Positions 1 through 49,557 of a DNA stretch of 49,557 bases are shown here, in pieces; positions within the stretch are counted from its first letter, which is position 1, and every line of letters begins with the position of its first letter. The notes beneath the pieces are model-generated. The model was not told where the DNA came from, did not search any database, and saw only the letters and a list, made by a program, of their open reading frames with translations. The position numbers and the translations under genes are program-made. The stretch is from positions 1 to 49,557 of the forward strand of contig CAIWTN010000055.1 of the NCBI GenBank assembly GCA_903915625.1, given 5' to 3'. The DNA is from an uncultured Pseudomonadota bacterium (GTDB lineage: Bacteria; Bdellovibrionota_B; Oligoflexia; Oligoflexales; CAIYRB01).

Positions 1-2936
1 AAATTTTTGTCATCAAATGCTGGGGTTATCGCGGTGCTGCCGAAAGTTGGGTCGCCGACTGTGCTAGTTACGGGTGAAGCGAGTCTAGTGATTACGCCGG
101 CATTAGCACCTGTCCCAGTATCATTTGAGGTCGTTACTCTCATTAGGCGTAATATTTTCGCGGATCCATCGAGTATAGTGCTCAAAACTAACCAAGCTGG
201 AGAATCGCTTGATGCTGATGCAATAGCAACGGAATCGCTATTAGCCGGTGAGTCCGGATCTCCGATCATGAATGAGGGATTTATTGCGGAGCCCGAATCA
301 TTAAATACTAATCTTGCTGTGCTTGTTGTTGCGTCGTCAGTTAAGGATCTGTCGACTACCACTTTGCCTATGTATTGATGAGTTTGCGTTCGGCGTGAAC
401 TGTAAACTACGCCGAAGACTTGGGCTGATGTGGTAGATAGATTGGTGTTCTCCGCTAAAGCAGGCTGGTAAATGTGCCACGGATCTTGAAGGTCGCTGCT
501 CACTAACGTGCTGTCTTGAACAAGTTTAATTTCTTGACCTGGGTCTGATATACTGACGCTGGTGGTAGCGGCTCCACCATAATTTTTTGTTCCATCAACG
601 TTCAAATAACTTAGTGTCTTAATGTCGTATGTACCCTGGTCAAATTTAGTGTAGTTCCATCCAAGTGTTACTACGTCAGTAGTCATTGTCCCGCTATGGC
701 TACTGGTTTGCGGACAAATATAAGGATTCGCGGTACTATTGCAGTCAGCACTATCTGTGTATGTGAGGCCCGGTATATCTGATTGTGCAAATGGAACTGA
801 ACCATTAGACGTTATCGAACCTGATCCATTGCCCATCAGCACTTTCAGCGATCTTTCTTCTGAAAAAGGTCCGACTAATGTCGCTGTATAAGTCCCAGTC
901 ACTGTGCCCGAGCTGTTAAGCGTCAAGGTTTGCGGAGCAGTGAAAATTGGGCGCGAGAATTTTAGGGATTTTGATGCTTTGCTTGAGTTTCCGTAGATAT
1001 CAGTCCAAATAATTTTGTAGCAATATTCTGATTCTGATTGAAAATTGGTGTAGTTATCGCGGGCGATGGTAGCGGTGATTTCGGAGTAAAAATGGTCATC
1101 GGCACTAGTTGTTGCTGTTGTGTCGCAGGAACTCGAGCTGTTGTAACGATATACGTCAACTTTGAACAGTGCATTTGGCGGGGGCGATGTCGGTTGTGTG
1201 ATCGATAGATTGACACCTGTTGGATCCAAGTTGGCATCTAAGGCGCCGCCTGTTGGTCCGGTCCCTACAAAAGAAATTGAATTTGTACTCGAGTTACCAA
1301 AAGCGTCAAACCAAGCCATCTTGTAACAGTAGCTTTTATTCAGCATTAGCCCAGAAGAATCTGTGTAAGTGGCTGCTCCAACAGTAGTCGGACTAACTGT
1401 CGCAGTATCTGTAGTCGTGCTGCTACATGTAAGATCTTGATAGCGAGTGAGTTCGGTTTTGCTAATTGGATTCAATGGTACTGACACTGGAGTCTGCTTC
1501 AAATTGATGGTCAGGGTAGCGAAACTCGTAAATTCTAAACTCCCTACTCCTGGCCCCGTCCCCGCATACTCAACCGTCGCCGTTTTCCCATTCCCAAAAG
1601 CATCCGCCCATGTCGCTTGGTAGCAGTAAGGCGTTGCCAATTTTAAACCTGCATCACTGTAACTAGTGGCAGATTTATCGATCGCAATGCTTGTGGCTGT
1701 GCCACTCGCAATTGCTGCACAAGTAGTTTCAAATCGACTAATTTTCAAACTCGAATAACTTGTATCAGTCGGCAAAGTATGCGCCAGCTTAATCGTTTTT
1801 TCTTCAAGCCCAGATATGGTCAGGGTACCATCGATCGGCCCGACGCCTGCGTAGCTGCCAAACTGCGTTACTACGTTACCGACAACATCCTTCCAAAAAG
1901 CTTTGAAACAATACGGCGTCGTATAAGAGAGGCCAGAGGCAAGGATTAATGAATCACTGATCTTAGCTGGAATCTCAGTGCCAGTAGCGTCATCGACTGT
2001 GCGACTAGAGCAATTTAATTCCGAGTATCGAAACAAACGGACACTTTTATATTGTGTCCCTTGTGGTGCCGCTAACGCTACCGAAAGCGTTTTAATAGAA
2101 TAGGGATTGACCGATAGACCGCTGTCAGCTGCGCGAGGCGCATACAGGATTGACGCTGAAAGTGGCGTGTCCACCACCCCGGCGCCAATTTTACGCCATG
2201 CGTACATTTTATAGGTGCCGGTTTTGACTGCGGCTAGTGTTCCAGATAGCGCTTCTGATGCGGTGCTGCAGGCGACAAACCCCGGATCATTAACTTCTGG
2301 TTTCGTTGCACCACTAGTGAACAACACTTGTTCGCCACTTGCACAGTAGCTCATTGTCCCAGTTACACGAGTTACTTCCGTATACTCGCTGGTCGTACCT
2401 TTCAGCGTCAGCACCGCCGCTAATGCCCCATTTTCATCCGCTGTACCGGCCCCCGGACGCGAGCTAGCATTATTTGCGTCCGTGCCCGCGACGTACTCCT
2501 CGAGATCGGAGTAGCCGTCTCCGTCTAAATCGGTCAGTGATCGGTTGCCCGTAGCCGGATCTATCCCATTCTTTATCTTCCAGCAGATCGGTATGCCGTC
2601 ACCGACTAAATCTTCTTGGCAGTCGCTGACACCATTGCCTCCGAATTTGTTGCCGTGAAGACTGTTGGCGCTGTCAGCTATCTTTGGATTAAAACCAAGT
2701 TTGATTTCCCAAAGGTTAGTGAGGCCGTCTCCGTCGGCATCTTCCGAAGCAAGCTTGGAGTTTGCCGGGTTTAACTGAGCCTTGATCGCCTGGATGTCGG
2801 TGATGCCGTCCCCATTGCGGTCGTAACCGGCCGGATATTCTCGGCCTGCGAGGGTCGTGCGGAAATATTTCGAGCGGTTGCACGAGATGAGTGCACTCGA
2901 AATTACGCACAGAATTGTCAGGCCCCTCAGAATCAC
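1..2936 (-). CDS. Large surface lipoprotein with calcium-type repeats and Fn3-like repeats, C-terminus beyond window
   Basis: The reading frame is open from GTG at 2936 to the left edge (about 978 codons), so the C-terminus is missing. A GGGGG purine run lies 8 nt before the GTG. The N-terminus is a lipoprotein signal with lipobox LISC and the lipidated Cys at residue 19. Next come Asp-rich loops of thrombospondin type-3/EF-hand style (DRNGDGITD, DADGDGLTN, DLDGDGYSD, roughly 2830-2500). After these there are at least four domains of ~100 residues. Each contains a conserved Tyr-Cys-Tyr/Phe-Lys...Trp...Asp...Gly-Asn signature, coded near 1910, 1625, 1325 and 1020. The layout suggests an Fn3/Ig-like stalk on the outer membrane. 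Adhesion or prey/host contact is inference. No catalytic domain is seen. Confidence 0.8.
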   Translation of the reverse strand, partial: MILRGLTILCVISSALISCNRSKYFRTTLAGREYPAGYDRNGDGITDIQAIKAQLNPANSKLASEDADGDGLTNLWEIKLGFNPKIADSANSLHGNKFGGNGVSDCQEDLVGDGIPICWKIKNGIDPATGNRSLTDLDGDGYSDLEEYVAGTDANNASSRPGAGTADENGALAAVLTLKGTTSEYTEVTRVTGTMSYCASGEQVLFTSGATKPEVNDPGFVACSTASEALSGTLAAVKTGTYKMYAWRKIGAGVVDTPLSASILYAPRAADSGLSVNPYSIKTLSVALAAPQGTQYKSVRLFRYSELNCSSRTVDDATGTEIPAKISDSLILASGLSYTTPYCFKAFWKDVVGNVVTQFGSYAGVGPIDGTLTISGLEEKTIKLAHTLPTDTSYSSLKISRFETTCAAIASGTATSIAIDKSATSYSDAGLKLATPYCYQATWADAFGNGKTATVEYAGTGPGVGSLEFTSFATLTINLKQTPVSVPLNPISKTELTRYQDLTCSSTTTDTATVSPTTVGAATYTDSSGLMLNKSYCYKMAWFDAFGNSSTNSISFVGTGPTGGALDANLDPTGVNLSITQPTSPPPNALFKVDVYRYNSSSSCDTTATTSADDHFYSEITATIARDNYTNFQSESEYCYKIIWTDIYGNSSKASKSLKFSRPIFTAPQTLTLNSSGTVTGTYTATLVGPFSEERSLKVLMGNGSGSITSNGSVPFAQSDIPGLTYTDSADCNSTANPYICPQTSSHSGTMTTDVVTLGWNYTKFDQGTYDIKTLSYLNVDGTKNYGGAATTSVSISDPGQEIKLVQDSTLVSSDLQDPWHIYQPALAENTNLSTTSAQVFGVVYSSRRTQTHQYIGKVVVDRSLTDDATTSTARLVFNDSGSAINPSFMIGDPDSPANSDSVAIASASSDSPAWLVLSTILDGSAKILRLMRVTTSNDTGTGANAGVITRLASPVTSTVGDPTFGSTAITPAFDDKN

Positions 2937-3051
2937 AGTGTGATCCCCCTTTTTCTCTAAAGAGGCCTTCGGTAAGACTCTCGTTTAGATTGAGGGAATT
3001 CTTTTTGGCTTTTAAAATCAGATGATTATAAAGTTGTTTAGAAACAGAGTC

Positions 3052-3855
3052 TTAGTAGCTGATCTCAATGCCTAACTTGAGTGCATCATAGGTGTGCTTC
3101 ACCGTCAGCTTGGCTTGACTGCCATCTACCCCATTGTTGCCGTCGGTATCAAGGGGGTCACTGCGCGAGGCGTTGAAAGTATTGCGGGTGAGGCCACCAA
3201 TTAGAGTGAACGCGACTTCCTCTATTTTTCCATAGTAGCCGAGGCCGTAGGTGAACTCCTTGCCGAAGTTACTCTTAGCCTCGAGCGATGTGAGGTAGTC
3301 GATCCGTCCGTGCGCCATAAAGCCGTGGCCGCCAAAATTCCAGAAGTTAAAGCGCGTTCTTAGTCCGACTAGAATGCCGGTGTTTTTGGTGGTGAATGCT
3401 GGGGGAGCTTGAGGATCTGTGGGTGTGCCGGATTGGCTGATTTGAAAGTAGCCTAGCGCAGGTTGCAGCCATTGAATAGACGGGAAGTACAGACTGGTGA
3501 CGACCGTTAATTCATCGCGTTTGGACCAGTAGGCCACATCTTTGGGTGCAAGCGAGCGGTAATTTATTTCGAGTCCATAAAATCTTTTTAGAGAAAAGGC
3601 CAGACGACTGTCTGAGCCTGTCAGCTTGATCTTATCGCGTCTAGTCTCGGTGCCACTTAATTGACTTGCCGATACATCTGAGTACGAGCCCATGACGGTG
3701 GAGCCAGATAGTAGCAATGTAGGCACGATCGCGACGCCTGGGCTCGCTGGCCCCCCGCCGGTAGGTCCGTCAATATCGGCCTTTGCAGTCGTTGGCTGAA
3801 TCATCAAGATCGCTGCCAAAGCAAGTGCGACGCTGGTGGGTATTCGGCTGTTCAA
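3052..3855 (-). CDS. Secreted beta-barrel-like outer membrane protein
   Basis: 267 residues from a TTG start at 3855, preceded by AAAGGAA. A Sec signal peptide (hydrophobic stretch ending about ...PTTAKA, residue 26) precedes alternating polar/hydrophobic segments rich in Tyr, Phe and Gly. The chain ends in an aromatic residue (..LGIEISY), as outer-membrane barrels do. No specific family was recognised. It shares organisation and several short stretches with the next gene (3890-4720), for example an AYW-K-R element followed by a PALGYF/PVIGIF element, so the two are probably a diverged tandem pair. The role is unknown; porin-like or structural is inference. Confidence 0.7.
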   Translation of the reverse strand: MNSRIPTSVALALAAILMIQPTTAKADIDGPTGGGPASPGVAIVPTLLLSGSTVMGSYSDVSASQLSGTETRRDKIKLTGSDSRLAFSLKRFYGLEINYRSLAPKDVAYWSKRDELTVVTSLYFPSIQWLQPALGYFQISQSGTPTDPQAPPAFTTKNTGILVGLRTRFNFWNFGGHGFMAHGRIDYLTSLEAKSNFGKEFTYGLGYYGKIEEVAFTLIGGLTRNTFNASRSDPLDTDGNNGVDGSQAKLTVKHTYDALKLGIEISY

Positions 3856-3889
3856 AGCGTTCCTTTCTTTTGCAGCAAATGAAAGCTAA

Positions 3890-4720
3890 TCAAAGCCAAA
3901 ATGAAACCATGCCATAAGTCGACCGCTGTGTGCTCTTAAGCAAGAGCATACCCTCACCATTTGGTGCCTGTTGCTCTCCGTTGTAGCGGTTCAGCGTGTA
4001 GCCTAAAGTGAAATCTGTGTGTACCGGACCGTAAACAAATTTGGCGCCAACCATGACTTCGCCTTCGTAGCCCGTGCTTTTGGACCCCGGATTTAGCAAA
4101 TGTGCTTTTAAGCCAGTGAATAGGGATAAGTCCTGTCGCACAATCCAAAAGTTATGGATGTAATCTACGCCAACCAGCAAAGCTATGACATCGACCTTGG
4201 TCACGTCAGGCATATCGGGGGAGCTGAGCACCAGTTCATTCCAGCTTCGAAATATGCCTATCACCGGAGTGATCGGCCATGTTGGGGTCGGCATAGCGCC
4301 GAATAGGATTGAGTAAGTCCTCTGCTTCTGCCACCAAGCCTGATCGGTGAGATCTTCGCGATATTCGGAACTGAAATAGCCGTAAGTAGGCCCAGACTGT
4401 CCCTGATTCAGAATGGGATATCCCTCGATAGCAGCACGCTTTCCGACCATGCTGACTTTGTCTACCGACTGCTGCAGCTTTGATGAGTCATTTGCTTGCT
4501 TATCGGAATACGTACTCTTCGTGCTGCCGTAAGTGAGCCGAACAGGCAATTTCGCATCGACGATACTTCTGTCTAAGGACGGTTGGTCACCCGGTTGCAG
4601 TTCATCTGCGTGTTGCAGGCGGCAGGAAAGCAAAGCTGATCCAGCTACCAGCAGGCAGAGTGAGAGGTGAGTGCGGCCCTTAGCTCGGGTGCAAAAACTA
4701 TTAAGTTCTTTATTAGTCAT
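3890..4720 (-). CDS. Lipoprotein with beta-barrel-like C-terminus, paralog of downstream neighbour
   Basis: 276 residues from ATG at 4720. The N-terminus has a positively charged head, a hydrophobic run and lipobox LLSC (Cys about residue 33), giving a predicted lipoprotein. Mature residues ~55-276 alternate hydrophobic and polar strands with many Tyr/Gly and end ..GMVSFWL, a barrel-like terminus. A lipoprotein head joined to a barrel-like body is unusual, so either the lipobox is fortuitous or the body is not a true barrel. It lies 34 nt upstream of the 3052-3855 gene and resembles it, so the two are likely co-transcribed duplicates. Function unknown. Confidence 0.65.
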   Translation of the reverse strand: MTNKELNSFCTRAKGRTHLSLCLLVAGSALLSCRLQHADELQPGDQPSLDRSIVDAKLPVRLTYGSTKSTYSDKQANDSSKLQQSVDKVSMVGKRAAIEGYPILNQGQSGPTYGYFSSEYREDLTDQAWWQKQRTYSILFGAMPTPTWPITPVIGIFRSWNELVLSSPDMPDVTKVDVIALLVGVDYIHNFWIVRQDLSLFTGLKAHLLNPGSKSTGYEGEVMVGAKFVYGPVHTDFTLGYTLNRYNGEQQAPNGEGMLLLKSTQRSTYGMVSFWL

Positions 4721-4835
4721 GCCAAGATCGTATCATGGTTTTCTTATTATGTGCTCGTTGAAGTGGTCAGCTATTTGGCTAAAATCAGCGCTCTCTCATG
4801 AAACGATTCGTGATTGCCAGTGTGTTAGCACTCGG

Positions 4836-4864
4836 TTGATAAAATTGGGGTTTTCGACTAAAGT
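4836..4864 (+). promoter_or_regulatory. Candidate sigma70 promoter of the GH3 gene
   Basis: TTGATA (4836-4841) and TAAAGT (4859-4864) are separated by 17 nt and lie about 40 nt before the GH3 start, in a divergent intergenic region. The -10 matches the consensus at only four of six positions. Called by eye. Confidence 0.35.
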
Positions 4865-4906
4865 TTTAAAAAGTATTCGCGAACTTTAAAAACCAGGAGC
4901 TGAACT

Positions 4907-6898
4907 ATGCGGCAACATCCAAAGCATAAGACTGCTAAGGTCAAGAGTTTTTGCGGCGGTGTCATTGCATCCGTTTTTTGTTTCACGGCCGGCTCTGCTC
5001 TCGCCTACGAAACTGACAGTGCGAAGCTGCAGAAGACGCTCAAGCGTTTGACCTTGTCGGCCAAGGTTGGGCAGATGATTCAGGCGCAAATTATAAATCT
5101 CGAGGATGATACAAAGCTCGGTCGCCATCCCGTTCGAGACCTAAATTTAGGATCGGTTCTCGCTGGTGGTGACACTATAATTGCGGATAATACTCCAGCA
5201 GGATGGCGCACTTTATTTCGTCGTTTACAGGCAGAGGCCGCAGCTTCGAGTGCTGGCTTACCACTACTGACTGGTGTCGATGCCGTGCATGGGCACGGAC
5301 TTGTCCGCGGTGCGACCCTTTTTCCTCACAATATCGGCCTCGGTGCGGCACGGAATCCGGAGCTAATGCAGAGGATCGGCGGTGCCGTCGCACGCGAAGT
5401 GTTGGCAACTGGTTTTAACTGGGATTTTGCGCCTGGCGTCATTGTAGCCCGTGATGCACGTTGGGGCCGTACCTACGAGAGCTTTGGCGAGCATCCAGAA
5501 TTGCAGTCACTCTTGGTGGCTCCATTTGTACGCGGTCTTCAAGAGACTCCCATTAATGGCGTTTCCATGGTTGGCTCGGCTAAACATTTCCTTGGTGACG
5601 GTGGTGCGACTTGGGGCACCGGGATGCCATCTTTTAAGACGAAGGAGCCGCAAATTGATCGCGGTGACGCGCGTGGCGAGCTTGCGGATCTGATGGCATT
5701 ACATGGCCAGGGTTACCGCGAAGCGATAGCCAATGGCATAGATACCGTGATGGCCTCCTACAGCAGTGTGAATGGCGTACGCATGCATGCAAATAAGGCA
5801 CTGCTCACAGATTTTTTAAAATCCTCGGTTAAAGATGGAGGTCTCGGCTTCAACGGCTTCGTGATTTCAGATTGGAATGCAGTTGATGAACTCGACACAC
5901 CCGGCGTCACTGAACCGCTGGCAAGGTACCGGGCTCAGATCGTTGAGTCCGTGAATGCCGGCGTAGATATGATTATGGTGTACGGCAAGTTGGATCTTGG
6001 TGGAGGTCGCGAAGACCCGGAATTTCGCCATACCAGAGTGCATCAGCTTATGCTTGACGCGGTTGCCTCTGGGCAGATCTCCGAGCAGCGCATTGATGAT
6101 GCCGTGATGCGAATACTTCGCGTAAAGGCACGCATTGGGCTTCTTTCTGACGAGGGTAAAACTGTCTCAGTCACCAATGACGATGCAAATTTAGACCGCT
6201 ACTTTGGGAGCTCTGAACATCGGGATATCGCTCGGGCTGCTGTGCGGGAGTCGCAAGTTTTATTGAAGAATGAAGCATCTGCACTTCCAATCACTAGCGA
6301 AAAATATCACGTCGTTTGTGTCGCTGGCAGTAAAGCTGACGACTTTGGAACCCAGGCAGGCGCATGGACAGTCGGTTGGCAGGGGTCCGTCGGCAACGGC
6401 AACAAAACGCCGGGAGCATTCACTATCCTGGAGGGTATCACGTCGGCGGCGACCCAACGGGGTATAAAGGTAGTATTTTCTTCTGACGGTAAGTTTTCTG
6501 ATCCATCTTGTGTAGCGGGGGAGGGCGCTCTCACTCTTGCTGTGATTGGTGAGAAGCCGTACGCTGAGTATTACGGCGATAGCAACGATCTCCATCTTGG
6601 AGCAGATGATTTGCAATTGCTAGCCAACGTTCACGCTAGCAAAAGCTCATCCTCACCTTTAGCTGTGATTCTTATCTCAGGAAGACCACTGATTATCACT
6701 GATTTGCTACCAGGATGGCAGGCTCTGGTCGCCGCTTGGTTGCCGGGCAGTCAAGGTGATGGGGTCGCGGACGTGCTTTTTGCTGAGTCTAACTTCCGTG
6801 GTCGCTTACCGATCACTTGGCCGCGCGACATGAGTCAGTTTCCTACAGGAGCTCATGGTGCTGGACTGTTCCCATACAGCTTTGGTTTGTCTTACTAA
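4907..6898 (+). CDS. Exported glycoside hydrolase family 3 (beta-glucosidase / exo-glucanase type)
   Basis: 663 residues. ATG at 4907 has a good CAGGAG ribosome site. A signal peptide ends at about residue 32 (..AGSALA). Residues ~40-420 are the GH3 TIM-barrel. Visible signatures are GVDAVHGHG, the NWDFAPG/RWGRTYESFGE block, KHFLGDG (sugar-binding Lys-His) and GFVISDW with the expected nucleophile Asp322. Residues ~450-663 are the C-terminal alpha/beta sandwich. There GEKPYAEYYGD (Glu549-Asp558) contains the expected acid/base Glu, probably Glu554 by analogy with barley ExoI. Length suits a two-domain GH3 without the Fn3 tail. It should remove terminal glucose-type sugars from beta-glucans in the periplasm or medium; substrate is not readable from sequence. 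Confidence 0.93.
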   Translation: MRQHPKHKTAKVKSFCGGVIASVFCFTAGSALAYETDSAKLQKTLKRLTLSAKVGQMIQAQIINLEDDTKLGRHPVRDLNLGSVLAGGDTIIADNTPAGWRTLFRRLQAEAAASSAGLPLLTGVDAVHGHGLVRGATLFPHNIGLGAARNPELMQRIGGAVAREVLATGFNWDFAPGVIVARDARWGRTYESFGEHPELQSLLVAPFVRGLQETPINGVSMVGSAKHFLGDGGATWGTGMPSFKTKEPQIDRGDARGELADLMALHGQGYREAIANGIDTVMASYSSVNGVRMHANKALLTDFLKSSVKDGGLGFNGFVISDWNAVDELDTPGVTEPLARYRAQIVESVNAGVDMIMVYGKLDLGGGREDPEFRHTRVHQLMLDAVASGQISEQRIDDAVMRILRVKARIGLLSDEGKTVSVTNDDANLDRYFGSSEHRDIARAAVRESQVLLKNEASALPITSEKYHVVCVAGSKADDFGTQAGAWTVGWQGSVGNGNKTPGAFTILEGITSAATQRGIKVVFSSDGKFSDPSCVAGEGALTLAVIGEKPYAEYYGDSNDLHLGADDLQLLANVHASKSSSSPLAVILISGRPLIITDLLPGWQALVAAWLPGSQGDGVADVLFAESNFRGRLPITWPRDMSQFPTGAHGAGLFPYSFGLSY

Positions 6899-6906
6899 CG
6901 CAAAAA

Positions 6907-6933
6907 GAGGGGGCTGCGGCCCCCTTGATTTTT
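6907..6933 (+). terminator. Intrinsic terminator after the GH3 gene
   Basis: An AGGGGGC stem with TGCG loop and GCCCCCT partner (6908-6925) is followed by TTGATTTTT, starting 8 nt after the GH3 stop codon. It sits between convergent genes and may serve both. Confidence 0.85.
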
Positions 6934-6958
6934 ACTAACGATAAATGAAAGCCTCTGT

Positions 6959-7753
6959 TTAGTTAGAAAGATCAAACAACTGCGATGACGTCATGCCACT
7001 GGGCGTGGAGAAGTTGCCGCTGGAATCCAAGCAACCAACTCGGACTGTCCAGTTATTCGCATTTGGCCAGAGAAACCAGCCCTCGGCATTTGGACCAGGT
7101 TTCATCTTATCCATCTTCAAATCTTTTGCCGTGGCGGTAGTCACCGTCAGTACCGGCTTAGAGTTATTTTCTGAGCCTTTTTTGAATGCCAGCGTCTGCT
7201 GCGAATTCAGGCTCGCTGCATCACAACCACTTGTCACGGTGTAGGCGGTTTGAGTGTTGTCCATCGCTTTAATAGTGCCGAATCTGGAGATGTGAAAGGT
7301 CTCGATGTTCTTACTGTAGTCCCAGCACTCCCAGCCGGTCGCTAGTTTCCACTGCGTTTCGTTGATCAAATTGAATGCCTTACATTTGTAAGGACTATTA
7401 GTGATGTTGAAACTGGAGTCTTGCGTTGGGGAAGCCTCGGTTAATGACATCCACCAGCCGCTGACACCGGCGCGATTTAAGCCTGCGGGCGTCGATATGA
7501 TGACTGCCGGCGCGGTGGCCGTACCTTGAGATCCACCAGTGTTGGTATTCGATGTGGATCCAGTCGGTGAGGTCGTGTTGTTTGGCATTTGTGTCGCAGC
7601 GGGCGTGTCGAGTTCTTTGTAAGGGTCACGAGAGGTTTGGGAATTGACTACCTGACCAGAGCGGGGTGGGGGTGAGGGCGTAGTTTCACTGGAACTACAA
7701 CTAGCAGTCAGGACGCCTAAGATAAGCGCAGGGCACAACAGCACATTTTGCAT
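6959..7753 (-). CDS. Lipoprotein of unknown function, Ser/Thr/Pro-rich linker
   Basis: 264 residues from ATG at 7753, with GGAG just upstream. Lipobox LTASC gives a lipidated Cys at about residue 19. A low-complexity linker rich in Ser, Thr, Pro, Asn and Gly follows to about residue 85. The C-terminal ~175-residue domain has four Cys (YKCKAF, WECWDY, SGCDAA, VGCLDS) and several Trp, consistent with a disulfide-stabilised beta domain. No known family recognised. It converges on the GH3 gene and diverges from the M13 peptidase, so it is probably transcribed alone. Confidence 0.75.
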   Translation of the reverse strand: MQNVLLCPALILGVLTASCSSSETTPSPPPRSGQVVNSQTSRDPYKELDTPAATQMPNNTTSPTGSTSNTNTGGSQGTATAPAVIISTPAGLNRAGVSGWWMSLTEASPTQDSSFNITNSPYKCKAFNLINETQWKLATGWECWDYSKNIETFHISRFGTIKAMDNTQTAYTVTSGCDAASLNSQQTLAFKKGSENNSKPVLTVTTATAKDLKMDKMKPGPNAEGWFLWPNANNWTVRVGCLDSSGNFSTPSGMTSSQLFDLSN

Positions 7754-8045
7754 TCAGAACTCCACAGCAGGGACCAATCGAATCAGCGTCAGCAACAGAA
7801 GAAGGCCTTTGCAGCCTAGCTACATAAAGCAACCGGCGTGCCGTAAATAAGCCTTTAGATATGGGTGCCTATGTGTGACTGCGATGTCCAAATGTTAGAC
7901 AGGTGTTGGCAAAATCAACGCTAATTTGAATAGGGGTGTTGTCGCTGCAGGGGTTTGTGAGATGATCCGGGGTGACCTCGATCATGTTAGCTCGTTGCGT
8001 TTTCGCAAAGAGTGGATGGTCGTCATTTATATGCGGAGTCAGCTG

Positions 8046-10178
8046 ATGGTTACTCGTGTGTGTGGAGAGAGCCGAATTTGTTCTATGGTTATGCTGGTTG
8101 GCCTATCCCTAGTAGCCCGCCCAACCCTATCTCTTGCCCAGGGTGCTAGTGCCGATTCAGCCCCGGGGAGCATTAAAAATGGACCGATAAATGACCTTCC
8201 CTATACGCCATCATTAGACCTGTCTGCGCTGGATCGGACTGCTGATCCTTGCGAGGACTTTTACCAATACTCGTGCGGTGGCTGGATGGCGCAAAATCCG
8301 ATTCCTGCAGATCAGTCAAGTTGGAGTGTTTATAGTAAACTCGGGCACGAGACCAATCGCTACCTGTGGGGCCTACTCCAGCGCCTTGCTGCCGAAGCGA
8401 AACCGGCGAAGGCTGGCGACCAGGTACAGCCAACTCCCTCGGCTAAATTGGGTCAGTATTTTGGCGCTTGTATGGCTGAAGATGCTGTCGAGTCACGAGG
8501 AATCACTCCACTGCGCCCCAACTGGCACGCTATTGATGCCTGGAAATACAAGCAGCAGCTTGCAACACTGGTCGCAGAGCTTCATCTGATGGGTGGTTTC
8601 GACGGACCGTTTTTTTCCTTTGGAGCGACTCAGGATTTTGCCGATGCAGAGCGAGTGATTGCTGGGGCCGATGCAGGTGGTTTGGGGCTGCCTGACCGCG
8701 ACTATTATTTAAACACGGACGAGTCGTCCAAGGCTATGCTGCAGGCTTATAAACAGCATATCGTAAAATCCCTGCAAATTGCTGGTCTACAGCCTAAGCG
8801 AGCAGCGCAGGCAGCGGCTGATGTTATTTTGATCGAAACGGCCTTAGCAAAGGCGTCGCTTACGCAAGTGGAGCGACGCGACTCCCATAATCTCGATCAC
8901 AAATTTGACTTAAATGGGTTGCAGGGTCTCACTCCGGAATTTTCCTGGCCCAAATATTTAAAGGCCCTGAATCTAGCCACTCCTGCAGTCATCAATGTTA
9001 GTGAACCAGAGTTTTATAAAGCTTTTTCGCAGCAGATTCGTGTGCGGTCCTTGGCTGAGATTAAATCCTATTTATACTGGCACCTCGTCCGCGCGCAGTC
9101 ACCATACCTAAGCAAGGCTTTGGTTGATGAGCATTTTTCATTTTACGGTAAGAAGCTGCAGGGTGCGCAAGAACTGGCACCTCGGTGGCAGCGGTGCGTT
9201 GAGTTGGTCAATGGGCAGCTTGGCGAGGCCCTTGGCCAAGAATTTGTGCGGCGCAACTTTGCTCCAGAGCTAAAAGAGCAGACGCTGCGTATCACCTCCC
9301 AAATTGAGAAGGCGATGCGCGAGGACATCCAGAGTCTTAATTGGATGAGCTCTGAGACGAAAAAACAGGCTCTCGCGAAGTTGGCGACTGTAGCAAATAA
9401 AGTTGGCTATCCAGACCGGTGGCGTGACTATTCAAACTATAGTGTCGATCCAGTCGATTTCTTCGGCAATGTTAAGCGAGGAAATATTTTTGAAGTTCAG
9501 CGTCGCCTCGCTAAAATTGGCCGCCCGATTGACCGTGGTGAATGGGCTATGACACCGCAGACGGTCAATGCATATTACGACCCGCAGCTTAATGATATTA
9601 ACTTTCCCGCTGCCGTGCTGCAGCCACCGTTATTCGACGCGAAAATGGATGCGGCACCAAATTATGGCAATACCGGTGGCACGATCGGTCATGAATTGAC
9701 CCATGGTTTTGACGATTCAGGGCGGCAATTTGATGAGCGTGGTAATTTGCGCGACTGGTGGACCGATGCTGATTCAAAAGAGTTTAGTCAGCGTACACAG
9801 TGTTTGGTGGACCAATACGGCAAGTATGTCGTTATTGATGATATCAAAATCAACAGCCGTTTGACTCTTGGTGAAGATGTGGCCGACCTTGGTGGCATGA
9901 TTCTGGCCTATGCGGCTTGGCAGGCGGAGCTTGGTGACAACAAACCAGAAGCTCGGGATGGCTTTACAGGAGAGCAGAGGTTTTTTATCGGTTTTGCCCA
10001 ATGGGCCTGTGAAAACGTTCGCCCGGAAGCGCGGCGAGTCAGAGCACTGACAGATCAACATTCACCCGGCAAATACCGCATCAATGGCGTTGCCGTGAAT
10101 TTGCCTGAGTTTGCGAAAGCTTTTTCCTGCAAAGCTAATCAAGCCATGGTCAAAGAGCAGCCCTGCCGAGTCTGGTAG
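8046..10178 (+). CDS. Secreted M13-family zinc metallopeptidase (neprilysin/PepO-like)
   Basis: The frame is open from TTG 7926, but ATG 8046 has GGAG 7 nt upstream and begins directly with a signal peptide (hydrophobic stretch, ..SLAQG), so I place the start there (710 residues). Features in order are the M13 N-terminal signature (DPCEDFYQYSCGGW), a long helical M13_N region, the substrate-binding NAYYDPQLNDINFPA block, and zinc motif HELTH (cat at 9690). The third zinc ligand follows in GEDVADLGG, then the C-terminal ARRVRALTDQHSPGKYR block and a CRVW end typical of the family. It should cleave peptides outside the cytoplasm. No membrane anchor remains after signal cleavage. Confidence 0.94.
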   Translation: MVTRVCGESRICSMVMLVGLSLVARPTLSLAQGASADSAPGSIKNGPINDLPYTPSLDLSALDRTADPCEDFYQYSCGGWMAQNPIPADQSSWSVYSKLGHETNRYLWGLLQRLAAEAKPAKAGDQVQPTPSAKLGQYFGACMAEDAVESRGITPLRPNWHAIDAWKYKQQLATLVAELHLMGGFDGPFFSFGATQDFADAERVIAGADAGGLGLPDRDYYLNTDESSKAMLQAYKQHIVKSLQIAGLQPKRAAQAAADVILIETALAKASLTQVERRDSHNLDHKFDLNGLQGLTPEFSWPKYLKALNLATPAVINVSEPEFYKAFSQQIRVRSLAEIKSYLYWHLVRAQSPYLSKALVDEHFSFYGKKLQGAQELAPRWQRCVELVNGQLGEALGQEFVRRNFAPELKEQTLRITSQIEKAMREDIQSLNWMSSETKKQALAKLATVANKVGYPDRWRDYSNYSVDPVDFFGNVKRGNIFEVQRRLAKIGRPIDRGEWAMTPQTVNAYYDPQLNDINFPAAVLQPPLFDAKMDAAPNYGNTGGTIGHELTHGFDDSGRQFDERGNLRDWWTDADSKEFSQRTQCLVDQYGKYVVIDDIKINSRLTLGEDVADLGGMILAYAAWQAELGDNKPEARDGFTGEQRFFIGFAQWACENVRPEARRVRALTDQHSPGKYRINGVAVNLPEFAKAFSCKANQAMVKEQPCRVW

Positions 10179-10189
10179 GGTGATGCTAG

Positions 10190-11293
10190 TCAGTAAGATG
10201 CAGAATGGCCGCCGCGATGTTTATCGCGGCCGCGCCCTGCATGGCTCTTTGGGCGCATCTGGGCTTTGGCCCAGTGCGTAATCGCTCGCTCCAGGTCGCG
10301 CAGTTCTGCACGCATCACCTGCATGTCCATAGCTAAAGCACCGGACAGGGAACGCTTAAGGTCTTGGCGTTTTGCTTGGCCTTTGGCTTTTGCGCTGAAC
10401 CCCCATGCCGGATGCTGTTTAGCCTCACGCAGTGCTTTTCGCAGCGCACGCAGTCTGGTCTCCACCACCTTGCGCAGAGCAATGATATCGCTGATTGGAA
10501 TCGCTTCCAGGTCGATGGTGCGGGCTTCGCCCTTAAGAATCACTCGCTGCAGACGCTCGAGTTCTGCGATGTCACCGAGTGCATAGGCTTGCTGGACCTC
10601 TTCCCATAGCTTCTCGAGGCCGGTCGCGGGATTCATATCTGGATGTAAAACTCTGACTAAGCGACGGTAGAGAGATTTGGCGTAGTCTTCGGCCGCGGTA
10701 GCTGCTGAGGGACGTGCTGTCTCGGCAGGGCGCCTGGCTTCCCTTTCGTTATATGGCTCGTCGTGATCCTCAGCAGATTTTGACGAGGCACGGAAAGTTG
10801 CAAAAGGATCCTCGCCGCAGTCGTCATCGACCTGAGAGTCAGGGTCGTTCGACTTGAGGACGTCTGCCCAAAGTTGGTCCAGGTTACCTGCGGCCTTCGC
10901 CGTCATGATCTGGCGATAGGCAGCCGCGCGGCTGATCCCGGTGATGCCCGCATAGTGTTCGACATCGAAGACGACTCCTTGCAGTTCTTGCAGTTGTTGC
11001 TGCAACTTACGCAGGATGCTGAGCGGTGATGCCAGTTCCCTCTCGAACCACTGCTTAAATGCCGGTAACTCACTGTTTTCGAAATTATTTAGTTGGGACG
11101 TTGCTTGGTCTAATTGGCGGTTGCGTGAGTGATAGCGGGACCGCTCCTCATGCCGGCGCGGCCGAGCGTCGATTAGGATGAGTCCTACTGACGAGGAATG
11201 GCCTAGCGACTTTCCAGAGTGTCTTCGCGTCATCGCCAGGGTCTCCATGAACTGCGCGCTGGCGGCTAAATTCGCTGGCGGCGTAGGCCTCAA
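10190..11293 (-). CDS. J-domain-like protein with HPD motif
   Basis: Up to 367 residues. The frame opens at TTG 11293, but ATG 11233 (residue 21) has GGAG upstream and is an equally good start. Residues ~85-140 hold a coiled-coil-like region followed by a helical segment (TGISRAAAYRQIM). The core at ~207-255 reads YRRLVRVLHPDMNP...LWEEVQQAYALGD, i.e. J-domain helix II, the HPD tripeptide (217-219) and helix III. The C-terminal third is a basic helical region. There are no Gly/Phe or zinc-finger regions as in DnaJ. It is probably a specialised Hsp70 co-chaperone or a protein that borrowed the fold. The client is unknown, and no hsp70 gene is nearby. Confidence 0.72.
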   Translation of the reverse strand: MRPTPPANLAASAQFMETLAMTRRHSGKSLGHSSSVGLILIDARPRRHEERSRYHSRNRQLDQATSQLNNFENSELPAFKQWFERELASPLSILRKLQQQLQELQGVVFDVEHYAGITGISRAAAYRQIMTAKAAGNLDQLWADVLKSNDPDSQVDDDCGEDPFATFRASSKSAEDHDEPYNEREARRPAETARPSAATAAEDYAKSLYRRLVRVLHPDMNPATGLEKLWEEVQQAYALGDIAELERLQRVILKGEARTIDLEAIPISDIIALRKVVETRLRALRKALREAKQHPAWGFSAKAKGQAKRQDLKRSLSGALAMDMQVMRAELRDLERAITHWAKAQMRPKSHAGRGRDKHRGGHSASY

Positions 11294-11356
11294 GTTAAGC
11301 TGATCAACCTAGGTCGTCAATGTGACAAATACGCTTAGATTTGCTAGTTTGCCGCC

Positions 11357-12985
11357 ATGGCGGACGAGCGGCGCTACATTGGTAAATTTTTCATTAGCTT
11401 AAGTGTGTACCTAGGCTTCATTTGCGGCTGTGCGCCCATATCCGATCCGAGCCGGGTGCGCATATTTGGCGGGTCACCGGTCGCAAAGGGTGGCTTGTCA
11501 GCTGGGGTTGCAGTTGTTGAGCGGGATAGTGATCGACTGGTTTGCTCCGGCGTGCTGATAACGCCAGATGTCGTCCAAACCGCTGGTCACTGCATCCAAG
11601 AATACGCTGATTTAACAGATACCTTGGACTCTGCACCGGCTAATCTTGCGGAGCGGTGGAAGGTTTACATTGGTGACGGTGTCGATGGCGGTGTGCTGCC
11701 AGCTCAGTATGATGTGAAGGCGGTTTACGTTCACCCCATGCTCAGAGCTAATCCGCGGGGCTATGCTGATTACGGGCTCATGGTGCTTGAACATCCGGTC
11801 GTTGGTGCGGAACCACTGCCACTAATGACTGAGCTAGCTCCGTTGCTAGGTGTCTTACGGTCCGGGCGGTCTGGTCTGCCTTGGCGTTCTGGGCGTTCTG
11901 GTTCACTCAGGATTGCTGGATTTGGTCGTCGCGAGGATGACGGCAAAGGGATCAAATACCAGGTCGATGTGGCTGTTCAGCAATTTAGCGCTGCCGAGGC
12001 CGTGGTCGGTGGAGCGGGCAAAGATGCCTGTATAGGTGACAGTGGCGGTCCGGCATTGGCTATCGCCAGCGATGGAAGTGCAAGTTTGGTCGGCACCATC
12101 TCGCGCGGAGTGCATCTCGGCTGTGGCGATGGTGCGGTCGTCAGTTTGGTCAGTGATGGTGCCTGCTGGATGTCTACATTATTAGGGTCGCAGCTGCCGC
12201 TACTGTCGCAGAGCTGCCCGCATGCACCTAAATTTTATTCCGATGCCGAGCTCTCGTTGAGCCATTTCTATGAGATTTGCGACGGGGAAAAAGGTAACGC
12301 GCAGCAACTCGCGACAGTCGCTGCAATTATGCAGCATCTTAATGCTCGCTCTTGTGCCTCGGCAAATGATTTACTGACCAGCCGCACGGAGCTGAATCTT
12401 GACGGGTTGATGCTGGAAGATCTGAGTCCGCTTGCTGGACTCACGCAACTGCGCCGTCTTTCGCTGAAAGATAATCGCCTGACCGAAGTCAGTGCGCTGC
12501 GCCATTTAACAGAGCTGAAGACACTCGAGCTGGATGGTAATGACATTCGCCAATTTGACGCGTTGCGGCCTTTGGTTGCGGACGGTCTAGTAATCTTTGG
12601 GCGTAGGCGTCAACTTTGGAACCACCAAGACACGGCGTTCCTGCGGCAATGTAAGGTGCTGCGTGAGGGACGTGCGGATGCGGCTTTGACGACGACTATT
12701 AGAGCACTTTTGTGGCACGCCGGCTCAGATGACTGCGTTACGGCGAATGGTCGGCTGTTGTCCCTAGTTAACCTTGACCTCTCAGGTCGGGGTATTAGTA
12801 ATTTGGAGCCACTTGCAGATTTCACGGGCCTAAAAAAATTGAACTTGAGTGACAATCCACTACAAGACATCGCAGCATTGGTGCGTCTGGAGAGGTTGAG
12901 CAATCTTGATCTTCGGCGGACTGAGGTGTCGGGGGTGAGCGACTTATCTTCGCTAGTAGAGCGTGGTCTCATCATTATTCGCTGA
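11357..12985 (+). CDS. Trypsin-like (S1) protease lipoprotein fused to leucine-rich repeats
   Basis: 542 residues. Lipobox FICGC suggests a lipid anchor. Residues ~33-290 are an S1 peptidase. RIFGGSPV stands in the mature N-terminus position, TAGHC gives His78, ADYGL gives Asp138 and GDSGGP gives Ser229, so the catalytic triad is complete. Residues ~300-542 carry internalin-type leucine-rich repeats in two blocks (about 345-415 and 470-540) separated by a Cys-containing helical stretch. Repeat units read LxxLxLxxNxLxxxxxL. The LRR part probably binds a protein partner or substrate. This gene starts 63 nt from the divergent J-domain gene. Confidence 0.9.
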   Translation: MADERRYIGKFFISLSVYLGFICGCAPISDPSRVRIFGGSPVAKGGLSAGVAVVERDSDRLVCSGVLITPDVVQTAGHCIQEYADLTDTLDSAPANLAERWKVYIGDGVDGGVLPAQYDVKAVYVHPMLRANPRGYADYGLMVLEHPVVGAEPLPLMTELAPLLGVLRSGRSGLPWRSGRSGSLRIAGFGRREDDGKGIKYQVDVAVQQFSAAEAVVGGAGKDACIGDSGGPALAIASDGSASLVGTISRGVHLGCGDGAVVSLVSDGACWMSTLLGSQLPLLSQSCPHAPKFYSDAELSLSHFYEICDGEKGNAQQLATVAAIMQHLNARSCASANDLLTSRTELNLDGLMLEDLSPLAGLTQLRRLSLKDNRLTEVSALRHLTELKTLELDGNDIRQFDALRPLVADGLVIFGRRRQLWNHQDTAFLRQCKVLREGRADAALTTTIRALLWHAGSDDCVTANGRLLSLVNLDLSGRGISNLEPLADFTGLKKLNLSDNPLQDIAALVRLERLSNLDLRRTEVSGVSDLSSLVERGLIIIR

Positions 12986-13069
12986 GCTGCTCTTAACTTA
13001 AAGATCTGTGCTATTGTGAAGCAAAAGACCGTTTACATAGGGTCCCAGAAGTAGCACAGGGGATGACAG

Positions 13070-14281
13070 TTGAGGCTCACGCAGCGAGCGTTCTGGCGCG
13101 GATCCATAGTACTGATGTTAGCTAACGCATTAGCCGGCGTGCTGAATTATGGTTTTCAGATTCAGGCTGCAAGGCGTTTGGGTTTAATCGACTTCGGTGT
13201 GTTGAGCAATTGGCTGGCTAATGTCACGATCACGTTGATGGTTGCCTCGCTGAGTCAGATGCTGGCGAATTATTTTCCGATGAGCAAGCGTCGACTAGCG
13301 TGGTGCAGCATCGGAATTATTGGGACCTCTATTTGCCTTGCAGCATGTTTATTGCTGATGAACTTAAACGAAACACTGACTCCCCAGCTAAACCAGTTGG
13401 CATCTGTATTTATGGGAGTGGCATCCGGTTGGCTTGCGGGGCAGGTGCAGGCGCGTCTTCGCTTTGGCTTGCTTGGTCTGGCGCTGTTTGTGGGGGCGGC
13501 GGCAAAGTTTGGCACAACCTTTATGGTATTCCCAAGTCAATCGGAATTAGCGTCTTATTATTTGGCGATTCCCCTGGGTCTAGCTGTTGCCGCTGTGGTT
13601 CTCGGCGGGGGAATTCTGCTCCGTCCCGCAAGTGATCATCACTTGGCCTCGGTCGCCGAGCAACCGGTGGCGCGGGTTGCGAGTGCCGCGATCCTTGCGG
13701 TGGCTACGGCTTTGTTGCCACAACTCGATATTATTAATCTTAGGCTGACGCAAACCGATGCGATGATCGGTCAATATTCGCGCGTCATGCTATTTGCTAA
13801 GGGTATTTTTTTCAGTGCCGCGACTATGTTGCAAGTGGCTTTACCGCTACATTTATTGGCCCAACGGGCGCAAGGCGAAAAGCGGCAAAGCAGCGGAGAC
13901 GAGCGGAGTGTGTGGCGCGCTGAGATGGCTGTTATAGGCATGTGTGCGGTCGTTGCCGCGGGAGTCACGTGGATTGGCCCGTGGATCAGCAGTCATTTTC
14001 TTGGGTTTCCCTTAGCTGACTTCCAAATGTGGATTTTATTAACTTGCCTGATTGCAGCGGTTCAGTTCGGCCTGCTGCAAGAAATCCAGCGTAACTGTGC
14101 GAAGCTTGATTGGCGCGGTGCTACTTTTGGGCTTGCCGGGTGTGTCGGTATTTTCGGACTCAATTGTGGCTTAAGATTAGACAGAGTCGGGGATTATCTG
14201 CTGCTTGCCTGCATCTACTACAGCGTGTTGCTGGCTTTATTACTTGGCCGCACTTTGAGCATGAGTCGAAAAAGCCTGTAA
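13070..14281 (+). CDS. Polytopic MOP-superfamily flippase-like membrane protein
   Basis: 403 residues from TTG 13070, with AGGGG 8 nt upstream; no ATG in this frame fits better. About 10-12 hydrophobic helices span the protein. The N-terminal FWRGSIVLMLANALAGVLNYGFQIQAARRLG stretch (in pieces) is typical of Wzx/polysaccharide-transporter proteins, where a first helix is followed by a conserved RxLG element. It would flip lipid-linked sugars or a similar amphiphile across the inner membrane. No glycosyltransferases sit next to it, so the substrate is open. It is first in a co-directional run that continues with CPBP, TrmL and HisC. Confidence 0.75.
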   Translation: MRLTQRAFWRGSIVLMLANALAGVLNYGFQIQAARRLGLIDFGVLSNWLANVTITLMVASLSQMLANYFPMSKRRLAWCSIGIIGTSICLAACLLLMNLNETLTPQLNQLASVFMGVASGWLAGQVQARLRFGLLGLALFVGAAAKFGTTFMVFPSQSELASYYLAIPLGLAVAAVVLGGGILLRPASDHHLASVAEQPVARVASAAILAVATALLPQLDIINLRLTQTDAMIGQYSRVMLFAKGIFFSAATMLQVALPLHLLAQRAQGEKRQSSGDERSVWRAEMAVIGMCAVVAAGVTWIGPWISSHFLGFPLADFQMWILLTCLIAAVQFGLLQEIQRNCAKLDWRGATFGLAGCVGIFGLNCGLRLDRVGDYLLLACIYYSVLLALLLGRTLSMSRKSL

Positions 14282-14294
14282 TTCTAGATATATA

Positions 14295-14384
14295 ATGAAA
14301 AACCAAGAGCCTAAAGTCACTGGACAAGTGGGGGTGCATCTGCTACCACAGGGAACTTACACTGCAGAAGGCACGCTGTTATGA
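14295..14384 (+). CDS. Possible 29-residue small ORF coupled to the CPBP gene
   Basis: ATG at 14295 opens a 29-codon frame that ends in TGA at 14382-14384, overlapping the ATG of the next gene in an ATGA arrangement. The peptide starts MKNQEPKVTG and ends AEGTLL; it is hydrophilic, with no signal or membrane segment. No clear ribosome site precedes it. A role in translational coupling would explain the exact overlap. It could also be chance. Confidence 0.35.
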   Translation: MKNQEPKVTGQVGVHLLPQGTYTAEGTLL

Positions 14385-15088
14385 GTACATTTTCTGGCGA
14401 CTCCATCGGCCAAGGTGGCGTTTTGACACCGGTCCAGCTTCTCCGTAAATCGCTAGTGATCTATGGGGTTATGGCCGTTATTGGCGTGGCCGTGATGCTG
14501 TTCGCGCACAAGAACTTAGAGTTGGCCTTTGCTTGGCCTAGCGACTGGATGGTGGCTGGTCAGCTGATCTCGATTGGGTTGCTCGGTGCGGTGGTGCTTT
14601 TGGTGACCAGCTACTTTTTTGAAGAATGGTTACCTTCTTTCCGCGACCTAAAAGCTGCGGTGATGCGTCTTCTCGGCCCGAGCTCGGTGGCGACGGCTTT
14701 ATCCCTTTCGGTAGTTACCGCAATTGGCGAAGAGTTATTATTTCGAGGTGCACTGCAGCCGTTTGCTGGGCTGTTTGTGACTAGTTTTCTGTTCGGGCTT
14801 TTGCACATGGGCAAAGACGGACTGTTGTCGGCATGGAGTGTGTGGGCTTTTTTGGCGGGTTTACTGCTTGGGTGGATGTTCAATGCCACTGGTAGCCTGT
14901 GGCCGTGCATGATTGCGCACTTTGCTGTTAACGCCGTGTCGATTTTAAAATTACGGCGTGCCTATAACGCATGGTTAAACTTAACCGTTGGTAAGAGCAT
15001 TTTCGGCGAGACTGAAGTCCAAATTGAAGTGGGCAGCGACGTGGGTAGCGGCAGCAACACACCAGACGACCGGAATGGCGACTCATGA
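14381..15088 (+). CDS. CPBP (CAAX/Abi-type) intramembrane metalloprotease
   Basis: 235 residues with about six hydrophobic helices. Motif 1 EELLFR has Glu117, Glu118 and Arg122. Motif 2 is FGLLHMG with His142. Motif 3 is AHFAVN with His180 and Asn184. These are the conserved metal and catalytic residues of the CPBP family. Bacterial members cleave or process membrane peptides; the substrate here cannot be read. The stop overlaps the trmL start by 4 nt (ATGA), so the two are translationally coupled although the functions look unrelated. Candidate promoter TCGAAA-18-TATAAT lies at 14267-14296. Confidence 0.88.
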   Translation: MSTFSGDSIGQGGVLTPVQLLRKSLVIYGVMAVIGVAVMLFAHKNLELAFAWPSDWMVAGQLISIGLLGAVVLLVTSYFFEEWLPSFRDLKAAVMRLLGPSSVATALSLSVVTAIGEELLFRGALQPFAGLFVTSFLFGLLHMGKDGLLSAWSVWAFLAGLLLGWMFNATGSLWPCMIAHFAVNAVSILKLRRAYNAWLNLTVGKSIFGETEVQIEVGSDVGSGSNTPDDRNGDS

Positions 15089-15567
15089 TCGTTGGTCATC
15101 CGCAAATTTGTTTGTATCAGCCCGAGATCCCGCAAAATACCGGCAGTATTGGTCGTCTTGCTGCTGGCAGCGGTTGTCGGCTGCACTTGATCCGACCCTT
15201 TGGCTTCACGACGGACGACCGCAACTTGCGACGCGCTGGCCTCGACTATTGGCCCTACCTAGACCTTGAGATCCATGACGATCTCGAGACCTTGCTGGCT
15301 TTGTTCCCAGGGCGTTGTGCATTTTTATCTAAGAAGGCCACCAAATCTTATTGGGATATGCCAGCCGCCACCGAATTGTTGGTTTTTGGCAGAGAAACGT
15401 CCGGCTTGCCTGACTGGCTGCATGATCGTTATCCCGATCACTTCTTTCAGATTCCTATGTTTCATCCGGATGTGCGTAGTCAAAATCTAGCTAATGCCGT
15501 ATCCGTAGTGGTCCATGATCGCATTCGGCGACTTTATGATGGCGGCACTTCACATCCTCAAGGTTAG
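15085..15567 (+). CDS. trmL: tRNA (cytidine/uridine-2'-O-)-methyltransferase TrmL
   Basis: 160 residues, the usual TrmL length. It is a single SPOUT domain with the motifs of E. coli TrmL: YQPEIPQNTGSIGR near the N-terminus, RPFGF followed by RRAGLDYW, FGRETSGLP (~97-105) for the knotted SAM site, and NLANAVSVV in the final knot helix. The enzyme 2'-O-methylates the wobble base 34 of leucine tRNAs. It overlaps the CPBP gene by 4 nt and precedes an aminotransferase gene by 17 nt. Confidence 0.95.
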   Translation: MIVGHPQICLYQPEIPQNTGSIGRLAAGSGCRLHLIRPFGFTTDDRNLRRAGLDYWPYLDLEIHDDLETLLALFPGRCAFLSKKATKSYWDMPAATELLVFGRETSGLPDWLHDRYPDHFFQIPMFHPDVRSQNLANAVSVVVHDRIRRLYDGGTSHPQG

Positions 15568-15584
15568 ACGATTCGAGGTAGGCG

Positions 15585-16721
15585 ATGGCTCTTTCACCGA
15601 AATTGATCACTCCGAAAGCACCGGCAGTTGCCTGGTTGCATAGTTTCGTCACCCCTTCGTTGCCATCTGCTCCGCCTTATAAGCTGGATACGTTGGCGGC
15701 GACGATAAAGTTGGACCAAAATGAGAGTCCTTGGGATCTCCCGCCGACGATTAAGAAGAAGGTCCTCGATCGCCTCATGGCCATGGAGTGGAATCGGTAC
15801 CCATCGGCTTTTGCCGATGAGTTAGCGGACAAAATTGCTGTGCATGCTGGCGTGGCTGTGGGCAGCATATTGCTCGGTCCAGGCTCAAATTATTTGATAG
15901 CACTAATTTTAAGTACCTTGGGTAAGGCGATCAGCAATGGGGAGGGCGGCACCTTGGTGGTGGCGCGCCCATCTTTTCCGCTTTATGAGATGCACAGTCG
16001 CTACGAGGGTATCCCCTATGCGACATGGGATTTGAACGCTGACTTAGAATACGACGTGTCACTCTTGCCGCCGTTGCCGCGTGGGTCCATCGTCATGTTT
16101 GCGTCGCCAAATAACCCTGTGGGAAATGTGCTACCTAGGCGCACTTTGGTCGAGTTGCTTGAGCGTTTTCCCGATACTTTGTTCGTCGCTGATGAAGCTT
16201 ACTTTGAATACGCCAGCGAACCTTATATAGACTTAGTGGCTGAGCACGCAAATTTGATGCTGCTTAGAACCTTCTCTAAAACGATGGGTTGCGCCGGCGT
16301 GCGGCTAGGCTACATCATTGCTCATGATCATTACTTGCAACTTCTGCGCAAACCTCGGTTGCCGTTTTTGCTGAATCACTTCACCGTTGCTTGTGCCGAA
16401 GTGCTACTTGAAGATGCAGAAACGCAAGCGCATTTGCAGCGCATAAGACAAAATGCTCTGACGCAGCGCGATTATGTTTATCAGGCATTAAAGGACATCG
16501 GTGCTCGCTCTGACTTTTACGTCAAGGACTCCTCTGCTAATTTTTTACTGCTGCGCTGGCCCACTAAAGAAGCGGCAGCTGCGGTATATACCTCACTCCT
16601 GCAAGCAGGAATACTGGTCCGTAACGTTGGTGCCGCACCCGGACTTGCTGGCTGCTTGCGGGTGACCATCGGTGACGAACATGAAAATAAGGCGCTGATT
16701 GAGGCCATGGGTCGCGCGTAG
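15585..16721 (+). CDS. hisC: Histidinol-phosphate aminotransferase-like PLP enzyme
   Basis: 378 residues of class I/II aminotransferase fold. Early LDQNESPW and NRYP elements, ARPSFPLYEMH, SPNNPVGN, ADEAYFEY (Asp for the PLP ring) and TFSKTMGCAGVRLGY with Schiff-base Lys232 match HisC. The arginine in GVRLGY and a C-terminal GLAGCLRVTIG are also as in HisC. It converts histidinol phosphate and 2-oxoglutarate to imidazole-acetol phosphate and glutamate in the reverse sense. HisC-like enzymes can also act on aromatic amino acids. No other his genes are in the window, so the symbol is a family assignment. Confidence 0.85.
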   Translation: MALSPKLITPKAPAVAWLHSFVTPSLPSAPPYKLDTLAATIKLDQNESPWDLPPTIKKKVLDRLMAMEWNRYPSAFADELADKIAVHAGVAVGSILLGPGSNYLIALILSTLGKAISNGEGGTLVVARPSFPLYEMHSRYEGIPYATWDLNADLEYDVSLLPPLPRGSIVMFASPNNPVGNVLPRRTLVELLERFPDTLFVADEAYFEYASEPYIDLVAEHANLMLLRTFSKTMGCAGVRLGYIIAHDHYLQLLRKPRLPFLLNHFTVACAEVLLEDAETQAHLQRIRQNALTQRDYVYQALKDIGARSDFYVKDSSANFLLLRWPTKEAAAAVYTSLLQAGILVRNVGAAPGLAGCLRVTIGDEHENKALIEAMGRA

Positions 16722-16743
16722 TTGTCCATCAACCGAGTGTCGA

Positions 16744-17295
16744 TTAAAGACATTTAACCAAAGCCTGATACAAAGTGTGAGATGCCCCCGGTAGCGACAC
16801 TTTTGTGAGGCCTTCGTAACCGGATTCGCCACCCTGACTTGCGGTGCGGAGGAATGTCGTTAGCTCGGAAGGTGATCCAGTGAGGGCTAGATCGCAGTGG
16901 TAATTCTGCGTGTGAGGTCTCATCGCGCCGGTTTGAGTATCAATCTCGGTGTATGTGCCGGCAAAGGTCCACAGGCACCCCATGATTTTGTGATCGGCGA
17001 TGCGGACTGAGCAGGTGAAATCCAGCGGCGTCAGGTTGCTTAAGTCGCCGGCACAGAAGGTATCGCCGCAAATATCGGCAAATTGTTGGTTGATGGCTCG
17101 GACCCTTTCGGCATGCTCCGTGATCGGCATGATCCTGTTGCCTGCCTCGCGGGCAAAGTAGTTAAAGGCGCTTTCATACTCACGGCCGGCATGGGTGGGC
17201 GTGCCGGTTGGCGGTGTCGGGGCCATCGCTTTAGCTAAATTTGTGGTTGCGGCGAGGTAACAGGAAATCATCAGAATCAATAGTAATTTATGCAA
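16744..17295 (-). CDS. Small secreted cysteine-rich protein, unknown
   Basis: 183 residues from ATG 17295. A signal peptide ends at about residue 22 (..NLAKA). The mature chain has six Cys (ICGDTFC, FTC, MGC, YHC, VKC), enough for three disulfides, and one compact domain. No family recognised. A short hairpin (TTGCCG...CGGCAA) lies in the leader just upstream of the start. The gene ends 22 nt from hisC in convergent orientation. Confidence 0.65.
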   Translation of the reverse strand: MHKLLLILMISCYLAATTNLAKAMAPTPPTGTPTHAGREYESAFNYFAREAGNRIMPITEHAERVRAINQQFADICGDTFCAGDLSNLTPLDFTCSVRIADHKIMGCLWTFAGTYTEIDTQTGAMRPHTQNYHCDLALTGSPSELTTFLRTASQGGESGYEGLTKVSLPGASHTLYQALVKCL

Positions 17296-17617
17296 AGTAA
17301 GGTCCCTTTAGTTGCCGGCCTTCAAGCGGCAAATTCGCTAGAAGCACAATTAGCTACATCTTCGACTGCAATTAAGCCAACGACATGAACTGTGTCATCA
17401 TGGCAGTAGCCCCCGCGAAAGTGGCGTTTTGACATCTATAACCCTTTGTTAGTGCGATCAAATTTGGTATTTCATAGGCAGTCAGTGGTTGCTGGGTAGG
17501 CACTTTTTACCGCCTGTATCTGCTGTTGTGGCCTAAATTACAGTGCTTGCGGAGAGGTGCCTTCCCCACGTAATCTTAAAGGTATCTTTACTCGGCAATG
17601 GTCGAAGGAGTGACGAC
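17296..17617. other. Divergent intergenic region, 322 nt
   Basis: It separates the Cys-rich secreted protein from the lipase. I see a 6-bp hairpin near 17313-17333 (TTGCCG/CGGCAA) and a strong GAAGGAG ribosome site at 17604-17610. I see no confident promoter, RNA gene or coding frame. Confidence 0.5.
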
Positions 17618-18571
17618 ATGCGGGTAGTCTCTACATGCATACGCGGGTTGTTGTTGTGCGCGTTCTTGAGCACCGGCTACGGCTGTGGACGAGAGGGCAC
17701 AAGTGGACTTACCGGATGGCATGGAGCTAGCAGCGAAGAGAAGCCGCACACTCGTTACCCCATTGTTCTGCTGCACGGTTTTTTTGGTTGGCAGCAGGTT
17801 TTTCACATCGACTACTTCTATCAAGTTCCCAAGCACCTGCGTAAGCTCGGTTACCACGTGACGGCAACGCAAGTGACTCCAATTAATCGCGTCACGGTGC
17901 GCGCCGCTCAGTTAGCGCCGCAGATCGATAAAATCCTCAAGGAAACTGGCGCGGAGAAAGTGAATCTGATCGCGCATTCGATGGGCGGATTGGACGGGCG
18001 TTATTTGATCTCAGCAATGGGATACGGCGACCGCGTTGCTTCGTTGACTACGATTGCGACACCGCATAGTGGATCACTCGTAGCCGACGCGATTATTGGT
18101 GCGGTTGATGCTGGAGCTGAGGTTAAAGCAGCTGCCCGTGCAATTGTGCAGGGCACGCATCATCTGATTAAGCACGAACTGACTGTTCCTGATATCGGCC
18201 CCGTCGATTTGAACGGGGCGCTTAATGACCTATCGACTAAATATGCAACGGAAACGTTTGCTGCCATGACGCCCGATGATTCGCGCGTGTATTACCAGTC
18301 GTGGAGCGGCTCGGCTACGTTCAGGCACCGCTTCAAGCCTGACATTTTTGACCCGATCGTAGCGGTTGCACATAAGTTCATTGAAAAGACACAAGGCGCA
18401 AACGACGGCTTGGTTAGCACTGCGAGTGCATTGCACGGTGTCGATCGCGGCGTGGTGCCTGGTGATCACTTAGATGAAATCGGACAACTGCTTGGCCGTG
18501 CACCGGAAGGCTTCGAACACAAAGCATTCTACCAAGGGATCGTCGAAGATCTCGCGGCTCGCGGTTACTGA
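17618..18571 (+). CDS. Triacylglycerol lipase, lipid-anchored alpha/beta hydrolase
   Basis: The start is placed at ATG 17618, which has GAAGGAG 7 nt upstream and begins a lipoprotein signal (lipobox GYGC); an upstream in-frame extension to 17543 has no such support. The 317-residue protein matches the Pseudomonas/Burkholderia lipase group. RYPIVLLHGFFG supplies the oxyanion loop and AHSMGG has nucleophile Ser121. NDGLVS has Asp263 and GDHLDEIG has His284. The calcium-site pattern around the C-terminal Asp is plausible. It should hydrolyse ester lipids at the cell surface. No lipase foldase (lif) gene is adjacent. Confidence 0.92.
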   Translation: MRVVSTCIRGLLLCAFLSTGYGCGREGTSGLTGWHGASSEEKPHTRYPIVLLHGFFGWQQVFHIDYFYQVPKHLRKLGYHVTATQVTPINRVTVRAAQLAPQIDKILKETGAEKVNLIAHSMGGLDGRYLISAMGYGDRVASLTTIATPHSGSLVADAIIGAVDAGAEVKAAARAIVQGTHHLIKHELTVPDIGPVDLNGALNDLSTKYATETFAAMTPDDSRVYYQSWSGSATFRHRFKPDIFDPIVAVAHKFIEKTQGANDGLVSTASALHGVDRGVVPGDHLDEIGQLLGRAPEGFEHKAFYQGIVEDLAARGY

Positions 18572-18606
18572 TTGGTATCTGCTGTGTGAATGAAGTGCGT
18601 CAGCAC

Positions 18607-18628
18607 GTCGCTGCCGCGCGGCAGCGAC
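18607..18628. terminator. 22-bp perfect palindrome between convergent genes
   Basis: GTCGCTGCCGC and its exact complement abut (18607-18628). As a hairpin it gives a 9-bp GC-rich stem with a GCGC loop, in the 71-nt gap between the lipase and glk stop codons. No T-run follows on either strand, so it is a non-canonical or Rho-assisted terminator at best. Confidence 0.45.
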
Positions 18629-18642
18629 AAAGTACTGCCTAC

Positions 18643-19674
18643 TTATTTATGTTTGCGAACCTGCGCAGCTGTATAGTGGGCAGCTCCTAGCAGCGCCACG
18701 TTCGGCTCGGTGATGACCTGCACCGGTATTTGCTCCAGCAAGTGGTCGAAGCGGCCCTTGTCGCGAAATCCGCTCATAAATGGACCGTTCATGAGATAGG
18801 GGAGAATTCTCGGTGCGATGCCGCCACCGACATATACCCCTCCAGTGGCCACCACCTTCAACGCAAGATTACCGGCCTCAGCACCGTAAAGATGGCTAAA
18901 CCAGGTAAGGATCTTCTCGGCGATGGGTTCGCCCTCACTGGCCGCTGTGATGATGTCAGCGCCGATGTCGGCACGGTCGTCTAGCGACTGCAGTAGTGCC
19001 GGAGATGCGGGTTCGCCCTTCTGGCGCAGAAAGTCAAAGAGGTTGCGAAACCCACACTGACCGGAAACCACACGTTCCCAGCTGACGTGTCCATCGTAGC
19101 GCTCTTGGAGAAAGCCGGCCAGATTCAGATCGGCTTTGGTAACCGGCCCGAAAGTCGCATGCCCACCCTCGGAAGGTAGCACCTGGAGCTCGCGATGCGC
19201 CGCACTCACAGCAGTCCTTGTGCCTGAAGCGGCGTCGTCACCATGCCAGACAAGAACTGCTTCGCCCAGTCCGGTGCCGGCGGCAATCAGCACGGCAGGG
19301 CCGTCGCCACGTTCGCCCTGCTGCAGGGTCACTAGGTGATCCGGGGCCAAGTGTGGGACGGCGTAGCCATGGGCGGCTAGGTCGTTGAGTAGGTAAACCG
19401 GTGCGCCAATCGCTTTGCTGATGGCGTCAGCGTCGATCTCCCAATCCACGTTGGTTAGGCGTACTTGACGTCCCCGGACTGGACCGGCAACGCCAATCCC
19501 GACGCCGCGAATAGTTGGCAATTTGCCGCCAAAATGCTGCTCGATCATGTGCACTAGGCTTGCAGCGGCGGCGGTATGGAAGCGGCTCGAATGCCCAACT
19601 TTTAGACCGCTATCGGTGACGTGATAGGTCGCGATGGCGACCTTCGTGCCACCGATGTCGATTGATAAGATCAA
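18643..19674 (-). CDS. glk: Glucokinase
   Basis: 343 residues of the Glk (not classical ROK) family. DIGGTK forms the phosphate loop at residues 5-10, then GVAGPV, LLNDLAAHGYAV with the catalytic Asp, and GTGLGEA for ATP/sugar binding. A HRELQVLPSEGGHATFGP block contains the sugar-contacting SEGGH, and VVATGGVYVGGGIAPR forms the C-terminal ATP loop. It phosphorylates glucose with ATP to glucose 6-phosphate in the cytoplasm. Downstream of ugd by about 60 nt on the same strand, so the two sugar-activation genes are probably co-transcribed. Confidence 0.93.
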   Translation of the reverse strand: MILSIDIGGTKVAIATYHVTDSGLKVGHSSRFHTAAAASLVHMIEQHFGGKLPTIRGVGIGVAGPVRGRQVRLTNVDWEIDADAISKAIGAPVYLLNDLAAHGYAVPHLAPDHLVTLQQGERGDGPAVLIAAGTGLGEAVLVWHGDDAASGTRTAVSAAHRELQVLPSEGGHATFGPVTKADLNLAGFLQERYDGHVSWERVVSGQCGFRNLFDFLRQKGEPASPALLQSLDDRADIGADIITAASEGEPIAEKILTWFSHLYGAEAGNLALKVVATGGVYVGGGIAPRILPYLMNGPFMSGFRDKGRFDHLLEQIPVQVITEPNVALLGAAHYTAAQVRKHK

Positions 19675-19734
19675 GAGTCGTCCCTCCGTCTACGCCCATG
19701 CGCTCGGAGCTGAACTCTTGGCGCACAAGGACTG

Positions 19735-21072
19735 TTAATGGGAGTTGCGTGCGGCTCGCCCCACGCTTTCGTAGTAAAAGCCAAGTTTCTCTAGCGCGCC
19801 GCGGCTATATTGGTTGCGCAAATCAAAAACCGCAAGCGTTCGCATGAGTCCCTTCGCCTTTTCCCAATTGGGGCGTTTATATTCACTCCATTCGGTAACC
19901 AAAATCACGGCGTCAGCGCCGTGTAGGGCATCATAGGCAGTAGACGCGTAGCTCAGGCCAGCTAACTCACCCATTTCTAGCTTGAAGTTAGGGAGGCCTT
20001 CGGGATCATGACCCACCACGGTGGCACCGTGACTGATGAGGTGGCGGGCAATCGTCTTAGCCGGAGCGTCGCGGACATCGTCGGTCCCTGGCTTGAATGC
20101 CAGGCCCCAGAGTGCAATGCGCTTACCCTCTAGATTGCCGAAGTGGTTTTTGACTTTACCGGCAACCCATGTCTTTTGTTGCTCATTAGCGGCGGTTACT
20201 GCCGACAGAACCTGCAGGTCCACCTTATGTTCCGAGGCTGTCCTGACTAGTGCTGCCACATCTTTGGGAAAGCACGAGCCACCGTAGCCTGGGCCAGCAT
20301 ACAAGAATTTACGCCCAATCCGCGGATCTGCACCCATACCACGCCGTACATGGTCAATGTCTGCCCCCACCTTCTCGCAGAGGCGGGCCAGTTCGTTCAT
20401 GAAACTGATCCGTGTGGCTAGCATGGCATTAGCGCCATACTTGGTCAGCTCGGACGAGTGCCTGTCCATCACAAATAAGCGGCCTGGGTCGTCTAAGATG
20501 AATGGGCGATACATTTCGCGGAGTAGTTCGGTTGCGGACTCGTCTTCGACGCCCACAATGATGCGATCGGGCTTCATGAAATCATCGATCGCTGTTCCTT
20601 CTTTGAGGAACTCTGGGTTTGACGCGACGGGGACACGAAAGCTCACCTTTCGGGCGGAGAGTTCGGTTTTTAAGATGCCCTCAACAATGTCGCAGGTACC
20701 AACAGGAACGGTTGATTTCACCACGGCAAGGAGGTCGCCTGTGGCGGTCTTGCCAATGCTCTGCGCCACGGCTTTAACGTATTGCAGATCGGCCGATCCA
20801 TCTTCGCCCTGGGGGGTGCCCACGGCAATAAAAGCGCAGGCGCTGCCCTTGAGAGCCGACGCCAAATCGGTCGTGAAGCTCAGGCGCTCGTGTTCGATAT
20901 TCCGCTTGAGCAGGGTCGCAAGGCCTGGTTCATAGATTGGGGGTTCGCCATTTTTCAACTTAGCGATCTTGTCTTTATTAGCATCGACACAGACCACGCT
21001 GTGCCCAACCTCAGCCAGACAGACGCCTGTCACTAATCCTACGTAGCCGCTGCCGATAACGGTAATTTGCAT
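19735..21072 (-). CDS. ugd: UDP-glucose 6-dehydrogenase
   Basis: About 445 residues. The frame opens at TTG 21078 but ATG 21072 (MQITVIG) is the natural start, with an AGG-type site upstream. N-terminal Rossmann VIGSGYVGLVTG binds NAD. VGTP, ASNPEFLKEGTA, and GPGYGGSCFPKD with catalytic Cys267 are diagnostic. The C-terminal half has LWGLAFKPGTDDVRDAP for the UDP-sugar site. It oxidises UDP-glucose to UDP-glucuronate for polysaccharide or lipid modification. Works naturally with glk immediately downstream. Confidence 0.95.
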   Translation of the reverse strand: MQITVIGSGYVGLVTGVCLAEVGHSVVCVDANKDKIAKLKNGEPPIYEPGLATLLKRNIEHERLSFTTDLASALKGSACAFIAVGTPQGEDGSADLQYVKAVAQSIGKTATGDLLAVVKSTVPVGTCDIVEGILKTELSARKVSFRVPVASNPEFLKEGTAIDDFMKPDRIIVGVEDESATELLREMYRPFILDDPGRLFVMDRHSSELTKYGANAMLATRISFMNELARLCEKVGADIDHVRRGMGADPRIGRKFLYAGPGYGGSCFPKDVAALVRTASEHKVDLQVLSAVTAANEQQKTWVAGKVKNHFGNLEGKRIALWGLAFKPGTDDVRDAPAKTIARHLISHGATVVGHDPEGLPNFKLEMGELAGLSYASTAYDALHGADAVILVTEWSEYKRPNWEKAKGLMRTLAVFDLRNQYSRGALEKLGFYYESVGRAARNSH

Positions 21073-21193
21073 AATCAAACCTATCTAATGGCGAGGGCCT
21101 GCCCATTGTTTGCGCTAGCCGACAAATTTAGCGATCCTGGCGCATAAGAACAAGCGCAAACCCAGGGTTGGGGCCTCTACTTGGTGGGTTCAA

Positions 21194-21223
21194 TTGCCCT
21201 CGGCCATTGCAGGATGTTATAAT
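21194..21223 (+). promoter_or_regulatory. Sigma70-type promoter of the FHA-GGDEF gene
   Basis: TTGCCC (21194-21199), an 18-nt spacer and a perfect TATAAT (21218-21223) lie about 95 nt before the start codon, in the 248-nt divergent region shared with ugd. Confidence 0.6.
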
Positions 21224-21320
21224 TACTACATCGACCAAACTCTATTTGGGGTCCCTCTGAGCTTTGCTCTCTCGAGCCTTGTAGCAGCCTTTAACACGAC
21301 TGATTTGGTCAACGGGGCAT

Positions 21321-22229
21321 ATGTCGGAAGAAAAAACAATCATTGCAGAGTCGCCTAACCTCACGATTTTGCAGGGCGCTAAGCGCAAAAATGCCTGTGT
21401 AGTGCAGTACAGCGGAGCCAAGCTCGGTAAACGCTACCCGCTGGGCGAGCCGGTCAATGTAATTGGCAGGTCCCCCAGTGTTCAGATCATCATTAATGAG
21501 GCCAGCGTGTCTCGTCAGCACGCTCGCCTGGTGCTGATCGGTGACAATGTCGTAGTTGAGGACATGGGTAGCTCCAACGGCACTTTCGTGAACGACGTGC
21601 GTACCGACGGCCAGAGTCAGCTAAAAGATGGCGACATCATTCGTCTGGGTACGGTGCTTTTGAAGTTCTTTGCTCATGACAACGTCGATAGCGTGATGCA
21701 CGACAAGATCTACCGGATGGCGACGATTGATGCAGGTACCCAGATTTTCAACAAGCAATACCTGCTTGATGCTCTGGATGCTGAAATAAAATTCAGTCGG
21801 ACCTATGGTCGGGATCTATCGATCATCTATTACGATTTGGATCACTTTAAGCCGGTTAACGACACCTACGGGCACAATGCTGGCGACTTTATCTTACGGG
21901 AAAGTGCGGCTCTGGTGCGCACGGCAGTTCGCAAGGACGATATCCTAGGTCGGTTCGGTGGTGAGGAATTCGTCATCATCTTACCTAACACGGATGCTCG
22001 AACAGCGGCAGAACTAGCGGAACGGATCCGGCACAAACATGAAACTTTCGCCTTCGGCATTGAATTTGAACAAGACGGTGTAAAGAAGCGAGTTGATCAC
22101 CACCAGACTATCTCGATTGGTGTGGCTCAGCTGCGTCCACCAGCGAGTTCGACTAAAGAATTTCTCGAAATTGCTGATAAAAAGCTATACACATCAAAGC
22201 AATCAGGACGTAATCGGGTAACTATCTAA
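21321..22229 (+). CDS. FHA domain-GGDEF diguanylate cyclase (DgcB-like)
   Basis: 302 residues. A short tail (MSEEKTII..) precedes an FHA domain at ~35-115. Its phosphothreonine-binding elements are visible: IGRSPS, SVSRQHA and SSNGTFVND. The GGDEF domain (~135-302) has the DLDHFKPVND substrate loop and GGEEF at 213-217. An RxxD inhibitory site (RKDD, 204-207) lies exactly five residues before it, so the cyclase should be active and product-inhibited. It makes c-di-GMP from two GTP. Bdellovibrio DgcB has the same two-domain order and is reported to need FHA signalling for prey invasion. The Thr in EEKTII is a candidate site for FHA self-recognition. A sigma70-like promoter lies upstream. Confidence 0.95.
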   Translation: MSEEKTIIAESPNLTILQGAKRKNACVVQYSGAKLGKRYPLGEPVNVIGRSPSVQIIINEASVSRQHARLVLIGDNVVVEDMGSSNGTFVNDVRTDGQSQLKDGDIIRLGTVLLKFFAHDNVDSVMHDKIYRMATIDAGTQIFNKQYLLDALDAEIKFSRTYGRDLSIIYYDLDHFKPVNDTYGHNAGDFILRESAALVRTAVRKDDILGRFGGEEFVIILPNTDARTAAELAERIRHKHETFAFGIEFEQDGVKKRVDHHQTISIGVAQLRPPASSTKEFLEIADKKLYTSKQSGRNRVTI

Positions 22230-22258
22230 GTGCCCGGTGCGCTAAACCGGAGTAGGCG

Positions 22259-22867
22259 ATGGGACCCGCAAAAAGCAGATGCGTCGTGATGTTGGTGACC
22301 TTATTGGCACAGCTGACGCTGGCGGGCTGCGTCTCTTCTGTCGAGCCAGATGTTGATCTCACGCCGTCTTTAGCTGAAGATACGACGTATTACGAGGTCC
22401 TGACGAAATCGACCATAAAGCGCACCGTCTTTAAAAACTTCGAGACTCGCGCCATTGTCAGTGCAACGTACTTGTCCCCGGAATTTCGCGCTGCGTTCAG
22501 TGAACGCCTAGAGCGCGTCTTCAAGCGGGGAGATTTGCATTTTGACGAGGCTAAGGACAAGGCAGCATTCTTCGTCAGTGTGGAAGTGCCCGGGCTTGAT
22601 ATGGAGCGTGCAGACCTCACCAATCCCTATCACTGGTCGGTTATGCTTAACGGCGATCAAGGCCCAATCAAGCCCATCCTGATCAAGCGCATCATCGACA
22701 AGGAACGTTGGCGGGCATTTTTCGTCAACGTCAACAATTGGAGCAGTGAATATCTAGTCATCTTTGACGTACCTGCGGTAAATGCGAATTCACCCAAAAT
22801 GGTGGTGAAAACACCCGTGCGACTGACCATAGCTAACGCAGATGCGCAACTAAATCTGTCTTGGTGA
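22259..22867 (+). CDS. Lipoprotein of unknown function
   Basis: 202 residues. Lipobox LAGC follows a hydrophobic N-terminus. The mature domain of ~175 residues is a single mixed alpha/beta body with a beta-rich C-terminal half (VVKTPVRLTIANADAQLNLSW). It starts 29 nt after the FHA-GGDEF gene with a GGAG site, so it is likely co-transcribed with that cyclase. Family not recognised. Confidence 0.72.
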   Translation: MGPAKSRCVVMLVTLLAQLTLAGCVSSVEPDVDLTPSLAEDTTYYEVLTKSTIKRTVFKNFETRAIVSATYLSPEFRAAFSERLERVFKRGDLHFDEAKDKAAFFVSVEVPGLDMERADLTNPYHWSVMLNGDQGPIKPILIKRIIDKERWRAFFVNVNNWSSEYLVIFDVPAVNANSPKMVVKTPVRLTIANADAQLNLSW

Positions 22868-22874
22868 CGATCAG

Positions 22875-22894
22875 GGCGACAATTTTTTGTCGCC
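22875..22894 (+). terminator. Hairpin after the lipoprotein gene
   Basis: GGCGACAA and TTGTCGCC form a perfect 8-bp stem with a TTTT loop, starting 7 nt after the stop. No T-tract follows. Probable transcript end or RNA 3' stabiliser. Confidence 0.5.
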
Positions 22895-23083
22895 ACAATT
22901 GCCCCCGCAAATGGTGCAATCGCAAAGAAGGATTGAGGATTTACACTAGCTGAGTGGAAATCCCTAGAACCCTTCTGGGCCAAGGATTTGACACCCAGCA
23001 TACCACTCCTGATAAACTATTAAGTACCGACAAGCACGAACCCATCCACCATGCCAGCACCCAATGTGAGGGAGCCCGTAGGT

Positions 23084-23539
23084 ATGCCGCAGTACCGTGC
23101 CAGTGATATCCTTCTGGAACTGATTGAACTAAGCCATGAGCGGATTGATGAGGTGCGTTGCCAGATTGCCTACTACCGTGCCAGCGTCTACAAACAAGAG
23201 ACTGCTGATCAAATCAATCTAAAAGTTGAGCAGCTGGAGCGCGTAAGCGTGCTTTTTGGCGACGATCACTTGGTGGATGTGTTTTCCGACTTTGCTGCAG
23301 TGGATGCTGCTAGCGGGCAAAATTGCGCTCCTGGTGAGTGTTCCTTCGCACAGCGCGTGACAGGGATGCTGCATGCACTCGAGTTACACTTGTCTCGCAT
23401 TTACCGAGCATTGACGACACATACTTTGGTTACTGACACAGAGGCATTAGCTGCCGCTGTTCGCGTAAATCGCCAGGATGTATTAGCGTTATGCAATACA
23501 GGGTCGCGTCATTGGACATTCTTCCAGTCGTTTGAGTGA
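23084..23539 (+). CDS. Hypothetical cytoplasmic protein
   Basis: About 151 residues from ATG 23084, which has GAGGGAG 9 nt upstream; an ATG at 23051 is in frame but lacks a ribosome site. The protein is helical and acidic with a coiled-coil-like first half (residues ~10-55 of the longer form). It has two Cys in a NCAPGEC loop and no signal or membrane segment. Not recognised. The gene sits 9 nt before the membrane gluzincin gene, so the two are probably translated from one message. Confidence 0.6.
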   Translation: MPQYRASDILLELIELSHERIDEVRCQIAYYRASVYKQETADQINLKVEQLERVSVLFGDDHLVDVFSDFAAVDAASGQNCAPGECSFAQRVTGMLHALELHLSRIYRALTTHTLVTDTEALAAAVRVNRQDVLALCNTGSRHWTFFQSFE

Positions 23540-23548
23540 GGTCTGATT

Positions 23549-25894
23549 TTGCGGCGCTATCTCGCGCTTTTGCCGATCTATCTGCTGGCAGCGGTCCTAC
23601 CGCTGGCGTTGCATATTGCGGCAAATTTTGAGTATGAATATGCGTTGCTGAGCGCTTACTGCGCTCTTCTGCTCATACCTCTTGTGGGCGTGCTTCTACC
23701 TAGGAGCATGCTGCCCATCGAAGATGGGAAGTACAGTCCTCCTTATGCATTCGAGTTCTTATGGATCCTACTGATCAGTCCGATCTTTGGGTTAATCCCG
23801 GGAGCTTTTATGTTCGCGACCAAGGCATGCAAATGCAGCGCTCCTGGTTACGGGTTTTGGATGCTGATTGTTTGGTACCCGTCGTGGGTACTCGCGCATG
23901 CATTTTTAAATGGAATCTTGCGCCTTAGGTGTCGGGGGTGGGGAAGAATCGCAGTCTCATCTGCTCTTCTTTGTGTTTATCTAGCATTAGTCATGCACGC
24001 TGCAGCCCTAATCTGGTTGGCGCCGCAAAAACATCTGCTGCATCTATTTACCGGCTTTTGGCATGGACCGATTTACGACTCGTTTATTGCAGTGGATACA
24101 GGAATTGTGCTGACGCGGGCCAGTCATTTGTTGGCAGCTCTGTTACTACTGTCGGTGATTTGGCTGCGAAAGAGTGTGGTCAGCATTCTAGTTGTGACGG
24201 GGTTTGCGGCTCTTTGGTTATACACGGCGCGGACCGCTGGTGATTACGCTAGTACTCAAAATGGCAAAGCTAAGCTCGACTCTTTGCTGGCCGGTGAGAT
24301 TAGTGGTCCCGGGTTTAAGCTTCACTATCAAAAAGTGGCGTCTTCGACTGGTGACGCAGTGCCGAAACAGATACAGCGTTTGGCCCGTGATGCTGAATTT
24401 CACATCGCTGAACTAACACAGGTCTTGGCGGATGGTGAAGGATCTCTACCGACCGTAGATATTTATGTGTACCCCGACCGTGACAGCAAAAAACTTTGGT
24501 TTGGTGGTGGTGCTACCGATGTTGCCGATGTTAGGACGCCGTCCATTCATATCACCGGCGACAGTTGGCCGCATCCTACGCTGCGCCATGAACTGGTTCA
24601 CGCACTTGCATCTAGATTTGGTTACCATGGGATAGGCTTTCATCCCAATATGGCATTTACCGAGGGCCTCGCTGTAGCGCTGGCGCCAACTCCAGTGACT
24701 ATGTCGTTCGATGACGGTGCAGCTGATCTTCTGGCCAGCGGTAAACTTCCTGCTGTGGAAACATTGTTTTCGCCGATGTTCTGGACAGTGAGTGGGGGGC
24801 GGGCCTATACGGTAGCCGGCTCTTTCCTCAGCTTTTTGCTGGAGACGCGCGGCATTTCCGGGATCAAAGCTCTTTATTCAGGCCAAGACTTCCAATCGGC
24901 TTTTGGCGTTGGTGAGGCAGAGTTGATCGCGGCGTGGAAGAGGCAGATCTCTGAAAAATTCGACCGTCATGCCTACGAGCTTTATAGTGAGGCACTTTTT
25001 CGTGATCCTGGTGTGCTGCATGAACAGTGTCCGCACAGTAAAGCTGATTTGGTGAGAAACCGCGAAGAAAGCCTGTATATCCGCATGCGCCAGCCTTTGG
25101 GTTGGGACCCTGACACAGCGTACTTGCCTTGGTTGTTAAGTTTGGACCCCAAAGACCGTGAGCCGCAAGTTAAGCTATGGCGCGCCGAGGCCTACCGTCT
25201 GACGACGGACCGGGTGCCCAAGTTAGCAAAAATAAAAGACTTGCGAGATACACTAGCGCAGGCCCGCCACCGGCCGGCAACTAACCTAGAAGATGTCGAG
25301 ATCGGTATACTCGAGTCTGATTTGGCAGCTATTCTCGGCGACCGCCAAGGCAGCGTGGCCCTGCTAAAGGAGCTATCAGCCGAGAGTAAGACGCACTTTT
25401 TTGGCGATGTCTTGCAGCGGGAGATTGCTGCACGCATGGTTATTGAGAGCGGAGCAGGCGGCATGGCCACTTTAGAGTGGCGGCGCTACCTTGCTGGGTG
25501 GCGCAAAGCTATTCCCATGACTAGCTCAACTACGGCTCTAAATCCTGCTTCATCTGATGCTCCAACTACGTCTACAAGTGCGGCCCAAAGTGTAGTCAAA
25601 GAACACGAGCCTTGGATACTTACCTATTTAAAGCTACGAAATCCAAAGGCGACTCCCTCAAGTGCCCGTGATCTGCAACAGATGCTTACTGGAGTGACTC
25701 CAGATCCGGAGTTGCCGTTGACGTTTACTCGGGAGTGGTACCGCTTACTCGGTGAGCGGTTGATGCAAGTGAATGCCTACACTGATGCAGGTGTTGCCTA
25801 TGACCGTGCCGCACAAGCGGCCGTGCCAGCAGCGCGACCGGCCTTTGCGGAACATGCCCGAAGAGCCCGATTTGGGGTCAGTCACTCCCGATAA
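23549..25894 (+). CDS. Polytopic membrane protein with HEXXH gluzincin-like metallopeptidase domain
   Basis: 781 residues from TTG 23549 (GTGAGG upstream). Residues 1-~230 contain about seven hydrophobic helices. A soluble domain follows. LRHELVHALA supplies HEXXH at 347-351 and FTEGLAVAL supplies a downstream Glu372, twenty residues after the second His, which is gluzincin spacing (compare peptidase_MA-like families). Residues ~430-781 are helical, repeat-like (TPR-style) with a Ser/Thr linker near 660. The protein probably anchors a periplasmic or cytoplasmic peptidase to the membrane; topology is inferred. No specific named family is assigned. Confidence 0.8.
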   Translation: MRRYLALLPIYLLAAVLPLALHIAANFEYEYALLSAYCALLLIPLVGVLLPRSMLPIEDGKYSPPYAFEFLWILLISPIFGLIPGAFMFATKACKCSAPGYGFWMLIVWYPSWVLAHAFLNGILRLRCRGWGRIAVSSALLCVYLALVMHAAALIWLAPQKHLLHLFTGFWHGPIYDSFIAVDTGIVLTRASHLLAALLLLSVIWLRKSVVSILVVTGFAALWLYTARTAGDYASTQNGKAKLDSLLAGEISGPGFKLHYQKVASSTGDAVPKQIQRLARDAEFHIAELTQVLADGEGSLPTVDIYVYPDRDSKKLWFGGGATDVADVRTPSIHITGDSWPHPTLRHELVHALASRFGYHGIGFHPNMAFTEGLAVALAPTPVTMSFDDGAADLLASGKLPAVETLFSPMFWTVSGGRAYTVAGSFLSFLLETRGISGIKALYSGQDFQSAFGVGEAELIAAWKRQISEKFDRHAYELYSEALFRDPGVLHEQCPHSKADLVRNREESLYIRMRQPLGWDPDTAYLPWLLSLDPKDREPQVKLWRAEAYRLTTDRVPKLAKIKDLRDTLAQARHRPATNLEDVEIGILESDLAAILGDRQGSVALLKELSAESKTHFFGDVLQREIAARMVIESGAGGMATLEWRRYLAGWRKAIPMTSSTTALNPASSDAPTTSTSAAQSVVKEHEPWILTYLKLRNPKATPSSARDLQQMLTGVTPDPELPLTFTREWYRLLGERLMQVNAYTDAGVAYDRAAQAAVPAARPAFAEHARRARFGVSHSR

Positions 25895-25898
25895 CTCT

Positions 25899-25925
25899 CC
25901 GAAATCACGAGATGATGAATTTCGG
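25899..25925. terminator. Hairpin between convergent genes
   Basis: CCGAAAT (25899-25905) and ATTTCGG (25919-25925) form a 7-bp stem with a 13-nt loop in the 39-nt gap between the gluzincin gene and the PLP decarboxylase gene. No strong T-run. Confidence 0.35.
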
Positions 25926-25933
25926 CTGTATCA

Positions 25934-27655
25934 TCACTGCTTTTGCACCAGCCCATTCTCAACATCCTGAGCTGCTTTAAGACAAAGGTCTAAAAATAGA
26001 TCGATGTCTTTCGTCTCGGTATGAATACCGCCCAGTGCTAAACGTAAAAACTTTTGCCCCTCAATCACTGAGGGATAGATCAAAAATTTCTGCCCTGAGT
26101 CACTCAAGTCTTCGATGCGTTGGATAAACAGATCATTCTTGTTCAAATCATCGGAGGCAAGTCGAAAGCAGACAAGCCCCAAATCTGTTTTGGCAATCTG
26201 CTTCAGTAGGCCCGATGCATCGATTTTCTTGCGAGCCGCATCGGCCTGATCGATGCCTTTTCGCAGGAATTCCTGCAGTCCTTGTCGCCCAAAGTAACTC
26301 AGTACCATCCAGATGCGGAGCGCCCTAAAACGTCGTCCCAGTGGAATCGACCAGTCTTTGAATTCGGGGTTGTAGATCTGTTCTGCATTGGATCTGGCCA
26401 TATAGTCGCCATCTGCCGCGAACACTCTCTTGAGTAGTTGCCGATCCTTGATGAATAGAAATGCTGAGTCAACCCCACAAAGAAACCATTTCGATCCATT
26501 GAAGTTGAATGAAGTGGAAATCTCTTGCATTAATAGAGAACGCTCGCGAAATTCGGGCAGGATCAAAGCTGGTCCGGCGTAAGCCGCGTCGACGTGAAGC
26601 CAAACCTGTTCTTGCTCGCTAAAGCCGCGAAATGAGTTGAGGTCATCGTAGCCGCAGGTGTTAGTTGAGCCGTAATTAAGCTGCACTGCGCAGGGTTTTA
26701 GTCCCTTTTTTCTGTCCTCGGCCATTGCTTGCCGCACCTGGCTCGCGGTGATGCCGTAATTACCGTCGGCCAATTTTTGTGCTGGAATCTTGTGCAGTCT
26801 CATGCCGGCGATGCGCACGGCTTTGGGACCTGAGAAATGAGTCTGGTCTGACATGTAAACTACGAGGGAGGAAGAATCCTGCCAGTACACATCTTCTATA
26901 GAAATATTTTTGGCAGCAGCCGATTTGTCCGCTGCATTTAAATGGCTATGGACGCGAGCGGCCACCATAATGGCTGCTAGAGCTTCGCCCGCTGTGTTTT
27001 GAATAATGCCGCCGCCCTGTTTTGACTTATGGCGAAAAGAAGATTCTTTAGGTGCCTGTAGTAGGTCAAGCAGCCAGTCCATGATGACGCATTCTAGTTC
27101 TGTAGCTGCTGGATTTGCGCTCCACTGCAGACCTACTGATCCTAGTGACGCCATGAGCAGTTCACTCACTATGGCGGGTATGGAGGTGGCAGCAGGATAG
27201 TAAGCAAAAAATCGCGGATGCTGCCAAAGTGTGACAGCAGGCAAGAGATTATTTTGAAAGATCTTCAGTAGTGTCGCGATATCGCTCGGCTGGTCGGGTG
27301 CATGCTCTGCAAATTTTTCAGCAACCGTGCCAGGCTCGATGTGCGGCTTGACTGGAGTATTTTCTATTTGGCTGAGATGTGTCTCCATTACGTCCACTGC
27401 GCTGAGTACAGCCGCACGTAGGCTCTTTGGATCGAGATGAAAATCCGGCCGAATATCTGGCTGGATATTTGAAGTTCCTGGGGATTGGTTCATAAGGTCG
27501 GGCCACTCGTAAGGTGCGGTGATGTAAGGAACATGGGACAGCATTACAAATGCTTGCCGATACCCACAATAGCAGGGAGTAGCAAACTTTTCTTCAGGAG
27601 AAGGTCCGCCCTGCCGTCCCTTACCAAGGGGTTTAAGGGGGTTTGAAAAAGTCAA
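25934..27655 (-). CDS. Group II PLP-dependent decarboxylase (aromatic-L-amino-acid decarboxylase-like)
   Basis: Up to 573 residues; the first ~54 may not be translated. In-frame alternatives are ATG 27544 (residue 38) and ATG 27493 (residue 55); homology begins around residue 75, and none has a strong ribosome site. HPRFFAYYPAATS, SPxATELE-type AATELECVIMDWL, DQTHFS (His274 stacks on PLP), WLHVDAAYAG (Asp356) and FNFNGSKW (Lys389 Schiff base) define the family. Usual members have NPHKW; here the residues before Lys are Gly-Ser, an uncommon change near the cofactor. It removes CO2 from an L-amino acid. Which one is not clear from sequence. Confidence 0.9.
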   Translation of the reverse strand: MTFSNPLKPLGKGRQGGPSPEEKFATPCYCGYRQAFVMLSHVPYITAPYEWPDLMNQSPGTSNIQPDIRPDFHLDPKSLRAAVLSAVDVMETHLSQIENTPVKPHIEPGTVAEKFAEHAPDQPSDIATLLKIFQNNLLPAVTLWQHPRFFAYYPAATSIPAIVSELLMASLGSVGLQWSANPAATELECVIMDWLLDLLQAPKESSFRHKSKQGGGIIQNTAGEALAAIMVAARVHSHLNAADKSAAAKNISIEDVYWQDSSSLVVYMSDQTHFSGPKAVRIAGMRLHKIPAQKLADGNYGITASQVRQAMAEDRKKGLKPCAVQLNYGSTNTCGYDDLNSFRGFSEQEQVWLHVDAAYAGPALILPEFRERSLLMQEISTSFNFNGSKWFLCGVDSAFLFIKDRQLLKRVFAADGDYMARSNAEQIYNPEFKDWSIPLGRRFRALRIWMVLSYFGRQGLQEFLRKGIDQADAARKKIDASGLLKQIAKTDLGLVCFRLASDDLNKNDLFIQRIEDLSDSGQKFLIYPSVIEGQKFLRLALGGIHTETKDIDLFLDLCLKAAQDVENGLVQKQ

Positions 27656-27794
27656 AACAATTCGTTTATTTATCGTCTTTTTGGATATTTAGCTCAAGTT
27701 GCTGTGGATGCTGACCGATCAGCTGTAATGGGGCGGTAAGCGACAAAATTACAGCCACGAATTGCGGCCATGCTGAATAGGTCGGAGAGGTGGG

Positions 27795-29576
27795 ATGAGG
27801 TTGCGCAGAATGCTGAAATTTAATTCGCTGTTGGCACTGGTGACTGTACTGGCGCTGGTTAACTGCGGTCGGAATAAGCCTAAGCCTTTGCCGCTCGCTG
27901 GTAGTTTGAAGTCGAGTAAATCTAGCGGGTCTCTGGATCATCCATTTAACGAGGCAGATGCGGTTAGTTATCTAGTCGAGCAGTGCGGCGCCTGTCATGC
28001 TGCAGGAGCTCCCCTGGCTGTTACGTGGGAGATGCCGGACGCTAAGGAATTATCCGCAGCAGCGTTGGCTGGCATGGATACCAGCGCTAACGTCTATCAG
28101 ACTATGGTCAATCGCTTTAAGGACGCACCTGAAGGGCAGCAGCCGACACCGATGCCACCCACAGTGGCTGCGGATCAAAAGGCTAAGTTGGGTAGAATGC
28201 TCGAATGGTTTCGCGAGAACGTTCCTTCGGCAGTATCCGGGGCGGAAAGTGTTTATGGCGCCGCCTCTCAATTTGGTAGCACGGTAGCAATTAATCTTAC
28301 TTATCAATGCGGGCAAGCTGTCAGTGGTCGGGAATTCATCAACCGGCTATATCTTGCCGCTTTTGGTCGTCCTCCAACCACTGCTGAAATTAATCAAATA
28401 CCAGCCGATGAACTTGAACAGTCGGTGACGGATAGTAGGCGAGCTGAGTTGACGTCAGCAATTTTCAAAGAAACGAAGCTGAAAAATGAATTTATGACCA
28501 ATGCCGGCGGTGGTCTGCAACTCTTCGCTAAAAGATTAAGCGACGCGAACTCAATTAGACCCTCGCCGCAGAATATCGGGCTTAGCCAAGCGGCCTCGGA
28601 TGATTTAAAAAACGAATTTTATCAGATGCTACTGAAATATATTGAGAGCAAATCGTATAAAGATATTCTCTTAATGCCGAAGGTGCAGGTGTCAGCCAAT
28701 ACTGCGCCCCTATATTCTAAAGATGGAGGTACTCCTTGTGCTCCTCCCGCTGCCGGGACTTGGTCAGAGTGTGACTTGTCGGCCAAGAGGGGCAATTTCT
28801 TCGGTACGATTGCATATCTAAACTCAACGAACACAAGTTTTCTTTCATCTAATAATAACTACCGCCGCGGAGGCACCGTCTTTGCTGTGCTCGCAGGGCA
28901 GTCATTGATGGCGCAAACGAATGCTCCGAAGGGGCAACAGCCAGACCCTGTGCCAAGTTGCGTGACCACCAAAGATGTTCGGATGAGTGCTGATGATCCG
29001 ACCAAGCCAGATGGTCCGAGAGCACCGCTGGGGGCAATGGCTATTCCGCGAAGTGGCGCAATCTGCCAAGGATGTCATCTTTATAAATATTTAAACGTAG
29101 CCTCGTATGTGTTTCGGCCCTTTGACGAGTACGGCTTGGTGTACCCAGCGACGGCGTTCGATGGGCAGGCTAACAATCCCTACAAGGATATGGTTGATGC
29201 TGCTACGGTACCTGGGATCCTAAACGGCGTGGATTTGACAGGACCGGCGCAGCCAGTCACCCCGTTCATACTGAAGTCTCTATTTGAGGAAAACGATAAG
29301 CTCGGAGCGCAGTGTATTAAAGACCGTTCCGGCAAGAAGATTGCGGACGTTGCCAATATCGGTGATTTGGTGAAGTTTATGGTCGGAGACGGCAAGGTGT
29401 TAGTCAATGGACTCTCTCGCTACCTGCCGAAGGTACTTCTCAACCTGTCGTCTACTAATCAGGAAATTGTCTCTGCAGTAGCCAGCGCATACACGAAAGA
29501 CAACGGGATGTTGTTGCCAATATTTGAGGCCTTCTTTAATACCCAAAGCTTTGCCTGTGCGGCCTCAAATAACTAA
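27795..29576 (+). CDS. Di-haem c-type cytochrome lipoprotein, PSD1/DUF1592-like (copy 1)
   Basis: 593 residues from ATG 27795, with GGAGAGG upstream. Lipobox ALVNC lipidates the protein. First haem site CGACH (Cys64, Cys67, His68) is followed by ..PTPMPPT, a likely axial Met. A second CQGCH (Cys424-His428) is followed by a YVFRPFDEYG element that resembles the CxxCH...F..FD..G of DUF1588. The last part (GDLVKFMVGDG...GLSRYLPK) resembles DUF1585. The middle has REFINRLYLAAFGRPPT, as in DUF1592-type domains. The role is unknown in these families (proposed redox or hydrolytic surface enzymes). About three-quarters identical by eye to the copy at 30617, with heavy synonymous divergence. Confidence 0.85.
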   Translation: MRLRRMLKFNSLLALVTVLALVNCGRNKPKPLPLAGSLKSSKSSGSLDHPFNEADAVSYLVEQCGACHAAGAPLAVTWEMPDAKELSAAALAGMDTSANVYQTMVNRFKDAPEGQQPTPMPPTVAADQKAKLGRMLEWFRENVPSAVSGAESVYGAASQFGSTVAINLTYQCGQAVSGREFINRLYLAAFGRPPTTAEINQIPADELEQSVTDSRRAELTSAIFKETKLKNEFMTNAGGGLQLFAKRLSDANSIRPSPQNIGLSQAASDDLKNEFYQMLLKYIESKSYKDILLMPKVQVSANTAPLYSKDGGTPCAPPAAGTWSECDLSAKRGNFFGTIAYLNSTNTSFLSSNNNYRRGGTVFAVLAGQSLMAQTNAPKGQQPDPVPSCVTTKDVRMSADDPTKPDGPRAPLGAMAIPRSGAICQGCHLYKYLNVASYVFRPFDEYGLVYPATAFDGQANNPYKDMVDAATVPGILNGVDLTGPAQPVTPFILKSLFEENDKLGAQCIKDRSGKKIADVANIGDLVKFMVGDGKVLVNGLSRYLPKVLLNLSSTNQEIVSAVASAYTKDNGMLLPIFEAFFNTQSFACAASNN

Positions 29577-29593
29577 AGATACACTTGGAAAAA

Positions 29594-29617
29594 ACCAAAT
29601 TAATTCGGTTATTTGGT
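29594..29617 (+). terminator. Weak inverted repeat between the first cytochrome gene and the lipoprotein gene
   Basis: ACCAAAT (29594-29600) and ATTTGGT (29611-29617) form a 7-bp stem. A short T-rich stretch (cgtctttt) follows, so it may attenuate transcription into the downstream genes. Confidence 0.35.
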
Positions 29618-29708
29618 CGTCTTTTAATACTTTGTGTAAAGTTTTTTTGTGGTCCGACCGATAGCTCTTTACAGAACCAGAAGTTCACAGAATCTGGAGA
29701 GCTAGACT

Positions 29709-30614
29709 GTGGGGAACGCGACAAAATTACGGAGAGCTCATATCGAAGCCGCACTGGCAGTGATGGCGCCGGTGTTTATGATCCTGGTTAGTTGTAGTGC
29801 AGCGAAGCCGATTGCGACTGTACCGAAGGGTGCTCTGTCATCACAGCTTAACTTAGGCAAGTCAGGCAATTTTTCTGAGCAGATTGCTACTGACGACGGC
29901 GACTTTGTGGTGACTCTTGGTCGCAACGGAATAAATAATGTGGTTGCCTCAACGAAAAAGGGTCGCGCTTACGTTGTCGATATTGAGAAGTCGACAGTGA
30001 CGAAAATCAGTCCACTCTATCCAAACCGTGATGAGAGCGTGTTTTCGCTAACTACATCTAGTAAGTATGTGTGGGAATTCTCACCCACTGCAGGGACAGT
30101 CGGTCGTAATAAAACTGCCGCGGGTGGCGGTCAGGTTAACCTCAGTAAGGTGTCCATTTCCGATCTGGTAAGTGATGCGTCAGATCTTGTGCCCGCAGCT
30201 GCAACAGACACACAGTTATATTTGATGGCGAAAGATAGTCTGCTGGTATTTACCTGGGCTGATTCGTCTGTGGGACGTAAGAAAATAAAACTGAGCCGTC
30301 CGTTTGATAGTGATGAAACTATTCTAGGTGCTGGCACTATGGACGAATCTGCACCAGATGCAAGCTTTTGGCTTGCCACATCTAAACGCCTCTTAACTTT
30401 TAGAGTCAGTAGCTGGAGTGAGAAGAGCTTCACAACCAATTCGGATGACAGCCAAGTGAAGCTGATTTCACTTTATTACGAATCTGCACAGGCGAAAGTT
30501 AATAGTGATCCGTTAATAGGATTACTTGATTCAGGTAGTATTGCCGCCCTCGTATTAGGCGCGAAAGATTCAAAATCGGAAGCAGAATCGACCTCTAGCG
30601 AATCGGATGAGTGA
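29709..30614 (+). CDS. Lipoprotein between the two di-haem paralogs
   Basis: 301 residues from GTG 29709. Lipobox LVSC gives the only Cys, which is lipidated. The mature chain is beta-rich with recurring hydrophobic strands and a Trp-Glu-Phe element (KYVWEFSPT), loosely propeller-like, and an acidic Ser/Glu tail (..ESTSSESDE). No family recognised. Its stop overlaps the region of the next gene's start, so it is in the same transcript. Position between the cytochromes suggests a scaffold or periplasmic partner. Confidence 0.7.
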   Translation: MGNATKLRRAHIEAALAVMAPVFMILVSCSAAKPIATVPKGALSSQLNLGKSGNFSEQIATDDGDFVVTLGRNGINNVVASTKKGRAYVVDIEKSTVTKISPLYPNRDESVFSLTTSSKYVWEFSPTAGTVGRNKTAAGGGQVNLSKVSISDLVSDASDLVPAAATDTQLYLMAKDSLLVFTWADSSVGRKKIKLSRPFDSDETILGAGTMDESAPDASFWLATSKRLLTFRVSSWSEKSFTTNSDDSQVKLISLYYESAQAKVNSDPLIGLLDSGSIAALVLGAKDSKSEAESTSSESDE

Positions 30615-30616
30615 AC

Positions 30617-32425
30617 ATGGCTTCACGTTTGATGCAAAAAATTATCCCTTTGCTAGCTTTGCTGGCGCTGCCTCACTGTGCCGAAAGTAGGCCGCAGGTA
30701 AAGGTAGCGAGGAATGCAAAGTTAAATAAGGAGTTAGCACGAAATATCAAGGGAGATGGGGACGCTAAGAGGGTATTCGGGGAGGAAGACGCGGTAGCTT
30801 TTATGGTTGAACAATGTGGAGGCTGTCATTCTCCTGGAATGCCACTTGCTCTAACTTGGGAAATGCCAGAAGAGAAGGATTTGTCTGCCGCCACTTTGGG
30901 TGCAATGGAAAGTAGCGCTAACGTCTATCAAACGATGGTTCATCGTTTCAAAAATGCTCCAGTCGGACAACAGCCCACACCTATGCCGCCCACTTTGGCG
31001 GACGAAAAAATCGACCAGCTAGGGGAGCTGCTTGAATGGTACCGTGAAAATGTACCGACTGCAGTTGCCGGTGCAGAGAGCATCTATGGCGGAGCCTCGC
31101 AATTTGGTAGCGAGGTGGCGATTAACCTCACATATCAATGCGGACAGATCGTTCGAGGTCGAGATTTTATAAATCGATTATATCTCGCCGCACTCGGGCG
31201 CCCACCTACCAGCGCAGAGATTAGAAAAATACCCGTCGACGAGCTCGATCAGCCGGTGACCGATGCTCGTCGCAGTGAGTTGACGGCCGCGATTTTCAAA
31301 GACGCACAGTTGAAGAAGGAATTTCTTACCAATCCTGGTGGGGGACTCCGACTTCTTGCGCAGAGGATCAGTAACGCCGGAGCCATCACTGCTGCGCCAA
31401 AGAATTTTGGTCTCAACCAAACTGCAGCAGATGATTTAAAACAAGAATTTTATCAGATGCTACTCAAGTACGTCGAAGGAAAATCTTACAAAGACATTCT
31501 TTTGATGCCTAAAGTTCAGGTGTCAGCAAATACCGCCCCGCTTTATGCACTTAATGGAGGTGGTCCATGCACAGCACCGCCAGCTGGAACCTGGTCAGAG
31601 TGCGATCTGTCATCCAAACGCGGTAACTTTTTTGGTACCGTAGCTTATCTGAACTCAACAAATACCAGCTTTTTGAACAACAATAATAATTACCGTCGCG
31701 GCGGCACCATATTTGCTGTGCTAGCAGGGCAATCGCTGATGGCGCAGACCAACGGTCCGAAAGGGCAAAAGCCGGATCCAGTACCGGACTGTGTGACTAC
31801 TAAAGACGTGCGGATGGTGGCTGACGATGACAAAAACTTGGAAGGAGCTAAGGCTCCCCTCGGTGCTATGGCGATTCCCCGCAGTGGCGCCATTTGCCAG
31901 GGTTGTCACCTTTACAAGTACCTAAATGTTGCATCTTATGTGTTCCGGCCATTTGATGACTTCGGTTTACTTTATCCGGCATCTGCCTTCAATAAGCCGC
32001 AAAATGGCCAGATGGATAACAACCCCTATAAAGATATGCTGAAGACGGCGACCGCTCCAGGAATTGTTAACGGTGCAGACATCACGGGACCGGCTCAGCA
32101 GGTTGACGCGGCCTTTTTGAAGTCACTTTTCGAGGAAAATAACACTCTTGGCGCTCAGTGTATAAAAGACCGCAGCGGAAAAAAAATTGCAGACATTTCA
32201 AATATCGGTGATTTAGTTAAATTTATGGTGGGTGATGGCAAAGTTCTGGTAAACGGACTATCCCGTTACTTTCCAAAGGTACTCCTAAACCTATCCACAA
32301 CTAACCAGGAGATCGTGACTGCAGTAGCCAGTGCGTATACGAAAGACAATGGCATGCTATTGCCAATGGTCGAAGCGTTCTTCAATACGCAGACTTTTGC
32401 CTGTGCGGCGTCTAGTGGGAATTAG
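30617..32425 (+). CDS. Di-haem c-type cytochrome lipoprotein, PSD1/DUF1592-like (copy 2)
   Basis: About 602 residues. ATG 30617 has GGATGAG 5 nt upstream; an in-frame GTG at 30611 overlaps the previous stop (GTGA) and is an alternative. A hydrophobic start ends in a lipobox-like LPHC. First haem site CGGCH (Cys67 from ATG) with PTPMPPT downstream, second CQGCH (Cys427), then the same FRPFDDFG element and C-terminal region as copy 1. Protein sequence is conserved to the 27795 gene while third codon positions differ widely, so the duplication is old and both copies appear selected. Likely outer-face redox protein; no oxidase or reductase partner is identified. Confidence 0.85.
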   Translation: MASRLMQKIIPLLALLALPHCAESRPQVKVARNAKLNKELARNIKGDGDAKRVFGEEDAVAFMVEQCGGCHSPGMPLALTWEMPEEKDLSAATLGAMESSANVYQTMVHRFKNAPVGQQPTPMPPTLADEKIDQLGELLEWYRENVPTAVAGAESIYGGASQFGSEVAINLTYQCGQIVRGRDFINRLYLAALGRPPTSAEIRKIPVDELDQPVTDARRSELTAAIFKDAQLKKEFLTNPGGGLRLLAQRISNAGAITAAPKNFGLNQTAADDLKQEFYQMLLKYVEGKSYKDILLMPKVQVSANTAPLYALNGGGPCTAPPAGTWSECDLSSKRGNFFGTVAYLNSTNTSFLNNNNNYRRGGTIFAVLAGQSLMAQTNGPKGQKPDPVPDCVTTKDVRMVADDDKNLEGAKAPLGAMAIPRSGAICQGCHLYKYLNVASYVFRPFDDFGLLYPASAFNKPQNGQMDNNPYKDMLKTATAPGIVNGADITGPAQQVDAAFLKSLFEENNTLGAQCIKDRSGKKIADISNIGDLVKFMVGDGKVLVNGLSRYFPKVLLNLSTTNQEIVTAVASAYTKDNGMLLPMVEAFFNTQTFACAASSGN

Positions 32426-32446
32426 TCGCAAGGGAGGAGGTCAGCT

Positions 32447-33148
32447 GTGATAAGTATATTTAAGTCTCTATTGCCCCTAAGTTTGGTTTTGAGTTGTTCA
32501 TCCGGAACCTCTGGAGTGTCCGGTGTTAACAAGTTAGCCACCAAGGGAACGTATAATGGGTCCGTTCGTAGCGATAACGTAGCGACGACTACGGATAATT
32601 ATAAAAGCGTCGATGGTGCCGGATTTACGGTTAAGAACTACCTCCAGTTGAAGAGTGCGACGGAGCAGTGCCTGGGCCCGGGGCTAGGCACCGTGACGGC
32701 CGATATGTTTACCCCTGGTGTGTGTCCAAAGGGGAAAAACATGGGAGCATTGTCTGCCGGCAAGAAGGCTATTCTCGGTGCAGATAAATGTGCCTTGGCT
32801 GCCAGTGGAGCGAATGTTCTGGACGGCAATAAGAACCGTTTGTGGGATCCAGAATCTGCGGCTCGCACTGCGACACTCGCAAATACATTGAATCCAGACT
32901 ATCTATCTGCACTGGCAGAAGTGGCCGACGTATATGCGCATGGTATCTCCGACCCAGTCGCGCTCTGTGGTACTATCGAAGCAGCCACTAAATTACTCGG
33001 TGGTTGCCTAAGTCAGTACGAACCGGCGGCGCTGACCGCTGCGGCTAACGCATTACAAGCTAGTTGCTCTAAGGGTCCAGCGGAAGCTCGTGCAGCGATT
33101 GCAACGATGATTGGTTCTGCAGCATTTGCTGCTAACTCAAAATTGTAA
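32447..33148 (+). CDS. Small cysteine-containing lipoprotein of the cytochrome cluster
   Basis: 233 residues from GTG 32447, with a strong AGGGAGGAGG site. Lipobox LVLSC. The mature helical domain has six further Cys (QCLGPG, VCPKGK, KCALAA, LCGTI, GCLSQ, SCSKG), enough for three disulfides, and no CxxCH. Family not recognised. It lies 21 nt after the second cytochrome gene and 12 nt before the Tat-signal gene, so all are one operon. A structural partner or folding aid of the cytochromes is inference. Confidence 0.72.
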   Translation: MISIFKSLLPLSLVLSCSSGTSGVSGVNKLATKGTYNGSVRSDNVATTTDNYKSVDGAGFTVKNYLQLKSATEQCLGPGLGTVTADMFTPGVCPKGKNMGALSAGKKAILGADKCALAASGANVLDGNKNRLWDPESAARTATLANTLNPDYLSALAEVADVYAHGISDPVALCGTIEAATKLLGGCLSQYEPAALTAAANALQASCSKGPAEARAAIATMIGSAAFAANSKL

Positions 33149-33160
33149 GGGGGTGATGCC

Positions 33161-34699
33161 ATGCGTAAGGCAAACAAGAATAATGTTAAATCGACGCAGG
33201 GATCGCCGCAGGACAATCTGATCATGCAGCGCCGTGCGTTCCTACAAAATGCTTTAATCGGTGGCCTTGGCTACGGAGCATTCAGCTTTTTGAAACATCG
33301 GGGGATGAGCCAAGTAGGTTCGTTTGTACGGGAGTCACTGGCACGTTCCGGAATGCAGCCGCTCAATGCAATTGACGTGATAAACGACGCACTACGGGGT
33401 GGGCCGTCGCTGCTTAATATCGGTCAGGCAATGGCGGCGGATGCGTCGAAGCCAGCTGTATTCCACGTTTTTTACCGGACTTCTCATGATATTCGTAACG
33501 AGCTTTATCTCGGCGATTACGGAAATCAGTATCTGCAGTTTGGTAATGGTAGCGTAAGTCCCGGAGCCATGACCGGTTTGGCTAAGAGTATGCACGAACA
33601 GGCTCCTGCGCCATTAAGTCGGTTGAATAAATGGGCTTACGATATTTTTACCACCGGTAAGATCGACGCGACCACTGCCTTTGGGGCGTCCCCTGCCAAG
33701 GCAGCTCTAACTCCTGCTGAGTTAAAAAATGTATCTATTATCGCCGCTGTTGGTATGCCTGGTAGTCAAGGCGTGCATCAAAATGCGGTGATTCCTGGAT
33801 CGGGAAATCTTGAGTATGTGATGCAGCAAAGTTTCTCAAATTATAGTCCCGTAGGTTCTGTGTTAATAGACGCTAATGGTTACGATGGAAGCGGCGCTGT
33901 GCAGATACCAGCTAGGTCGGTGAAGGAGTTCTTGGGGTCGATTGCCGTACCAGGGACTTACATGTCGCGGGAGAAGGAAGGTAATCCGGTTGAGCTTTTT
34001 GATGAACTCACTGGATCGCCGGCCGTAACAGCTGTCCGAGCACAAATGCTTGATGCCTATAAGTTACTGAAAGAACAACTTTCCAAAATTCAGCAATATG
34101 GTCCTATTGCGGATGCTTCGTTTACGACTTACGGTGCCCGTAAGATGAACGGACTGTCGGGCATGATGATGTTCGCGGATCTCTTTAGTGCCAAGCTGGC
34201 CTACATAGGGGGTTGTGGCATGGATTCACACGACTTCCATGCAACAGATGCCTTGCGAATGCCTACTGGTGCCAAGGGTAATATGGTAACAGAAACGGCA
34301 CAGGCTCTGGCCGGAGCTTTTTATATCGCTCGGGCAGCATTAGATTCGAAGCAGGACGCCATCATTCACTTTAGCACCTGCAGTAACCGTAGCCAGAACT
34401 GGGTGAATGACAATCAGCACGTTTCGACTCTGACTTTTATCATCAAAGGATCTGGTGATAGCTGCCCATATGTCAACGTACCGGGGCAACAGTTGCTGAT
34501 CGCAGACGGGGCTAAAAATATGTATGCCGAGGGTCCTGGGCAGGCTCCGACGTTCTCCAGTGCCGAAGCGCAAAAGCTTGGCATGAACGGTGCTGGTAGA
34601 GTCGGCAGTTTGGAAGCAGGCATCGTTGAGTCAGTCGGTAAAGCTATCGGTCAACAACCCGCGGCGATGCTGGCGAATCCACCTGCAAAAATCATTTAA
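33161..34699 (+). CDS. Tat-exported protein of the cytochrome cluster (DUF1552/DUF1501-like partner)
   Basis: 512 residues. The N-terminus carries a twin-arginine motif (Arg24-Arg25, RRAFLQNA) followed by a hydrophobic segment, so export is probably as a folded protein. The body has a conserved-looking GGCGMDSHDFHA element (possible metal ligands Asp/His) and an HFSTCSNRSQNW element. Planctomycete and myxobacterial DUF1592-type proteins are typically encoded beside Tat-exported DUF1552 or DUF1501 proteins; this gene takes that place, though I cannot assign it to either family with certainty. It ends the operon. Confidence 0.7.
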   Translation: MRKANKNNVKSTQGSPQDNLIMQRRAFLQNALIGGLGYGAFSFLKHRGMSQVGSFVRESLARSGMQPLNAIDVINDALRGGPSLLNIGQAMAADASKPAVFHVFYRTSHDIRNELYLGDYGNQYLQFGNGSVSPGAMTGLAKSMHEQAPAPLSRLNKWAYDIFTTGKIDATTAFGASPAKAALTPAELKNVSIIAAVGMPGSQGVHQNAVIPGSGNLEYVMQQSFSNYSPVGSVLIDANGYDGSGAVQIPARSVKEFLGSIAVPGTYMSREKEGNPVELFDELTGSPAVTAVRAQMLDAYKLLKEQLSKIQQYGPIADASFTTYGARKMNGLSGMMMFADLFSAKLAYIGGCGMDSHDFHATDALRMPTGAKGNMVTETAQALAGAFYIARAALDSKQDAIIHFSTCSNRSQNWVNDNQHVSTLTFIIKGSGDSCPYVNVPGQQLLIADGAKNMYAEGPGQAPTFSSAEAQKLGMNGAGRVGSLEAGIVESVGKAIGQQPAAMLANPPAKII

Positions 34700-34700
34700 T

Positions 34701-34749
34701 GGGGTCAGGCACTGCGGGTAACAGCTCGGAATTATATAGCCGAGCTGTT
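34701..34749. repeat. REP-like 13-mer and perfect 10-bp hairpin
   Basis: GGGGTCAGGCACT (34701-34713) begins right after the Tat gene's stop and is the same 13-mer found at 48057-48069. It is followed by AACAGCTCGG (34720-34729) and CCGAGCTGTT (34740-34749), a perfect 10-bp stem with a 10-nt loop. The hairpin may end the operon transcript although no T-run follows. Confidence 0.55.
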
Positions 34750-34785
34750 CAGGTGGTGTCTGGTCTCTCAAAAAATACCGCCAAC

Positions 34786-35388
34786 TCAGCGAGCTGAGAC
34801 AGGTGCAGTGGTCTGCGGAAATACGGTCGCAGCCGTTGTTCTCGGAGCGATTGTTCTCGGAGCGGTTGTACTTGGTGGCATGATTGGTGCCGTTGTCTGC
34901 GGGAGCACAGTTGCTGCTGTTGTGCTCGGAGCGGTAGTGCTCGGAGCTGTTGTGCTCGGTGCCGTGGTCCCTGGTAGCGATGTAGGCGCGGTGGTCTGCG
35001 GTACTATAGTTGGTCCGGTGGATGCCAGCGTATTGCGATTGTGAAGCGACACGAGAAGTAGCCAAACTAGTAAGGTAGCCATGCGAGTATGTAGGCCACA
35101 AATTACAGCAAGTGCTGCCATGGCTGTAGCTAGGAATAATAAAATCGCTGCAGTGTCTGTACCATTAATCATGTACAGAGACGTGTCAACGGCCGCTCCA
35201 AACGACGAGGCGAGGATGGAGCGAGGCATGATGCCACTATCGGTGTAGTGGGCTGTTAGATCGCGGCTACGTATGGATAGGTCCGCCAACACCAGTGAGC
35301 CAATCGTGATCCTGAATAGCGCCAGTGACCGCAGGTCTATCGAGAAAATGTTTCGCAGTTTAAACATGTTCGGCAATACAGCCCTCAA
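34786..35388 (-). CDS. Truncated HTTM (gamma-carboxylase-like) protein with Thr/Pro repeat tail
   Basis: 200 residues. Residues ~14-121 match the start of bacterial HTTM proteins: FSIDLRSLALFRI, an ..HYTDSGIMPR element, hydrophobic helices and ..LLVSLHNRN. Complete HTTM proteins usually continue NPLVLNGGD.. for more than 150 further residues; here the frame changes at HNRN to a tail of repeated TTAP/TTAPST units (coded 34800-35020). The frame stays open to 34786. It is either a decayed gene whose 3' part was replaced by expanding repeats or a short membrane protein with a mucin-like tail. HTTM function in bacteria is unknown. Confidence 0.6.
   Translation of the reverse strand: MRAVLPNMFKLRNIFSIDLRSLALFRITIGSLVLADLSIRSRDLTAHYTDSGIMPRSILASSFGAAVDTSLYMINGTDTAAILLFLATAMAALAVICGLHTRMATLLVWLLLVSLHNRNTLASTGPTIVPQTTAPTSLPGTTAPSTTAPSTTAPSTTAATVLPQTTAPIMPPSTTAPRTIAPRTTAATVFPQTTAPVSAR
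34805..35020. repeat. 15-bp tandem repeat array inside the HTTM-like gene
   Basis: Units close to GTTGTGCTCGGAGCG recur about ten times, and a longer ~85-bp pattern (TCTGCGG...GTTGTNCTCGGAGCG) occurs twice. The array is in frame (multiple of three) and reads as Thr-Thr-Ala-Pro-Ser on the minus strand. Confidence 0.75.
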
Positions 35389-35446
35389 TTGACACAGTGC
35401 GCAAACGACCTCAGTTAGGCTATCGGCACCGGGGGATAAAACTTGA

Positions 35447-35543
35447 AAAAATCCTCAAAATTATCCCTCTAAGTGAATCTATCAGGTAGAATGGGACATT
35501 GCGTCAGACGTGGCTTTGTAACGCCATCCAGATGAGGATTTTT
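35447..35543 (+). promoter_or_regulatory. Leader complementarity covering the tldD ribosome site
   Basis: AAAAATCCTCA (35447-35457) is an exact 11-nt complement of TGAGGATTTTT (35533-35543), which contains the ribosome site of tldD. A small hairpin TGGC/GCCA lies between them. If transcription starts upstream of 35447, the pairing would hide the ribosome site. The start of transcription is not known. Confidence 0.4.
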
Positions 35544-35544
35544 C

Positions 35545-36936
35545 ATGAAACAAATACTGCAGCAGCTAGTCGCAGGGCATTCCGGGTTTATTGAGTTGCG
35601 CTATCACAAACGCACGTCCAATTCTTTTGTCGCGCAAAAAGGTCGCGTCGATGTTGCTAATCATTCAGTAACCGAGGGAGTTGGTGTCAGGGCATTGGTG
35701 GGTAGCGCCTGGGGATTTGCCGCAACCGCTGATATCAGCGAGGCTGCAATTAAGCGTGCTATACGGCAGGCACAGTACAATGCCTCGGCGTTAGCGAAGG
35801 TGCGTGCTAAGGGAGAGTTAAGTTTGGCCCGTGGTCGACTTAGCCATTTGGATTTTACCGGTCCTGGTTTCAGCGAGCTGGTAGCGATGCCACTAGCCGA
35901 TAAATTAGGGCAAATCGTTAGTCTGGAGCGCAAACTGGCGCAAGCGTCCAGCCGGATGCATACGGCGCGGTGCCGCTACAACGAAATCATCGAAGAAAAG
36001 TCGATTGTGACCTCCGATGGTGCTGCCTGCTCGCTACGCCTAGCGCAGCCGGAGCTGTCGCTGACGGCCATCGCCGAAAAAGACGGCGAGCGTGCCACTG
36101 GTCAGCGTGGCGCTGGCGTCAGTGGCGGCTGGGAGTGCTTACTAGCTCACCCTTCACTACATGATGCTGTGGGTGAGACGGCAAAGATTGCGGTAGATTT
36201 GCTTGCAGCAAAATATCCCGAGGGTGGTCAAAAGACTGTGATTCTTTCGCCGGCAGTCGTCGGGCTTCTTTGCCACGAAGCGATTGGACACACGGTCGAG
36301 GCCGACTTCGTCAAAGCTGGATCGGTAGCACAAGGTAAGATCGGCCAGCGCGTGGCTTCTGACCTTGTGACTATGGCTGATTCCGGTAACGAAACGATTG
36401 CTGGCTACGCGGTCGGTAATCTGCCCTTCGACGACGAAGGGGTCGAGACTGAGAATACGGTGATTATCGATAAGGGTATTCTCCGGTCGTATTTGCATAA
36501 TCGTGAGACCGCGGCTGAATTCGGCGTGCAGCCAACAGGCAATGCACGCGCTTGGTTATTTAATGACGAGCCGCTGATTCGGATGCGCAACACCTACCTG
36601 ATGCCTGGTACTCGCCACCTCGCTGACATGATTGCCGAGGTGGACGATGGTTATTTAGTCGAGGGCGCTGGATCGGGTCAGGCCGACGCTAACGGTGAAT
36701 TCATGTTTGGTACCGGTTATGTGTACCGCATCAAAGATGGCAAGAAGACTGAGCTCCTGCGCGAGGCGACTTTATCTGGTATTGCCTTTGACGTGTTGAA
36801 GACGGTCGATGCCGTCAGTCAAGAATTTCTCTGGGATTTAGGCACCGGATACTGCGGCAAGGGTCAGGCGGCAAAAGTTGATGCCGGCGGGCCGTATGTG
36901 CGTTGTAAGATCACCGTGGGAGGAGAGCAGCAATGA
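35545..36936 (+). CDS. tldD: Metalloprotease subunit TldD
   Basis: 463 residues. The N-terminal strand-rich domain is followed by the metal motif CHEAIGHTVEADF (HExxxH, His244, Glu245, His249). The third ligand is expected in the late LGTGYCGKG element (Cys437), as in E. coli TldD. GSGQADANGEF and LREATLSG blocks are also typical. TldD with TldE forms a heterodimeric protease that degrades unfolded or ribosomal peptides and processes some modified peptides (e.g. microcin B17). It overlaps tldE by 4 nt (ATGA), which fits equal production of the two subunits. Confidence 0.95.
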   Translation: MKQILQQLVAGHSGFIELRYHKRTSNSFVAQKGRVDVANHSVTEGVGVRALVGSAWGFAATADISEAAIKRAIRQAQYNASALAKVRAKGELSLARGRLSHLDFTGPGFSELVAMPLADKLGQIVSLERKLAQASSRMHTARCRYNEIIEEKSIVTSDGAACSLRLAQPELSLTAIAEKDGERATGQRGAGVSGGWECLLAHPSLHDAVGETAKIAVDLLAAKYPEGGQKTVILSPAVVGLLCHEAIGHTVEADFVKAGSVAQGKIGQRVASDLVTMADSGNETIAGYAVGNLPFDDEGVETENTVIIDKGILRSYLHNRETAAEFGVQPTGNARAWLFNDEPLIRMRNTYLMPGTRHLADMIAEVDDGYLVEGAGSGQADANGEFMFGTGYVYRIKDGKKTELLREATLSGIAFDVLKTVDAVSQEFLWDLGTGYCGKGQAAKVDAGGPYVRCKITVGGEQQ

Positions 36937-38297
36937 GTGACGCCGCACAAGTAGATGACTTAAGCAAAGTTGCCGCACAACTTAATAAGCTAGCTGAATT
37001 TGGCCTAGATACCGCCAAAAAACTAGGCGCTGATGCTGCTAAAATTAGCACTGGGGCATCGTTCCAAAAGCGTTTAGTGGTCGACAACAAAGAGTTTACT
37101 CTCGCGAATAGTTTGGCCTCGCGCAGCATTGGTATCGTCGTTCATAAAGACCAAAAAAAGGGCTCGGCTTCGGTCAATATCACGACAGAAGACAGCATTA
37201 AACACGCCGTCGAAAGTGCTCTTGCCTTAGCTAAATATTCAGTGCCAGATCCAGCGCTGGTTTTTGCCACAAAGGCTGAAGCGGCACCAGCAACTCCGCT
37301 GAATTTTCTCTACGAGGAAAAGCTGGCGACCGTTGAACTGGATCAGATGCGCGAAATCATGCAAGAAGTGCTTGGTCGTCTCGGTGCTGACGAGCGCTTG
37401 GCGCTGGAGCGTTATGAGATGTCGGTCGATATTTCTTTTCATGCGCTGGGCAGTACCACGGGAATGCGGCAGGCCGAGCGGCAGACCATGGCAAGTTGGT
37501 CCTTCATGGGTATGGGGCGTACCGAGGATGAAGTGACAGGCTTTGACTATGACGGCAATTTTTCGCTAAGTGCAGCTGGGATATTGCCGCGCAGCTTGGT
37601 GGATGCCGATCAGTTTGTTAAGCGCGTCCTGGGAATGTTTAAACCCGTACGTTGTCCGAGCTACCGTGGTGCGATTTTGCTGACGCCGCGAGCGGTGCAA
37701 GAATTACTCATGGGCATGATGCTTTATCATGCTGGTGGGCGCCAGGTGATGGACGGTAAAAGTCGTTGGGACAAAGCGGTCGGTACGCGCGTAGTCGCCG
37801 ACTCTTTTACCCTGACGGATTTACCCCATGACCCACGCTTTTCCGGCGCAACCGCATTTGACGGTGATGGTGTGCCGACGCGCTCGCAGACGATTCTCGA
37901 GCGCGGTGTTTTGCTGCGTCATCTTCATGATTGTTACAGCGCTAAGCGATGCGGTGCCACAACCACGGCCACGTCTGGTGGGCCATTCGCTCTGTCTTTG
38001 AGTCCAGGAGCCATCCCACTTAAAGATCTAATTAAAGGGCAGTCGCAGCTCCTAGTTGTGGATCGCTTTTCTGGCAATTCAGATCCAATCAAAGGTGATT
38101 TCAGTGGCGTTGCCAAAAGCAGTCGGCTTTTTGCGAACGGCGAGGACCGTGGCAGTGTCACCGAAACCATGATTTCCGGTAACTTTTTTGCCATCGCCGA
38201 CGCTGTGCTAGGGATCAGCCGAGAGAGTGAAATCGTCAGTGGATCTTTTTCTAGTCCGTATGTGCTGATTGACGGCGTCTCTGTGACGGGCCAATAA
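36933..38297 (+). CDS. pmbA: TldD partner protein TldE/PmbA
   Basis: 454 residues. It shares the TldD fold but has no HExxxH, as expected for PmbA/TldE, the non-metal-binding partner. Recognisable elements are IGIVVHKDQKKGSASVN near the start (in pieces), GAILLTPRAVQELL in the central part, DGDGVPTRSQTILERGVLLRHL (in pieces) and a C-terminal SPYVLIDGVSVTG. It starts inside the tldD stop codon. A terminator follows 32 nt after the stop. Confidence 0.94.
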   Translation: MSDAAQVDDLSKVAAQLNKLAEFGLDTAKKLGADAAKISTGASFQKRLVVDNKEFTLANSLASRSIGIVVHKDQKKGSASVNITTEDSIKHAVESALALAKYSVPDPALVFATKAEAAPATPLNFLYEEKLATVELDQMREIMQEVLGRLGADERLALERYEMSVDISFHALGSTTGMRQAERQTMASWSFMGMGRTEDEVTGFDYDGNFSLSAAGILPRSLVDADQFVKRVLGMFKPVRCPSYRGAILLTPRAVQELLMGMMLYHAGGRQVMDGKSRWDKAVGTRVVADSFTLTDLPHDPRFSGATAFDGDGVPTRSQTILERGVLLRHLHDCYSAKRCGATTTATSGGPFALSLSPGAIPLKDLIKGQSQLLVVDRFSGNSDPIKGDFSGVAKSSRLFANGEDRGSVTETMISGNFFAIADAVLGISRESEIVSGSFSSPYVLIDGVSVTGQ

Positions 38298-38328
38298 GTC
38301 ACTTAGCGTAAGCTGAATTATCCATGGA

Positions 38329-38366
38329 ACCCGTCATGTTACGTCCCGTAACAGGCGGGTTTTTTT
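38329..38366 (+). terminator. Intrinsic terminator after tldE
   Basis: ACCCG..TGTTACG and CGTAACA..CGGGT form a long stem with one small internal mismatch region (38329-38359), followed by TTTTTTT. Clear rho-independent terminator. Confidence 0.85.
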
Positions 38367-38412
38367 CTGCCTTTTGTTTTTTTCTCAAGTTTTAGGATGC
38401 CATTACCGAATC

Positions 38413-38468
38413 CTCCTCTGAGATTTCTGTGATCTCACGTCACCACTCTTGGTGACTCACTAGAGGAG
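38413..38468 (+). promoter_or_regulatory. Three-helix-junction 5' leader burying the ribosome site
   Basis: Three helices nest exactly. P1 pairs CTCCTCT (38413-38419) with AGAGGAG (38462-38468), which is the ribosome site of the next gene (start 38476). P2 pairs GAGAT (38420-38424) with ATCTC (38432-38436). P3 pairs GTCACCA (38439-38445) with TGGTGAC (38450-38456), loop CTCT. All helices are perfect. It looks like a regulated RNA leader, possibly a thermosensor or ligand sensor. Confidence 0.55.
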
Positions 38469-38475
38469 CTTCCAT

Positions 38476-39123
38476 ATGATCTCAGTAATGATTTCGGGAC
38501 AGGTGTCAGGCAACATTCATCCAACTAAACTCAATCTACTGTTTGTATTAGCGCTGGGTGCGGTGTCCATCTCCACCGGTTGCGCGTCGGAACCGGCAGC
38601 ACCAGCTAAGGCAGCCGTGGTCGTCAATAAAGACTTGGATGATAATCAGAGTGTAGACGAGGGTACTGATCAAGATGGGGACGCAGATTTGGCCTCTGAC
38701 GGTCAGGGTAGTTGTGACTCACAGTTATCTGGAGACGCTACAGCTTTAGCTTTGAGCGATTACTCGTCAGATGCAACTGCCGCATGCGACATTGATATAG
38801 GTAGTCCGTCGAAAGTAAATACGAGAGTGCCAGCGCCGGCTGTTGCATCAACACCTAGTTCGCTTTCATCCTCACCAAGCTCTTTCCCGAGTGCAAATCC
38901 AACGGGGAGCCTAGCTAGTAGTAATCCTCTGGGTGGGGCTGGTGGCGGCCTTGGTTCGCTACTCGGCGGTTTAGGTGGTGCTGGCGGTGCGGGTGGCGGC
39001 CTTGGTTCGCTACTCGGTGGTTTAGGCGGTGCAGGTGGTGGCCTTGGCTCTCTCCTTGGCGGTGCTGGCGGTTTAGGCGGGTTGCTCGGTGGATTAGGTG
39101 GCGCGCCAACAGGCTCGCCTTAA
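38476..39123 (+). CDS. Gly-rich repeat lipoprotein
   Basis: 215 residues from ATG 38476. Lipobox ISTGC gives the lipidated Cys. Residues ~50-75 are acidic (Asp/Glu-rich). A Ser/Pro-rich linker leads to a C-terminal tail of ~70 residues made of GGLGSLLGGLGGAGG-type repeats, coded by a near-identical tandem of about 65 bp. Highly Gly/Leu tails can be flexible or self-associating. No family recognised. Translation may be controlled by the folded leader at 38413-38468. Confidence 0.75.
   Translation: MISVMISGQVSGNIHPTKLNLLFVLALGAVSISTGCASEPAAPAKAAVVVNKDLDDNQSVDEGTDQDGDADLASDGQGSCDSQLSGDATALALSDYSSDATAACDIDIGSPSKVNTRVPAPAVASTPSSLSSSPSSFPSANPTGSLASSNPLGGAGGGLGSLLGGLGGAGGAGGGLGSLLGGLGGAGGGLGSLLGGAGGLGGLLGGLGGAPTGSP
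38934..39110 (+). repeat. Gly-rich coding repeats
   Basis: Units of GGTGGCGGCCTTGGTTCGCT-type sequence followed by CTCGG(C/T)GGTTTAGG recur three or more times, encoding the Gly/Leu tail of the 38476 lipoprotein. Confidence 0.8.
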
Positions 39124-39175
39124 TCTTTTTATATTCACAAGCTCAGTGATGCGGCTGAATCTTTAGGCGAACGAC

Positions 39176-40150
39176 ATGCAGAGTTACCATTTAATCTTAT
39201 GTGTTGCTGGAATCATGTTAACCCTTGGATGTAAACCTAAGGCTGCATCTCCTTCTATAGCATTAACTAATCAAGGTAATAATCGGTCATCCGGACATCA
39301 ACAACAGGCGCCATTGGCACTTGATGAGGCGGGCCAATGCAAAGTCAAAGTGATCAATATTGCGAAAGACGATTATCGCTACTCTTTTTATGACCGATTG
39401 ATGCGCTTGGCGCTCAGTAAATCAGATCAAGCTCAGGGTAGTTGCGCATACGAAGCGTTGGATCAAATGTCCCACACCCGGAAGTTCAATCTTCTGTCTC
39501 GTGGACAGTTAGACATCGCTGGCAATGTTTCATCGACCGGACTTGAACGCGAGGCGGAGCCAGTGCGCATACCGGTGCATATGGGGCTACACGGTTTTCG
39601 TTTATTAGTCATTCGTAAGGGGGACGAAGCGAGATTTGCTGGGGTGAAGACCAATGACGACTTGGCCGCTTTCCGTGGCGGTGTGGTGCAGGGCTGGCAA
39701 GTCGCCGATGTACTGGCGGAAAATGGTCTGAATTACGTGATCAACGATGAATATGAAGCGCTCTTTCGCATGCTACAAAAAGGTCGTATTGATTACATTC
39801 CTCTAGCACTTTTTGAAGTGTACTTAGAGGTCGCTAAACGGCCGCAGTATGATCTGACTGTCGAGTCATCTATATTGTTGCAGTATCCTAGCACTGATTA
39901 TTTCTTTGTAAATGCGGCGCGGCCTGCGCTTAGGCAAAGGTTAACGAACGGTCTTATAGCAGCGATTGCTGATGGCTCTCGCGATAGGTTAATGGAATCG
40001 TTCCTCAGTGTGTCCGACTTCGTGAAACGCGCGGAGCTTTCTGCTCGCACCTTCATCCAGCTAAGTAATTCGGTGGATCCGGCGAACGCTCCTCGTGACA
40101 TCACCGATTATTGGTTTAGCTTTGATAATTTGCCGCCAAAAAAGGGCTAA
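39176..40150 (+). CDS. Solute-binding-like lipoprotein
   Basis: 324 residues. Lipobox TLGC after a short signal. The mature protein resembles the type II periplasmic binding fold of amino-acid binding proteins: KVKVINIAKDDYRYSFYDRLMRLAL, then an RIPVHMGLHGFRLLVI block and a KTNDDLAAFRGGVVQGWQVADVL element typical of the domain crossover, all seen in pieces. No ABC permease genes are adjacent, so it may be a sensor or orphan binding protein. Starts 52 nt after the Gly-rich lipoprotein gene on the same strand. Confidence 0.75.
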   Translation: MQSYHLILCVAGIMLTLGCKPKAASPSIALTNQGNNRSSGHQQQAPLALDEAGQCKVKVINIAKDDYRYSFYDRLMRLALSKSDQAQGSCAYEALDQMSHTRKFNLLSRGQLDIAGNVSSTGLEREAEPVRIPVHMGLHGFRLLVIRKGDEARFAGVKTNDDLAAFRGGVVQGWQVADVLAENGLNYVINDEYEALFRMLQKGRIDYIPLALFEVYLEVAKRPQYDLTVESSILLQYPSTDYFFVNAARPALRQRLTNGLIAAIADGSRDRLMESFLSVSDFVKRAELSARTFIQLSNSVDPANAPRDITDYWFSFDNLPPKKG

Positions 40151-40182
40151 TTAAACAAAGGCTAATTAAATAAGAGCCATTT

Positions 40183-41502
40183 TTAGTGCAGCTGCATCAG
40201 TGTTGACTGTGCAGAGCTTTGCTCCGGCTTACTGGGGCGCCGCAGCAAATAAAGCGAGCAGATCAGACGTCCCAAAGTGAGGGATGCAGTCGCTACGACG
40301 GCGCCTGTTTGGCCGCTCCATTTGAGACCCATCCATACTAATAGCACGATGAACCCAGCCTCTAACCCGCTGGCAATAGTTACCGCTATCGTTCGGTGCT
40401 CGAAAATATTCACTGCGACTTGATAGCAGAACAGCATCGATATAATCGGAATCGGTGCAGCTAGGCGCAAAGGCAAGAGAGCAAATTCAGTCATCTCAGG
40501 TGACAGGCCAGATATCTTCGTTAGCCAAGAGTTGGCGAGTGGGGTGTAAGCCAGAAGGAGTACAAAAGCCGTCAGGATCAGTGTCATCGTTACTGTGAAT
40601 TCACGTAATTTTCTCTTTGCTTCGCTGCTGGTTCCGAGCAGAGCCACCATGGCATCCTGCAGTGCTAGACTGAACGAGCAAAAGCTAAAATAGAAGGCGC
40701 TTACGACCGGCATCACGGCCAACGATTCAATCGGCGACTTGGAGCGTCCGAGGAAGAAGGTCACCATCGGTTCGATCCCAAGTGAGATGAAGGCCGTGAT
40801 GATCAGAGGATAATAAAAAGTCCAGAAACGTTTATGAGTCAGTGGTTTTGGTCCGTTAGGCCGTGTCGCAACGGCATGGATCGTATGCCTGGCCAGATAC
40901 CTGACGGCTAAAGCTTCTGCAATCACCCCGGCTGATAGTCCGGCACATCCCACGGACGCACCAGAGAACACGCTAAACTTACTGGTGACAAAGCAGGTCA
41001 GAATCGTCGCAATCATGCGCGATAGGCCACCGATGGTGATTTGACGCCCCGCTCCCGAGGACAGCGCGATACCCTGATAAAAGCGCCGAAAACCGATTGC
41101 TGCCGGCCATGGCAAGAGCCAGATCAGGGCCACGCGGGACGTCTCGACCAGCTCAGCGTCGAGGTTCATGAGGGTGCCAGTGAACCAGCGGTAAAGTGGT
41201 GGGTAGACCATCACGATGATCAGCAAGGTTATGAGCGCATTGAGTTTATAATTAGTCCGCCGTACCAACTGATAGCTTTGCTGATCATGGCAAAGTGCAG
41301 AGGCGGCGTTAGTCATCATGACAATCGGCGCTTCAATAATCAGCCCGATGGCTGCCGCAACGCCGAAAGCTGCGAGATTGACGGTGGGATTAGGTAAGCT
41401 GGCTACGACTGTGGCAACAATCTGCCAGGAAATGGCCATCAGCAACCACGTGGCCATTAGCGGCCACCATAGACGAAAGATGTAGCGAAACGTGAGTTGC
41501 AC
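40183..41502 (-). CDS. MATE-type (MOP superfamily) transporter
   Basis: 439 residues from GTG 41502, with AGGA upstream. About 12 hydrophobic helices in two similar halves. The N-terminal RLWWPLMATWLLMAISW helix and a repeated loop pattern (first half PIVMMTNAASAL; second half ALQDAMVALLG) are typical of the MOP superfamily, closer to MATE than to Wzx. Probable exporter of drugs, metabolites or lipid-linked compounds driven by Na+ or H+. It is 32 nt from the solute-binding-like gene in convergent orientation. Substrate unknown. Confidence 0.75.
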   Translation of the reverse strand: MQLTFRYIFRLWWPLMATWLLMAISWQIVATVVASLPNPTVNLAAFGVAAAIGLIIEAPIVMMTNAASALCHDQQSYQLVRRTNYKLNALITLLIIVMVYPPLYRWFTGTLMNLDAELVETSRVALIWLLPWPAAIGFRRFYQGIALSSGAGRQITIGGLSRMIATILTCFVTSKFSVFSGASVGCAGLSAGVIAEALAVRYLARHTIHAVATRPNGPKPLTHKRFWTFYYPLIITAFISLGIEPMVTFFLGRSKSPIESLAVMPVVSAFYFSFCSFSLALQDAMVALLGTSSEAKRKLREFTVTMTLILTAFVLLLAYTPLANSWLTKISGLSPEMTEFALLPLRLAAPIPIISMLFCYQVAVNIFEHRTIAVTIASGLEAGFIVLLVWMGLKWSGQTGAVVATASLTLGRLICSLYLLRRPSKPEQSSAQSTLMQLH

Positions 41503-41643
41503 GGGGTCCTTTAATGGCCATCAATCCAGATGAGTATCGACGGCTACTTGTAGCTGCCTGACGAGGGCTGGCACGCTGAGTTGGGTGCTGATTCCCATAT
41601 CTTAGCGTCGAGCAGCCCTAAGGACCATATTTTTCCGTCGGAC

Positions 41644-43023
41644 TCAAGCTCCAATCAGATTTTGGCCGCAAACACGCAGAACGTCTCCACTAATACCGCC
41701 TGCCCCGGGCATGCTGAGAAACACAGCCGCCTCGGCTACATCCACTGGTAAACCACCTTGGTTTAGCGAATTAAAGCGGCGCGCGACCTCGCGGAGTGCG
41801 GTCGGCATGGCCGACGTCATGCGGGTCTCAATAAACCCCGGTGCCAGAGCGTTGACCGTGATGTCGCGTCCAGCTGCAGCTGCAGCCAGGGCCCTAACGC
41901 CGCCAATTAGCCCTGCTTTTGCGGTAGCATAATTCGTCTGACCAGCATTGCCGGCGATGCCCGCAATAGAGGCCATGCAAATGATGCGGCCGCCAGCAGG
42001 CATGAGCGGCTGATCATGTTCGTCCTTGGCAGCGAGCAAGGCTTGGCTGAGTTTGAGAGGGGCCTGCAGATTGATGGTCAGGGTGTCGTCCCACCAGTCG
42101 CGCGGCATGCGAGCCAGGGTTTTATCCCGAGTCATGCCGGCATTGTTGATCAAGATGTCTACCTTCGAAACATGCGCCTTTAGGTAACTGACAATCTTAG
42201 GCGCTGCCTCTGGGTCGAGCAGGTCCATGATTAAGCTCGAGCCTTTTATCTCGGTCATTAAGGCACTGAGATTCGCCTTCTCCTGTGGCCTGTCATGTCC
42301 GATAACTGTGGCTCCCTCAGCGGCGAGGCGCCGCGCTACTTCCGCCCCTATGCCCTGAGCGGCCCCTGTGACCAAAGCGACTTTGCCCGTAAGAGAGCCG
42401 ACGATCGGCGCAGGGCTAACGACAGGAGTAGCTCCGACACTGAGCGACTGGCCTGAGATGAAGGCACTGCGTTTAGAGAGAAAAAACTTAAGTGGAGTAT
42501 CTAGAGCCTGGACAGTATCGCCGCCTTTACGGACGAGCAGTAACTGGCAAGTGCCTCCCTTGCGGCCGAGTTCTTTGGCAAAGCTTTTGACAAAGCCCAT
42601 CAGTGCGGCGCTAGCGCCGGCTACCTCAGGCGAGGCTTTGCTGCTTGCGGCCAAGCCGATGACTACCACGTGACAGTTGCTTGCCAATAGACTGATGCGT
42701 GGTCTGACGAAGTCATAGAGCGATCCGAGATCAGCTACAGTCGTGGCCGAGCTTGCGTCAAAGACTAAAGAGTTTAGTTTGGGATTGCCCATGATGCTCG
42801 GGGCGATCTCGCCACCGGCACTGGTGATGATTGATTCTAGGACCGTCTTAAGCTGGGAATCGCGAGTCCCGCCGACAGCGCTTGTGTGGCCTTTTAGTTC
42901 TAGTTCCGCCCAGACGGTTGATGCGCGGGCTAGTGGTTCGGGCAGCGGCAGCGGTAATTTAAGCTGGCGCACTAGACGTTTAGCAAGAGGGCGTCGGCTT
43001 ATTTCGAGTAAATAATCACTCAC
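41644..43023 (-). CDS. High-molecular-weight 3-oxoacyl reductase (FabG4-type)
   Basis: 459 residues from GTG 43023, overlapping the upstream MaoC stop by 4 nt. Residues 1-~205 are a degenerate Rossmann-like domain as in mycobacterial FabG4. Residues ~212-459 are an active SDR domain with TGAAQGIG (219-226), NNAG (293-296), Ser352, Tyr365 and Lys369. FabG4 of Mycobacterium (Rv0242c) has the same two-domain size and pairs with a MaoC dehydratase. It should reduce 3-oxoacyl-CoA or -ACP with NAD(P)H. Confidence 0.92.
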   Translation of the reverse strand: MSDYLLEISRRPLAKRLVRQLKLPLPLPEPLARASTVWAELELKGHTSAVGGTRDSQLKTVLESIITSAGGEIAPSIMGNPKLNSLVFDASSATTVADLGSLYDFVRPRISLLASNCHVVVIGLAASSKASPEVAGASAALMGFVKSFAKELGRKGGTCQLLLVRKGGDTVQALDTPLKFFLSKRSAFISGQSLSVGATPVVSPAPIVGSLTGKVALVTGAAQGIGAEVARRLAAEGATVIGHDRPQEKANLSALMTEIKGSSLIMDLLDPEAAPKIVSYLKAHVSKVDILINNAGMTRDKTLARMPRDWWDDTLTINLQAPLKLSQALLAAKDEHDQPLMPAGGRIICMASIAGIAGNAGQTNYATAKAGLIGGVRALAAAAAGRDITVNALAPGFIETRMTSAMPTALREVARRFNSLNQGGLPVDVAEAAVFLSMPGAGGISGDVLRVCGQNLIGA

Positions 43024-43886
43024 GAGTTTGTCTCCTGGGGACCGAAGATCCCTATGGCATGTGGTTTTGTGGCAGAGCTGTTGAGTAAGCGCAGCTCAAC
43101 CCTGCCGGAATTGCTGCGCTGTGGCCACTGCCTAAAGATGACGGTGGCTGGTAGTTGGATCGGCTGTTTAAAGTCGCAGCGTAGTTCTACGTGCGGTTGT
43201 CGGCACAGTGCCGGTTGCGTTCCGGCCATTCGCATTTCTGCCCACGATCCATGCATGATCGCGCCAGAAAAGCCAAAAAGGCGCGCAGCTAGCGCCGACA
43301 CATGGATGGGATTTAGATCACCGCTAGCAAAAGCAAACTGTCGTGACAAACCTTTGGGCAGGCGCCAGACTTCGCTACTAGCGCCGACGCCGTCGAGCGA
43401 TGGACGGACCGCGGATGTCGGTAGTGCCGGCTCTTTAGCTTGGCGACGTGACCGACGTAACATCGTTGCCGTGCCCTGCCAAACTAGGTCTGAACCGGCA
43501 TAAAGGTGTGTGCATAGATCGAATTCGATCCCTTTTTCCGTCTCGCGATGACCCTCGATCCAGCACACGGTGCGCACTTGTTCCCCGCTGCCGATCGGAC
43601 GAATTTGGCGAATATGCGATCTGATATGCACCGTCCCGATGATCGACAAGGGAAAGCGGCTATCCAGCATGTTGCTCAAATGAAGAGGTAGGGCATAGAT
43701 GTACGGATAAGTTAGCGGCACATAACCGTCACTCGGGTAGTGACAAAGGCGACGCAACGTCTCTAGTTGTTGCTCCTGCATGACGGCAGGCGGCAAACTG
43801 CGCTCGATTCGCGGAATCGTCGTGTTTGGTTGCAGGCCAGCTCTAAAGCTGACGGCAGCGCGCAGATAGTTCATGGGATTCAACAT
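43020..43886 (-). CDS. MaoC-like (R)-hydroxyacyl dehydratase (HtdX-type)
   Basis: 288 residues, twice a single hotdog domain. The C-terminal hotdog has the hydratase-2 motif ASGDLNPIHVS (Asp190, His195) and GFSGAIMHGSW. The N-terminal half is a degenerate hotdog. Order, 4-nt overlap and partner match the mycobacterial htdX-fabG4 pair (Rv0241c-Rv0242c). It should interconvert 3-hydroxyacyl and 2-enoyl thioesters. Confidence 0.9.
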   Translation of the reverse strand: MLNPMNYLRAAVSFRAGLQPNTTIPRIERSLPPAVMQEQQLETLRRLCHYPSDGYVPLTYPYIYALPLHLSNMLDSRFPLSIIGTVHIRSHIRQIRPIGSGEQVRTVCWIEGHRETEKGIEFDLCTHLYAGSDLVWQGTATMLRRSRRQAKEPALPTSAVRPSLDGVGASSEVWRLPKGLSRQFAFASGDLNPIHVSALAARLFGFSGAIMHGSWAEMRMAGTQPALCRQPHVELRCDFKQPIQLPATVIFRQWPQRSNSGRVELRLLNSSATKPHAIGIFGPQETNS

Positions 43887-43913
43887 AGGATGTTTCTAGT
43901 GGAGGTCCCGATT

Positions 43914-43972
43914 GGAGTTTCCGTTTGTCCGTATTTCTTGAGACGCTGAAAAAAATATAACGGGGGAACTCC
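43914..43972. repeat. Imperfect inverted repeat upstream of the MaoC/FabG pair
   Basis: GGAGTTTCCGTT (43914-43925) and AACGGGGGAACTCC (43959-43972) are inverted with small insertions, in the 120-nt gap between the MaoC start and the pta stop. Possible operator or leader hairpin. Confidence 0.4.
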
Positions 43973-44006
43973 ACATTGTCAGGGCAATAATTGCACTAAC
44001 CTTGAT

Positions 44007-44969
44007 TTACACTCGCTGCGGTATCGCGCGCGAAAGGGTGATGTAGGCGCTGGTCAAAATGTCGGCAACAGTGGAGCCGCGCGAGAGATCGTTCATTGGC
44101 TTGGCAAGGCCCTGCAAAATGGGGCCGTATGCCTCAAAGCCACCGAGGCGCTGAGCGATCTTGTACGCAATATTTCCGGCATCTAGATCGGGGAAAATCA
44201 GACAATTTGCTCGCCCCGCAGCGGCACTGCCCGGAGCCTTGCGAGCGCCAATGTCGGCGTCGAAGGCGGCATCAAACTGCAACTCACCGTCGCTGGGTAC
44301 GCGCGGGAATTCAGCGCGGAATAAGGCAGCAGCCTCGGCGACTTGAGCCTGTGCCGGATGTTTGGCCGAGCCTTTAGTCGAGAACGAAAGAAAGGCCACC
44401 ACGGCCGGCACGTGTGGCTGCAAAGCCTCCCATGTTTGGACTGAGGCTGCGGCGATATCGACTAACTGCAATACGGTAGGAGCAATGACCACGCCGCAGT
44501 CGGCGAAAAGCAGGGTCTGCTCAGGCGCAGTCGCTGAGGTCGCACGGTTGAGCATGAACGCACCGCTAACTGTGCGCACCCCTGGGGCTAGTCCGACCTT
44601 CTTGATGCCCGCTCGGATGACCTCGGCCGTGGTTGCGATGTTACCGCCCAAGACGGCATCCACATCCCCACGCGCTAGCTGCTCGGCAGCCAGCTGTTGA
44701 CGATCGCCGGCGCTGAGTTCTGCGTCGTCAGGGACCGCCCAGACGATGGTCGATGAGAATGGTTGCAGGTCGATTCCCTGGGCGACAGCCAAGGCGAGGG
44801 TCGCCTCACGGGGGGTAAAAAACACCACTGAACTGACGCTGCGCTCGGACATCATGACCCGCGCCACTTCCAGGATGCGGGGGTCTAGACTGTCGGAAAA
44901 TGCCAGGCGGCGAGGGTGCTTTTGGCAACTCGAACGAATTTCTTGTGTGAAAGACGAAATCTTAGTCAT
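44007..44969 (-). CDS. pta: Phosphate acetyltransferase
   Basis: About 320 residues; the frame opens at GTG 44978, but ATG 44969 has AGGTG 7 nt upstream. The PTA_PTB domain shows SDSLDPRILEVARVM at the start, ARGDVDAVLGGN, VRTVSGAFML, LLFADCGVVIAPT, FLSFSTKGSAKHP, ELQFDAAFD, and NCLIFPDLDAGNIAYKIAQRLGG in the second half (all in pieces). It interconverts acetyl-CoA and acetyl phosphate. Length is that of the short Pta without regulatory domains. No acetate kinase is in the window. The upstream MaoC/FabG pair is separated by 120 nt on the same strand. Confidence 0.93.
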   Translation of the reverse strand: MTKISSFTQEIRSSCQKHPRRLAFSDSLDPRILEVARVMMSERSVSSVVFFTPREATLALAVAQGIDLQPFSSTIVWAVPDDAELSAGDRQQLAAEQLARGDVDAVLGGNIATTAEVIRAGIKKVGLAPGVRTVSGAFMLNRATSATAPEQTLLFADCGVVIAPTVLQLVDIAAASVQTWEALQPHVPAVVAFLSFSTKGSAKHPAQAQVAEAAALFRAEFPRVPSDGELQFDAAFDADIGARKAPGSAAAGRANCLIFPDLDAGNIAYKIAQRLGGFEAYGPILQGLAKPMNDLSRGSTVADILTSAYITLSRAIPQRV

Positions 44970-45001
44970 TTTAGGCACCTAAAGCGAGGGGTTAGGGCTG
45001 A

Positions 45002-45059
45002 AAGTGGTTGCTGCTTAAAAAGTAGGCAAATCGGCATAGTCATTGCTGTACAACCACTT
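45002..45059. repeat. Spaced 9-bp inverted repeat in the pta/EAL divergent region
   Basis: AAGTGGTTG (45002-45010) and CAACCACTT (45051-45059) are perfect complements 40 nt apart. Possible operator pair or large-loop hairpin. Confidence 0.45.
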
Positions 45060-45078
45060 GGCTCTGCTTCCCCGTAGG

Positions 45079-45101
45079 TTATCCACATGTCCTGTGGATG
45101 G
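45079..45101. promoter_or_regulatory. DnaA-box palindrome
   Basis: A perfect DnaA box TTATCCACA (45079-45087) faces an inverted near-box TGTGGATGG (45093-45101). Together ATCCACA-TGTCC-TGTGGAT is a 7-bp-arm palindrome. An AT-rich stretch follows (45130-45185). It lies in the divergent region between pta and the EAL gene. Confidence 0.5.
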
Positions 45102-45213
45102 CTTGCAACTGTCCGCTAACTGGGCACTTTTTATCAATTTAACAAACTTTCTACTAACCAATTCTTAAACTTTACCAAATTGTCTCCGAAGACCTTTATA
45201 GAGATGGGTAATA

Positions 45214-46974
45214 ATGTTTGGGGTTTTAATGATCGTCATTGTCACAGCTAAGACGGAACTGGCTCAGGCACTGAAGTTGCTGTTGCAGCCGCACGGCGTG
45301 GCGACGCGCATCGTGCATCCGAATCAAGCTGGCGCAGTGGCCTCCCTGTACGGCCCAGATGTGGCTGGGGTGATCGTCGATGCCTCGATGCCAAACATGC
45401 ATTCAGAGGCTTGGTTTGATTTGCTGACCAACCTGGGGCGGCGCCTCCTGGTGATCGTCCTTGAGTCGGAGGTGTCGGCCGTAGTGCGCGCCCAGCAGAC
45501 GACACTGACTTGGCTCGACAACCCGACCGCAGATGACGTTCTTGTGGCCTTGGACGCTTGTGGTGCACTAGGTGTTGGTCACCGGCGGATGCGGCGTGAC
45601 TCGATTCCCGCCTTTACTCCGCAAATGCCCTTACAGATGCTGCACAAGCATGGTGCATTGAGTGTGATGGTGATCGACGTGTCGAGCTTTCGCAAGATTG
45701 CGATTGAATACGGGGCGGATGCATATCAGCGCGTTCAAGACTGCTTTCACCATCTGGTCTATGAGCTGTGGGGGCAATCAGGTTGCTTTCGCGCCCATGA
45801 TCAGCTCTGCCGGCGCAGTGCCCATGGTAATCAGTACTATATCTTTCTCGAGAATTCGCGGTCCCCTGGGGCGATCCCTCCACCAGGCAGTTTAGAGCAG
45901 CTGGCTGATCGGCTGGTGGTGCGTCTGCAGAATTCGTTTTGGCGGGAGATTTTTGCCGCCCCGACTAAGCGGATGCTGCCCGAGTGCATTATGTTCGTGC
46001 CTGAGATTGCCATTGGCTTTGGGACCGTCATAAATAACCCTTGTGTTGATTCCTTTGAGTTAGTCGATCAACTGCTCGATAACACCGTAGAGTCGGCTAA
46101 GGCGCAGCTTCGTCGGTCACGGGAGCGGCAGCGCGAGTTGATGCAGACTTTGATTCAGACGCAGGGGTTACTCGAGCCGCATTACCAGGCTGTGTTTTCT
46201 CTGCCAAAGCTGACTAAGGACCTCGTTGATGAGGCGCACTCTACTGGCTCTCTTAGGCCGTTGCGGCATTTGCTGTTTGGCTTTGAGTCTTTAGTGCGTG
46301 CTCGCCCCCACGCAATCGACGCCTTATTTCAAGGGGCTGGTCTGGCGCATATGGAGCCGCGTTACCTGCGTCCCGATGTGCTCTTTGCTTTATCCCACAA
46401 CGCTAAGGTCGGACTAGAGTTGGATCAGGCCTGTCTGCAGCAGGCCGTCAAGAACTCGAAGCAATTACCCGGCACCTTGCTCCTCAATATTCTGCCGCGT
46501 AATTTGTATAACATCGGCAAGCTTTTACATTTGTTCGGTGACCGTGAATCGCTGATGTTCGAAGTGTCAGAGACCGAAGCTATCAATAACTTCGACATCA
46601 TGCTGAAGGTGCGCGAAAACTTGGATAAAATGCACATGCGCATCGCCACGGATGATTTTGGCCGCGGCCATTCTGGGCTTGAGCAAATTATCAAACTGAA
46701 GCCCGACTTGATCAAGTTAGATCGCAGCTTGATCCAAGATCTGCACAAAGATAAAGCGAAGCAGGATTTTGTCAGTGGTCTAGTGCGTGCTGCGCGGATC
46801 TCATGCTCCACTATCTTGGCAGAGGGCGTGGAGTCCTGGGACGAGGCCGCGTTGCTCCAGGTCATGGGTATCGATCTGGTTCAAGGCTTTTTGCTCCACA
46901 AACCCCAAGCCGCTGCGATGATCGAGGTCGATTTAGACCGTGAGCAGGATGCGGATTTAGGTGCGGTTGCTTGA
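45214..46974 (+). CDS. Receiver-like / degenerate GGDEF / EAL domain protein
   Basis: 586 residues. Residues ~1-125 look like a response-regulator receiver, with VDASMPNM where the phospho-Asp usually sits. Residues ~135-300 resemble GGDEF in shape but lack a GG[D/E]EF motif. Residues ~310-586 are an EAL domain. The EAL motif reads ESL (Glu358). ILPRN, EVSETE, DDFGRGHSGL (Asp480, Asp481), KLD and AEGVES (Glu537) are present, followed by QGFLL. Most metal and catalytic residues are there, so it is probably a c-di-GMP phosphodiesterase or sensor. ATG at 45214 has a GAGATGGG site; ATG 45229 is also in frame. Confidence 0.85.
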   Translation: MFGVLMIVIVTAKTELAQALKLLLQPHGVATRIVHPNQAGAVASLYGPDVAGVIVDASMPNMHSEAWFDLLTNLGRRLLVIVLESEVSAVVRAQQTTLTWLDNPTADDVLVALDACGALGVGHRRMRRDSIPAFTPQMPLQMLHKHGALSVMVIDVSSFRKIAIEYGADAYQRVQDCFHHLVYELWGQSGCFRAHDQLCRRSAHGNQYYIFLENSRSPGAIPPPGSLEQLADRLVVRLQNSFWREIFAAPTKRMLPECIMFVPEIAIGFGTVINNPCVDSFELVDQLLDNTVESAKAQLRRSRERQRELMQTLIQTQGLLEPHYQAVFSLPKLTKDLVDEAHSTGSLRPLRHLLFGFESLVRARPHAIDALFQGAGLAHMEPRYLRPDVLFALSHNAKVGLELDQACLQQAVKNSKQLPGTLLLNILPRNLYNIGKLLHLFGDRESLMFEVSETEAINNFDIMLKVRENLDKMHMRIATDDFGRGHSGLEQIIKLKPDLIKLDRSLIQDLHKDKAKQDFVSGLVRAARISCSTILAEGVESWDEAALLQVMGIDLVQGFLLHKPQAAAMIEVDLDREQDADLGAVA

Positions 46975-46993
46975 GAGTGCGCCCGCGGTGCGC

Positions 46994-47302
46994 TTAATCA
47001 GCGGCCTCGGCGAAATCGGCAAGCGCATCGAGATGATCCATTAGGGTCTGCTCTGAGAGTATGCGTCCGTAGCCGGAGGTCTCACAAAACTCGGCAATCG
47101 CATCTAGCGTATGAGAAAGTCGCTCTTCGCTGCTGCCCAGGGCTGTGATAGCAATAGCCGTACCTTCGGGGTCGTCATTACAGGCGGCGGCACAGACTTT
47201 AAAGCGCGCTCTAATTTTCTCGGTAAGCTGGCGCAGATCCTTACGGTCCTGGGATGAATCCGTGGCTGCTTCGAAGCTAAGTTTAACGACGGCAAAGTAC
47301 AT
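46994..47302 (-). CDS. DUF503-like small protein
   Basis: 102 residues. Pattern matches DUF503 (YlxP-like): MYFAVVKLSF start, a DLRQLTEKIRARFKV helix where usual members have KRRVVKSLxxRLRxRFNV, then AIAITALGSSEERLSHTLDAIAEF. This family often lies near rbfA/infB, but not here. Exact role unknown. It converges on the EAL gene (19 nt between stops) and diverges from the methyltransferase gene with only 66 nt between starts. Confidence 0.65.
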   Translation of the reverse strand: MYFAVVKLSFEAATDSSQDRKDLRQLTEKIRARFKVCAAACNDDPEGTAIAITALGSSEERLSHTLDAIAEFCETSGYGRILSEQTLMDHLDALADFAEAAD

Positions 47303-47350
47303 ATATGTTGGAGTCTAGCACTGGTAGGGTGGTTGGCCAACATTTTCATA

Positions 47351-47380
47351 GGTGAGCATAGGTGAGCAGTGGTGAGTAAG
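47351..47380 (+). repeat. Three 10-bp repeats over the methyltransferase start
   Basis: GGTGAGCATA, GGTGAGCAGT and GGTGAGTAAG lie head to tail. They create several GTG codons; the one at 47369 (or 47372) opens the methyltransferase. GTG at 47352 opens an 8-codon frame ending TGA at 47373-47375, overlapping the second start. Confidence 0.6.
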
Positions 47381-48034
47381 ACCAATCGGCGACGCAGCGG
47401 CTCCGGTCATAGGGCTGAGGATCTTGAATTAAAAGACGTGCTAGAGCAGATCAAGCAGGGTCATGACATTCATGACAAGGAGTTCGATCGCTTTCTCTTG
47501 AGTGAGGCTCGTGCCTTTTCCAAGATCTATTGGACGCCGATTGCCGTAGCTCGCCGCGCTGCAGAACTTCTGGTTGCCAGCCCTGAGACGCGAGTCTTAG
47601 ACGTCGGGTCAGGTGCAGGTAAATTCTGTCTGATCGGCGCACTTACAACTAAAGCTCATTTCACCGGCATCGAGCAAAACCAAAAATTAGTGACGATGGC
47701 CAAGGCCCTGGGCCAGCGCTGTGCTTTGTCGAATGTGTCGTTTATGTGCGGTGACGCTTTAGCAGCAGACTGGCGCCAGTGGCATGCTTATTATTTGTTT
47801 AATCCATTTGCTGCTGAATTTGAGGCAAGCACCAAGAGTATTCATGCGAATGCCATTGCTGGTGAGCGCCACGTCGACATGGTCAACATCGCTATGGATA
47901 AATTAGAGCAGGCTCCGTCAGGAACTAAAGCTGCGATTTACTGGGGAATGGGTGGCCGGTTGCCACCGTCGTGGGCGCATGATTATAGCGAGTCGTTTGG
48001 TAGTGGTAGTTTGGAAGTTTGGGTTAAGCGGTAG
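47369..48034 (+). CDS. Class I SAM-dependent methyltransferase
   Basis: 221 residues from GTG 47369 (or 47372). The Rossmann methyltransferase domain shows VLDVGSGAGKFCLIGA (motif I, ~76-91), FTGIEQN (acidic residue for the ribose), FMCGDAL and a YYLFNPFA element (motif IV-like, NPF). The final strand is EVWVKR. The NPF element suggests an amino-group or O-methyl acceptor rather than a standard N6-adenine (NPPY/DPPY). Substrate not assigned. Confidence 0.85.
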   Translation: MVSKTNRRRSGSGHRAEDLELKDVLEQIKQGHDIHDKEFDRFLLSEARAFSKIYWTPIAVARRAAELLVASPETRVLDVGSGAGKFCLIGALTTKAHFTGIEQNQKLVTMAKALGQRCALSNVSFMCGDALAADWRQWHAYYLFNPFAAEFEASTKSIHANAIAGERHVDMVNIAMDKLEQAPSGTKAAIYWGMGGRLPPSWAHDYSESFGSGSLEVWVKR

Positions 48035-48056
48035 TGGTGAGTGGGTTAGGGGTTAG

Positions 48057-48160
48057 GGGGTCAGGCACTGGCGCTAAGCTAACGAAAGCCCTAGATCTCT
48101 TGTTGTTGTGGTTTGTGGTGTTCTAACGGTGTCAGTGAGTTGCCAAAAGTGCCCGACCCC
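48057..48160. repeat. REP-like inverted repeat
   Basis: GGGGTCAGGCACT (48057-48069) and AGTGCCCGACCCC (48148-48160) are inverted copies with one mismatch, enclosing 78 nt. It fills the gap between two convergent gene ends. The same 13-mer lies at 34701-34713. Such ends resemble REP sequences mobilised by RAYT transposases; no RAYT is in the window. Confidence 0.65.
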
Positions 48161-48167
48161 AAGAAGT

Positions 48168-49557
48168 TTAGTTGTCAATGGTGCCGAGAAGGCCGGCGAG
48201 CTCGCCTGACACGGTCCCGTTGTTTCCGGTGCTTAAGTAGCCCGTCTCCGTCCATTGATAATAGTGGAATCCGATGGCCGGCTGCCGGACCAAAACAGCC
48301 GATGCCACAGCATAAGAATACATTGCGATAGCTGCACCCATGGAGTTTTGCGAGTCAGCGATGGAGTTGTTTGTGGCATCCTCAGCAATTCCGTTATAGA
48401 GCGTATAAAAGGTGCCGGTGGCACTGTTGGAGGCCAAGGTGCTGACGACCGAAAGGTTTAGCGTGCTCAAGGGTAAACCCACCATAGTATTGACTCGGTA
48501 TGCATTGTTACCGTTGGCCGCTCGCCAAGCGCTTGTGGAGTAGTTCCACTGCGTGGTGCTGATCGCATATTTCAATTTGCGCGGCACCCGATTGCTGGCA
48601 TTCCACACCAGTCGGTTGACGACACTATCCTCTGTCGTTGTCGATGATGTGGTGTAGAAGGTGCCGAGGTAGCGCCTCGTCGACGCACCATTTTTCACAT
48701 AAACGCCGTCCTGCAGCACAAGGCTGGTCGCCCGCGCCGTAGCGCTGCTCCATGCCAAGAACTCCAAGGCTGGTGTGCCGACATTGTTATAAATAAAAAC
48801 GTCATAAGGTAGCGCCCCGGTCAGGGTTCCTAATGCCAGAGCAACTTGATAGCAGGGAGCTCCGGCACTACAGTTTGCGCTCGAGGTGTCTTTGGGAAGC
48901 GCAAAGGTGTTCCAGGTTCTGACCCCATCGAACAGGGCGATGCGGTTATCCAGGTAAGATGTGTAATAAATGGTCGTCGCTCCTGTCACATCGCTGGTGG
49001 TGACCGGAGTACCGGAGGTGAGCGTCAACCGACCGCCAGCCATCCGCGCCGGGCTTTCGGCTACGGCGTTGCCGCCGATCACGATCCAATTACTGCCGTC
49101 GCTGGCGACCACGAGGCTCTCGCCGGCAAAATTCAGATAGGCATTGCTGGCGCCATCGATGGTTTGCGAGCTAGTTGTCGCAACGGTAAGCGGGTTCGTG
49201 GACGAATCGTTTTTCTTGATGATGTACTGACGGCCGGCTATCGATGCCGCGGATGGGAGTGTGATGGCGAAGGTGCCAGACGACGTGTCTGTAGCGATGA
49301 CACTGTCGCTCGCCGTAATCGAATAGGCTGCGGTCTTAGCCGAATATGCCGTTGCGATTGGGCCGGCGACCTGCAGGACGGTGTTGGGGGACGTAGTGCC
49401 AATCCCGACGTTGCCGCCGTTAGGGTTCAATAAGAGATTTAGGTTTGTCGCCAGATTCGTGTAATAGCGAGGCTGAATCCAGGCTGAACCAGTCGCGATC
49501 ATGCCCCAATCCAACGTCGCGCCACCGTCGGATCTGAGACGCATTATTGCATTGGGC
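48168..49557 (-). CDS. C-terminal part of a tail-fibre-like surface protein, N-terminus beyond window
   Basis: At least 463 residues; the frame is open past 49544 to the right edge. It contains NLLLNPNGGNVGIGTTSPN, a repeat signature common in phage tail-fibre and endosialidase-chaperone-type surface proteins. A beta-rich IIKKNDSSTNPLTVATTSSQTIDGA stretch follows (in pieces), typical of fibre heads. The last ~300 residues look like a receptor-binding-style domain. It probably trimerises on the cell surface or in a contractile injection system. No other phage gene is seen, so domestication or a cell-surface adhesin is more likely than a prophage. Confidence 0.75.
   Translation of the reverse strand, partial: PNAIMRLRSDGGATLDWGMIATGSAWIQPRYYTNLATNLNLLLNPNGGNVGIGTTSPNTVLQVAGPIATAYSAKTAAYSITASDSVIATDTSSGTFAITLPSAASIAGRQYIIKKNDSSTNPLTVATTSSQTIDGASNAYLNFAGESLVVASDGSNWIVIGGNAVAESPARMAGGRLTLTSGTPVTTSDVTGATTIYYTSYLDNRIALFDGVRTWNTFALPKDTSSANCSAGAPCYQVALALGTLTGALPYDVFIYNNVGTPALEFLAWSSATARATSLVLQDGVYVKNGASTRRYLGTFYTTSSTTTEDSVVNRLVWNASNRVPRKLKYAISTTQWNYSTSAWRAANGNNAYRVNTMVGLPLSTLNLSVVSTLASNSATGTFYTLYNGIAEDATNNSIADSQNSMGAAIAMYSYAVASAVLVRQPAIGFHYYQWTETGYLSTGNNGTVSGELAGLLGTIDN

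Follow-up and report, generated by a model that had tools for sequence, protein, structure and literature searches.

A conserved cytochrome–lipoprotein–Tat gene trio remotely related to the PSCyt/DUF1501–DUF1552 pairs

Planctomycetes, verrucomicrobia and related bacteria are rich in proteins of the PSCyt, DUF1501 and DUF1552 families, and to our knowledge nobody has so far settled the function of these families. The PSCyt2 and PSCyt3 genes each adjoin a particular family of genes of unknown function, and some PSCyt genes of Verrucomicrobia bear carbohydrate-binding modules, again with an unknown function (PMC5615132). In Cellvibrio japonicus, knockout analysis indicates that Cbp2D, jointly with Cbp2E, is needed for normal growth on cellulose; Cbp2D carries CBM2, YceI, cytochrome X183, DUF1587 and X132 domains, of which X183 reduces LPMOs (PMC8981238). 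The canonical PSCyt3 layout is a DUF1587-DUF1595-DUF1592-DUF1588-DUF1585 chain with a DUF1552 partner. That the usual form is one cytochrome plus one DUF1552 or DUF1501 protein, as a sequence-only reading of the present locus had assumed, agrees with the literature (PMC5615132) and with the four canonical DUF1592 plus DUF1552 pairs found elsewhere in the host genome (C139, C208, C159 and C199). Here we analyse a five-gene locus in a 49,557-nucleotide contig of an uncultured Pseudomonadota bacterium (CAIWTN010000055.1, hereafter the window). A literature search found no paper on the present operon, and no plasmid records were found.

Gene layout and the di-haem lipoproteins

The five open reading frames read in the window lie co-directionally on a single strand between positions 27795 and 34699 (Table 1). 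P2 and CytB overlap by 4 bases, the CytB–P4 and P4–Tat gaps measure 21 and 12 bases, respectively, and CytA is separated from P2 by 132 bases. For CytB, the ATG at 30617 is the likelier start codon than the upstream GTG, judging from its agreement with the start of the orthologue.

Table 1. Positions of the genes and haem-related motifs of the locus in the window.
Feature	Position	Strand	Description
CytA	27795..29576	+	upstream paralogue, di-haem lipoprotein, 593 aa
CytA haem motifs	CGACH 27984-27998; CQGCH 29064-29078	+	
CytA candidate haem-1 axial ligand	Met120, within PTPMPP, 28152	+	
P2	29709..30614	+	lipoprotein, 301 aa; sole Cys is the lipid Cys
CytB	30611..32425	+	core di-haem lipoprotein, 604 aa counted from GTG
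CytB haem motifs	CGGCH 30815-30829; CQGCH 31895-31909	+	
CytB candidate haem-1 axial ligand	Met125, 30983	+	N-terminal class-I-like haem domain
P4	32447..33148	+	core 6-Cys lipoprotein, 233 aa
Tat	33161..34699	+	core twin-arginine-exported protein, 512 aa; motif QRRAFLQ

The description of CytA and CytB as two paralogous proteins of about 600 residues with two CxxCH sites was borne out, as they are 73% identical and contain exactly two CxxCH motifs each. Both have 11 cysteines, one at the lipidation site, four within the CxxCH motifs and six others. An alignment of 18 relatives (26–94% identity) showed no variation in either CxxCH motif, in Met125 or in the six remaining cysteines, and as the motifs persist in 18 members down to 26–29% identity they are not chance occurrences. 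Met125 is located approximately 50 residues past the first CxxCH in a P-x-P-M-P-P context, a spacing and context that fit the axial methionine of the established class I cytochrome c architecture; haem 1 is thus predicted to have His/Met ligation (His73 and Met125). No invariant methionine or histidine was found beyond the second CxxCH in the same alignment, and haem 2 may therefore be an open or catalytic site. Covalent haem attachment is predicted at both CxxCH sites of CytA and CytB, and cytochrome c assembly proteins are encoded in the host genome.

A lipid anchor had been proposed for the cytochromes. The lipid cysteine is invariant in 18 of 18 members, but the residue preceding it is non-standard in the window's genus (VN-C and PH-C), whereas other members have A, G or S at this position. 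Because of this unusual Asn or His at position −1, lipidation of CytB is graded as likely rather than as a textbook case. The N-termini of P2 and P4 are lipoprotein-like signals, and the lipid cysteine is also invariant among the aligned P4 proteins.

None of the window proteins scored above the cut-off in Pfam and NCBIfam searches. The best Pfam scores of CytA were 0.13 for DUF1549 and 0.19 for DUF1588, CytB gave no match, and neither matched DUF1587 or DUF1595, both of which are matched by the canonical copies. Among the 18 cytochrome members, 14 matched Cytochrome_CBB3 (best 2.9e-6), a few reached DUF1592 (5.4e-4), DUF1595 (0.0029) and DUF1588 (0.0043), and a single one showed a weak match to CCP_MauG (0.066). 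The host genome and related ones also supplied canonical DUF1592 cytochromes, against which the family was aligned with hhalign. This yielded an E-value of 2.7e-8 (reversed controls 0.08–0.1), which changed to 1.1e-10 once the short relatives were added and to 2.6e-12 with 34 canonical sequences; the alignment extends from DUF1592 through DUF1585, with reversed controls of 0.08–0.13 overall. As in PSCyt3, a CxxCH is present in the DUF1588/1585 region, where the second motif is invariant in all 18 members. At the level of profile comparison, the cytochromes are thus shown to be homologous to the DUF1592-1588-1585 (PSCyt3) proteins without Pfam-level membership, and the earlier assignment to DUF1592/1588/1585-like regions holds in this sense, with the window proteins lying far below the Pfam cut-off. 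The haem-1 segment gave no sequence match to solved structures. DUF1800 was considered as a further cytochrome homologue and rejected, the profile E-value of 0.35 lending it no support.

The Tat protein and P4 as putative partners of the cytochrome

The final gene encodes a Tat-exported protein, as had been noted earlier, and the RR pair of the signal is invariant across 18 relatives. None of the 18 members of this family had a Pfam match to DUF1501 or DUF1552, and the window locus was not among the matches of genome-wide PF07586 and PF07394 searches. When type III relatives (the short form described below) were included, hhalign aligned the Tat family with DUF1552 at 4.6e-5 and with DUF1501 at 4.6e-8, in the latter case at the D-x-H ... 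SEFGR signature, the controls for these comparisons being 0.2–0.4. Without the type III rows, the 18-row Tat profile scored 0.0092 against DUF1501 in the correct place (D-x-H, helix, SEFGR) and another DUF1501/1552 score of 0.0011 covered the Tat signal only, so that significance was reached only upon adding the short relatives. The Tat protein is accordingly a remote DUF1501/DUF1552 relative and would be alkaline-phosphatase-superfamily-like. All of the 18 sequences compared, with identities as low as 15%, share R24, R25, G81, A92, H206, R293, D358, R410 and D417, and this His/Asp/Arg set suggests an active or metal site. Neither the cytochrome and Tat profiles nor a canonical DUF1552 protein gave a match in searches of solved structures. 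AlphaFold models of Tat and P4, each built from three input sequences, had pLDDT values of 31 and 35, respectively, and were not used for fold searches.

P4 has six cysteines beyond its lipid cysteine and is homologous to the small cysteine lipoprotein of type III loci (E 7e-10). Its C-terminal half aligned with the DUF1587/1595 region of canonical cytochromes (hhalign 0.0048, reversed controls approximately 0.5), with a score of 28, whereas the highest score among 150 column permutations was 20. This is exactly the region for which CytA and CytB have no match, and P4 could thus represent a separated DUF1587/DUF1595 part, the trio being a split canonical pair. Against such a split stand the weak segment-only test, in which the score of 19.7 was reached by 4 of 200 permutations, and the lack of a Pfam match in any P4 member. 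The C-terminal half of P4 is perhaps weakly DUF1595-like; the split itself, which is compatible with the explanation preferred below, is possible though somewhat unlikely.

Conservation of the trio and duplication of the cytochrome

The genes for the cytochrome, P4 and Tat were adjacent in each of the 15 complete loci that were read, namely the window locus, L004 and L029–L041, with the Tat gene of L040 in divergent orientation. Profiles of the cytochrome and of P4 matched the identical 13 genomes among the 56–58 sampled from the phylum, and the trio core is conserved in about a quarter of them. Eight of the 13 carriers have two loci (G000, G003, G004, G005, G008, G048, G050 and G052), most with one copy each of two ancient types, type I (including the window) and type II (including G000 C5), into which the cytochrome and Tat trees split the loci alike; both copies of G008 fall outside type I. 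A type III, found in G001, G002 and G053, is a short form with the same three-gene order and a one-haem cytochrome. The distance matrices of the three trio proteins correlate with r values of 0.89–0.93, reached by none of 300 permutations, although shared descent contributes to this correlation.

The five-gene order, with CytA as a duplicate, was seen only in two species, G000 and G005 (L027). The system is not the duplicated five-gene form that had been proposed, which is a local elaboration; the working unit is the trio Cyt-P4-Tat. In the tree, CytA and CytB form separate branches that are both represented in G000 and G005 and absent from G003 and G004, which have the order P2-Cyt-P4-Tat flanked by the same genes on either side. 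Silent sites between CytA and CytB are saturated (0.72), and gene conversion between them was ruled out, as 385 sites support a grouping by paralogue and 3 a grouping by genome. This indicates an old in-place tandem duplication of which both copies have been conserved. P2, which belongs to no known family, was seen only in four species of the window's genus, where its gene precedes that of the cytochrome. It was added within this genus, as was the second cytochrome. Of the two unrelated lipoproteins said to be interleaved with the cytochromes, P4 is not incidental but an obligate third member.

Promoter- and terminator-like sites were no more frequent than in shuffles and thus revealed no transcript boundary, a result in keeping with five independent lipoprotein and Tat genes that merely lie side by side. 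The 4-base overlap of P2 and CytB, the short gaps downstream and the recurrence of the trio in 13 genomes, usually as two paralogous copies, argue against this. We regard such independence as very improbable: it is contradicted for the trio and possible for P2.

Proposed function and comparison with known systems

The locus probably encodes a divergent, lipid-anchored redox trio of the PSCyt/DUF1501 type, in which electron transfer would serve the second haem and the Tat partner, perhaps for the oxidation of a polymer. What the analysis shows are the family relationships, the order and co-occurrence of the genes, the signals and the haem motifs. How the haems are ligated, the assembly into a complex, the path of the electrons, the location and the substrate are inferred, and so are the surface position and degradative role suggested earlier. 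The di-haem lipoprotein would hold haem 1 in its N-terminal class-I-like domain and haem 2 in the DUF1588/1585-like domain, and would sit with P4 on a membrane, exposed either to the periplasm or to the exterior. P4 is probably a structural subunit or a redox-partner adaptor, and Tat, exported in folded form with a DUF1501-like core, probably faces the substrate as an enzyme or a binding subunit. The electron route may link haem 2 and haem 1 with either the respiratory chain or a small cytochrome; the Tat partner would meanwhile present or modify the substrate, for which a carbohydrate-rich polymer appears most plausible by analogy. CytA could be a retained, diverging second electron-transfer chain, and P2 an accessory lipoprotein confined to the window's genus. 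As nothing in the operon was recognised as a carbohydrate-binding domain, a glycoside hydrolase or another named enzyme, the polymer is a guess from distant relatives. Electron donation to LPMOs was rejected as an obligate general role, since the presence of LPMO_10 does not track the trio (LPMO_10 genes are absent from G005, G008, G023, G048, G050 and G052).

Alternatively, the trio might be an electron-output or -input module whose lipoproteins deliver electrons from respiration to extracellular acceptors or, in a peroxidase-like manner, to oxygen or peroxide, with Tat as a docking or maturation partner rather than a polymer-active enzyme. The class-I-like haem 1, a haem 2 that lacks a conserved distal Met or His, the weak CCP_MauG match in one member and a further CxxCH lipoprotein in some type I loci (L034 12021-13235 and L036 4389-5834) are consistent with such a module. 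However, each chain has just two haems, a porin-cytochrome or multihaem conduit is absent from the loci read, and the invariant His/Asp/Arg set of Tat suggests an active or metal site, so that we consider this alternative unlikely. Quite unlikely, too, is a distinct three-subunit class of envelope oxidoreductase, consisting of a di-haem lipoprotein whose second haem has an open site, an obligate disulphide-rich lipoprotein and a Tat enzyme of alkaline-phosphatase fold that would use electron transfer for a reaction new to this fold; if it were true, types I and II would be kept together as two steps of one pathway.

For the redox trio that we prefer, the short invariant sets (the haem 1 His/Met pair and H206, R293, D358, R410 and D417 of Tat) make function testable, and that most carriers have retained two paralogous trios is another hint, pointing to a role in two steps. 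Automatic annotation is blind to this branch, yet the pairing of a cytochrome with a Tat partner has been kept in it, which strengthens the case for the pairing as a functional unit; P4 adds a third obligate subunit to it, and the emphasis on five genes should be replaced by a three-gene module with genus-specific additions.

In Cbp2D, a member of the wider cytochrome class, as in the window cytochromes, a class-I cytochrome c domain precedes a second, CxxCH-bearing domain of the DUF1587-associated type. The multi-domain Cbp2D chain also has domains that bind carbohydrate and quinone, which the window proteins, being lipoproteins of another build, lack. The DUF1800-DUF1501 pair, a two-gene core, shares a Tat-exported DUF1501-like partner with the window and differs in its cytochrome-side component, as CytA and CytB have no DUF1800 profile match; DUF1800 was not found beside the Tat protein, and occurs in few relatives only and not in the host genome.

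The PSCyt3/DUF1552 pair shares with the window the exported, CxxCH-bearing DUF1592-1588-1585-like C-terminal core and a downstream twin-arginine partner of the DUF1552/DUF1501 superfamily. The window cytochromes differ in having two haems, whereas most of the canonical PSCyt3 copies that were read have one, in lacking a Pfam-level match and recognised DUF1587/1595 domains, and in the residues after CxxCH (FRPF-x3-G in the window, (M/I)DPxGF-x-x-E-x-F in canonical PSCyt3); six invariant extra cysteines and the obligate Cys-rich lipoprotein are further distinctions. The suggestion of an undescribed system thus survives insofar as our searches found no named function, but not as an unrelated new system, because the Tat protein too is a remote DUF1501/DUF1552 relative. 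On these sequence comparisons, the locus is a real, conserved, unnamed and very divergent branch of the known cytochrome/DUF1501-DUF1552 pairs.

Proteins accompanying the trios

At the loci carrying type II trios, the group that includes the one on C5 of the window's own genome (G000), two extra exported proteins were observed in G000, G005, G008, G023 and G048, one with a lipobox-like Cys behind its signal and the other a Tat-exported protein of ~330-400 aa, neither belonging to a Pfam family except for the Tat signal. Three class-level relatives have window-like type I loci in which an additional lipoprotein adjoins the Tat gene; in two of the three this lipoprotein has a C-terminal CxxCH. 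The short type III form retains the gene order of the trio (one-haem cytochrome, Cys lipoprotein, Tat protein), and in L042 a distinct lipoprotein with two CxxCH lies directly upstream, as if haem 1 were carried on a chain of its own.

Further Tat paralogues, ~59% identical, stand alone without a trio in the relatives G003 and G004, that of G003 adjoining a two-CxxCH lipoprotein (Cytochrome_CBB3 match, 1e-7).

Coordinates of the features described
Feature	Locus	Position	Remark
Type II trio with companions	L004 (G000:C5)	2540-9260	
Type II trio with companions	L037 (G048)	11253-15604	
Type II trio with companions	L032 (G005)		
Type II trio with companions	L039 (G008)		
Type II trio with companions	L038 (G023)		
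Additional type I lipoprotein	L034	12021-13235	
Additional type I lipoprotein	L035	13121-14017	
Additional type I lipoprotein	L036	4389-5834	
Type III	L044	5986-9241	
Type III	L045	7715-10970	
Type III	L042	10338-14648	
Solo Tat paralogue	L055 (G003:C20)	1222-4074	
Solo Tat paralogue	L056 (G004:C126)		
ORF	window	34786-35388	(-); weak HTTM-like N-terminus, E 0.3
84-base Thr/Pro/Ser repeat of the preceding ORF	window	34802-34961	
PmbA/TldD-type metallopeptidase pair	window	35545-38297	side by side
Lipoprotein-like ORF	window	38476-39123	internal tandem repeats
42/51-base Gly-rich tandem repeats	window	38941-39072	within preceding ORF
Weak DUF1800 match	G033:C166	19061-19285	
Weak DUF1800 match	G036:C54	88343-88594	

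Genes downstream of the operon

The minus-strand ORF at 34786-35388 of the window, whose N-terminus leads into a Thr/Pro/Ser repeat, resembles a gene that has been truncated or has degenerated, and no counterpart was seen at the corresponding site in G005. G003 and G004 likewise have the metallopeptidase pair on the downstream side of their operon, so that its position is conserved.

DUF1800 and the DUF1592-type cytochromes

Weak DUF1800 matches overlap or adjoin DUF1592-type cytochrome genes in G033 and G036, and alignment of the canonical (DUF1592-type) cytochromes with DUF1800 gave 0.0025 (control, 0.27); on these grounds, DUF1588/1585 and DUF1800 may be distantly related.
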